Assembly: GCA_001803795.1 (NCBI GenBank)
Contig: MHEK01000094.1
Coordinates: 4,758-43,061 of the forward strand
DNA: 38,304 bases
Origin: Nitrospirae bacterium RBG_16_64_22
GTDB lineage: Bacteria; Nitrospirota; RBG-16-64-22
Reading direction: 5' to 3'
Position 1 is the stretch's first letter. Each line of letters opens with the position of its first letter. The notes under the pieces were generated by a model, which did not search any database, had not been told where the DNA came from, and saw only the letters and a program-made list of their open reading frames with translations. A program made the position numbers and the translations under genes. Shown piece after piece: positions 1 through 38,304 of this stretch.

Positions 1-2
1 AC

Positions 3-377
3 GCATTCCGGTACGTCCGCTCCCGCTTCGTCGGCGCGCGGAAGGAATTCTTCGAATGCCTCCTCCTGGACGCCCGAAATCGGGCGAGACAGGTCGTCAC
101 CGTCTCGGAAGGGAGCCTGACGGGGTCGATCGTTCACCCGCGGGAGGCGTTTTCCCCCGCTCTCCGGGAGTCCGCGGCGGCCGTTCTGTTCGTCCACAAC
201 CATCCGAGCGGAGATCCGACACCGAGCCATGACGATATTCAACTCACCAAGCGGCTCGTCCAGACGGGGGAGATCCTGGGCATCCCCGTCCTCGATCACC
301 TTATCGTTGGGGATGGAGATGCGTACACGAGTCTGGCCGATCTTGGGCACGTCCCGCCTTCCCGGACGCGCGGCTAA
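3..377 (+). CDS. radC: RadC/JAB-domain protein, 3' part
   Basis: This reading frame enters from the left edge and is absent from the ORF track because its start lies outside the window. It translates to about 124 residues ending at the TAA at 375-377. It contains the JAMM/JAB metal-site signature VHNHPSGDPTPS and, further on, GIPVLDHLIVGDG, both characteristic of the RadC family. The upstream stretch FVGARKEFFECLLLDARN also matches the start of the RadC MPN/JAB domain. RadC proteins are JAB-fold proteins once linked to DNA repair, with an unsettled biochemical role. The C-terminal residues are a short divergent tail, and the stop codon falls inside the first hairpin of the downstream repeat element. 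The N-terminal helix-hairpin-helix part is not visible. Confidence 0.9.
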   Translation, partial: AFRYVRSRFVGARKEFFECLLLDARNRARQVVTVSEGSLTGSIVHPREAFSPALRESAAAVLFVHNHPSGDPTPSHDDIQLTKRLVQTGEILGIPVLDHLIVGDGDAYTSLADLGHVPPSRTRG

Positions 378-522
378 CAGGCCGCATAGAAACAGCAGCC
401 TGTTAGCGGTGCAGGGATGCACCGCCAAATCGCGAGGATTCTTTGTCGAGCGATTTGGAAGACTTGCGCGAATTCACTTCGCGCAAGTCGTGGCTGAAAA
501 AGCCATGGATGGACTTTTTCAG
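373..522. repeat. Run of five consecutive hairpins (REP-like element)
   Basis: Five inverted repeats follow each other with almost no gap: GCTAACAGGC 373-382 with 398-407; GCGGTGCA 406-413 with 418-425; CCAAATCGC 425-433 with 450-458; GACTTGCGCGAA 461-472 with 478-489; and CTGAAAAAG 494-502 with 514-522. All stems are perfect. The element begins at the radC stop codon and runs through the apparent start codon of the next gene. The dense, perfectly paired architecture suggests a REP/BIME-like dispersed element or a structured RNA. Nothing here shows that it is mobile. Confidence 0.75.
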
Positions 523-1158
523 CATCCAGTTAAGTTCCTCCCCGCGGTCTTCCTCCCGGCGCTTCTTCTTGTCGGCGGGTGCGCCGGGCCTCTCCGCCCG
601 ACGATCCAGAAAAGCGGCGACGTCTGGATGCGCGCCGAGCCGCCGCAGGCCCTGGGTCCCGGCGCGCGGGTCGTCGTTCTGCCGGCGCTCTCGGACCCGG
701 GGAACGAGAGGAAAGCGTCCGTCGGCCTGGAGCTTCTCGTCGAAGAGATTCGAAGCAGACGCCCGGGGTGGACGCTGATCCCTGCCGAGACGCTTCTCGA
801 TCCCGCGGCGGCGGGGCCGGCCGGGCCAGCCGAGAAAGACGCGAGGGAAATCCTCGACCGCTCGACCGGCCGCCAGGGGATCTCCGAGGAGGACGCCCGG
901 AAGCTTTCGGCCCTCGCGGGCGCGACTCATCTCGTCCAGATCCGCCTCCTCTTCCTCAAGACCGAGGGGGAGGCCGAGGTCTCGTTCCTGACGACCGTCT
1001 TCCGGGCCGAAACGGGCCAGAAGGTCTGGGAAGGCACGGGGAGGGGCGTCGGCCGGCACACGATCTTCGGCCTGTTCGGCCCGATCTCCGTCCCCGTGTT
1101 CTTCCGGTCGATCGCGAAGGAGGCCGTGCAGGCCGTCGCGGACCGTCTTCCCGACTGA
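505..1158 (+). CDS. Predicted lipoprotein, function unknown
   Basis: The ORF track begins at 229, but the lipoprotein signal starts at ATG 505, giving 217 residues. Residues 10-26 read KFLPAVFLPALLLVGGC, a hydrophobic stretch ending in a lipobox-like VGGC with Cys26 as the lipidation site. The mature part contains ARVVVLPALSD near its start, then a helix-rich middle and a segment ATHLVQIRLLFLKTEGEAEVSF. This layout recalls the periplasmic lipoproteins with a CsgG/TolB-N-like fold, but I do not recognise a specific family. The start codon sits in the loop of the fifth hairpin of the upstream repeat, and the acidic n-region MDGLFQHPVK is atypical for a signal peptide, so the N-terminus may have been supplied by the repeat. 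No clear Shine-Dalgarno sequence precedes ATG 505. Confidence 0.6.
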   Translation: MDGLFQHPVKFLPAVFLPALLLVGGCAGPLRPTIQKSGDVWMRAEPPQALGPGARVVVLPALSDPGNERKASVGLELLVEEIRSRRPGWTLIPAETLLDPAAAGPAGPAEKDAREILDRSTGRQGISEEDARKLSALAGATHLVQIRLLFLKTEGEAEVSFLTTVFRAETGQKVWEGTGRGVGRHTIFGLFGPISVPVFFRSIAKEAVQAVADRLPD

Positions 1159-1247
1159 GTTTCCGCTTTACGGTCGTCTCCAGAGAAAGCGGCGGCCCCT
1201 CCACGACGGCCTTATGTCGCGGGGCAGGGCGGTCGATGAGACTATGA

Positions 1248-1389
1248 CATAGCGGCATAAATCTACTGCGCGTCTCCCATGCGGTGTTGGGCGGTGCTCG
1301 CGATCCTCACATACTGACGTGTATGCTCCGGTCGCTGTGCTCCGTCCGCCCCCGCCTGGAAGCCGCTCGTTGCGATTTATGCCGCTATG
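1248..1389. repeat. 142-bp element bounded by 16-bp perfect inverted repeats
   Basis: CATAGCGGCATAAATC at 1248-1263 is repeated exactly in inverse orientation at 1374-1389, with about 110 bp between. The interior has no convincing ORF. The size and terminal symmetry resemble a MITE, or alternatively a regulatory dyad upstream of the MshEN-CheX gene. I see no target-site duplication in the flanking bases. Confidence 0.55.
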
Positions 1390-1416
1390 TATTCTGAGCG
1401 TGTCGGGGGAGACCGC

Positions 1417-2280
1417 GTGGCGGTTCGATTCTTCGGCCAGTTCCTGATCGAAAAGGGATACCTCACGATGGAGCAGTTGGCGCGGGCCGTCTCCCTCCAG
1501 GAATCCCAGAACCACCGTTTCGGCGATCTGGCCGTCCAGATGGGCCTTCTTTCGCCGGAAGATGTCCGCCACGTCATCCAGGCCCAGCGGCGGATCGACC
1601 TTCCGTTCGGCGAGACCGCGCGCTATCTGGGCCTGATTGACGAATCGGCCGTCGAAAAAGTCCTTTCCGCCCAGAAGACCAACCGGCTTCAACTGGGGGA
1701 GGCCGCCGCCCGCCTGGGGTTCATGACGACCGAGGTTGTTTCCCGCGCCCTTGAGGAGTTCTGGGCGGAGGAAATGAGCCAGGCCGTCTCCATTCCTCCC
1801 TTGCCGCCGGACCTCCCGCACCACGCCGTGGTCCAGGCCCTTCTGGGAATCGTTTCCCGGCAGATCGTCCGTTTCGTGGGCCAGCCCGTGAGATACGGAC
1901 AGGGGGAGCGGGCGGGGGCGGAGGCGATCCGCTGGGACGGGATGGGGTGCCGGATCAGGCTCACGGGTTCGGCCGACGGATGGCTTCTCTTTCTCGTTCC
2001 GTCCGATCTTGCGGCGCGGATCGCCGGGCAGATGCTCGGCCTTCGGCCCGAGGAATTGTCTTCCGAAATGCCCGAAGAAGGGCTCAAGGAGTTCGTCAAT
2101 ATCGTCGCCGGCCACTGGTCGAGCCACGACGTCCATGGAGAAGCCGGTCCCGACATCGGATTCCCCGAGATGACTTCTTTCCCCCTGTCGATGGAGAGCG
2201 CTTCCGGCGTGCTCGTGCCGGCCCACACGCCTCTTCAATCGTTCGCGCTCGGCTTCTTCTCCGTCCGAAAAGCAGGATGA
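1417..2280 (+). CDS. MshEN/GspE-N-like domain plus CheX-like phosphatase domain
   Basis: The track starts at ATG 1387, but GTG 1417 has a strong GGGGGAGA ribosome binding site six bases upstream and begins VAVRFFGQFLIEKGYL, so I choose it (287 residues). Residues ~1-125 contain repeated segments of the type GQFLIEKGYLTMEQLARAV and FGDLAVQMGLLSPEDV, as in the N-terminal domain of GspE/PilB ATPases (MshEN, which binds cyclic-di-GMP in some proteins). The C-terminal ~140 residues contain AGQMLG, LKEFVNIVAGHW and a terminal beta stretch, resembling CheX/CheC-like domains. There is no ATPase domain. The protein may link a signalling input to chemotaxis or motility control. That role is inference; the domain reading is by eye. 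Confidence 0.65.
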   Translation: MAVRFFGQFLIEKGYLTMEQLARAVSLQESQNHRFGDLAVQMGLLSPEDVRHVIQAQRRIDLPFGETARYLGLIDESAVEKVLSAQKTNRLQLGEAAARLGFMTTEVVSRALEEFWAEEMSQAVSIPPLPPDLPHHAVVQALLGIVSRQIVRFVGQPVRYGQGERAGAEAIRWDGMGCRIRLTGSADGWLLFLVPSDLAARIAGQMLGLRPEELSSEMPEEGLKEFVNIVAGHWSSHDVHGEAGPDIGFPEMTSFPLSMESASGVLVPAHTPLQSFALGFFSVRKAG

Positions 2281-2284
2281 ACAT

Positions 2285-2437
2285 AAAAACCGCAATTCAT
2301 TCACCGCGGAGGACGCGGAGGAACATCTTTTCGGGCGGTTTTGACGCTCACCTGCCCGGTGAGGTCGGTGTGTCTTCCAACCCCTGGAATTCCTTTGCGT
2401 TCTCTGCGTGCTCAGCGGTTCAACTGCTCTTTCTAGG
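2285..2437 (+). repeat. Dispersed ~160-bp repeat, copy A
   Basis: The stretch from AAAAACCGCAATTCATTCACC to GCGGTTCAACTGCTCTTTCTAGG matches, in inverse orientation, the stretch 4308-4474 with roughly one difference every six to ten bases plus a few small indels. The ends are AT-rich and the body contains CCGCGGAGGACGCGGAGG and CCTTTGCGTTCTCTGCGTG. It lies between the CheX-like gene and the purH promoter, and no credible ORF is present. Confidence 0.75.
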
Positions 2438-2447
2438 ATGAATTCTC

Positions 2448-2476
2448 TTGTGACTCCTCCCCCCGTTCAGTAAAAT
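2448..2476 (+). promoter_or_regulatory. Putative sigma70 promoter of purH
   Basis: TTGTGA at 2448-2453 and TAAAAT at 2471-2476 are separated by exactly 17 bases. The -10 box matches the consensus in five of six positions and the -35 in four of six. It lies just after repeat copy A and 62 bp before the purH start. Confidence 0.5.
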
Positions 2477-2496
2477 TCCGGCCCTGTCTTTTCGAT

Positions 2497-2516
2497 TCCC
2501 CCCGGATCCGGGGGGA
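2497..2516. promoter_or_regulatory. 20-bp perfect palindrome in the purH leader
   Basis: TCCCCCCGGATCCGGGGGGA is its own reverse complement. It falls between the predicted purH transcription start and the GGGGGG ribosome binding site at about 2530-2535. It could form a hairpin in the mRNA, its C-run could pair with the G-rich ribosome binding site, or it could be a protein operator. There is no T-run, so it is not a standard terminator. Confidence 0.5.
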
Positions 2517-2538
2517 CATCCGACACGCTGGGGGGTTC

Positions 2539-4119
2539 ATGGCATCACAAGCCAGGCGCGCGCTTATTTCCGTTTCCGACAAGCACGGCATCCTCGACTT
2601 GGCCCGCGGCCTTTCCGCCATGGGTTGGGAGATCGTTTCCACCGGCGGCACGGCCCGGGCGCTCGCTGAAGCGGGCCTGAACGTCCGGGATGTCGCCAGC
2701 GTGACCGGCTTTCCCGAAATGCTGGACGGACGGGTCAAGACGCTCCATCCGAAAGTCCACGGGGGACTCCTCGGTATCCGGAAGAACCCCTCGCACCGCG
2801 AGCAGATGGCGGCGCAAGGAATCGAACCGATCGACCTCGTCGCCGTGAATCTCTACCCGTTCGAGGAGACGATCGGGAGGCCCGGCGCGACGCTCGACGA
2901 GGCGATCGAGAACATCGACATCGGCGGCCCCGCCATGCTCCGGTCGGCGGCCAAGAACTTCCGCGACGTGATCGTTCTGGCCGACCCGCGCGACTACGCG
3001 GGCGTTCTGGCCGAGATCCAGAAGACGGGGGACCTGCCCGAGGCGGCGCGGTACGAGCTTGCGCGGAAAGTCTTCGCCCACACGGGCCGGTACGATGCCT
3101 TGATCGCGTCGTACCTCGAGCGGCGGGACGAGGCCGGGAGCCCCGTCAAAGCAGGGGAGATGCCTTCGCTCCTGACGCTCCAGTTCGAAAAGATCCAGGG
3201 CCTCCGCTACGGCGAGAACCCGCATCAGCGCGCCGCCTTCTATCGCGACATGGCGCCGTCCGCGCCGTCCATCGCCGCCGCCCGCGCGCTTCAGGGCAAG
3301 GAACTCTCGTTCAACAACGTCCTGGACGCCGACTCGGCGCTGGCCCTCGTGCTGGAGTTCGACGCCCCGGCGGCCGCGGTCATCAAGCACAACAATCCGT
3401 GCGGCGTCGCGACGGGCTCCCGGCTCGTCGAGGCCTACCGGAAGGCGAAGGCCACGGACCCCGTCTCCGCCTTCGGGGGCGTGATCGCCTTCAACCGGAA
3501 GGTCGACCAGGAGACGGCGGCGGAAGTGACGAGCCTGTTCGCCGAGGTCGTCATTGCGCCCGGATTCGACGCCCCGGCCCTGGCGGTTTTCGCGAAGAAG
3601 CCGGCCCTGCGCCTGTTGGACGTCGGCCCGAATCTGTCGCGTCCCGCTGGCGGGATCGATCTCAAGAAGGTGCGGGGAGGACTTCTTGTCCAGGAACGGG
3701 ACACGGGGCGGATCGAGGATTTTCCCTCGCTTGTCGTTCCGACCCGGCGGAGACCCACGGACGAGGAGATGGCCGGGATTGCCTTCGCCTGGCGGGTCGC
3801 CAAGCACGTGAAATCGAACGCGATCGTCTACGCCGTCGCGGGGCAGACGATAGGGATCGGGGCCGGCCAGATGAGCCGGGTCGATTCGGCGCGGCTGGGG
3901 ATCGTCAAGGCCGAATCGTCCGGCATGAGCGTCCGGGGAAGCGTGATGGCTTCGGACGCCTTCTTCCCGTTCCGGGACGGGATCGACGCGGCGGCCCAGG
4001 CCGGCGTCACGGCGATCGTCCAGCCGGGCGGGTCGGTCAAGGACGCGGAGGTCGTCGCCGCGGCGGACGAGCACGGCCTTGCGATGGTGTTTACGGGCAT
4101 GCGCCATTTCCGGCACTAG
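2539..4119 (+). CDS. purH: Bifunctional AICAR formyltransferase / IMP cyclohydrolase
   Basis: PurH catalyses the last two steps of de novo purine synthesis: formylation of AICAR with 10-formyl-THF, then ring closure to IMP. The 526-residue length is normal. The N-terminal MGS-like cyclohydrolase domain shows [20 protein letters not shown] and [16 protein letters not shown]. The C-terminal transformylase domain has the catalytic KHNNPCG and GQMSRVDS near the end. The ATG at 2539 follows a GGGGGG ribosome binding site. It lies upstream of purD and purE on the same strand, but is separated from purD by a ~358-bp gap holding repeat copy B, so the block may not be one transcript. Confidence 0.97.
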
Positions 4120-4156
4120 GCGGCCGCTCTGGCGATAACCGTCGCATCTCTTCATT

Positions 4157-4183
4157 CTCGGCTGGCTCGGCCGGCTCGGCCGG
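4157..4183. repeat. Tandem 9-bp repeat, three units
   Basis: CTCGGCTGG CTCGGCCGG CTCGGCCGG lies in the purH-purD gap. It is one of several 9-bp direct repeats in the window (see 7768-7794, 35391-35435 and 35800-35844). The rest of the gap before repeat copy B (4184-4307) holds nothing I can identify. A short minus-strand ORF across it has no recognisable family. Confidence 0.6.
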
Positions 4184-4307
4184 CGCCAATCCTCGACGTA
4201 TTTCACGATACGCCTCCGGTTGGCGCCTCCCTGCGGCCTCGATCTGCTCGGTTCTCGCCAGAGCGACGGTGATGGTTGGGGTTTTGAGCACGAAGAGGGC
4301 CGCATGA

Positions 4308-4474
4308 ACCTAGAAAAAGCAGTTGAACCGCGGAGCACGCAGAGGACGCAAAGGAGTTCATGGGATTGGAAGGCACATCGACCTCGCCAGACAGGCGAGC
4401 ATCAAAACCGCCCGAAAAGACGTTCCTCCCCCGATTGGATCGGGGTCCTCTGCGGTGAGTGAACTGCGGTTTTT
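4308..4474 (-). repeat. Dispersed ~160-bp repeat, copy B (inverted relative to copy A)
   Basis: The reverse complement of this stretch reads like copy A at 2285-2437, including TTTTCGGGCGGTTTTGA and CTCTGCGTGCTCCGCGGTTCAACTGC. It ends four bases before the purD start, so purD appears to lack a well-spaced Shine-Dalgarno of its own, with only AGG directly against the ATG. Copies A and B face each other across purH. Confidence 0.75.
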
Positions 4475-4477
4475 AGG

Positions 4478-5755
4478 ATGAAGATCCTCGTGATCGGATC
4501 CGGAGGGCGGGAGCACGCGCTGGCCTGGAAGATCGCCCAGTCGCCTCGCGTCACGAAGGTTGTCGTGGCGCCGGGAAACGGCGGGATCCGCCGGAGCTTC
4601 GAATACGCGGACGTCGGGACGGACGACATCGACGGGCTCGTCTCCCTGGCCGAGGGCGGGGGGTTCGACCTCGTGGTCGTCGGGCCGGAAGGGCCTCTCG
4701 TTCAAGGATTGGCGGACGCGCTTACGGAGAAGGGGATCCGGGTCTTCGGCCCGTCAAGAGGCGCGGCGGAGATCGAGGGGAGCAAGCGGTTCGCGAAGGA
4801 GTTCATGGCCCGCCACGGCATCCCGACGGCCGCGTTCGACGCGGCCGTCAGCCCAGAGGCCGCCCGGAAGATCGTCCGACGGTTCGGCCCGCCCGTCGTC
4901 GTCAAGGCGGATGGGCTCGCGGCGGGGAAGGGCGTCGTCGTCGCGGGCACGCTCGCGGAGGCGGACGCCGCGATCGAGACGATGATGGTCGAGAAGGCCT
5001 TTGGGAACGCGGCCGACTGCGTGGTCATCGAGGAGTGCCTGAGAGGGCGGGAGGCCTCGTTCATGGCCGTGAGCGACGGGATGTCGATCCTCCCTCTGGA
5101 GACGGCGCAGGATCACAAGCGGGTTGGGGACGGCGATACGGGACCCAACACAGGCGGCATGGGGGCTTTCTCTCCGGCGCCGGGGATCGGCCGGGCGCTC
5201 TTCGAGGAGGTCCAGGAGACGGTTCTTCGGAAAGCCGTCGCCGGCCTCCGAAAGGAAGGGCGCCCTTTCCGCGGGGTTCTTTACGCGGGGCTCATGCTGA
5301 CGGCGGACGGCCCCCGGGTCCTCGAGTTCAACGCGCGGTTCGGCGATCCGGAGACTCAGCCCGTCCTGATGCGGCTCGAATCCGACCTGGTCGATCTCAT
5401 GGAGGCGGCGGTGGATGGGAATCTTTCGCGCGCGAAAGCCGAATGGAAGAGCGACACGGCCGTCTGCGTCGTGGCCGCGGCGAAAGGGTACCCGGCCCGG
5501 CCCGAGACGGGCCAGGCGATCGAAGGACTGGACGAGGCGGCACGCTGGCCCCAGACCGTCGTGTTCCACGGGGGGACGAGGCTCGCCGGCGGCAGGATCG
5601 TCACGAGCGGCGGCCGCGTCCTGGGCGTGACGTCCCTCGGAAGGGACCTTGCGGAAGCCCGGCGACGGGCCTATGGGGCGATGGCCGAAATCCGCTATGA
5701 TGGCATGCACTACCGGCGCGACATCGGACTCTTGTCGCAGGGGGAGGCGAGATGA
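4478..5755 (+). CDS. purD: Phosphoribosylamine-glycine ligase (GAR synthetase)
   Basis: PurD joins glycine to phosphoribosylamine with ATP, the second step of purine synthesis. The 425-residue protein has the family order: N-terminal Rossmann-like part MKILVIGSGGREHALAWK, the ATP-grasp region with PVVVKADGLAAGKGVVVA, the motif GPNTGGMGAFSP, and the metal/ATP site EFNARFGDPETQ. The end overlaps the purE start by four bases (ATGA), implying translational coupling. The start at 4478 is fixed by the conserved N-terminus, even though the upstream sequence is repeat-derived and lacks a spaced ribosome binding site. Confidence 0.96.
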   Translation: MKILVIGSGGREHALAWKIAQSPRVTKVVVAPGNGGIRRSFEYADVGTDDIDGLVSLAEGGGFDLVVVGPEGPLVQGLADALTEKGIRVFGPSRGAAEIEGSKRFAKEFMARHGIPTAAFDAAVSPEAARKIVRRFGPPVVVKADGLAAGKGVVVAGTLAEADAAIETMMVEKAFGNAADCVVIEECLRGREASFMAVSDGMSILPLETAQDHKRVGDGDTGPNTGGMGAFSPAPGIGRALFEEVQETVLRKAVAGLRKEGRPFRGVLYAGLMLTADGPRVLEFNARFGDPETQPVLMRLESDLVDLMEAAVDGNLSRAKAEWKSDTAVCVVAAAKGYPARPETGQAIEGLDEAARWPQTVVFHGGTRLAGGRIVTSGGRVLGVTSLGRDLAEARRRAYGAMAEIRYDGMHYRRDIGLLSQGEAR

Positions 5756-6282
5756 AAAAGCCGCGGCCGCGGGTCGGGATCGTGATGGGGAGCGACTCGG
5801 ACGCTCCCGTGATGGAAGAGGCGGCCAGGATCCTCGACACGTTCGGCGTTCCGTACGAGATGACGGTCACGTCCGCGCACCGGTCGCCGGCCCGGACGCG
5901 AACGATCGTTTCCCAGGCGGTCCGCGCCGGAGTCCGCGTCTTTATCGTCGGCGCGGGGGCGGCGGCCCACCTGCCCGGCGTCGTCGCCGCCGAGACGCCC
6001 CTTCCCGTCATCGGCGTGCCGATCGACTCCTCATCGCTCGCGGGCCTTGACGCCCTTCTGTCGATCGTCCAGATGCCCGGCGGGGTTCCCGTGGCGACGA
6101 TGGCCATCGGCAAAGCGGGGGCGAAGAATGCCGGTATCCTGGCGGTCCAGATCCTCGCCGAGGGAGACCCGGAGCTCCGGGCGCGTCTCGCCAAGTTCAA
6201 GGCCGGCCAGGAGACAGAAGTCGCCCAGCGGGCGGCCCGCCTGAAGAAGATTCGGGAGAGGGCGGCCGGCCCCGGGCGCTGA
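5752..6282 (+). CDS. purE: N5-CAIR mutase (class I PurE)
   Basis: PurE moves the carboxyl group of N5-carboxyaminoimidazole ribonucleotide to C4 to give CAIR. The 176-residue protein shows the phosphate loop VGIVMGSDSDAPVMEEA, the catalytic SAHRSP and a GAGAAAHLPGVVAA region, all expected of class I PurE. It overlaps purD by four bases. No purK is present nearby, so N5-CAIR formation must be encoded elsewhere, or the enzyme uses another route. The C-terminus is a short charged, Lys/Arg-rich tail. Confidence 0.95.
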   Translation: MKKPRPRVGIVMGSDSDAPVMEEAARILDTFGVPYEMTVTSAHRSPARTRTIVSQAVRAGVRVFIVGAGAAAHLPGVVAAETPLPVIGVPIDSSSLAGLDALLSIVQMPGGVPVATMAIGKAGAKNAGILAVQILAEGDPELRARLAKFKAGQETEVAQRAARLKKIRERAAGPGR

Positions 6283-6293
6283 GGAGGCGGCGC

Positions 6294-6926
6294 GTGGAGC
6301 GGGTCCGGATCGAACCGGGAACGGAGGCGCAGGCCGTCGCCCGCGCGGCGGAAGTCGTCCGAACCGGGGGTCTGATCGCCTTCCCCACCGATACATATTA
6401 CGGGCTCGGCGCCGATCCGATGAACGAGCGGGCAATAGCCCGGATATTCGTTGCCAAGCGGAGGGCCCTGGAGAAGCCGGTGCTGATACTGATCGCCGAT
6501 CCGAGCGAGGTCGGCCGCTTCGCCGTCGATCCGCCCGAATCCGCGCGGCGCCTGATCGAAGCGTTCTGGCCGGGCCCGCTGACGCTGATCCTGAAAGCCG
6601 TTCCGGCCTTCCCGTCTCTCCTGCACGCGGGCACGGGGAGAATCGGAATTCGTTGTCCGGGCCTTCCGCTCGCGCGGGATCTCGCCCGGGCCGCGGGAGG
6701 GGCGATCACGGCGACCTCGGCCAACGTCTCCGGGAGGGGGCCGATCGACACGGCGGACGAAGTCGCCGCCCAGCTCGGAGACAGGATCGATCTTCTCCTT
6801 GACGCGGGCCGGACGCCGGGCGGGAAGGAATCGACGGTCGTTTCCGTGGAGTCGGGGGTCGTGAGAGTCGAGCGCGAGGGACGGATCGCCGAGGAGCAAA
6901 TCCGAACGGTGGTGGGGGGAAGCTGA
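6294..6926 (+). CDS. tsaC: L-threonylcarbamoyladenylate synthase (Sua5/YciO/YrdC family)
   Basis: The 210-residue protein has a single YrdC-like domain with GGLIAFPTDTYYGLG, KRRALEKPVLILI, FWPGPLTLIL and ATSANVSG, the signatures of the enzyme that makes the threonylcarbamoyl-AMP used for tRNA t6A37. It lacks the extra C-terminal Sua5 domain, so it is the short TsaC/YwlC-like form. The start is GTG 6294, six bases after a GAGGAGG ribosome binding site at 6281-6287 that immediately follows purE. It is probably co-transcribed with purDE. Confidence 0.88.
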   Translation: MERVRIEPGTEAQAVARAAEVVRTGGLIAFPTDTYYGLGADPMNERAIARIFVAKRRALEKPVLILIADPSEVGRFAVDPPESARRLIEAFWPGPLTLILKAVPAFPSLLHAGTGRIGIRCPGLPLARDLARAAGGAITATSANVSGRGPIDTADEVAAQLGDRIDLLLDAGRTPGGKESTVVSVESGVVRVEREGRIAEEQIRTVVGGS

Positions 6927-6952
6927 GCGGTGGCGAAAGGGCGGAACGACTG

Positions 6953-7846
6953 ATGGAAGAGCTGGAATGGGTCATTCCCTTTGTGCCGAGCGAGGACGTT
7001 TTCTTGCTCGGGATCGTGCCCGGGATCGAGTGGGTGCTTGCGGCGGTCCTCGCGGTGTACGCGGCCCATTCCCTCTACGGGGGCCTTATTCCTCAGAGTC
7101 AGCTCTTCGGCCCCATATTCCGCGGACGGTCCGGCGCGGGCCGGGTCGTGGCGCTCACGTTTGATGACGGTCCTCATCCCACGGCGACACGCCAGGTTAT
7201 GGACATCCTGGAAGCGCGCGAGGCGCGAGGGACGTTCTTCGTCATCGGACGCCACGCGAAGGCCTATCCTGACATCGTGCGTGAAATCGTACGGCGGGGA
7301 CACGAGGTGGGAAACCACACGCAGAGCCATTCCTGGCTCATGGCGCTGGCGCTGTCCCGGAAGACGCGCGACGAGATCGAGAACTGCCAGGAGACGATCC
7401 TGAGAATCGCCGGCCTTCGGCCCCGGCTCTATAGACAGCCCATCGGGTTCAAGAATCCGTTTCTGTTTCGGCAACTGAAACGGTCCGGTCTCACGGCCAT
7501 CGGCTGGCAGGCCCGCGGGTTCGACTCGCACGCCGGCGATTCAGGCCCGGTCGTTCGGCGGATTCTCCGCAAGGTGCGGCAAGGAAGGATCATCGCCCTC
7601 CACGACGGGTGCGACATGGAAATGGGCCGGGATCGAACCGCCACGATCGAGGCCCTGTCGGCGGTCCTGGATGGGTTGGCGCGGGAGGGGTACCGGTTCA
7701 CGACTGTCTCCCGTCTGCTGGGAGAATCTCCCTATCAATCGGGGCTGCAGGATGGCACGGTTCAATCGCATCCGGCGCATCCGGCGCATCCGGGGAGAAG
7801 CGCGTTCGCCGTTCAGTCGGATTCCCCAAATCAGCCTGCGGCCTGA
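6953..7846 (+). CDS. Membrane-anchored polysaccharide deacetylase (NodB domain)
   Basis: The 297-residue protein begins with a hydrophobic segment at about residues 17-45 (LLGIVPGIEWVLAAVLAVYA), probably one membrane anchor. The NodB/CE4 catalytic domain follows: ALTFDDGPHP holds the paired aspartates, EVGNHTQSH the metal-binding HxxxH, RQPIGFKNP the motif-3 arginine, and IIALHDG the catalytic histidine. Such enzymes remove acetyl groups from N-acetylglucosamine polymers at the cell envelope; the substrate here is unknown. The last ~40 residues are low complexity and contain a 9-bp tandem repeat encoding HPAHPAHPG. It sits 26 bp downstream of tsaC. Confidence 0.85.
   Translation: MEELEWVIPFVPSEDVFLLGIVPGIEWVLAAVLAVYAAHSLYGGLIPQSQLFGPIFRGRSGAGRVVALTFDDGPHPTATRQVMDILEAREARGTFFVIGRHAKAYPDIVREIVRRGHEVGNHTQSHSWLMALALSRKTRDEIENCQETILRIAGLRPRLYRQPIGFKNPFLFRQLKRSGLTAIGWQARGFDSHAGDSGPVVRRILRKVRQGRIIALHDGCDMEMGRDRTATIEALSAVLDGLAREGYRFTTVSRLLGESPYQSGLQDGTVQSHPAHPAHPGRSAFAVQSDSPNQPAA
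7768..7794. repeat. Tandem 9-bp repeat inside the deacetylase 3' end
   Basis: Three units GCATCCGGC, GCATCCGGC, GCATCCGGG are read in frame as HPAHPAHPG near the deacetylase C-terminus. The unit length matches the other 9-bp repeats in the window. Confidence 0.6.
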
Positions 7847-7904
7847 TGCCCGCCCGGCCCCTTGAAGCGCGGCCGGCCCGGCGTCAAGAAAAGCCCCCGA
7901 AGGA

Positions 7905-9440
7905 TTACAGCTCTCGGCTTAAGGCGTCCGGTTCCCAAAGGGCGATATGGGGCTGTCCGGTCCGGGTGGCGGCATCCCGGTGCCGCCGGGCGGCGACGCC
8001 GTCGGCTTGGGCGGCGTGCGCGACGGCCCGGCAGACGGCCCGGGTCACGCGCCGGTCGAAGATCGACGGGATGATGTGGTCCGGCAGTCGTTCGTCGGGC
8101 CGGATCATCGAGGCGATCGCCTCGGAGGCCGCGAGGAACATTCCCGGCGTGAAGCGTCTCGCCCGGGCGTCGAGCGCTCCCTTGAACAATCCGGGAAAGG
8201 CCAGGGCGTTGTTTACCTGATTGGGAAAATCGCTCCGCCCCGTTGCCGTCACGGCGGCGCCGGCCGCTTCGGCCTCGTCGGGCATGATCTCCGGATCGGG
8301 ATTGGCGAGGGCGAAGACGATCGGCCGGCCGGCCATTGACCTCACCATTCCGCCGCTCACGATTCCTCCCGCCGAAACGCCGATGAACGCGTCCGCGTCC
8401 TTCATCGCGTCCGCCAGGCTTCCCCGCCGCCCTTCCCGGTTGGTCCATGAAGCGAGGTCCGTCTTGGCCGGACCCAGGTCGGGGCGAGCCGGATGAATGA
8501 TTCCTCCCCGGTCGCAGACGATCAGATCGCGGACGGGTCGGCAGGTCTTCCCAGGAGCGTCTTGGCCAGGAGCGTCCTGGCCCTGAGCGTCCCGGCAGAG
8601 AAGGAGCCGGGCGATGGCCGATCCGGCCGCGCCCGCTCCGCACACGGCCACCCGGAGGTCCTCGAAGCGCTTTCCCACGACGGCGGCCGCGTTGAGGAGG
8701 CCGGCGCGGACGACGACGGCCGTCCCGTGCTGGTCGTCGTGCATGACGGGAATGCCGAGGTCGATCAGTCCCTCCTCGACCTTGAAACAGCGGGGCGCGG
8801 AGATATCCTCGAGATTGATCCCGCCGAAGACCGGCGCGATGAGACGGACCGTTCGAACGATCTCGTCGGGGTCTTGCGTGTCGAGGCAGATGGGAAAGGC
8901 ATTAAGCCCGGCCAGGGCCTTGAAGAGAAGCGCTTTCCCTTCCATGACGGGGAGGGCGGCGGCCGGTCCGATGTTTCCGAGTCCCAGGACGGCCGATCCG
9001 TCCGTCACGATTCCCACCGTGTTCCTCTTGATCGTCAGCGTATGGACTTGCTCGGGATGCTCCGCGATGGCGCGGGAGACGCGCGCCACGCCGGGCGTGT
9101 AGACCATGGAGAGATCGTCCCGGGTCTTGACCGGGACCCGGCCGACGATCTCGATCTTCCCGCCCATGTGCAGAAGGAACGTCCGGTCGGAAACTGAGGC
9201 AACGTGGACGCCGTCCACGGCCTTGAGGGCTTCGACGACGGCTTCCCCGTGGTGTTCGTCCCGCGCCTTGATCGTGAAGTCCCGCGTGACGCGCTCGGGG
9301 GCGACGCTCACGATGTCGACCGCGCCGATGTCGCCGCCGGCGCCGCCGATCGCCGACGTCACCCGCCCCAGCATCCCGACCTCGTTCTTGATTTCGAGAC
9401 GGATGGTGATGGAGTATCCGGCGCTGGGGCGGATCGACAT
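7905..9440 (-). CDS. ACT-domain malic enzyme
   Basis: Malic enzyme decarboxylates malate to pyruvate with NAD(P)+. The 511-residue protein has an N-terminal ACT domain (residues ~10-85, ITIRLEIKNEVGMLGRVTSA), which in this group is thought to bind a regulatory ligand. The catalytic part has VYTPGVARVS, VTDGSAVLGLGNIGP, GINLEDISAPRCF and PVMHDDQHGTAVV. The nucleotide-binding fold VAVCGAGAAGSAIARLLL is followed by an insertion with tandem repeats (RDAQGQDAPGQDAPG) before the next strand VRDLIVCDR. NAD versus NADP preference cannot be read by eye. It converges on the deacetylase gene with a 58-bp gap. Confidence 0.92.
   Translation of the reverse strand: MSIRPSAGYSITIRLEIKNEVGMLGRVTSAIGGAGGDIGAVDIVSVAPERVTRDFTIKARDEHHGEAVVEALKAVDGVHVASVSDRTFLLHMGGKIEIVGRVPVKTRDDLSMVYTPGVARVSRAIAEHPEQVHTLTIKRNTVGIVTDGSAVLGLGNIGPAAALPVMEGKALLFKALAGLNAFPICLDTQDPDEIVRTVRLIAPVFGGINLEDISAPRCFKVEEGLIDLGIPVMHDDQHGTAVVVRAGLLNAAAVVGKRFEDLRVAVCGAGAAGSAIARLLLCRDAQGQDAPGQDAPGKTCRPVRDLIVCDRGGIIHPARPDLGPAKTDLASWTNREGRRGSLADAMKDADAFIGVSAGGIVSGGMVRSMAGRPIVFALANPDPEIMPDEAEAAGAAVTATGRSDFPNQVNNALAFPGLFKGALDARARRFTPGMFLAASEAIASMIRPDERLPDHIIPSIFDRRVTRAVCRAVAHAAQADGVAARRHRDAATRTGQPHIALWEPDALSREL
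8551..8595. repeat. Tandem 15-bp repeat inside malic enzyme
   Basis: Three units CCAGGAGCGTCTTGG, CCAGGAGCGTCCTGG and CCCTGAGCGTCCCGG lie in the coding sequence and encode the QDAPG-type repeat on the minus strand. The insertion falls in a loop just after the nucleotide-binding helix. Confidence 0.65.
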
Positions 9441-9499
9441 GGATGGGTGCGTCTAAGGTTGGGTTCGCGTTCCGGGACGACGCCAGACCGCCATGCCGA

Positions 9500-9787
9500 T
9501 CAGGCCTTGGCCGGCTCGGACGGCTTCGGACTTTCCGAAGAAGCCGAGTCCGCCTTCTTGTCCGCGGCTACGGCCGGCTTTTCCGATTCCGCGGCCTTCT
9601 TTCGGGACTCGGACGGGTAGTCGGTCGAGTACCACCCGCCTCCCTTCAACACGAAGGCGGCCGGGCCGATCACGCGCCGGACTGCCCCCTTGCAGGAGCG
9701 GCATTCCGTCAGAGGGTCCTCCGTGATCCTCTGGACCACCTCGAACCGGCCGCCGCAAGCGTCGCACTTGTACTCGTACGTGGGCAT
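9500..9787 (-). CDS. FmdB-family zinc ribbon protein
   Basis: The 95-residue protein starts MPTYEYKCDACGGRFEV and has a second CRSC pair (TECRSCKG), the zinc-ribbon arrangement of the FmdB regulatory-protein family. The second half, about 40 residues, is a charged Lys/Ser/Ala/Pro-rich tail common in this family. The role of these small proteins is largely unknown. A GAGGAGGAAG ribosome binding site seven bases upstream fixes the start. It lies between malic enzyme and leucyl aminopeptidase on the same strand. Confidence 0.85.
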   Translation of the reverse strand: MPTYEYKCDACGGRFEVVQRITEDPLTECRSCKGAVRRVIGPAAFVLKGGGWYSTDYPSESRKKAAESEKPAVAADKKADSASSESPKPSEPAKA

Positions 9788-9850
9788 TGATCGACTTCCT
9801 CCTCAGCCAGATACGGCCAAACTAGCACACGGACACGCCGCGGCGCAACG

Positions 9851-11344
9851 TCACCGCCGGCCGAGCCTCTTCTCAAGAAAGCTCAGCAGGAGCCGGACGG
9901 CGATTCCCGCGCTTCCCTTCGGAATGTACGGGAGGTCCTTCTCCGTCCAGGCCGTGCTCGCGATGTCGAGGTGGACCCAGGGGACCTTCCCGGCGAACGG
10001 CTTGAGGAAGATCCCCCCCACGATCGTCCCCGCCGAGCGGTCGCCGATGTTCTTGCAGTCGGCGATGTCGCTCTTGATCAGATCCTCGTACTCTTCCCAG
10101 AGGGGAAGCTCCCAGACCCTCTCGCCCGTCCGGTCGCCGGCCTCCTTCAGGGCATCCATGGCTTCCCGGCTCGTCCCCATCATGGCGATCGCCCTGTTCC
10201 CCACGGCGACCGAGCAGGCGCCCGTGAGCGTGGCGACGTCGACGATCAAATCCGGCTTGAGCGTCGCGGCGTAGTGGAGGGCGTCGGCCAGGATGAGGCG
10301 GCCTTCCGCGTCCGTGTTCAAGACCTCGATCGTCCTTCCGCTCATCGTCTTGAGGACGTCCCCTGGTTTGTACGCCTTGCCCGACGGCATGTTCTCGACG
10401 GCGGGCAGGATTCCGATCAGGCGGACCGGCAGGCGCAGGTCGGCCGCGGCCTGGATCGTCGCGAGGACGGCCGCCCCGCCCGACATGTCGTCCTTCATCT
10501 GGTCCATGCCGGCCGAGGGTTTGATCGAGATTCCTCCAGTGTCGAACGTGACCGTTTTCCCGACGAGGGCCACGGGCTTTCCCTTGCGCCCGCGGTACTC
10601 CGCCACGATCAGGCAGGGCGGCTCATCGCTTCCGCGGCCGACGCCCAGGATTCCCCCCATTTTCAGCCGCCGCAGGGCATCGCGTCCGAGGACTCGGACG
10701 GCGACCTTCCCCCGACGGCGAGCCATCGAGCGGGCCTGGGCCGCCATGTCTCTCGGCGTCATGTCGGACGACGGGTGGCTGATGAGGTCTCGGGCCCAGA
10801 GGACGGCCCGCGAGATCGTCCGGCCGCGCTCGGCGGCGCCGGCCAATCCGCGGGGGGGCGTCTTCGAGAAAAGAAGCGTGACCAGATCGAGGGGCGGTTT
10901 TCCGTTCTTCGATTTGGATTTGTATTTTTCGAATCTGTACGTGGAAAGATGAAATCCCTCGGCTACGGCCTGGACGATCTCGGCGGGGGAGGTCTCCTTG
11001 ACCTTCAGATCGGCGATATCCGTCGAGACGCGGGTCAGCCCGCGGTCGCGCGCTGCGCGGGCGGCCCGTCCCGCGGCCTGGCGGACGCGGTCGAGCGTCA
11101 GGTCTTCCGGCTTGCCGATCCCAACAAAGAGAACGTGTTTGACGGGGAGATCGGGAGCGGAGAGGTAGAGCGTGTCGCCGGGTTTTCCGGCGATCTCCTT
11201 CCGGCGAATCGCGGCGGAGAGGAGTCGCCCCAGTCGGCGATCCAGCTTCCGAAGCGGCGCGGAGAGGCGGTTTTCGGGAAGGGCGACGGCCAACAGATCT
11301 CCCCGGGCCGTTTCGTAAGAACCGCGGACGATTTGAACCTTCAT
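9851..11344 (-). CDS. pepA: Leucyl aminopeptidase (M17 family)
   Basis: This cytosolic two-metal aminopeptidase removes N-terminal residues from peptides. The track ORF begins at 11386, but ATG 11344 has an AAAGGAG ribosome binding site five bases upstream and starts MKVQIVRGSYE, giving 497 residues, normal for the family. The N-terminal macro-like domain is followed by the catalytic domain with VGKTVTFDTGGISIKPS (a metal-ligand lysine and aspartate), MKDDMSGGAAVLA and the signature NTDAEGRLILADAL. The proteins of this family usually form hexamers; some PepA homologues also bind DNA. It is divergent from the cold-shock gene. Confidence 0.94.
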   Translation of the reverse strand: MKVQIVRGSYETARGDLLAVALPENRLSAPLRKLDRRLGRLLSAAIRRKEIAGKPGDTLYLSAPDLPVKHVLFVGIGKPEDLTLDRVRQAAGRAARAARDRGLTRVSTDIADLKVKETSPAEIVQAVAEGFHLSTYRFEKYKSKSKNGKPPLDLVTLLFSKTPPRGLAGAAERGRTISRAVLWARDLISHPSSDMTPRDMAAQARSMARRRGKVAVRVLGRDALRRLKMGGILGVGRGSDEPPCLIVAEYRGRKGKPVALVGKTVTFDTGGISIKPSAGMDQMKDDMSGGAAVLATIQAAADLRLPVRLIGILPAVENMPSGKAYKPGDVLKTMSGRTIEVLNTDAEGRLILADALHYAATLKPDLIVDVATLTGACSVAVGNRAIAMMGTSREAMDALKEAGDRTGERVWELPLWEEYEDLIKSDIADCKNIGDRSAGTIVGGIFLKPFAGKVPWVHLDIASTAWTEKDLPYIPKGSAGIAVRLLLSFLEKRLGRR

Positions 11345-11451
11345 GCGATCTCCTTTGAGAGGACGTGTCGGGCGCGTCTCCTGCAATTATATCGGCCGGA
11401 AGGGATGACGATCAAGCGGCGAGAACGCGAAAACGTCGGCACAAACGCCGG

Positions 11452-11478
11452 TTGACTCGGTTTGGACGTTTATGCTAA
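11452..11478 (+). promoter_or_regulatory. Weak candidate promoter of the cold-shock gene
   Basis: TTGACT at 11452-11457 is a good -35 box, but the downstream -10 options (TATGCT or TAACAC) have non-ideal spacing of 13 or 18 bases. It lies about 150 bp upstream of the cold-shock start, in an AT-rich part of the gap. Confidence 0.3.
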
Positions 11479-11515
11479 CACTTGCGCGAAGATGGACGGG
11501 GGCGTTCGGCATACG

Positions 11516-11550
11516 AACCGCTGAGGCCGTTGGGTCTCCGCGGTTTTTTT
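11516..11550 (+). terminator. Terminator-like hairpin in the cold-shock leader
   Basis: AACCGC 11516-11521 pairs with GCGGTT 11540-11545, with an inner GAG/CTC pair across a one-base mismatch, and a run of seven T follows (11544-11550). No plus-strand gene ends just upstream, so it may sit inside the 5' leader of the cold-shock gene. Its sequence also resembles the ends of the dispersed repeat at 2285 and 4308. Confidence 0.5.
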
Positions 11551-11632
11551 CGCCCCCGATTCTTGGTCTGAGCTGCAAAGGGCCGGTGTTCGCCCCGGCT
11601 TTTGGGAGTTTCGGAGCAGGAGGAGGATCATC

Positions 11633-11839
11633 GTGGCAAGAGGACGGGTCAAGTGGTTCAACGACAAGAAAGGGTTCGGGTTCATCTCGCAGGACAACGG
11701 GTCGGATGTCTTCGTCCATTTCTCCGCGATCCAGGGGGACGGCTTCCGGACGCTCAAGGAAGGGGAAGAGGTCGAGTTCGATGTCCAGGAAGGGGCGAAG
11801 GGCTTGCAAGCCTCCAACGTCCGGCGGATCGGCTCTTAG
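11633..11839 (+). CDS. Cold-shock domain protein
   Basis: This 68-residue protein is a single cold-shock domain (OB fold). [18 protein letters not shown] carries RNP-1 and [10 protein letters not shown] carries RNP-2, the surfaces that bind single-stranded RNA or DNA. Such proteins act as RNA chaperones, often but not always cold-induced. The start is GTG 11633, a few bases after AGGAGGAGG. The roughly 150-nt upstream region with a terminator-like hairpin is reminiscent of the long leaders of cspA-type genes, but that comparison is only by architecture. Confidence 0.95.
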
Positions 11840-11907
11840 CGTTCTCTTAATCCAGGCTTGTCGCGGCGGCCGGCTCGTCGGTCCCGGGAGCGCCGAGATG
11901 GGGTGCG

Positions 11908-12237
11908 GTGGAGAAGCGAAACAAGAATCGGCAGATCCGGCGCCTCCCCGTCCAGTACGGGAAGACCGCGTACGACCATGAAGCCTTTACGAGCAACATC
12001 TCCCCGACCGGATTGTTCCTCCGGACGATGGCGGCTTTTCCTTCCGGGACCAGGGTCCAGGTTCGATTGACGCTCCCCGACGGCCGGGTGCTGGAGCTGG
12101 CCGGCGCGATCATGTGGGCCCGCAAGACCGCCCCCCAGCTCGCCGAATCGATGAAGAGCGGCATGGGCGTCCGCCTCGACCCCTCCGCCCCCGCCTACGC
12201 AGCCTATCTCGAGTTCGTGAAGGGAATGGCGGGGTGA
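11908..12237 (+). CDS. PilZ-domain protein
   Basis: The 109-residue protein consists of a single PilZ domain. An N-terminal basic stretch NRQIRRLPVQY is followed by NISPTGLFLRT, matching the RxxxR plus (D/N)xSxxG pattern that binds cyclic-di-GMP, and then LTLPDGRVLELAGAIMW. Standalone PilZ proteins act as c-di-GMP receptors that affect motility, secretion or envelope traits. The start is GTG 11908 with a weak G-rich upstream box. It follows the cold-shock gene by 68 bp on the same strand. The MshEN-CheX protein in the window could belong to the same signalling network; that link is inference. Confidence 0.82.
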   Translation: MEKRNKNRQIRRLPVQYGKTAYDHEAFTSNISPTGLFLRTMAAFPSGTRVQVRLTLPDGRVLELAGAIMWARKTAPQLAESMKSGMGVRLDPSAPAYAAYLEFVKGMAG

Positions 12238-12556
12238 GGGCCCGAGATCCGATGCACAAATTAACATGCGCAAAACAATGCCGCTTCCATTCCTCTCCTC
12301 CGTGCACCACCCGGTTCCCGGCCTCGTGCTCGGAACGGGCACCGGGAGATTGCCGAGCCATGCACTTGTCCAGTCTGCCAGCGCGCAACTCCCGCCGGGT
12401 CCCCCGGATCGCCCCGAACAATGCGGTTTCAATTAGCCAACCAGGCGCTGGCGCAATGCTGTTTCGTTGCCGGAGGGTGGGGGGATCGGCGGCGGTCATT
12501 GTTGGTACCATGAAAATCGGATAGTATATTTTCCCATTTCATGGTATGGTCCGGGC
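12238..12556 (+). promoter_or_regulatory. 319-bp gap with a hairpin and the DUF4143-gene promoter region
   Basis: No gene is visible here and base composition is lower in GC than the neighbours. CCCGGTTCCCG 12310-12320 pairs with CGGGCACCGGG 12336-12346 (one mismatch). Just before the ATPase gene, TACCATGAAA 12506-12515 is repeated inversely as TTTCATGGTA 12537-12546, bracketing a possible -10 TAGTAT at 12522-12527 that has TTGTTG 17 bases upstream. The dyad around the promoter suggests regulator binding. Confidence 0.45.
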
Positions 12557-13735
12557 ATGATCGAACGTTCTCGGCTTCTCAACACCATCCGTAGAGCGTT
12601 GCGCCGCAGCCGTGTGGTTGCGCTGGTGGGGCCGCGTCAATGTGGGAAGACAACCCTGGCGCGCCAGATTGTCGCGCCGACCGCCGTCAATTATTTCGAT
12701 CTTGAAGACCCGGTCAGCCTTGTTCGCCTTGCCGAGCCAATGACGGCTCTCGCAGGGTTGCGCCGGGTGGTGGTGATCGACGAGGTGCAACGAAGGCCCG
12801 ATTTGTTCCCGATGTTGCGTGTATTGGCGGATCGCAAGCCGCTGCCGGCCCGCTTTCTCATCTTGGGCAGCGCGTCGCCGGAGCTCATGCGCCAATCGTC
12901 GGAGTCCCTGGCGGGTCGGCTTGAGACAATACCGCTGTCCGGGTTCAGTCTGGCTGAGGTTGGCGTGCCGGCGCTTAATCGGCATTGGCTGCGCGGCACG
13001 TTTCCGCGATCTTTTCTCGCCCGTTCAAACGCCGAGAGCGGCGCATGGCGGCAGCAGTTTATTCACACGTTCCTGGAGCGGGATCTGCCGCAGCTCGGCA
13101 TCGGCGTCCCGGCACCGGCACTGCTCCGATTCTGGACGATGCTGGCGCATTATCATGGCAACATTTGGAACGCGGCGGAACCGGCACGCTCACTGGGAGT
13201 CAGCGAACCGACGGTGAGGCGCTACCTGGACTTGCTGACCGGCCTCTTCATGGTGCGGCAACTCAAGCCCTGGCACGAGAATTTGAAGAAGCGCCAAGTG
13301 AAAGCGCCCAAGATTTACCTGCGCGACAGCGGGTTGCTGCATCGTCTCTTGGGTATCGGTGCCGAGAGGGATTTGCTCGCGCATCCGAAATGCGGCGCAT
13401 CGTGGGAGGGTTACGCCATGGAGGAGGCGCTCAAGGTGGCACAGCCGGATGAAGCGTACTTCTGGGCGACGCATCAGGGCGCCGAGCTGGACCTGCTGAT
13501 CTTCAAGGATGGCCGGAGGCTGGGGGTGGAAATCAAACGTATGGATGCGCCGGTGTTGACGCCCTCTATGCGCATTGCGCTTGAGGACCTTAAGCTGGAG
13601 CAGATCGTTGTGCTTTATCCCGGAAGAGTGCGCTATGCTTTGGCCGAGCGAGTCAACGTGATGCCGTTGAGCATGCTCGGGGAAGATGCCATGGCAATGT
13701 TTCCGCGGCCTGGACGGGGACGGAAGAAAGGCTAG
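12557..13735 (+). CDS. AAA ATPase with DUF4143 domain
   Basis: The track starts at 12467, but the recognisable protein begins at ATG 12557 (MIERSRLLNTIRRALRRSR), 392 residues. Residues ~20-35 contain VALVGPRQCGKTTLARQ, a Walker A motif. RRVVVIDEVQRRPDLFPML follows as Walker B, then FLILGSASPELMR. The C-terminal half (EIKRMDAPVLTPSMRIALED) is the DUF4143 part with a nuclease-like fold core ELDLLIFKDGRRLGVEIK. These genes are widespread, patchily distributed and often called AAA_14/DUF4143 proteins; their role is unknown. The codon use is less GC-biased than the flanking genes, suggesting acquisition. It is converging with gatB. Confidence 0.9.
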   Translation: MIERSRLLNTIRRALRRSRVVALVGPRQCGKTTLARQIVAPTAVNYFDLEDPVSLVRLAEPMTALAGLRRVVVIDEVQRRPDLFPMLRVLADRKPLPARFLILGSASPELMRQSSESLAGRLETIPLSGFSLAEVGVPALNRHWLRGTFPRSFLARSNAESGAWRQQFIHTFLERDLPQLGIGVPAPALLRFWTMLAHYHGNIWNAAEPARSLGVSEPTVRRYLDLLTGLFMVRQLKPWHENLKKRQVKAPKIYLRDSGLLHRLLGIGAERDLLAHPKCGASWEGYAMEEALKVAQPDEAYFWATHQGAELDLLIFKDGRRLGVEIKRMDAPVLTPSMRIALEDLKLEQIVVLYPGRVRYALAERVNVMPLSMLGEDAMAMFPRPGRGRKKG

Positions 13736-13785
13736 GGCAGCCACGTCCCCCCGACCGCCCCCGGTAGTTCTGAAAAAAGGCCGGA

Positions 13786-15243
13786 TTATTGCGAATCTGT
13801 CGGGGGCTGGAGCTTCGCCTTGAGGATCTCGTTGACCTTGGCAGGGTTGGCTTTGCCGCCGCTCTTCTTCATCACCTGGCCGACGAAGAAGCCGAAGAGC
13901 TTCTCCTTCCCGCCGCGGTAGGCGGCGAGCTCGTTCGGATTGTCCGCCATGACCTGCTCGATCACCCGCTCGATCTCGCCCGCGTCCGAGACCTGGACGA
14001 GGCCCTTCTCCTTCACGACGATGGCGGCGTCCTTCCCGGACTTGAACATCTCTTCGAAGATCGTCTTCGCGATCTTCCCGCTGATCGTCCCGTCCGCGAT
14101 CAGCTTGAGCATTTCCGCCAGCCGCTCCGGCGTTACGGGCGAGGCGGCGATCTCTCCTCCGGCCTCGTTGAGGAAGCGTGTCAGGTCGCCCATGATCCAG
14201 TTCGCCGCGGTCTTCGGCTGGCCGGAGAGCCGGACGGTCTCCTCGAAATAGTCCGCCGCGGCGCGTTCCTCCGAGAGGAAGGCGGCGTCGTACTCCGATA
14301 GGCCGTACTCGCGCGCGAACCTCTCGCGCGTCGCGTCCGGAAGCTCGGGGAGCTCCCGCGCCCACGCCTCGACCTGCGCCCGTTCGAGGACGAGCGGGAC
14401 GAGGTCCGGCTCGGGGAAGTAGCGGTAGTCGTGGGCTTCCTCCTTGCTCCGCATCGAGACAGTGACGCCCCTGGCGGAGTCGAAGAGGCGCGTCTCCTGG
14501 ACGACCCGCCCCCCTCCCTCGACGACGGCGATCTGCCGCTCGATCTCATAAGCGATCGCCTGCTTGACGAACCGGAACGAGTTCACATTCTTGATCTCCG
14601 CCTTCGTGCCAAGAGCGTCCGACCCAGCGGGGCGGATGGAGACGTTCGCGTCGCACCGGAGAGACCCTTCTTCCATGTTCCCGTCGCAGACGTTCAGACA
14701 GCGGAGCGTGCTCCGGATCTTCTTCAGGTACGCCACGGCTTCCTCGGGGGTCCGTATCTCCGGCTCGCTCACGATCTCCATGAGGGGGACGCCGGAGCGG
14801 TTCAGGTCCACGCGCGACGTGTCGGCGCTCCCCTCGTGGATGTTCTTCCCGGCGTCCTCTTCGAGATGAATCCGATGCAGGGTGACCGTCCGCACGTCTC
14901 CGTCCACGACGATCTCGACGCGCCCTCCCTCGCAGACGGGCGACTCGTATTGCGAGATCTGGTACCCCTTGGGAAGGTCCGGGTAGAAATAGTTTTTTCG
15001 GGCGAACCGGCTCTCGGGCGCGATCTTCGAGTGGAACGCGAGACCCGTCTTGGCGATGTATTCGACGGCCTTCCGGTTCAACACGGGGAGGGCGCCCGGA
15101 AGGCCCAAACAGACGGGACAGGTCTGCGTGTTCGGCGGGGCGCCGAATCGGTTGGCGCAGGCGCAGAAGTTCTTCGATTCCGTCAGGAGCTGGGCGTGAA
15201 CCTCGAGACCGATGACGGCCTCGTACTTTGCCCCGGCGTTCAT
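13786..15243 (-). CDS. gatB: Asp/Glu-tRNA(Asn/Gln) amidotransferase subunit B
   Basis: GatB recognises misacylated Asp-tRNA(Asn) or Glu-tRNA(Gln) and activates the acyl group in the GatCAB complex. The ATG at 15243 begins [19 protein letters not shown] and overlaps the gatA stop by four bases (ATGA), so I reject the longer track start at 15396. The length is 485 residues. Visible features are the zinc-binding [37 protein letters not shown], and the C-terminal YqeY-like tail region ending [12 protein letters not shown]. It is the last gene of the minus-strand block. Confidence 0.96.
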
Positions 15244-16718
15244 GCCGCGGATCCTTCCCCGGCGGCTGGAGGCTTCCTCTTGTGCCAGCCGCCCGCCTGC
15301 TCGTAGGCGTGGGCCGCGCGAAGGAGCGTCGGCTCGTCGAACGCCCTGGCCAGGAACTGAAGGCCGATCGGGAGGTTCCCCGAAGAGAATCCGCAAGGGA
15401 GCGAGAGTCCCGGGATCCCCGCCAGGTTCACGGAGATCGTAAAGATGTCGGAGAGGTACATCTGGAGGGGATCGGCCGTCTTCTCGCCGATCTTGAACGC
15501 GGGCGTCGGGGCCGTGGGCGTTACGATCACGTCCACGGTCTCGAACGCCCGGTCGAAGTCCTGCTTGATGAGCGTCCGGACCTGCTGGCCCTTCCGGTAG
15601 TAGGCCTCGTAATAGCCCGCGGAGAGGGCGTACGTGCCGAGCATGATCCGCCTCTTCACCTCCGCCCCGAACCCCTCCGACCGGCTCTCCATGTACATTT
15701 CCAGGAGATCGGAGGGGCGGCTCGTCCGATGGGCGTACTTGACGCCGTCGTACCGCGCGAGGTTGGACGAGGCCTCGGACGTGGCGAGAATGTAGTAGAC
15801 GGCGACGGCGTACGGCGTGTGCGGCAGAGACACCTCGCGAACGTCCGCGCCGAGACGTCGAAGGACGTCCACGCCGCCCAGGACGGCCTTCTCCACCTCC
15901 GGGTCCATCCCGGAGGTGAAATACTCCTTAGGGATCCCTATCCGGAGGCCCCGGACGTCTCCCGTCAGCGCCGCGGCGTGGCTCGGGACCGGGACGTCGG
16001 CGGAGGTGGAATCGGCCGGGTCTTTCCCCGCGATCGCGTCCAGGACAAGGGCCGCGTCGCGTACGTCCTTCGCCAGCGGCCCGATCTGGTCAAGCGAGGA
16101 GGCGAACGCGACGAGACCGTAGCGCGAAACGCGGCCGTAAGTCGGCTTGAGTCCGACGATCCCGCAACAGGCGGCCGGCTGGCGGATAGAGCCGCCCGTG
16201 TCGCTTCCGAGCGCAACGGCGCACATGTCGGCTGAGACGGCGGCGGCCGAGCCGCCGGACGATCCACCGGGGATCCGACCCGTGTTCCACGGGTTCCGCG
16301 TAACCTGGAAGGCGGAGTTCTCCGTGGACGAGCCCATGGCGAACTCGTCCAGGTTCGTCTTCCCGACGAAGACGGCGCCGGCCTTGTCGAGAGCGGATAC
16401 GACCGTGGCGTCGTACGGAGGCACGAAGTTCCCGAGGATCTTCGAGGCGCAGGTCGTCCGCGTCCCCCGCGTGCAGAGGTTGTCCTTGAGGGCGACCGGG
16501 ATTCCCGCGAGAGGGCCGGCCAGACCGCGCGCGATCCGCGCGTCGGCCGCGGCCGCCTGCTTCCGGGCTGTCTCTTCCATGAGCGTGAGGAAAGCCCGGA
16601 TGCCGGGATCGACCGCGCGGATGCGCGAGAGCGCCGCGTCCAGGACCTCCACGGCCTTGACCTCCTTCTTTCGAAGAAGATCCGAGAGTTCGTGAGCGGT
16701 TTTTTCCGTCAGGGACAA
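15240..16718 (-). CDS. gatA: Asp/Glu-tRNA(Asn/Gln) amidotransferase subunit A
   Basis: GatA is the amidase subunit that liberates ammonia from glutamine for transfer to the misacylated tRNA. The 492-residue protein shows the amidase-signature Ser-cisSer-Lys triad: the lysine in [14 protein letters not shown], the two serines in [15 protein letters not shown] and [12 protein letters not shown]. It lies 29 bp downstream of panD and overlaps gatB by four bases, so A and B are translationally coupled. Its C-terminus reads [13 protein letters not shown]. Confidence 0.96.
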
Positions 16719-16747
16719 CAGGAATTCCTCAAGTCTTGAAAGGAGCG

Positions 16748-17110
16748 CTACAGCCGGCCGCGGCGGGCGATCCGGTTCTTCTCGTCCACGACGATGATCG
16801 TGGGTTTGAACTTCTTGTGCTCTTCCTCAGGGTAGAGCTCGTAGCAGAAGATCACGATCCGGTCCCCTTTCTGCCCCTTGCGGGCGGTCGGGCCGTTGAG
16901 ACACATTTGCCCCGATCCTTTTCGCCCGGGGATGACGTACGTTTCGAACCGCTCGCCGTTGTTCAGGTTCGAGATCATCACCTGCTCGTATGGCAGGATC
17001 CCGGCGGCGTCCATGAGCAACCGGTCCACGGTGATGCTCCCCTCGTAGTTCAAGTCGGCGTCCGTGACCGTCGCCCGGTGGATCTTGGACCTCAGCATGA
17101 TTCGGTACAT
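16748..17110 (-). CDS. panD: Aspartate 1-decarboxylase proenzyme
   Basis: PanD makes beta-alanine for pantothenate and CoA. The track starts at 17161, but the conserved start is [20 protein letters not shown] at 17110, giving 120 residues. Residues 24-25 (YEGSITVD) are the Gly-Ser pair cleaved to form the pyruvoyl group, and [14 protein letters not shown] is the conserved strand. The placement between gatC and gatA is unusual, because gatCAB normally form an uninterrupted run. A ribosome binding site AGAGGAAAC precedes the ATG. Confidence 0.94.
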
Positions 17111-17128
17111 TTGTTTCCTCTTCTTCTG

Positions 17129-17158
17129 ACCGCGGAGATCGCCGAGGCCGCCGAGAAA
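17129..17158 (-). repeat. Fragment resembling the dispersed repeat
   Basis: ACCGCGGAGATCGCCGAGGCCGCCGAGAAA between panD and gatC resembles the ACCGCGGAGGACGCGGAGG core of the repeats at 2285 and 4308, with three-base periodicity. I judge it a probable degenerate copy by eye. Confidence 0.4.
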
Positions 17159-17204
17159 CAAGGATATCTCCGGGTCCCCTGCGCCCTCCGAGGTGGATGG
17201 CGGC

Positions 17205-17492
17205 CTACTCGATGATCTTCGGCACCCGGAAGAACTCCCCGTCGGTGTCGGGGGCGTTGGCGAGCGCCTCCTCCCTCGGAAGGGAAGGCCTCGCGGCGTC
17301 CTCCCGCCAGACGTTCGACATGGGGATGACGTGGGACGTCGGCTGGACGTCCTTGGTGTCCAGCTCCGAGAGCTTCTCGACGTACTCCAGGATCTTGTCG
17401 AGCTGGTCGGTCATCTTCCCCGCCTCGTCCTCCGTGAGGGAGAGGCGGGCCAGGCGGGAGACGTGATCGACCTCTTTCCGCGAGATCTTCAT
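17205..17492 (-). CDS. gatC: Asp/Glu-tRNA(Asn/Gln) amidotransferase subunit C
   Basis: This 95-residue protein starts MKISRKEVDHVSRLARLSLTEDE and has the GatC pattern ending FFRVPKIIE; it stabilises GatA in the amidotransferase. The start at 17492 overlaps the pcrA stop by one base (TGATG). The track's longer ORF from 17783 is the out-of-frame extension over pcrA and is not used. The stop lies 94 bp before panD. Confidence 0.93.
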   Translation of the reverse strand: MKISRKEVDHVSRLARLSLTEDEAGKMTDQLDKILEYVEKLSELDTKDVQPTSHVIPMSNVWREDAARPSLPREEALANAPDTDGEFFRVPKIIE

Positions 17493-19639
17493 CAGGCCGG
17501 CTCCAGGGGGGCGTACTTGAGGGAGAGCTTCTTGGTTCCGACGCGGGAGAAGGCGATCGTCACCTTGCGGTCCTCGCCCTCTCCCTCGAACGATCGGATG
17601 ATTCCCCGACCGAAGGTCGGATGGGACACTGATCTCCCGACCGGGAAGGGGTCGGCGTCCGATTCCGCAAGCGCGACGAAGGGGGCGCGGTCCCGTTCCC
17701 CGCGGTTCGCGGGCGGGTGGAGGGACGTCCGTTCCAGCAGGTCCTCCGGGATCTCGTCCAGGAAGCGCGAAGGGAGGTTCCACTGCGTGGAGCCGTAGAT
17801 GTGCCGGCTCTCGGCGTGGGAGAGATGGAGCTTTTCCATCGCCCGCGTGATGGCGACGTAGCAGAGGCGCCGCTCTTCCTCGAGGTCGTGGGGCGAGTCG
17901 GAGGAGCGGGCGTGCGGAAAGATTCCCTCTTCCATCCCCGTGACGAAGACAACCGGGAACTCGAGCCCCTTCGCGTTGTGCATCGTCATGAGCGTTACCG
18001 CCCTTCCGTCCGTCCCGGCCTGTTCGAGGTCCGTAATCAGGGCGACCTGGTCGAGGAACCCCGTGAGTGAGGGCTCGGGCGTCTCCGCCTCGTACTCCAT
18101 GACGGCGGTCACGAGCTCCTTCAGGTTCTCGACGCGCATCTGCGTCTCGAGGCTCTTGTCGGACTCGAGCTCCTTCAGGTAGCCGGTCCCCTCCAGAACG
18201 CGGCGGAGGATCTCGGAGGGAGGCAGGGTCTCGGCCCCTTTTCGGAGCGAAGCGAGAAGGCCCGCGAACCCCTCGATCTTGCCGCGCGGGGCGGGGGAGA
18301 GGGACGAGACGCAGGACGGATCGCCCAGGGCGCGGCCGAGCGATCCCCCGTGGGCCGCCTCCAGCCGGGCCAGCGTGGCCGGCCCGATCCCCCGGGCCGG
18401 AACGTTGATCACGCGCTTGAGCGCGAGGTCGTCGTCGGGATTGGCGATCAGCCGGAGGTAGGCGATCACGTCCTTGATCTCTTTCCGGTCGTAGAAGCGG
18501 AGCCCGCCGACGATCCGGTACGGAAGGCCGGCGTTGCGGAACGTCTCTTCGAAGATGCGCGACTGGGCGTTCGTCCGGTAGAGGACGACGCAGTCGGAAG
18601 TCGTCCCGCCGTCTTCCACGTGGCGCTGGACCGATCGGGCCACGAAGAGGGCCTCCATCCGTTCGTCCGGGGCGGCGACGCAGGCGATCCGCTCACCGCG
18701 GCTCCGGGCCGTCCAGAGCGACTTGGGTTTCCGCGCCGTGTTGTTCCGGACGACGGCCGTGGCGGCGTCCAGGATCTGCTGAGTGGAGCGGTAGTTCTGG
18801 TCGAGCGTGACGACGACCGCCTCGGGATAGTCGCGCTCGAAGGAGAGAATATTGGAAAGGTCCGCCCCGCGGAACCGGTAGATCGACTGGTCGTCGTCTC
18901 CCACGACGCAGAGGTTCCGGTGGGCGGCCGCGAGCGCGCGGACGAGCCTGTACTGCGCGTGGTTCGTGTCCTGGTACTCGTCGACCAGGATGTAGCGGAA
19001 ACGGTCCTGCCAGCGCGCGAGAACGTCGGGATGCGACTCGAACAGCCGGACGGCCGTCATGAGCAGGTCGTCGAAGTCGAGGGCCTGGATGTTCGAGAGG
19101 TGCCGCTGGTACATCTCGTAGACGCGGGCCGCCTTCGCGTCCAGGCCGAACGACTGCGTGCTCGCGAGCTGTCCGGGCCCGATCAGGCGGTTCTTCCAGT
19201 CGGAGATCCGGGGGCCGATGGCCCGGGGCGGGTAGAGCGACTCGTTGATGTTGAGTTCGCGGACGCACGCCTTGATGAGAGAGGAGCGGTCCTGCTCGTC
19301 GATGATCGTGAACGCCGGCTTGATCCCCGCCGCGGCCGCCTCGCGCCGGAGGATCCGGACGCAGGCCGAATGGAACGTGGAGACCCAGAGGCCGTCCACG
19401 GTCTGCCCCAGAAGGCGCCCGATGCGCTCGCGCATCTCTCCCGCCGCCTTGTTCGTGAACGTGACGGCGAGGACGCGGCCGGGCGGAACGCCGCGCGCCC
19501 GGACGAGATGGGCGATCCGGTGCGTGATCGTCCGCGTCTTGCCGCTGCCGGCCCCGGCCAGGATCAGGAGGGGTCCGGCTTCGTGGAGGACGGCCTGACG
19601 CTGGGGCGGGTTGAGGTGTTCGAGGAAATCGGTCGCCAT
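17492..19639 (-). CDS. pcrA: PcrA/UvrD-type superfamily 1A DNA helicase
   Basis: This 715-residue protein is a 3'-5' helicase of the PcrA/UvrD family, used in nucleotide excision repair and replication conflict removal. Walker A is ILAGAGSGKTRTI (residues ~27-39), motif II is LVDEYQDTNHAQY, motif III DDDQSIYRFRGA, motif IV VVTLDQNYRST, motif V TMHNAKGLEFPVVFVTGMEEG and motif VI RRLCYVAITRAMEKL. The 2B region contains LPPSEILRRVLEGTGYLKEL. It lies 12 bp after glmS, and its stop overlaps the gatC start, placing it in the same transcript. Confidence 0.95.
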   Translation of the reverse strand: MATDFLEHLNPPQRQAVLHEAGPLLILAGAGSGKTRTITHRIAHLVRARGVPPGRVLAVTFTNKAAGEMRERIGRLLGQTVDGLWVSTFHSACVRILRREAAAAGIKPAFTIIDEQDRSSLIKACVRELNINESLYPPRAIGPRISDWKNRLIGPGQLASTQSFGLDAKAARVYEMYQRHLSNIQALDFDDLLMTAVRLFESHPDVLARWQDRFRYILVDEYQDTNHAQYRLVRALAAAHRNLCVVGDDDQSIYRFRGADLSNILSFERDYPEAVVVTLDQNYRSTQQILDAATAVVRNNTARKPKSLWTARSRGERIACVAAPDERMEALFVARSVQRHVEDGGTTSDCVVLYRTNAQSRIFEETFRNAGLPYRIVGGLRFYDRKEIKDVIAYLRLIANPDDDLALKRVINVPARGIGPATLARLEAAHGGSLGRALGDPSCVSSLSPAPRGKIEGFAGLLASLRKGAETLPPSEILRRVLEGTGYLKELESDKSLETQMRVENLKELVTAVMEYEAETPEPSLTGFLDQVALITDLEQAGTDGRAVTLMTMHNAKGLEFPVVFVTGMEEGIFPHARSSDSPHDLEEERRLCYVAITRAMEKLHLSHAESRHIYGSTQWNLPSRFLDEIPEDLLERTSLHPPANRGERDRAPFVALAESDADPFPVGRSVSHPTFGRGIIRSFEGEGEDRKVTIAFSRVGTKKLSLKYAPLEPA

Positions 19640-19651
19640 GCCCTGCCGAAT

Positions 19652-21484
19652 TTACTCCACCGTCACGCTCTTGGCAAGGTTTCTCGGCTGGTCGACGTCG
19701 CATCCCTTCAGGTCCGCGATGTGATAGGCGAGAAGCTGGAGCGGAAGGGCGAAGAGGATCGGCGTGAGGAGCGGATGGGTCGCGGGAACGTCGAGGACCG
19801 CTTCGGCCCTCGCGCGGACCGATTCGTCCGCGCGGTCGGTCACGGCGATGATTCGCCCTCCGCGGGCCCGCACTTCCTCGAGGTTCGAGAGGACCTTCTC
19901 GTAGACGGCGTCATGAGGCGCGAGGACCACGACGGGGACCTGCTCGTCGATGAGGGCGATCGGTCCGTGCTTGAGCTCTCCGGCCGGATACCCTTCCGCG
20001 TGGATGTACGAGATCTCTTTGAGCTTGAGCGCCCCTTCGAGCGCCACGGGGAAGTTGATTCCCCGGCCCAGGTAGAGGAAGTCCCGCGACACCGCCAGCC
20101 GCCTCGCGAGGGCGGCGATCTCCCCCGAGCGGGCCAGGGCCTCCTCCATCCGGTGGGGAATCCGGATGAGTTCTTCGAGGAGGGAGCGGGCGGCGTCGTT
20201 CGTCAGCGTCCCGCGGCCCCGGCCGAGGCGGACGGCGAGGAGAAAGAGGGCCGCGAGTTGGGAGGTGAACGCTTTCGTGGAGGCGACGCCGATCTCCGGA
20301 CCGGCGTGCGTGTAGACGACCGCGTCGGCTTCCCGCGTGGCCGTGCTCCCGACGACGTTGCAGATCGCGACCGTCCTCGCCCCGCGGCGCCTGGCTTCGC
20401 GCTGGGCGGCCAGCGTATCGGCCGTCTCGCCCGACTGCGTGACCCCGACGAAGAGAGTGCCGGGGGGGATGAGGGGATCGCGGTAGCGGAACTCGGAAGC
20501 GATGTCGACCGTCACGGGAAGGCGGGCCAGCGCCTCGATCCAGTAGCGCGCGATGAGGCCCGCGTGCCAGGACGTCCCGCACGCCACGATGACGACCTGC
20601 TTGAGGTCCCGGACCGCGCTCTCGTCGAGCATGAAACCCTCGATCTCTACCTCGCCGCGCTCGAGCGAATAGCGGCCGAGGAGCGTGTCGGAGAACGAGC
20701 GGGGCTGTTCGTGGATCTCCTTGAGCATGAAGTGCTTGTACCCGCCGCGCTCGGCCATCACGGGGTTCCAGTCGATCCGGGTCGCGGTCTTCGGGCGGGG
20801 GTCCCCTTGGAGGCCGGTGATCTCGACGCCGCTCCGCGAGAGGACCGCCACATCCCCGTCGTCGAGGAAGATCACGTCGCGTGTGTACGGAAGGACAGCC
20901 GGGACATCCGACGCGAGGAACGACGCGCCGTCCCCGAGGCCTACGATGAGCGGGGATCCGTTGCGGGCCCCAACGACGAGGCCGGGCTCGCTCTCGGACA
21001 CGACGCCGATGGCGTACGTGCCCCGGACCTCGGCCAGGGCCGCCCGGACCGCCTCGGGCAGGGCGAGACCGCGCTTCGACTGGCGGTCGATCAGGTGGCA
21101 GAGGACCTCGGTGTCGGTCTCGGACATGAAGGTTCGGCCTTCGCCGAGTAGTTCCTTCTTGAGCTCCATGTGGTTCTCGATGATGCCGTTGTGGACGAGG
21201 ACGAGGCCGCCCACGCGGTGCGGGTGGGCGTTCGCCTCCGAGGGGGGGCCGTGCGTCGCCCAGCGGGTGTGGCCGATTCCGGTGGAGCCCTGGAGCGGCT
21301 CCTGTGAGACGACCTTCTCCAGGTTCGCGAGCTTTCCGGTGCTTCGCCTCAGCTCGATCCGCCCCGTTCCGTTCAGGACGGCGAGTCCGGCCGAGTCGTA
21401 CCCGCGGTACTCCAGGCGCTTCAGGCCGTCCAGGAGGATGGGAACGCTGTCGTCAGGTCCGATGTATCCGACGATTCCGCACAT
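19652..21484 (-). CDS. glmS: Glutamine-fructose-6-phosphate transaminase (isomerizing)
   Basis: GlmS forms glucosamine-6-phosphate from fructose-6-P and glutamine, the entry to amino-sugar synthesis. The 610-residue protein starts MCGIVGYIG, with Cys2 as the glutaminase nucleophile. The N-terminal domain contains HTRWATHGPPSEANAHPH. Two SIS sugar-isomerase domains follow (CGTSWHAGLIARYWIE; FLYLGRGINFPVALEGALKLKE), and the protein ends LAKSVTVE, the conserved C-terminus. I see no glmS ribozyme consensus upstream. The 107-bp gap to glmU is filled with short tandem repeats. Confidence 0.97.
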   Translation of the reverse strand: MCGIVGYIGPDDSVPILLDGLKRLEYRGYDSAGLAVLNGTGRIELRRSTGKLANLEKVVSQEPLQGSTGIGHTRWATHGPPSEANAHPHRVGGLVLVHNGIIENHMELKKELLGEGRTFMSETDTEVLCHLIDRQSKRGLALPEAVRAALAEVRGTYAIGVVSESEPGLVVGARNGSPLIVGLGDGASFLASDVPAVLPYTRDVIFLDDGDVAVLSRSGVEITGLQGDPRPKTATRIDWNPVMAERGGYKHFMLKEIHEQPRSFSDTLLGRYSLERGEVEIEGFMLDESAVRDLKQVVIVACGTSWHAGLIARYWIEALARLPVTVDIASEFRYRDPLIPPGTLFVGVTQSGETADTLAAQREARRRGARTVAICNVVGSTATREADAVVYTHAGPEIGVASTKAFTSQLAALFLLAVRLGRGRGTLTNDAARSLLEELIRIPHRMEEALARSGEIAALARRLAVSRDFLYLGRGINFPVALEGALKLKEISYIHAEGYPAGELKHGPIALIDEQVPVVVLAPHDAVYEKVLSNLEEVRARGGRIIAVTDRADESVRARAEAVLDVPATHPLLTPILFALPLQLLAYHIADLKGCDVDQPRNLAKSVTVE

Positions 21485-21506
21485 TGAGGGGCTGGTCTCC
21501 TATTGC

Positions 21507-21588
21507 TGGTCAATGGTCAATAGTTAATGGTCAATGGTCAAAAAGGGCCTTCCGTCCCTCCCCAACTCCGAGCTCCCAACTCCGAACC
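21507..21588. repeat. Heptamer and 14-mer repeats in the glmU-glmS gap
   Basis: TGGTCAA is repeated at 21507, 21514, 21528 and 21535, with a variant TAGTTAA at 21521, giving five contiguous heptamers. Nearby, CCCAACTCCGAGCT (21561-21574) and CCCAACTCCGAACC (21575-21588) form a 14-bp direct repeat. They occupy most of the space between two co-oriented genes. Confidence 0.7.
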
Positions 21589-21591
21589 GAC

Positions 21592-23346
21592 CTACAGCCT
21601 CCGGTCGGCCAGGGAGAGGAGGGACTTGACCTCGTCCATCCACGCTTCCGTCTCGGCGCCGGACCGCTTCGTCGGGGCCGACTGCACCCAGTGAAGGAAA
21701 CGCGTCTCGTCGAGAATCCGCCGGAGAAGGTCCGGGAGCGAAAGGGCCTGGTAGACGGAAGAGAGCCGCCGGACGAACGCCACGAACTCCTCCAGGCGCT
21801 CCATCCGCGCCTCGGGGATCTCGCGCGCCAGGAGCTCCTTGAACTTGGAGAAGAAGGCTTCCTCGTACGAGACGGCGAAGCGCTCGAACTTCCCGATGAG
21901 CGGCATCTCCGCGATTTCGTCGAACTCGACCGGCTTGCGGCGGGCGGGCGGCTTCTTCCCGGACGCGATCTTTCCCTCGCGCCGGGCCTTGACGTACTCC
22001 TCCCGGTTCATCTGCGGGACCCGGCTGATCGCGAGGGCCCGCGGCGGAACGTCGTCGGTGACGGTCGTCCCGGCGGCCACGAGGGCCCCCCGGCCCACGG
22101 TGACGGGGGCGATGAACTGGGTGTCGCTGCCGATGAAGGCCTCGTCCTCGATCGTCGTGGGGTGCTTCTTCCGGCCGTCGTAGTTGCAGGTGATCGTTCC
22201 GGCCCCGATGTTGACGCGCTTTCCGATCGTGGCGTCGCCCAGGTAGGAGAGGTGGTTCGCCTTCGTTCCGGCTCCGAGCGTCGTCTTTTTCACCTCCACG
22301 TAGTTTCCCACGCGGACGTCCTCCATGAGGACCGAGCCGGGGCGGAGATGGGCGAACGGACCGACGACCGCGCCGCGGCCGACCTGGCTTCCGACGACGA
22401 CGGTCGAGTCGCGCACGGCGGCGGCGTCGGCGATCGTCGAGTCGGCGATCCGGACGTGCGGTCCGATGAGGCAGTTCCGCCCGATCGTCGTCCGTCCTTC
22501 GAGCGTCGCGCCGGGATAGACCGTCGTGTCCGGTCCGATCGTCACCGTCGCGTCGATGTACGTGGAGTCCGGGTCGATGACCGTGACGCCCTCGAGCATC
22601 AGCGTTTCGATGATCCGGCGGCGGACGACCCGTTCCGCCCGCGCGAGATCGATCCGGTTGTTGATCCCTTCGGTTTCTTCCGCGTTCGTCGCGAAGACGG
22701 AGGCCACGGCCTTGCGCTGGTCGACGGCGATCTTCACCACGTCGGTCAGGTAGTATTCCTTCTTGGCGTTGTCGTTCTTCACCTTCTCGAGCGCTTCGAA
22801 GAGGAAGGACGCGTCGAAGCAGTAGACGCCGGTGTTGATCTCCTGGATCTGGCGCTCGACGGGCGACGCGTCCCGCTCCTCCACGATCCGGGTGACCCTG
22901 CCTTCATCGTCCCGCACGATGCGGCCGTATCCGCGCGGGTCGGGGACCGTCGTCGTGAGGAGCGTCACGTCGGCGTTCTGTCCCTTGTGCGTCTTGATGA
23001 GCTGGCCGACCGTCCCGGCCGTGAGGAGGGGCGTGTCGCCGCAAAGAATGAGGATCGTCCCCCGCGACCTGGACAGGATCGGCTTGACCTGCAGGACGGC
23101 GTGGCCCGTGCCGAGCTGCTCCGCCTGGGAGACGATCTCGACCTTCCTTCCTTCCAGAGCCTTGCGGACCTCTTCTTTCTGGTGCCCGACGACGATGATC
23201 GTCCGGGCGACGCCGAGCTTGTCGAGGAGATTGAGGGGATAATGGATCATCGGAAGACCGGCGACCGGATGGAGGACCTTGGGCTTCTGCGACTTCATCC
23301 GCGTTCCCTGGCCCGCGGCCAGGATGACAGCCACCATGCGCTGCAT
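21592..23346 (-). CDS. glmU: GlmU: UDP-GlcNAc pyrophosphorylase / acetyltransferase with a C-terminal extension
   Basis: GlmU acetylates glucosamine-1-P and then makes UDP-GlcNAc. The N-terminal uridyltransferase begins MVAVILAAGQGTRMKSQKPK; the left-handed beta-helix acetyltransferase has VGPFAHLRPGSVL, GNYVEVKKTTLGAGTKANHLSYLGDA and NYDGRKKHPT. The normal enzyme is about 455 residues, but here the protein is 584, with an extra ~114 residues from about 471. Part of this tail (LSLPDLLRRILDETRFLHWV) resembles the helicase 2B segment of PcrA/UvrD in the same window. ATG 23346 is preceded by GGGGAGG, which overlaps the DUF502 stop region. Confidence 0.93.
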   Translation of the reverse strand: MQRMVAVILAAGQGTRMKSQKPKVLHPVAGLPMIHYPLNLLDKLGVARTIIVVGHQKEEVRKALEGRKVEIVSQAEQLGTGHAVLQVKPILSRSRGTILILCGDTPLLTAGTVGQLIKTHKGQNADVTLLTTTVPDPRGYGRIVRDDEGRVTRIVEERDASPVERQIQEINTGVYCFDASFLFEALEKVKNDNAKKEYYLTDVVKIAVDQRKAVASVFATNAEETEGINNRIDLARAERVVRRRIIETLMLEGVTVIDPDSTYIDATVTIGPDTTVYPGATLEGRTTIGRNCLIGPHVRIADSTIADAAAVRDSTVVVGSQVGRGAVVGPFAHLRPGSVLMEDVRVGNYVEVKKTTLGAGTKANHLSYLGDATIGKRVNIGAGTITCNYDGRKKHPTTIEDEAFIGSDTQFIAPVTVGRGALVAAGTTVTDDVPPRALAISRVPQMNREEYVKARREGKIASGKKPPARRKPVEFDEIAEMPLIGKFERFAVSYEEAFFSKFKELLAREIPEARMERLEEFVAFVRRLSSVYQALSLPDLLRRILDETRFLHWVQSAPTKRSGAETEAWMDEVKSLLSLADRRL

Positions 23347-23350
23347 CGCT

Positions 23351-24043
23351 CTACCTCCCCGTGGGGGTGCCGGCGCCGGCCATCGCGCCCGCCTGCGCCG
23401 CGTTGGGCGAGGCCGTCAGGTCGGACGGAAACAGAGACCGGGCATTCAGGTCCGAAGGGGTCGCCGTGCCGCCGGAAAGGACCAGGCGGATCCCCTCTTC
23501 GATCGAGATCCCGGGATCGAGGACTTCGGACGTGCGGAAAAGGACGATCTCGCCAATGTAAAGGTGGTTCGTGGGGATGAAGACGGCCAAGACGGGGTCG
23601 ACGGAGCCGTCCGGGCGCCGGATGGTCGACCGGTCCGTGAGGAACCCGAACGAGTAAACGCCCGAGCGGGGATACTCCACCATGACGAACTTCTTGAAAG
23701 CCGTCTTGTTTGCGGGATTGAACGCGTCGATCAACTGCTTGACGGCCGTGTAGACGTTCTTGAAGATCGGGATCTTGAGCAGGAGGCGCTCGCCGAAATC
23801 GAGCAGGCGCTTGCCCACGACCGTCGCCGCCACGATCCCTACGAGGAAGACGATCACGAGACTCACGAGGAAACCGAGGCCGGGGATCGCCTCGCCCACG
23901 ATTCCCTTGAGCGGATCTCCGAGGAGCCGGTCGATCACGTTGAAGAAGGAGACGATTGCCGCGATCGTGAGGGCGAGCGGGATGACGATGAAGAGGCCGG
24001 TCAGGAACCGGGCCTTGAAATGGCCTGTCAAGGATGCAAGCAT
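23351..24043 (-). CDS. DUF502 family membrane protein
   Basis: The 230-residue protein starts MLASLTGHFKARFLTGLFIVIPLALT and contains two predicted membrane segments (about residues 14-35 and 50-75). The region QLIDAFNPANKTAFKKFVMVEYPRSGVYSFGFLT is characteristic of the DUF502 family of conserved inner-membrane proteins with unknown function. It stops four bases before the glmU start. It is the first gene of the glmU-glmS-pcrA-gat block, and a putative promoter lies 27 bp upstream. Confidence 0.85.
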   Translation of the reverse strand: MLASLTGHFKARFLTGLFIVIPLALTIAAIVSFFNVIDRLLGDPLKGIVGEAIPGLGFLVSLVIVFLVGIVAATVVGKRLLDFGERLLLKIPIFKNVYTAVKQLIDAFNPANKTAFKKFVMVEYPRSGVYSFGFLTDRSTIRRPDGSVDPVLAVFIPTNHLYIGEIVLFRTSEVLDPGISIEEGIRLVLSGGTATPSDLNARSLFPSDLTASPNAAQAGAMAGAGTPTGR

Positions 24044-24069
24044 CGAGCACCTCTGTTTCCAAAGGTGTA

Positions 24070-24098
24070 TATGTTAGCCCGTTTGCGCGAGGCGCGCA
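24070..24098 (-). promoter_or_regulatory. Possible promoter of the DUF502-glmU block with an overlapping dyad
   Basis: On the minus strand TTGCGC (24098-24093) and TAACAT (24075-24070) are 17 bases apart. TTGCGCG AGG CGCGCAA (24082-24098) is a perfect dyad covering the -35 box. The -35 is a weak match to consensus (three of six). Confidence 0.35.
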
Positions 24099-24206
24099 AG
24101 TCCCGTAACCCGTCGTCAGGCAAGGCTTTTCCTCGGAGGTTCGGAAGGCTTCCCGGGGGCACAAGCGTTCCGTCGGAGTTGTTGCCGACCGCCCCGGCAG
24201 GCACAT

Positions 24207-24235
24207 TTGACATTATCCTAGACTCTAGATACAAT
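24207..24235 (+). promoter_or_regulatory. Strong sigma70-type promoter of the molybdoenzyme operon
   Basis: TTGACA at 24207-24212 is a perfect -35 and TACAAT at 24230-24235 a five-of-six -10, with an exact 17-base spacer. The spacer contains the palindrome CTAGA-C-TCTAG (24218-24228), a plausible operator. Transcription would begin near 24242, giving a ~250-nt leader before the first gene at 24496. Confidence 0.7.
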
Positions 24236-24241
24236 ATATGC

Positions 24242-24495
24242 GGTTATCTTCTGCAATGAGTGAAGCTCCGTCGAGAGCTTGACGCTTCAATCCCGATCGG
24301 TTGATTCCCCCCGGCTTTCCGCACCCGCGGAGGATCTTGAGTCGGAAATGCTCCCAGTCATGCAACCACAGGCATTCTTGATTATCTTGACGACGTCGTT
24401 CATGCCTCCGCTGAGGCATGTTGGTCTTGCGATGTTTGAAGAAGTTCGAGATACCGGAGCGTCGACGGTTGAGCATCTTTCAGGAGGGCCATCGT
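24242..24495 (+). other. Leader region of the molybdoenzyme operon
   Basis: This stretch lies between the promoter and the first gene and has no ORF I can support; a minus-strand 83-aa ORF here resembles nothing known. It contains the perfect hairpin CATGCCTC-CGCT-GAGGCATG (24401-24420) and ends in an AGGAGGG ribosome binding site near 24481. It may carry a regulatory RNA element. Confidence 0.4.
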
Positions 24496-27420
24496 ATGAA
24501 GCTGCTTGAGAATTCCCTAACGCGGCGGACTTTCCTCAAGGTTTCTGGGACGATTGCGGTACTCTCGCAAATCCAGCCGGTGAGCGCGCAAGAGTGGCTC
24601 GCGCAAGTGGGCAAGTCCGGTTCCAAGCCGGATATGGTGGGCGACGGCGCCAAGATCGTGCGCAGCGTCTGCCTGATGTGCCACAGCGGTTGCGGCATTC
24701 AGTGCACCATCGTGAACGGCGAGCTGGTCAAGATCGACGGCAACCCCTATCACCCGAACACCTACGATTACGTGTCCAAGGGAGACATCGTCGAGGAAAG
24801 CGATCTCGACGGCGGCCTTGGCGGCAAGGACGTCGGCACGCTCTGCGCGAAAGGCCAGGCAGGCATCTACGCGCTCTACAGCCCGGCGCGCCTCAAACAT
24901 CCGCTCAAGCGAGTCGGGCCACGCGGGTCCGGGAAATGGAAAACCATCTCGTGGGACCAGGCGCTGAAAGAGATCACCGAGGGCGGCCTGCTCTTCAAGG
25001 GCGTGCCCGGCGAGGAGAAACGATTCGTCGAGGGCCTCAAGTCAATTCTGAACAACGATGCACCCCTCGGTCCCGAAGATTCGGACTACATGGACGAGGC
25101 GCCGCCCGAAGGCTGGGGCCCGAAGCGCAACCAGTTCGTGTGGGCGCACGGGCGCAACGAGCAGTCGCCGCTGACTCCGCGCTTCGTCGCTGGCGCGGCG
25201 GGGGTTCCGAACATGCTCAATCACTGCGACCGTTGCGCGGGAACCTTCTACAACGTCGTAGAGCACACGCTGAACGTGCCGCCTTACGAGATCGGCGCCT
25301 ATGCCGATTACGAGTACTGCACGTACCTCATCAGCGTGGGATCCAACATCACCCACGCCGATTACCCCGGGCAGACCCGGGCGCGTTACCTGCAAAAGTT
25401 TGCCAAACGCACCGGGCCTGACGCCAAGCTGTTCAAGCACGTCGTGGTGGACCCGTGGCTTTCCCCCGCCGCGGCAAAAACGCTCCAGTCCGGCAAGGGC
25501 GAGTGGATCCCGCTCAAGCCTTCGACCGACGCTTACTTCCTGGTGGGGATGATCCGCTGGATGATCGAGAGCAAGGCCTACAAGGCCGACTTCCTCGCGC
25601 TGCCGAACCAGCAGGCGGCGAAGAAGACCGGCCGTCGTAACTGGACCGACATGACCTACCTGGTCAGGACCAAGGAGCCCAAGCTGTATCTCACGGGCAG
25701 GGATGCGGGGCTGGGCCAGGCCGACTACGTTGTGCTGGTGGGCGGTAAGCCCACGCTGTTCCACGAAGTCGATGGGCCGGCCGACCTCGATGCCGAGGTC
25801 GAGATCAAGGGCGAGAAGTACAAGACGGTATTCCGCCTGCTGCGTGAGCGCGCGCAGGAGAAATCGCTGGAAGAGTGCGAGCGGGAATGCGACATTCCTG
25901 CCGGCACGATTGCGCATCTGGGGAAGGAGTTTTCCAGCGCCAAGCGGCCGGTGATCGAGATGTTCCGCGGCCCCATTCAGCAGTCGAACGGCTGGTATAA
26001 TGGCCAGGCATTGTGCATCCTCAACATGATGGTGGACAACATCGACCGCAAGGGCGGCTACATTCCCGGGCACAAGGCATACGCCGGCGACGTGAAAGGG
26101 CCCGGCCGCAAACCGAGCGGTGTTTCGGTGGATCGGCACAAGGACAAGTATCAGGGCAAGAAGCCGGTTTCCACGCGTCCGTGGTACCCGCTGGCGGTGC
26201 GTACCGTGACCAGCGAGTTTTTCTCGGCCGCAAAGATGGGTTATCCGTATCGCATCAAGGCCTACCTGAACTACTACAACGACCCGGCCTATACCCAGCC
26301 GTTCAACGCCCCGGTCATCGAGGCACTGCTCGACCTGAGAGCCATGCCGCTCACCTTCAGCATCGACGCCTACATGGGCGAAACCAGCCAACTGTGCGAC
26401 TACGTCCTGCCGGACACCGAATACCTCGAGCGCATCGGCGGCTTCAAGACCTACCCGCCTGTCAAGACGCGGGTCCAGGCCCTGCGGCAGCCGGTGATCG
26501 GCACCCTCGATCCGAAGACCAAGAACTACCGCGGCATCCATCCGGACGTGCAGACGGCGGACGATACGCTCATCCAGCTTGCCCTGCGTTGCGGCTTGCC
26601 GGGCTTCGGCAAGGATGGCGGCGGCCCAGGTGTCGACCTGTTCAACTCCTGGCAGTTCTGGAACGAGTTCTACAAGAACGGCGACTTCAAGGGCGAGCCG
26701 GGGCTGGATCCGGACAGCCGCCTGGTCAAGCTCGGCGGCAAGTTCGAGAACCCGGGCAAGCAGTACGAGGGCGACTACACGCGCTTCCCGGGTGGCCGGC
26801 AGGTGCGCGGCCTGCTGGCCTACGCCGCAAACGTGGCGGCGAACAAGAACAGCATGACGGGCAAGTTCTACGATGGTCTGCCGCTATACCGGTTCATCAT
26901 CGACTGCAAGGAGCAGCCGCTGGATCCCGCCCTGTGGAAGGAGTACCCGTTCCAGCTCCATACCCACAAGGATGCCTGGCACACCCAGACGCGCACCATG
27001 AACAACCTGTGGCTGGCCTCGATCAAGCCGCAGAACTACGCGGAGATGAATCCGGCCGACGCGCAGAAACTCGGCGTGGTGACCGGCGACTGGGTCAAGG
27101 TCAAATCGCCTTCGAGCAAGCACATCCCGTTCGTGGAGGTTTCCATGGGCGATGGCTGGTACAAGATGCAGGTGCGCGTCACCAGCCGCATCCGGCCCGG
27201 CGTCTTCTCGGTGAGCCAGTCCTACGGGCGCTGGGGCGCCGGAGGGAGAGCCTGGGCCGCGAACGGCAAGCCGCAATACAACGATAAGCGCATCGGCGCG
27301 GGCTACAGCATCAACCCGCTGTACATGGCAGACCCCGTCCTGGGGGACCGTTGCCTGATCGACCCGGTGGCGGGCGGCACCCAGAGCTATGGGACGCCGC
27401 TCCGTGTAGAAAAAGTCTAA
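24496..27420 (+). CDS. Tat-exported molybdopterin oxidoreductase (DMSO reductase superfamily), catalytic subunit
   Basis: The track begins at 24418, but ATG 24496 starts MKLLENSLTRRTFLKVSG, a twin-arginine signal with cleavage near PVSA-QEW; the protein is 974 residues. Cys59-x2-Cys62-x3-Cys66 (CLMCHSGC) and Cys117 (GTLCAKGQ) form the [4Fe-4S] site next to molybdenum. NHCDRCAGTFYN aligns with the metal-ligand loop of NapA-type enzymes, so Cys247 is the likely Mo ligand, as in Psr/Phs/Ttr-like and nitrate reductases. The C-terminal molybdopterin-dinucleotide part includes MNPADAQKLGVVTGDWVKV and ISRPGVFSVSQ-like strands. The substrate is unknown; sulfur, arsenic, selenium or other oxyanions are possible. 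The electron-transfer partner follows 10 bp downstream. Confidence 0.9.
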   Translation: MKLLENSLTRRTFLKVSGTIAVLSQIQPVSAQEWLAQVGKSGSKPDMVGDGAKIVRSVCLMCHSGCGIQCTIVNGELVKIDGNPYHPNTYDYVSKGDIVEESDLDGGLGGKDVGTLCAKGQAGIYALYSPARLKHPLKRVGPRGSGKWKTISWDQALKEITEGGLLFKGVPGEEKRFVEGLKSILNNDAPLGPEDSDYMDEAPPEGWGPKRNQFVWAHGRNEQSPLTPRFVAGAAGVPNMLNHCDRCAGTFYNVVEHTLNVPPYEIGAYADYEYCTYLISVGSNITHADYPGQTRARYLQKFAKRTGPDAKLFKHVVVDPWLSPAAAKTLQSGKGEWIPLKPSTDAYFLVGMIRWMIESKAYKADFLALPNQQAAKKTGRRNWTDMTYLVRTKEPKLYLTGRDAGLGQADYVVLVGGKPTLFHEVDGPADLDAEVEIKGEKYKTVFRLLRERAQEKSLEECERECDIPAGTIAHLGKEFSSAKRPVIEMFRGPIQQSNGWYNGQALCILNMMVDNIDRKGGYIPGHKAYAGDVKGPGRKPSGVSVDRHKDKYQGKKPVSTRPWYPLAVRTVTSEFFSAAKMGYPYRIKAYLNYYNDPAYTQPFNAPVIEALLDLRAMPLTFSIDAYMGETSQLCDYVLPDTEYLERIGGFKTYPPVKTRVQALRQPVIGTLDPKTKNYRGIHPDVQTADDTLIQLALRCGLPGFGKDGGGPGVDLFNSWQFWNEFYKNGDFKGEPGLDPDSRLVKLGGKFENPGKQYEGDYTRFPGGRQVRGLLAYAANVAANKNSMTGKFYDGLPLYRFIIDCKEQPLDPALWKEYPFQLHTHKDAWHTQTRTMNNLWLASIKPQNYAEMNPADAQKLGVVTGDWVKVKSPSSKHIPFVEVSMGDGWYKMQVRVTSRIRPGVFSVSQSYGRWGAGGRAWAANGKPQYNDKRIGAGYSINPLYMADPVLGDRCLIDPVAGGTQSYGTPLRVEKV

Positions 27421-27430
27421 GGAGGACATC

Positions 27431-28057
27431 ATGTCTGAATACAGCCCCGTCATTCCCCGCGAAGCCGTCGACCGGTCCTTTGCCAAGCAGGGCCCGAAGC
27501 AATATACGCTGTGGGTCGACATCGAGCATTGCATCGGCTGTAATGCCTGCACGATGGCCTGCAAGGCGGAGAACAACACGCCCATCGGCGTGGATTACAA
27601 CCGCGTGATCGAGATCGAGGAGGGTGATTTCCGCGATCCGCGGAAGGCGCCCAACGTCGGCGTCACCTTTGTGCCGATGCCCTGCATGCACTGCGGGCGG
27701 CCGGCCTGCCAGGCCGCCTGCCCGGTGGGCGCGATTACCAAGCGCAAGCAAGACGGCATCGTCCTCATCAACAAGGACAAGTGTATCGGCTGCCGCTACT
27801 GCGCCTGGGCTTGCCCTTACGGCGCGCCGCAGTTCAACGCGGAGGCGAAGATCATGGAGAAATGCACGCTGTGCGTCCATCGCGTCGAGAAAGGGCAGCT
27901 GCCCGCGTGTGTCAACACATGCCCCGCCAAGGTGAGGTTCTTCGGGGAGCTCAACGAGATCACGGTGCTCATGCGGGAGAAGCGCGCGCGCAGCTTCAGC
28001 ATCAGCGTCGCCGGAGCGGATACGAAACCGAGCGTGCAGTACACGATCCCCAGATAG
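27431..28057 (+). CDS. Four-cluster ferredoxin-type subunit (PsrB/DmsB/TtrB-like)
   Basis: The 208-residue protein has four Cys groups, C34-37-40-44, C85-88-93-97, C118-121-124-128 and C145-148-160-164, the arrangement of the electron-transfer subunit of DMSO reductase-family enzymes. It has no signal peptide of its own and would be co-exported with the Tat-signal subunit. ATG 27431 follows AAGGAGGACATC, an excellent ribosome binding site. It passes electrons between the Mo subunit and an unidentified donor or acceptor. No NrfD-type membrane anchor follows. Confidence 0.92.
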   Translation: MSEYSPVIPREAVDRSFAKQGPKQYTLWVDIEHCIGCNACTMACKAENNTPIGVDYNRVIEIEEGDFRDPRKAPNVGVTFVPMPCMHCGRPACQAACPVGAITKRKQDGIVLINKDKCIGCRYCAWACPYGAPQFNAEAKIMEKCTLCVHRVEKGQLPACVNTCPAKVRFFGELNEITVLMREKRARSFSISVAGADTKPSVQYTIPR

Positions 28058-28066
28058 CGGAGAGTT

Positions 28067-29260
28067 GTGTCGGCCGTGAACATGGACAACATTGTCGAGA
28101 TCCAGTGCGAGCCGCCGGTGCGCGTGGAGAACGAGCTGTGCTCGCGTTTCCGCTGCACGAAGTCGCAATGCGCGGCGTGCGCGGCCGTATGTCCGGTGCC
28201 GCGGGCCGTCCGCTTTGTCGAGCAGGGTGTCGAAATCACCGGCGCGTGCATTGCGTGTGACGCCTGCGCCTCGGCTTGCCCGAACGGGGCGATCCAACCT
28301 GCGGAGAGCGACCGGCGGCTGGCAGAACGCATGCGCGAGCGCGTACGGCCCCCGGCGGGATTCCGCATTGGCTGCGAGCGGGCGGAAGGTCCGGCAGATT
28401 TCGTCGTGCCTTGCTTGAGTCGTCTCACCGAAGCGGTCCTCCTGGAGCCGATTCGATGCGGGGCGGAGCGTGTCGAACTCCTCGCTCCTGACTGCTCGGG
28501 CTGCCAGCTTGAGAGGGCCGCGCCTCAGTGGGGGATGGTCCTGAACCTCGCGCGCGCCCTCTGCGAATCGGCGGGGTTCGACGCGGACCGCATTGTCCGG
28601 ACCGATGCGCCGAGGCGAAAGCGGGAGATGACGCGCATTCCTCTCAGTGCTCCCGGCTCGCGGCGCGCGATGTTCCGTGCCTTCGCCAAATGGACGGCGA
28701 AGACCGCTGCCGCGGCCATGCCGGATGCGGCGCCGGAGCAGACGGCGGCCGAGGCGTTCCGCGCCATCGTGCAGCGCCATCCGGAGAATCCCAAGAGGTC
28801 TCACTTGCTGGAGGTGTTGCAGAGTCTCCCCGGCGCCGAAGCGCAGCCGACAGTGGTTCCCGCCGCGGGAAAACCCTTCGCCCACCTTGAAGTCACCCCC
28901 GGGTGCGCGGGCTGCAACGTTTGCGAAACCCTCTGTCCCGTGGGTGCCCTCCGCCGCCGTGGAGAGAACGGTACATTTGCCCTCGACTTTGACCCCGCGC
29001 TGTGTACCGGGTGCCGCGTTTGTGAGGTTGCTTGCTTTCACAAGGCCGTTCGCGTTCGGGAAACGGTCGACCTCTCGGTTCTGTTTGAACGCCAGAGCGC
29101 CACGCTCATTTCCGCGACGCGGCGCACCTGCCGAGCCTGCCACGAGACCTTCCTGGGCGACGCATCGGAGTTCTGCCCGTCCTGTCTCGTCAGCGGCGAT
29201 CGTCGCGATGCGATCGCCAGGCGCTTCTTTCTGGGAGGAAATAGGGGTGATTGGTCATAA
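28067..29260 (+). CDS. Unusual multi-cluster Fe-S protein (ferredoxin, MvhD-like and zinc-ribbon-like parts)
   Basis: This 397-residue protein has no signal peptide. Clusters are suggested by C25/30/35/38/42 plus C61/64/67/71 near the N-terminus, and C280/283/286/290 plus C313/316/319/323 near the C-terminus. C355/358/370/373 (CRACH and CPSC) look like a zinc ribbon rather than a heme site. The middle (VPCLSRLTEAVLLEPIRCGAERVELLAPDCSGCQ) resembles the MvhD/FlpD hydrogenase iron-sulfur subunit fold; that match is by eye and tentative. The start may be GTG 28067, GTG 28076 or ATG 28082. It overlaps the next gene by 14 bp, so co-translation with the chaperone is likely. Its role is unknown. Confidence 0.7.
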   Translation: MSAVNMDNIVEIQCEPPVRVENELCSRFRCTKSQCAACAAVCPVPRAVRFVEQGVEITGACIACDACASACPNGAIQPAESDRRLAERMRERVRPPAGFRIGCERAEGPADFVVPCLSRLTEAVLLEPIRCGAERVELLAPDCSGCQLERAAPQWGMVLNLARALCESAGFDADRIVRTDAPRRKREMTRIPLSAPGSRRAMFRAFAKWTAKTAAAAMPDAAPEQTAAEAFRAIVQRHPENPKRSHLLEVLQSLPGAEAQPTVVPAAGKPFAHLEVTPGCAGCNVCETLCPVGALRRRGENGTFALDFDPALCTGCRVCEVACFHKAVRVRETVDLSVLFERQSATLISATRRTCRACHETFLGDASEFCPSCLVSGDRRDAIARRFFLGGNRGDWS

Positions 29261-29933
29261 GGAAATGCAGGCCGTCGCGGCGGGGCGGGCGAAGACCTAC
29301 GCGGTTCTCTCCGCGCTCTATTCGGTGCCGCCGTCGGAGGACCTGACGGCCATGATCCGAGCGGGCGCTCTTGTCGAGGAGGGGGCCTCTTCCCTCGGCG
29401 CGGCGGCGAAGGACCTGACCGCCGCCTTCCGCGATGCTGTCCTGGAGGATCGTCCGAACAACGAGCTTACGGCTGAACACACGCGTTTGTTCGTCCTGCC
29501 TTCCGGCGTGGTGCCCCACGAGTCGTTCTACCTTGACGAGAACAAGCGCGTGGGCGGTCGGGTGACGGTGGAGGTGCGGCGATATTACCAAGACGCCGCG
29601 GCCCAGATGACCAGCGCCTGCCTGGAGCTGCCCGACCACATGGGCGTCGAGCTGGAGTTCATGAAGTTCCTTTGCGAGATCGAGGAACAGTTCTGGAAGG
29701 AACCCAATCCGGACGGGCTGCAGAGGTGCCTTGATTTCCAGCACGGCTTTCTCACCGAGCACCTGTTGCGCTGGCACAGGCTCCTTTGCGAGAGGGTGAT
29801 CGCCGAGACGACGGCGGACGTGTACCGGGCAGTCGCCCGCCTCACCGTCGAGTTTCTGGAGGCCGAGCGGGCATTTGTGCCGGCATTGACCGAGGGAATT
29901 CGCTCCGAATGGAGGACAACATGCGAATCCTAG
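29247..29933 (+). CDS. TorD/DmsD-family redox-enzyme maturation chaperone
   Basis: The track frame starts far upstream, but GTG 29247 follows a GGGAGGAA ribosome binding site by six bases and gives 228 residues. The protein has the all-helical pattern of TorD-family chaperones: EHTRLFVLPSGVVPHESFY, ELPDHMGVELEFMKFLCE and FQHGFLTEHLLRWHRLLCE. Such chaperones bind the Tat signal and apo-protein of a molybdoenzyme until cofactor insertion. Its location supports service of the molybdoenzyme at 24496. It overlaps the Fe-S gene upstream and the cytochrome gene downstream. Confidence 0.85.
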   Translation: MIGHKEMQAVAAGRAKTYAVLSALYSVPPSEDLTAMIRAGALVEEGASSLGAAAKDLTAAFRDAVLEDRPNNELTAEHTRLFVLPSGVVPHESFYLDENKRVGGRVTVEVRRYYQDAAAQMTSACLELPDHMGVELEFMKFLCEIEEQFWKEPNPDGLQRCLDFQHGFLTEHLLRWHRLLCERVIAETTADVYRAVARLTVEFLEAERAFVPALTEGIRSEWRTTCES

Positions 29934-30484
29934 TTGTAATCTTTGCGTGCCTGGCCCTCGCCTCGACGGCCGTGCCGGCGCTGGAACCCCAGACCCCCAT
30001 CGACTGGCCGCCGAAAGCAGTTCCCAACCAGCAGAAGGGCAAGGTTCCGGACTTCACCGGCAAGAACGCGCTCTGCCTCGCCTGCCACGGGTACATCATG
30101 GACGTGAAGACCGCACGCAAGAACGTTCCCAACCTGCACCGTCTGCACCTGGAATCGAAGAAGACCGCCTACCAGGGCGAGAACCGCGCCTGCCTCACCT
30201 GTCACGAGATGCACGCCCCCTCGGAAGAGAAGGAGCGCAAGCAAGAGGGCTGGTTCGTCATGGCCGACGTGTATCACCCCAATGCGCTGCTCGCTCCTGC
30301 GGGCTTTTGGAAGAAACTGATTGTGCGTCCGGGTGAGGGCGCGCAATACACCCGCGTCGAGGCGCTCCGGCCGGCGGATCCCCATCCGTACAAGCCCACG
30401 CTGAAACGCCTGGTCTGCGCCCAGTGCCACGGCCTCGACAGCAAGATCAAGACGTTCTACGGCGCGCCCGCGGGAGCCAATTAG
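29921..30484 (+). CDS. Periplasmic triheme cytochrome c
   Basis: ATG 29921 has a GGAGG ribosome binding site within the preceding gene and overlaps torD by 13 bp; the 187-residue protein starts MRILVVIFACLALASTAVPA, a Sec signal peptide. It contains three CxxCH heme sites at residues 52-56 (CLACH), 91-95 (CLTCH) and 166-170 (CAQCH). Several other histidines could serve as distal ligands, so bis-His hemes are plausible. It is a good candidate for electron transfer to or from the Tat-exported enzyme. I do not recognise a named family. Confidence 0.88.
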   Translation: MRILVVIFACLALASTAVPALEPQTPIDWPPKAVPNQQKGKVPDFTGKNALCLACHGYIMDVKTARKNVPNLHRLHLESKKTAYQGENRACLTCHEMHAPSEEKERKQEGWFVMADVYHPNALLAPAGFWKKLIVRPGEGAQYTRVEALRPADPHPYKPTLKRLVCAQCHGLDSKIKTFYGAPAGAN

Positions 30485-30568
30485 CGCGGGTCACAGCGCG
30501 GCTCTCGGGCGGCAGCCGCACCCGGGAAGCCGGCCTCGGGCGGATCTCGGCTGGATTGGACAGGCATC

Positions 30569-32380
30569 GTGCGTCAAGCGAGTTACATCAGGCGGAGCAC
30601 TCCGGCGGTCGCCCTGATCGTGGGGTGGGTGCTCCTGGGCGGCGGAACCGTCGTCCAGGCGCAGGAGGCCGCTCCCGCCGAAAAGAGAGCCGGGGCCGCG
30701 GTTCAGCCGCACCGCGCTACGCCGGGCGGGGAAGTCCTGCGGCGGCTGCAGGAGCTGGAGGCCCAGGTCGCCCAATTCCAGGAGGAAATCGCAAGGCTTC
30801 GGGCGGAGCTTGCCCAGAAACAGGGGCCCGCGGCGGTGTCTCCCGTCCAGCAGAAGCCGGCCGCGGCCAAGGACGCGGCCGGCGGCGAGTGGGACGAGCC
30901 GGAAGTGGACAAGAAGCAGGAGGGGCGCGACGAGGAAGCCCGGCGGCGGCTCATGGCGCTCGAAACCCAAATGCGCAAGTTCTCCGCGGAGGCCGCCAAG
31001 CTGCAGGAAGCACTCCGGCAGAAAACCAACTTCGACTTCTCCGGCAAGTACAAGGCGCGCGTCAATTCGCGCCACAACTTCAACCTGGAGAACCCGCTGC
31101 AACAGTGGGAGTTCGACAGCGCCACCTACTTCGACCACCGCTTCCAGCTCCAGATCGACGCTTCCCATGAGGTCTTCCTGACCCGCCTCGTGCTGGACAA
31201 GGGCAACTTCGTCTTCGACTGGAAGGAGGACAGCGAGGGGACGCTGGAGCGCTGGGGCCAGTTCCAGACCGTCGGCGCCCCGCTGGTGCGCGAACTCTTC
31301 GTCCAATACACAGGGCCCTTCATGCTGCGCATCGGCCGCCAGAACTGGGACGTAGGGCGGGCGCTCACCTTGGAGGGCCCGATGGACGCGGTGCGTTTCC
31401 AGTACCCCCTGGGTCAACTGCCCTGGGGCCAGACCAGCTTCAGCGCCGGCTACATGGGTGTCGCCGGCGGCTGGCGCAACTACTCGAAGTTCCGCGAATC
31501 GGGCCCGCCGGCCGGATCGCGCGACGACCTCTTCAGCGCTTCTAACAAGCTGGACGCCTACTACCTGGATCTCGACATTCGCCCGTCGCGGGCCTTGCGG
31601 TTGCGGCCCTACCTGTTGAAGGCGGGTGACCGCGGCGGGCTCGGTGACGCGGACCTGAACCTGGACAAGGATTTCAACGCCGCCACCGCGCCGCGCGACG
31701 GCCGCTTCGAGCCGCTGTGGGCCGGGGTAGCCGCCTCTGCCGATCTGAAGAGATGGAAGTTCGACGCGGAAGCGGTCTCGCTCTCGGGCGACTACACCCA
31801 GGACCGCAAGGTCAGCGCCAACGCGTTGCTGCTCAAGGCCGCGCGCGACTTCGGCAAGGTCGGCTCCCTGAGGAACCTGGCGATGGGGCTCGAGTTCGGC
31901 CGCGGCTCGGGCAACGGAACGGCCGACGCCTCCACCGGCACGCTGCGCAACTTCAACGCGCTTTTCCTCTGCCGCGACCGGCATAAGTTCGGCAACATCT
32001 TCAGCGAGGACCTGCGCGCAGGCTACTTCCTGTGGGATAGCAACCTATCCAACATCACCTATGTACGCCTGGACGGGCCCTTCGAGCCCCTCAAGGACCT
32101 GAAGCTCAGGCCTGCGGTCGCACGCATCTGGACCACCGAGGAAGTGTTCGCGGGCCGCGGTCCTGTGTTCGACTGGAGCCGCGGCACGGCCACCTCCACG
32201 CGCAGGACCAAGGACGTGGGATGGGAGATCGACTTCGACGGCACCTATCCCCTGTTGCCGAAACTCGAAGGTTTCTTCTCCTTGGGCTACTTCCGCCCGG
32301 GGGCGGTGTATGCCCGCGCTGACGGCAACATTCCCAAGCGTGCCTTCGAAGTCATTCTCGGCGTGGAGTTCGGGTTCTGA
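30569..32380 (+). CDS. Outer-membrane beta-barrel porin with coiled-coil N-terminus
   Basis: The start is GTG 30569, 84 bp after the cytochrome gene. Residues ~1-33 form a signal peptide ending VVQAQEA. A heptad-rich helix (about residues 50-150: RRLQELEAQVAQFQEEIARLRAELAQ and ALETQMRKFSAEAAKLQEAL) follows. The remainder has alternating aromatic/amphipathic strands such as FNFDFSGKYKARVNSRHNFN-like segments, and ends VILGVEFGF, with the C-terminal Phe typical of outer-membrane barrels. The barrel resembles alginate-export/porin families (residues RHKFGNIFSEDLRAGYFLWD), but a specific match is uncertain. A role in substrate passage for the redox system is inference. Confidence 0.78.
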   Translation: MRQASYIRRSTPAVALIVGWVLLGGGTVVQAQEAAPAEKRAGAAVQPHRATPGGEVLRRLQELEAQVAQFQEEIARLRAELAQKQGPAAVSPVQQKPAAAKDAAGGEWDEPEVDKKQEGRDEEARRRLMALETQMRKFSAEAAKLQEALRQKTNFDFSGKYKARVNSRHNFNLENPLQQWEFDSATYFDHRFQLQIDASHEVFLTRLVLDKGNFVFDWKEDSEGTLERWGQFQTVGAPLVRELFVQYTGPFMLRIGRQNWDVGRALTLEGPMDAVRFQYPLGQLPWGQTSFSAGYMGVAGGWRNYSKFRESGPPAGSRDDLFSASNKLDAYYLDLDIRPSRALRLRPYLLKAGDRGGLGDADLNLDKDFNAATAPRDGRFEPLWAGVAASADLKRWKFDAEAVSLSGDYTQDRKVSANALLLKAARDFGKVGSLRNLAMGLEFGRGSGNGTADASTGTLRNFNALFLCRDRHKFGNIFSEDLRAGYFLWDSNLSNITYVRLDGPFEPLKDLKLRPAVARIWTTEEVFAGRGPVFDWSRGTATSTRRTKDVGWEIDFDGTYPLLPKLEGFFSLGYFRPGAVYARADGNIPKRAFEVILGVEFGF

Positions 32381-32382
32381 TC

Positions 32383-32478
32383 ATGCAACGGATTCACTTT
32401 GTCACGCTGTTCCTGTGCGGATGCTTCCTGTCCGCGCCGCCCACGGATGCGGATTTTGAAAGCCGATTTTTCCAGTGA
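32383..32478 (+). CDS. Possible 31-residue secreted/lipoprotein-like ORF
   Basis: ATG 32383 opens a short frame MQRIHFVTLFLCGCFLSAPP that ends with TGA at 32478. The N-terminus looks like a signal peptide with Cys residues at 12 and 14. It fits between the porin stop (32380) and the FecR-gene start (32492) in a tight operon, but it is too short to call securely. It could be a chance ORF. Confidence 0.3.
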   Translation: MQRIHFVTLFLCGCFLSAPPTDADFESRFFQ

Positions 32479-32491
32479 AGGGAGGGTAGTC

Positions 32492-33424
32492 TTGAAACAT
32501 CTTCTAGTTGTTGTTCTTGTTGTGTGGAGCTCTCTCGGCTGGGCCGACGACGCGTCGATCGTGCGGATCACCCAGATCGACGGCAACGTCGAAATCCGCA
32601 GGAGCGGCGCCCACGACTGGAAGCCTGCGAAGGAGGGCGATGTCCTCGACCGCGGCGACCGCCTTGCCGCCAAGGACAAGTCAGCCGCCCTGCTTCTCTG
32701 GTCGAATGGCAGCATGGTGAAGGTCTATCCCAACACCGAGATCGCGCTGGGGGGAGTGAATTTCGACCTGGAGAAGAAAATGGAAAAGACGATCCTGGAT
32801 ATGGAGAAGGGGCGCATTTTCGTCAAGGCACAGGTACCAGAACACCTGTTCTGCGAATTCAAGGTCCGCATGGGAACGCTTTATGTGGCGACCCAGGGGG
32901 CGGAATGCGCCGTGGCGCACGATCCGGACAAGAAGAGCTACACGGCCTGGTCTCTGATCGGCGGATTGATTACGGACGTCGGCACCGAACGTATCCGGAT
33001 CGACGAGGGCCACCAGGGCACGATCCGCGCGGGGATCAAACCGACGAAGGGCGACGTAACGGCGATGGGTGAGAATATCAAACAGTCACTGACGAAAGTC
33101 TCCAAGGATCTCGGCGGCAGTCTGCTTACGGAGGATCTGGCTGGGGCCGCCGGCGGAAAACTCGCCGCGAAAATCGGTGGAGTGGCCAATCGTCGCGGCA
33201 ATGCGCCTTTCAAGGTGAACTTCAAGGCCATGATCAAGGGCGGCAGCGGAAAGATCAAGTCGATCACATGGGATTTCGGCGACGGTGAAGCCGCCGCGAC
33301 GAAGGAGGCCGAGCACACCTTCACGCAGGGGCTGTATGTCATCATCCTGCGCGTCGAGGATGAAAACGGCGACAAGGCCTCCGCTCAGACAAGCATCTCG
33401 GCAGAAGCAGAGTGTGGCTGCTGA
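32492..33424 (+). CDS. Secreted FecR-domain protein with C-terminal PKD-like domain
   Basis: The start is TTG 32492, five bases after GGAGGG, and begins MKHLLVVVLVVWSSLGWADD, a signal peptide. Residues ~25-160 look like a FecR-type domain (VRITQIDGNVEIRRSGAHDW, GDRLAAKDKSAALLLWSNGS, MEKGRIFVKA). The segment VKVNFKAMIKGGSG to TWDFGDGEAAAT and AEHTFTQGLYVIILRVEDENGD is PKD-like, with the WDFGDG and HTF-type motifs. The 310-residue protein ends AEAECGC. FecR domains normally relay iron signals to a sigma factor, but here no sigma/anti-sigma gene is adjacent, so a structural or sensing role is guessed. Confidence 0.72.
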   Translation: MKHLLVVVLVVWSSLGWADDASIVRITQIDGNVEIRRSGAHDWKPAKEGDVLDRGDRLAAKDKSAALLLWSNGSMVKVYPNTEIALGGVNFDLEKKMEKTILDMEKGRIFVKAQVPEHLFCEFKVRMGTLYVATQGAECAVAHDPDKKSYTAWSLIGGLITDVGTERIRIDEGHQGTIRAGIKPTKGDVTAMGENIKQSLTKVSKDLGGSLLTEDLAGAAGGKLAAKIGGVANRRGNAPFKVNFKAMIKGGSGKIKSITWDFGDGEAAATKEAEHTFTQGLYVIILRVEDENGDKASAQTSISAEAECGC

Positions 33425-33775
33425 CCGCCCTTTTTCCCGGCCATTTATCTCCTTATGGGCATCGCCATGCTCTCCGGCTGGATGGAAGGCGAGGGCGGGG
33501 AGGCGCCGCCGGCCGTCGTCGGGGGGATCTTCATCGCGATCGCCCTGATCGGCATTCTCCTGACCCTCGCGTACGCGTCCCTCTTGGCTGTCGCCGGCCG
33601 GTTCCTCTCCAGGCGGAAACATCGCATCTTTTGCTTCGTCACAGCCGGATTGTCGCTTCTCTTCGCCCCGCTCGGCACGGCCCTCGGGGTCTTCACGATC
33701 ATCGTCCTCATGCGCGACTCCGTCCGGCTCCTCTTCGAGCCAGGCGCGCCGGAGGGAAGCGGATCGGCAGGATGA
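33425..33775 (+). pseudogene. 3' portion of a small membrane-protein gene abutting the island
   Basis: The track gives 33455-33775 (106 aa), but the same frame is open back to 33425 and reads PPFFPAIYLLMGIAM before the first ATG. That frame is closed upstream by the stop codon of the FecR-PKD gene, which lies in the same frame. The protein has membrane segments near IFIAIALIGILLTLAYA and FVTAGLSLLFAPLGTALGVFTI, and the motif SRRKHRIFCFVTAGLSLLFAPLGTALGVF recalls a family of small membrane proteins that begin with an extra N-terminal helix. I infer truncation by the incoming operon. ATG 33455 may still be used. Confidence 0.5.
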
Positions 33776-33920
33776 GGTATGAGTGTAATATGTGTTCCTG
33801 GCAGGAATGGGCAGCGGCGTGATGGGGACGCCTCCGAGGGGATGGCGTCGCGCGGTTTGACGGGCGGGGGGCGTGATGCTATGGTCTCGTCATGCGGATA
33901 CGCGGAGATCGGGATCGCTG

Positions 33921-35372
33921 ATGGGCCCTTCAACTTTTCCTGACCGTCACGCTAAGATCGTCTGCACGGTTGGGCCGGCGTCGAGCCCGCCCCGCGTTCT
34001 CGCTCGGCTCGCGCGCGCGGGGATGGACGTCGCGCGTCTCAACGCCTCGCACGGGACGCACGCCGGCCACGCGCGCGTGATCCGGGCGCTCCGCCTCCTG
34101 ACCCGGCGGACCGAAAAGCCGATCGGCATCCTCCTCGATCTCCAAGGGCCGCGGATCCGCGTGGGGAGGCTCGCGGCCCCCGTCTTTCTCAAGATCGGCG
34201 AGCGCGTGATGCTGGCCGCCGGCCAAGCGGCGGGCACGGACGGGATCCGCCGCGCCGGCGGTCTCGTCATCCCGTGCAGTTATCGGGGGCTCGCGCGCGA
34301 CGCACAGCCGGGCCATACGATCTTCATCGACGACGGGCGGATCCGCCTGGCCGTGGAAGAGACGCGGGGGGAGAAGGTCGTCTGCCGCGTCGAGGCGGGC
34401 GGAACGCTCACGTCGAACAAGGGGATGAACCTTCCGGGAGTCCCTCTCCGCGTTCCGACCGTCACGCCGAAGGACCTCGAAGACCTTGCGTTCGGGCTCC
34501 GGCAGGGCGTCGATTTCGTCGCCGTTTCCTTCGTCCGCCGGGGCGCCGAGGTGGCGGCGCTCAAGCGGAGGCTGGCCCGCGCCGGGGCGGAGGCGCCGGT
34601 CATCGCGAAGATCGAGAAGCCCGAGGCCATCGACGATCTGGACGCGATCCTGGCGGCGGCCGACGGTCTCATGGTCGCGCGGGGCGACCTGGGCGTGGAG
34701 TTTCCTCCCGAAAAGGTGCCCCTTCTCCAGAAGGAAATCATCGCGCGGGCCAACGCGGCGCGGAAGCCGGTCATCACGGCGACGCAGATGCTCGAATCGA
34801 TGATTTCGAGCCCCCGGCCGACGCGGGCCGAGGCCTCCGACGTGGCAAACGCCGTCTTCGACGGGACGGACGCCGTGATGCTCTCGGGTGAGACGGCGGC
34901 GGGGAAGTATCCCGTGGAGGCGGTCCAGGTGATGGACCGGATCGTCCGCGAGGCGGAGACGGGCCTTCTCTCCCACGGGCGGGAGGAGAGAAGCGAGGCG
35001 GGTCGGACGGTGTCCGCCGCCGAGGCCGTCACGATCGCCGCCGCGCGGATCGCCCGCCAGTCGGGGGCGCGGGCGATCGTCGGCTTCTCCCAGTCCGGAC
35101 TCACCGGGCGGTTGGTGGCTTCGTCCCGGCCGGAGATCCCCGCATACGTTTTCACGCCGCGGGCCGACACATGGTTCCGCATGACCCTTTGCAGAGGGGT
35201 TATCCCCCTCCGCCTCTCTTTCATGGCGAATACGGACCACCTCATCGATTCGGCCATCCGTGCCCTGAAAAAGGCCGGCAGGGTCAGGAAAGGAGACAGG
35301 CTCGTCTTCATCATGGGGGCCCCTCCATCGAAGAGAGGAACGACGAACCTGCTCAAGCTCCACGAAGCCTGA
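33921..35372 (+). CDS. pyk: Pyruvate kinase
   Basis: Pyruvate kinase converts phosphoenolpyruvate and ADP to pyruvate and ATP. ATG 33921 begins MGPSTFPDRHAKIVCTVGPASS, 483 residues. The barrel contains RLNASHG, ILLDLQGPRIRVG, the catalytic EKPEAIDDLDAIL and VARGDLGVEFP, and the K+/active-site region ATQMLESMISSPRPTRAEASDVANAVFDGTDAVMLSGETA. The C-terminal effector domain is present (RAIVGFSQSG, and RKGDRLVFIMG). It is a housekeeping gene on the right of the island and shows the host-like GC-rich codon pattern. Confidence 0.95.
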   Translation: MGPSTFPDRHAKIVCTVGPASSPPRVLARLARAGMDVARLNASHGTHAGHARVIRALRLLTRRTEKPIGILLDLQGPRIRVGRLAAPVFLKIGERVMLAAGQAAGTDGIRRAGGLVIPCSYRGLARDAQPGHTIFIDDGRIRLAVEETRGEKVVCRVEAGGTLTSNKGMNLPGVPLRVPTVTPKDLEDLAFGLRQGVDFVAVSFVRRGAEVAALKRRLARAGAEAPVIAKIEKPEAIDDLDAILAAADGLMVARGDLGVEFPPEKVPLLQKEIIARANAARKPVITATQMLESMISSPRPTRAEASDVANAVFDGTDAVMLSGETAAGKYPVEAVQVMDRIVREAETGLLSHGREERSEAGRTVSAAEAVTIAAARIARQSGARAIVGFSQSGLTGRLVASSRPEIPAYVFTPRADTWFRMTLCRGVIPLRLSFMANTDHLIDSAIRALKKAGRVRKGDRLVFIMGAPPSKRGTTNLLKLHEA

Positions 35373-35390
35373 GGGCGGCGCCGTCGGCGG

Positions 35391-35435
35391 TCGGACTTGT
35401 CAGACCTGTCAGACCTGTCGGATCGGTCGGACAAT
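35391..35435. repeat. 9-bp repeats upstream of the four-helix-bundle gene
   Basis: Five contiguous 9-mers, TCGGACTTG, TCAGACCTG, TCAGACCTG, TCGGATCGG and TCGGACAAT, lie between pyk and the ATG at 35446. A related series lies inside the next gene. Confidence 0.65.
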
Positions 35436-35445
35436 GGGGAAGATT

Positions 35446-36033
35446 ATGAGCAAATCGCATAACTTGATTCCACCGCATGGCGGGTACCGGAAGCTGCGGA
35501 GTTTCCAGTGCGCGCAGGCGGTGTACGACGCCACCGTGATCTTCTGTAACCGCTTCATCGAAAAGCGATCCCGCACGCATGACCAGATGGTCCAGGCCGC
35601 CAGGAGCGGCGCGCAGAACATCGCCGAAGGGAGCATGGCGTCCGCCACTTCCAAGAAGACGGAGCTGAAGCTGACGGGAGTGGCGCGGGCCAGCCTGGAG
35701 GAACTGCTCCTGGACTACGAGGATTTCCTGCGCCAGCGTGGACTGCGCGTCTGGCCAAAGGATTCGCCCGAAGCGCTGGAGGTCAGGAGGAAGTACCGGT
35801 CAGACGGTTCGGACGGGTCTGAGCAGTCCGACAGGTCTGACAAGTTCGATCCCTACGGCATTTCCACGGCTTCACCGGAGGCGGCGGCGAACACGCTTGT
35901 TTGCCTGGTCAACCAAGCGAGCTATCTCTTGGGACAGCAACTCAAGAAGCTGGAAGAGGCTTTTCTGAACGAAGGCGGCTTCTCGGAGCGGCTATACCGC
36001 GAACGCCAAGCCAGGAGGGGGAGCCGGCGGTGA
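35446..36033 (+). CDS. Four-helix-bundle 'suffix' domain protein (23S IVP-related)
   Basis: The 195-residue protein starting at ATG 35446 contains KLRSFQCAQAVYDATVIFCNRFIEKRSRTHDQMVQAARSGAQNIAEGSMASATSKKTELKLTGVARASLEELLLDYEDFLRQRG, typical of the four-helix-bundle family related to 23S intervening-sequence proteins, with a C-terminal 'suffix' part (SPEAAANTLVCLVNQASYLLGQQLKKLEEAFLNEGGFSERLY). A run of five in-frame 9-bp repeats (35800-35844) inserts SDGSDGSEQSDRSDK between the two parts. No reverse transcriptase is present nearby, so it is unlikely to be a DGR accessory. The function is not known. GGGGA five bases upstream supports this start. Confidence 0.85.
   Translation: MSKSHNLIPPHGGYRKLRSFQCAQAVYDATVIFCNRFIEKRSRTHDQMVQAARSGAQNIAEGSMASATSKKTELKLTGVARASLEELLLDYEDFLRQRGLRVWPKDSPEALEVRRKYRSDGSDGSEQSDRSDKFDPYGISTASPEAAANTLVCLVNQASYLLGQQLKKLEEAFLNEGGFSERLYRERQARRGSRR
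35800..35844. repeat. In-frame 9-bp repeats within the four-helix-bundle gene
   Basis: TCAGACGGT, TCGGACGGG, TCTGAGCAG, TCCGACAGG, TCTGACAAG encode SDG SDG SEQ SDR SDK. The same 9-bp theme lies just upstream of the gene at 35391-35435. Confidence 0.7.
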
Positions 36034-36227
36034 GGGAGATCCGTTCGCAAACCGTGGCGTCGCGGATGCCGGGAACGGCTTGGCAGAACGAGGACAACCT
36101 TTGCTTGCGAGGGGGAGGCGCGTTTCGTGAAACCGCTCAGCGACAGGCTCGCAGCCGCTTGAGGTGCCCTCGACAGTCAACGCTTTTCACTCTGAGCTGA
36201 CAGTTGGCCTGAACGCTGGGGAAGACA

Positions 36228-36575
36228 ATGAAAGCAACCGAGGCCAAGCTTCTCGAGTTTCTGAAGAAGTCACCGCAGTTCGTCATTCCGATCTATCAGC
36301 GCACATATAGCTGGAACGAGCGAGAGTGTCGGCAACTCTGGGACGACATCCTTCGCACAGGACTCAACGAGACAGTGACCGCCCATTTTGTGGGCTCCAT
36401 CGTCTATGTCGAGAAGGGTCTCTATCATTTATCGAGCCAGTCTCCGCTTCTTGTAATCGATGGCCAGCAGCGCTTAACGACCATCACTCTCCTTATCGAG
36501 GCCTTGGCGCGCCGGAACCTGTCAACGACTTTGAGACACCGACCACTGACATTTACTGAGCCGTCCCTTCTGTAG
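36228..36575 (+). pseudogene. DUF262-type gene cut by an IS3 element
   Basis: The first ~101 residues (MKATEAKLLEFLKKSPQFVIPIYQRTYSWNERECRQLW, then SPLLVIDGQQRLTTITLLIEAL) match the N-terminal part of DUF262/GmrS-like proteins, whose conserved VIPxYQRxYxW and IDGQQRLTT motifs are intact. These proteins often belong to restriction or phage-defence systems. At about 36532 the reading frame enters the IS element and ends shortly after with LSTTLRHRPLTF. Native continuation is not recognised in the 68 bp beyond the IS, so the rest may be outside the window or lost. Confidence 0.8.
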
Positions 36576-37689
36576 CGGAGGCGACGGCCACGTACGATCG
36601 AGAAGAAGTAACGGACTTCAGCGAAGAGACGATGTCATTGGGAATGGGGTCGACCGATAGGTCGTCCGAGAGAGAGATCGTTGATCCTGTGCCATCCTGT
36701 GGAGCCGTTTTCGGCTGCGGAGGGTTGATCCACGCCGCCGACGGCAAAGCAGGTGGAGAAGGTGGCCGATGGACGAATCGTTCCGGATGATGCCCGTACG
36801 CGGCGAAGAGGGTCTGCTGCCTTGCGGCGGTGACCTCCGAAGCGCGTCCCTGATGGACGGCTTCGGGCGTCATCATGCCGATCCCCGAATGTCGATGCTC
36901 GGTGTTGTACCAGGTGAAGAAGTCCCGGCAGTACGCGCGAGCATCCTGTATGGATCCAAACCGATCAGGGAAGCTGGGGCGGTACTTGAGGGTCTTGAAC
37001 TGAGCCTCCGAGTAAGGGTTGTCGTTGGAGACCTGGGGCCTCGAGAGGGACTTTGTGACGCCGAGGTCGGAGAGCATCAACGCCACGGGCTTGCTGGTCA
37101 TAGGCGAGCCCCGGTCAGAGTGGATGATGAGCTGGCCCGGGAGGATACCTTCCTTGCGGCACGTCTCCTCGATGAGCCGCTTGGCCAGCGAGGAGTTTTC
37201 TTCCCGCGCGAGAAGCCAGCCGGCGGCGTAGCGGCTGTAAATGTCCAGGAGCACATAGAGATAGAAGTAGGTCCACTTCACCGGACCGAGCAGCTTGGTG
37301 ATGTCCCACGACCAGACTTGGTTGGGGGCCGTGGCGAGCAACTCGGGTTTGTGGTAGTTGGGATGGCGGAGTTGATCGCGCCGTTCACGGACCTCCTGGT
37401 TCTCTGCGAGGATGCGGTACATCGTGCGCTCCGAGCAGAGGTACTGCCCCTCGTCGAGAAGCGTGGCATAGACCTCGGCCGGCGCGCGATCGACGAAGCG
37501 CGGTTCGTGGAGAATCGCAAGGGCCCCCTGTCGTTCCTGCCGCGAGAGGGTTCGGCTCGGTGTCCTTCTGCGGTGCGGCCCGTGGCGCGGACGCAGCGTG
37601 CGGTAGTACGTGGCACGGGCAAGACCCATCGCGGTGCAGGTGGGCGCGATCCCGAGCCGGGGACCCATGTTGGTGACGGTGTCGATCAC
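36553..37689 (-). CDS. IS3-family transposase OrfB (integrase catalytic core)
   Basis: The 378-residue protein has the retroviral-integrase-type core: Asp129 (WSWDITKL), Asp192 (HSDRGSPM) and Glu228 (NPYSEAQFKTLKYR), spaced D-x35-E. The upstream HTH-like part has AMGLARATYYR. Its GTG 37689 overlaps the orfA stop (GTGA). Reading is in the -1 frame relative to orfA, and the frame is open upstream as far as an A8 run, so the functional enzyme may be an OrfAB fusion. A ~90-residue proline-rich tail follows the core. Confidence 0.93.
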   Translation of the reverse strand: MIDTVTNMGPRLGIAPTCTAMGLARATYYRTLRPRHGPHRRRTPSRTLSRQERQGALAILHEPRFVDRAPAEVYATLLDEGQYLCSERTMYRILAENQEVRERRDQLRHPNYHKPELLATAPNQVWSWDITKLLGPVKWTYFYLYVLLDIYSRYAAGWLLAREENSSLAKRLIEETCRKEGILPGQLIIHSDRGSPMTSKPVALMLSDLGVTKSLSRPQVSNDNPYSEAQFKTLKYRPSFPDRFGSIQDARAYCRDFFTWYNTEHRHSGIGMMTPEAVHQGRASEVTAARQQTLFAAYGHHPERFVHRPPSPPALPSAAWINPPQPKTAPQDGTGSTISLSDDLSVDPIPNDIVSSLKSVTSSRSYVAVASATEGTAQ

Positions 37690-38183
37690 TGCTTGTCGTC
37701 GCTTTCTGGGAGACGAATCCCCAGTATCTCGGATACTTTTTTTTGGAGCCCGATGATGGCTTCGGCCCGTTCGACACGGGCCGAGAGGCGTGCGATCTCC
37801 CGATCCTTGGCGGCGAGTTCGCGATCGCGGGGGTCAGGCGCCGTTGCCTTGGGTCCCCGCTTCTTCGGCGCGAGTCCGGCGAGTTCACCCCGGTCGCGGG
37901 CCGCACGCCAGGTCTTCAGGCTGGAGGAGTACACGCCCTCCCTCCGGAGCAGAGCCCCGAGCTCGCCGGGACGGCAGGCATCGGCCTGCTTCAGGAATTT
38001 CCGCTTGTACTCGGCGGTGAACCGGCGTCGCTTGGGCCGATCAGGAACCTCCGGGTCGGGGGCTGTCCCAGGGACCCCCGCGGCGAGAGGGTCGTCGGGG
38101 GAGACGGAGGGAGCCCGTAGGGCGACCGGAGTTTCCCCCGCCCTCCGCATCCCCTCCAAGGACTCCAACGGTGGCATCTTCAT
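37686..38183 (-). CDS. IS3-family transposase OrfA (helix-turn-helix)
   Basis: The ATG 38183 (MKMPPLESLEGM) follows GGGGAGG by nine bases, giving 165 residues; a GTG at 38210 (ORF track) is the alternative with a close GGAG. The protein has a basic helix-turn-helix segment KRRRFTAEYKRKFLKQADACRPGELGALLRREGVYSSSLKTW and a leucine-zipper-like end IARLSARVERAEAIIGLQKK. It binds the IS ends and joins OrfB through frameshifting. The A8 slippery run lies in its last 20 codons. Confidence 0.88.
   Translation of the reverse strand: MKMPPLESLEGMRRAGETPVALRAPSVSPDDPLAAGVPGTAPDPEVPDRPKRRRFTAEYKRKFLKQADACRPGELGALLRREGVYSSSLKTWRAARDRGELAGLAPKKRGPKATAPDPRDRELAAKDREIARLSARVERAEAIIGLQKKVSEILGIRLPESDDKQ
37737..37744 (-). 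promoter_or_regulatory. A8 slippery run for -1 frameshifting
   Basis: On the minus strand the sequence CCAAAAAAAAGTATCC lies near the end of orfA. The orfB frame is -1 relative to orfA and contains no stop between this run and the orfB GTG, so a slip here would give an OrfAB fusion. I checked each codon from 37743 to 37689. No downstream stimulatory structure was tested. Confidence 0.65.
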
Positions 38184-38236
38184 CGCTCTAAACCTCCCCG
38201 CCCTACTCACTAAACTCCAGGGGGGTCAGTGTCTCA

Positions 38237-38304
38237 TCTATATTGGCAGAGAGGGCAGGGGGAGGGCGGTCAATATGCCGACCGGGATAGATACCGCTCC
38301 TGGA
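38237..38304. other. Right flank of the IS, unassigned
   Basis: The 68 bases after the IS contain no recognised gene piece. No continuation of the DUF262 reading frame was identified, so either the rest lies outside the window or the IS insertion was followed by a deletion. Confidence 0.4.

Follow-up and report, generated by a model that had tools for sequence, protein, structure and literature searches.

Bifunctional GlmU is a trimer, and its acetyltransferase site requires the trimer (PMC2675579). In Mycobacterium tuberculosis GlmU the C-terminus also extends past the beta-helix, but this extension is short (495 aa in total), was not built after residue 472, and is not reported to contain a helicase-like domain in that study (PMC2675579). 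The 2B subdomain of UvrD-family helicases is a regulatory contact domain. Helicase monomers are inhibited by contacts between 2B and duplex DNA that are made via the GIG motif, activation involves 2B–2B dimerization around Cys451 of M. tuberculosis UvrD1, and MutL binds 2B (PMC13238157).

The window analyzed here is a stretch of 38,304 nt from contig MHEK01000094.1 of Nitrospirae bacterium RBG_16_64_22 (assembly GCA_001803795.1). It encodes a GlmU that resembles ordinary bifunctional GlmU (TIGR01173) in having a complete core (41–58% identity with the remaining GlmUs in the phylum), in the invariance of its catalytic positions, and in being the sole GlmU of its genome, but that differs in carrying an extra domain of ~112 residues after a basic linker. 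This tail shares with the 2B subdomain of UvrD/PcrA/Rep SF1A helicases the order of its central helices, the positions of the hydrophobic core, and a nearly gapless alignment of about 75–95 residues. Unlike 2B, it is not part of a helicase. It is missing the GIG hairpin, the last 2B helix, and the GY and RxEN signatures, and some invariant residues are specific to it. The recruitment of such a tail is moderately surprising. No published description of a helicase-derived GlmU tail was found in the literature searched, the coverage of which was partial, and the combination of GlmU with a 2B-derived tail is apparently an undescribed domain architecture of a known enzyme.

The GlmU core and the homology of its tail

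The original prediction that this GlmU is about 114 residues longer than usual was borne out, as the GlmU family models end at around residue 455 of 584 and leave about 112–130 extra residues (Table 1). The TIGR01173 match scores 613 bits, above the cut-off of 366.85, and covers both catalytic domains. No second GlmU was found in the genome, in which the other sugar-nucleotidyltransferase-like matches have identities of 31% or less. Thirteen core positions with presumed catalytic roles in the family are invariant in an alignment of 26 sequences (R16, K23, D104, N229, R335, K353, H365, Y368, N379, N388, K394, S407, and R442). Judged by these residues, the core is intact and retains the catalytic residues of both sites.

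The linker is the counterpart of the short basic stretch with which ordinary Nitrospirota GlmUs end (e.g. KKRKGNKTQEK), and 112 residues continue beyond it in the window GlmU. There are no UvrD_N or UvrD_C Pfam matches in this protein; the helicase motor subdomains 1A and 2A, with their ATPase motifs, are absent, and only the 2B-derived part is present.

Table 1. Positions in the window of glmU, the parts of its product, and adjacent genes
Feature	Position	Strand	Basis or remark
glmU, bifunctional GlmU with appended C-terminal domain, 584 aa	21592–23346	minus	TIGR01173, E 2.6e-184, residues 5–455
GlmU core, residues 1–455, uridyltransferase and left-handed beta-helix acetyltransferase	21982–23346	minus	catalytic positions invariant
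Basic linker, GlmU residues 456–472	21931–21981	minus	41% identity between genera, poorly conserved
Appended helical domain, GlmU residues 473–584	21595–21930	minus	in 4/4 class genomes, purifying selection
UvrD/PcrA 2B-homologous part, GlmU residues 483–576	21619–21900	minus	profile comparisons, HMMER, hhalign
Most conserved tail block, GlmU residues 521–555, FVAFVRRLSSVYQALSLPDLLRRILDETRFLHWVQ	21682–21786	minus	69% identical between genera
glmS, between glmU and pcrA	19652–21484	minus	recognized by sequence
pcrA, 715 aa	17492–19639	minus	TIGR01073, E 1.5e-275
2B segment of PcrA equivalent to the GlmU tail, PcrA residues 422–515	18095–18376	minus	
DUF502-like membrane protein gene	23351–24043	minus	presumed

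The homology of the tail to 2B is decisive because of profile comparisons, the tail–PcrA pair alone being weak (24% identity over 62 residues with the window's own PcrA in BLASTP, E 0.003 in a single comparison). The top NCBIfam matches of two diverged tails (45% identical) were to Rep at 417–512 (E 0.007) and to PcrA at 419–510 (E 0.0016). When a profile of the four known tails (see below) was searched against 396 Nitrospirota genomes, essentially all strong matches below GlmU itself were UvrD/PcrA ORFs with helicase motifs, always at the same helicase segment, with a best non-self E value of 3.5e-8 per genome. Reciprocally, a 2B profile of 13 helicases, chosen independently of the tail, retrieved the four tailed GlmUs at E values of 1e-5 to 2.5e-4 (whole protein); the other matches at that level were helicase ORFs or fragments, some of them unlabelled by the motif filter. 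A 2B profile of 39 helicases retrieved the tails at 5e-10 to 8e-9.

Profile–profile alignment with hhalign gave a probability of 95.9, a score of 53.7 and a P value of 6.4e-9 against the 13-helicase profile, and a probability of 97.96 and a score of 75.9 against the 39-helicase profile. These scores are far above those of column-shuffled tail profiles (mean 12.4, SD 2.5, maximum 20.6, n = 150), of the reversed tail profile (16–17), and of PcrA stretches outside 2B compared with the tail profile (12–16). The shuffled, reversed, and off-target controls rule out a chance similarity between helical sequences. Residues 11–85 of the tail align gaplessly in hhalign with approximately residues 426–500 of Bacillus stearothermophilus PcrA, and HMMER extends the match to about 516. 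On the strength of these profiles, we conclude that GlmU residues 473–584 form a domain homologous to the center of the UvrD/PcrA 2B subdomain. The resemblance that had been noticed from about residue 515 onwards thus reflects true homology in profile–profile and reciprocal comparisons, but its start has to be moved to about residue 483, immediately past the GIG hairpin position, from where it runs to about residue 576.

Structure-based and family searches were uninformative. Pfam and PADLOC returned nothing useful for the tail alone, and a sequence search of solved structures with a single tail, which is a weak query, did not find a helicase. AlphaFold confidence in the tail was low (pLDDT 58 for the tail alone, 36–62 within full-length GlmU), and a fold search with this low-confidence model gave zero matches.

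Distribution and origin of the tail

The tail is carried by all four genomes (two genera, two families) that represent the class in the genome collection, a small, uncultured class within the Nitrospirota. Among 41 genomes searched, comprising the genome itself and its relatives, two from the same genus encode the same GlmU (96% identity over residues 1–584) and one from the other family of the class encodes a tailed GlmU that matches over residues 2–578 (55% identity), whereas the remaining GlmU matches stop at or before query residue 471. The sample of tails therefore consists of four sequences, in effect two independent lineages. Of the 80 GlmU loci that matched best in the wider genome collection, only the two from the same genus were tailed. 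Beyond the phylum, the tail was sought through the best GlmU matches; it was not seen in these or in the other Nitrospirota GlmUs that were inspected.

Two of the four tail-bearing genomes are groundwater MAGs from different studies. The occurrence of the tail in four genomes from separate assemblies rules out an assembly chimera, an error that had been raised as a concern for the end of glmU. Low pairwise identity to helicases (16–25%) and the failure of the low-confidence AlphaFold tail model to match 2B are what an accidental resemblance between helical proteins, or a chimera, might look like. Given the shuffled and reversed controls, the specificity for 2B, the reciprocal matches, and the separately assembled genomes, we regard either as having practically no probability.

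The genes lie on the minus strand in the order DUF502-like membrane protein gene, glmU, glmS, pcrA, and the original prediction had offered either a rearrangement involving pcrA or a domain recruitment as the source of the tail. Domain recruitment agrees with the homology to 2B and with the presence of the tail throughout the class, but a rearrangement of the pcrA in this window is not supported: the 2B segments of the class's PcrAs are among the weaker matches and group separately. Identity of the tail is 16–22% with the 2B segments of the class's PcrAs and up to 24–25% with the best PcrAs of other families, and the tail profile gives 8–12 bits for the former versus 24–30 bits for the best PcrAs. 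A tree built from the shared columns places the tails in a single clade (100%), whose long branch has no supported placement and whose internal split mirrors that of the genomes, one family versus the other; the PcrA 2B segments of the class form a separate clade (100% bootstrap). A recent copy of the neighboring pcrA is ruled out by the low identity and by a tree that does not join the tails with the class's PcrAs. As the tails form one clade that mirrors the genomes and stands apart from the class's PcrAs, the sequences indicate that the fusion arose once, before the class diversified, from a UvrD/PcrA-type helicase, and was inherited vertically afterwards. The order glmU-glmS-pcrA is common among genomes with an ordinary, untailed GlmU, and for this reason the neighborhood is no clue to a rearrangement; having pcrA nearby renders a source within the operon plausible without demonstrating it.

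Some variation was also observed in 2B segments of PcrA proteins. Compared with most relatives, the class's own PcrA has 3–4 fewer residues in this segment after the GIG motif, in both genera. In a deltaproteobacterial MAG, the pcrA product (L076:5770-7983) has a 2B insertion, VTGHWSLVTGQF, that resembles a translated short spacer repeat. In genome G314, pcrA (L133:92-1761) is interrupted within 2B, probably by a frameshift, which leaves ORFs of 468 and 105 aa.

Conservation and proposed role of the tail

Within the genus, the tail had dN/dS values of 0.06, 0.16, and 0.22 and the core had values of 0.07, 0.10, and 0.13, rough estimates from few changes. By this measure the tail is under purifying selection and, within the genus, evolves at about the same low rate as the essential core. 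Identity between families is 45% for the tail and 58% for the core. Two tail stretches stand out between genera, residues 483–499 (65%) and 521–555 (69%), and the best 31-residue tail window reaches 74% identity, a value equalled by only 9% of windows in the GlmU core. The tail ends and the linker vary freely.

The tail retains the usual helicase residues at E488, A491, F521 (found in 39 of 40 helicases), L528, L540, T548, and L576. At helicase signatures it has invariant residues of its own, with R526 in place of E/D and R549-F550 in place of G-Y, and the R and N positions of RxEN are occupied by the invariant W569 and E572. The GIG hairpin is absent from the tails of both genera, none of the four tails has a GIG motif, and the alignment resumes after the aligned P482 at the next helix. 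The last 2B helix (FLDQVALITD type) lies past the end of the tail. Residue by residue, buried 2B positions have been kept and the helicase surface lost, with a new surface conserved.

The best explanation, to which we assign a probability of roughly 0.6, is that the 2B-descended tail is a tethered helical protein-binding module that would no longer be part of a helicase. A 2B-derived domain of about 95–110 residues would be flexibly tethered to GlmU via the short basic linker, and because GlmU is trimeric, three copies would be displayed per enzyme. The tail begins with the helix that bears the position of M. tuberculosis UvrD1 Cys451, where K486 is aligned and the residue is basic in both genera. 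Since it lacks the DNA-contact hairpin yet starts at this helix, its likeliest use would be self-association of GlmU trimers or the docking of one partner protein, which could result in the placement or regulation of UDP-GlcNAc synthesis. We infer this binding role from residue conservation and by analogy with 2B. The tail is a regulatory piece of a helicase that has been reused as an accessory to a central enzyme of metabolism, its helicase residues gone and a new surface conserved, and it provides a well-defined and testable example of how an essential enzyme present in single copy can recruit a domain.

Conservation bears on a different explanation, in which a helicase fragment fused by chance and has been kept without any partner, for folding with GlmU, stability, or solubility. 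We consider this unlikely. The single origin in a small class, the loss of helicase signature residues, and the freely variable ends and linker would all fit, but not the slow, core-like change of the tail within the genus, nor a charged and aromatic block whose 69% identity between families exceeds what folding by itself usually needs.

The tail might instead still bind DNA and bring GlmU to the nucleoid, as the subdomain from which it is derived makes contact with duplex DNA in monomeric helicases (PMC13238157) and as the basic linker KARREGKIASGKKPPARRKP precedes it. The absence of the duplex-contacting GIG hairpin, of RxEN, and of other helicase signatures speaks against DNA binding and leaves protein–protein contact open, and basic C-termini are also ordinary in untailed GlmUs; this alternative appears highly improbable.

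A more specific form of protein contact would have the tail act as a 2B mimic that forms a dimer with PcrA's own 2B subdomain, or captures a partner of PcrA, and thereby tethers GlmU or activates or sequesters PcrA. UvrD-family helicases dimerize and are activated via 2B–2B contacts around the M. tuberculosis UvrD1 Cys451 position (PMC13238157), the tail begins at the corresponding helix with a basic residue aligned there in both genera, and glmU shares a gene cluster with pcrA, two genes downstream. The cluster is also present where GlmU is untailed, however, the GIG hairpin adjoining that interface is missing, and identity between the tail and the 2B of the class's PcrAs is just 16–22%, and we judge this pairing to be improbable. 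If it did occur, precursor supply and a replication/repair helicase would be physically coupled in this class; more generally, a partner that was PcrA or another replication protein would directly link the supply of cell-wall precursors to DNA metabolism. The link between GlmU and DNA repair that had been proposed for the tail is possible but unsupported.

Neighboring genes and spacers

The gene upstream of glmU is one whose product we take to be a DUF502-like membrane protein, and glmS was presumptively identified by its MCGIVGYIG start and two SIS domains. The glmU-glmS spacer (21498–21590) contains short degenerate repeats of the TTGACCA and GGAGTTGGGAGTTC types. The same spacer has about eight TTGACCA copies in G001 (L010) and a different, ACGTGCAACGTGCAGCGTG-type repeat at the same place in G003 (L011).

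Downstream of pcrA, the same strand encodes an aspartate decarboxylase (16748–17161), an amidase/GatA (15240–16718), and GatB (13786–15396), the gene for which is adjoined by a plus-strand AAA_14/DUF4143 ATPase gene (12467–13735). A cluster on the opposite strand (24496–33424) comprises genes for a molybdopterin oxidoreductase with a twin-arginine-like start (24496–27420), a 4Fe-4S protein (28067–29260), an alginate-export-like porin (30569–32380), and a FecR/PKD protein (32399–33424), and possibly encodes a respiratory enzyme.
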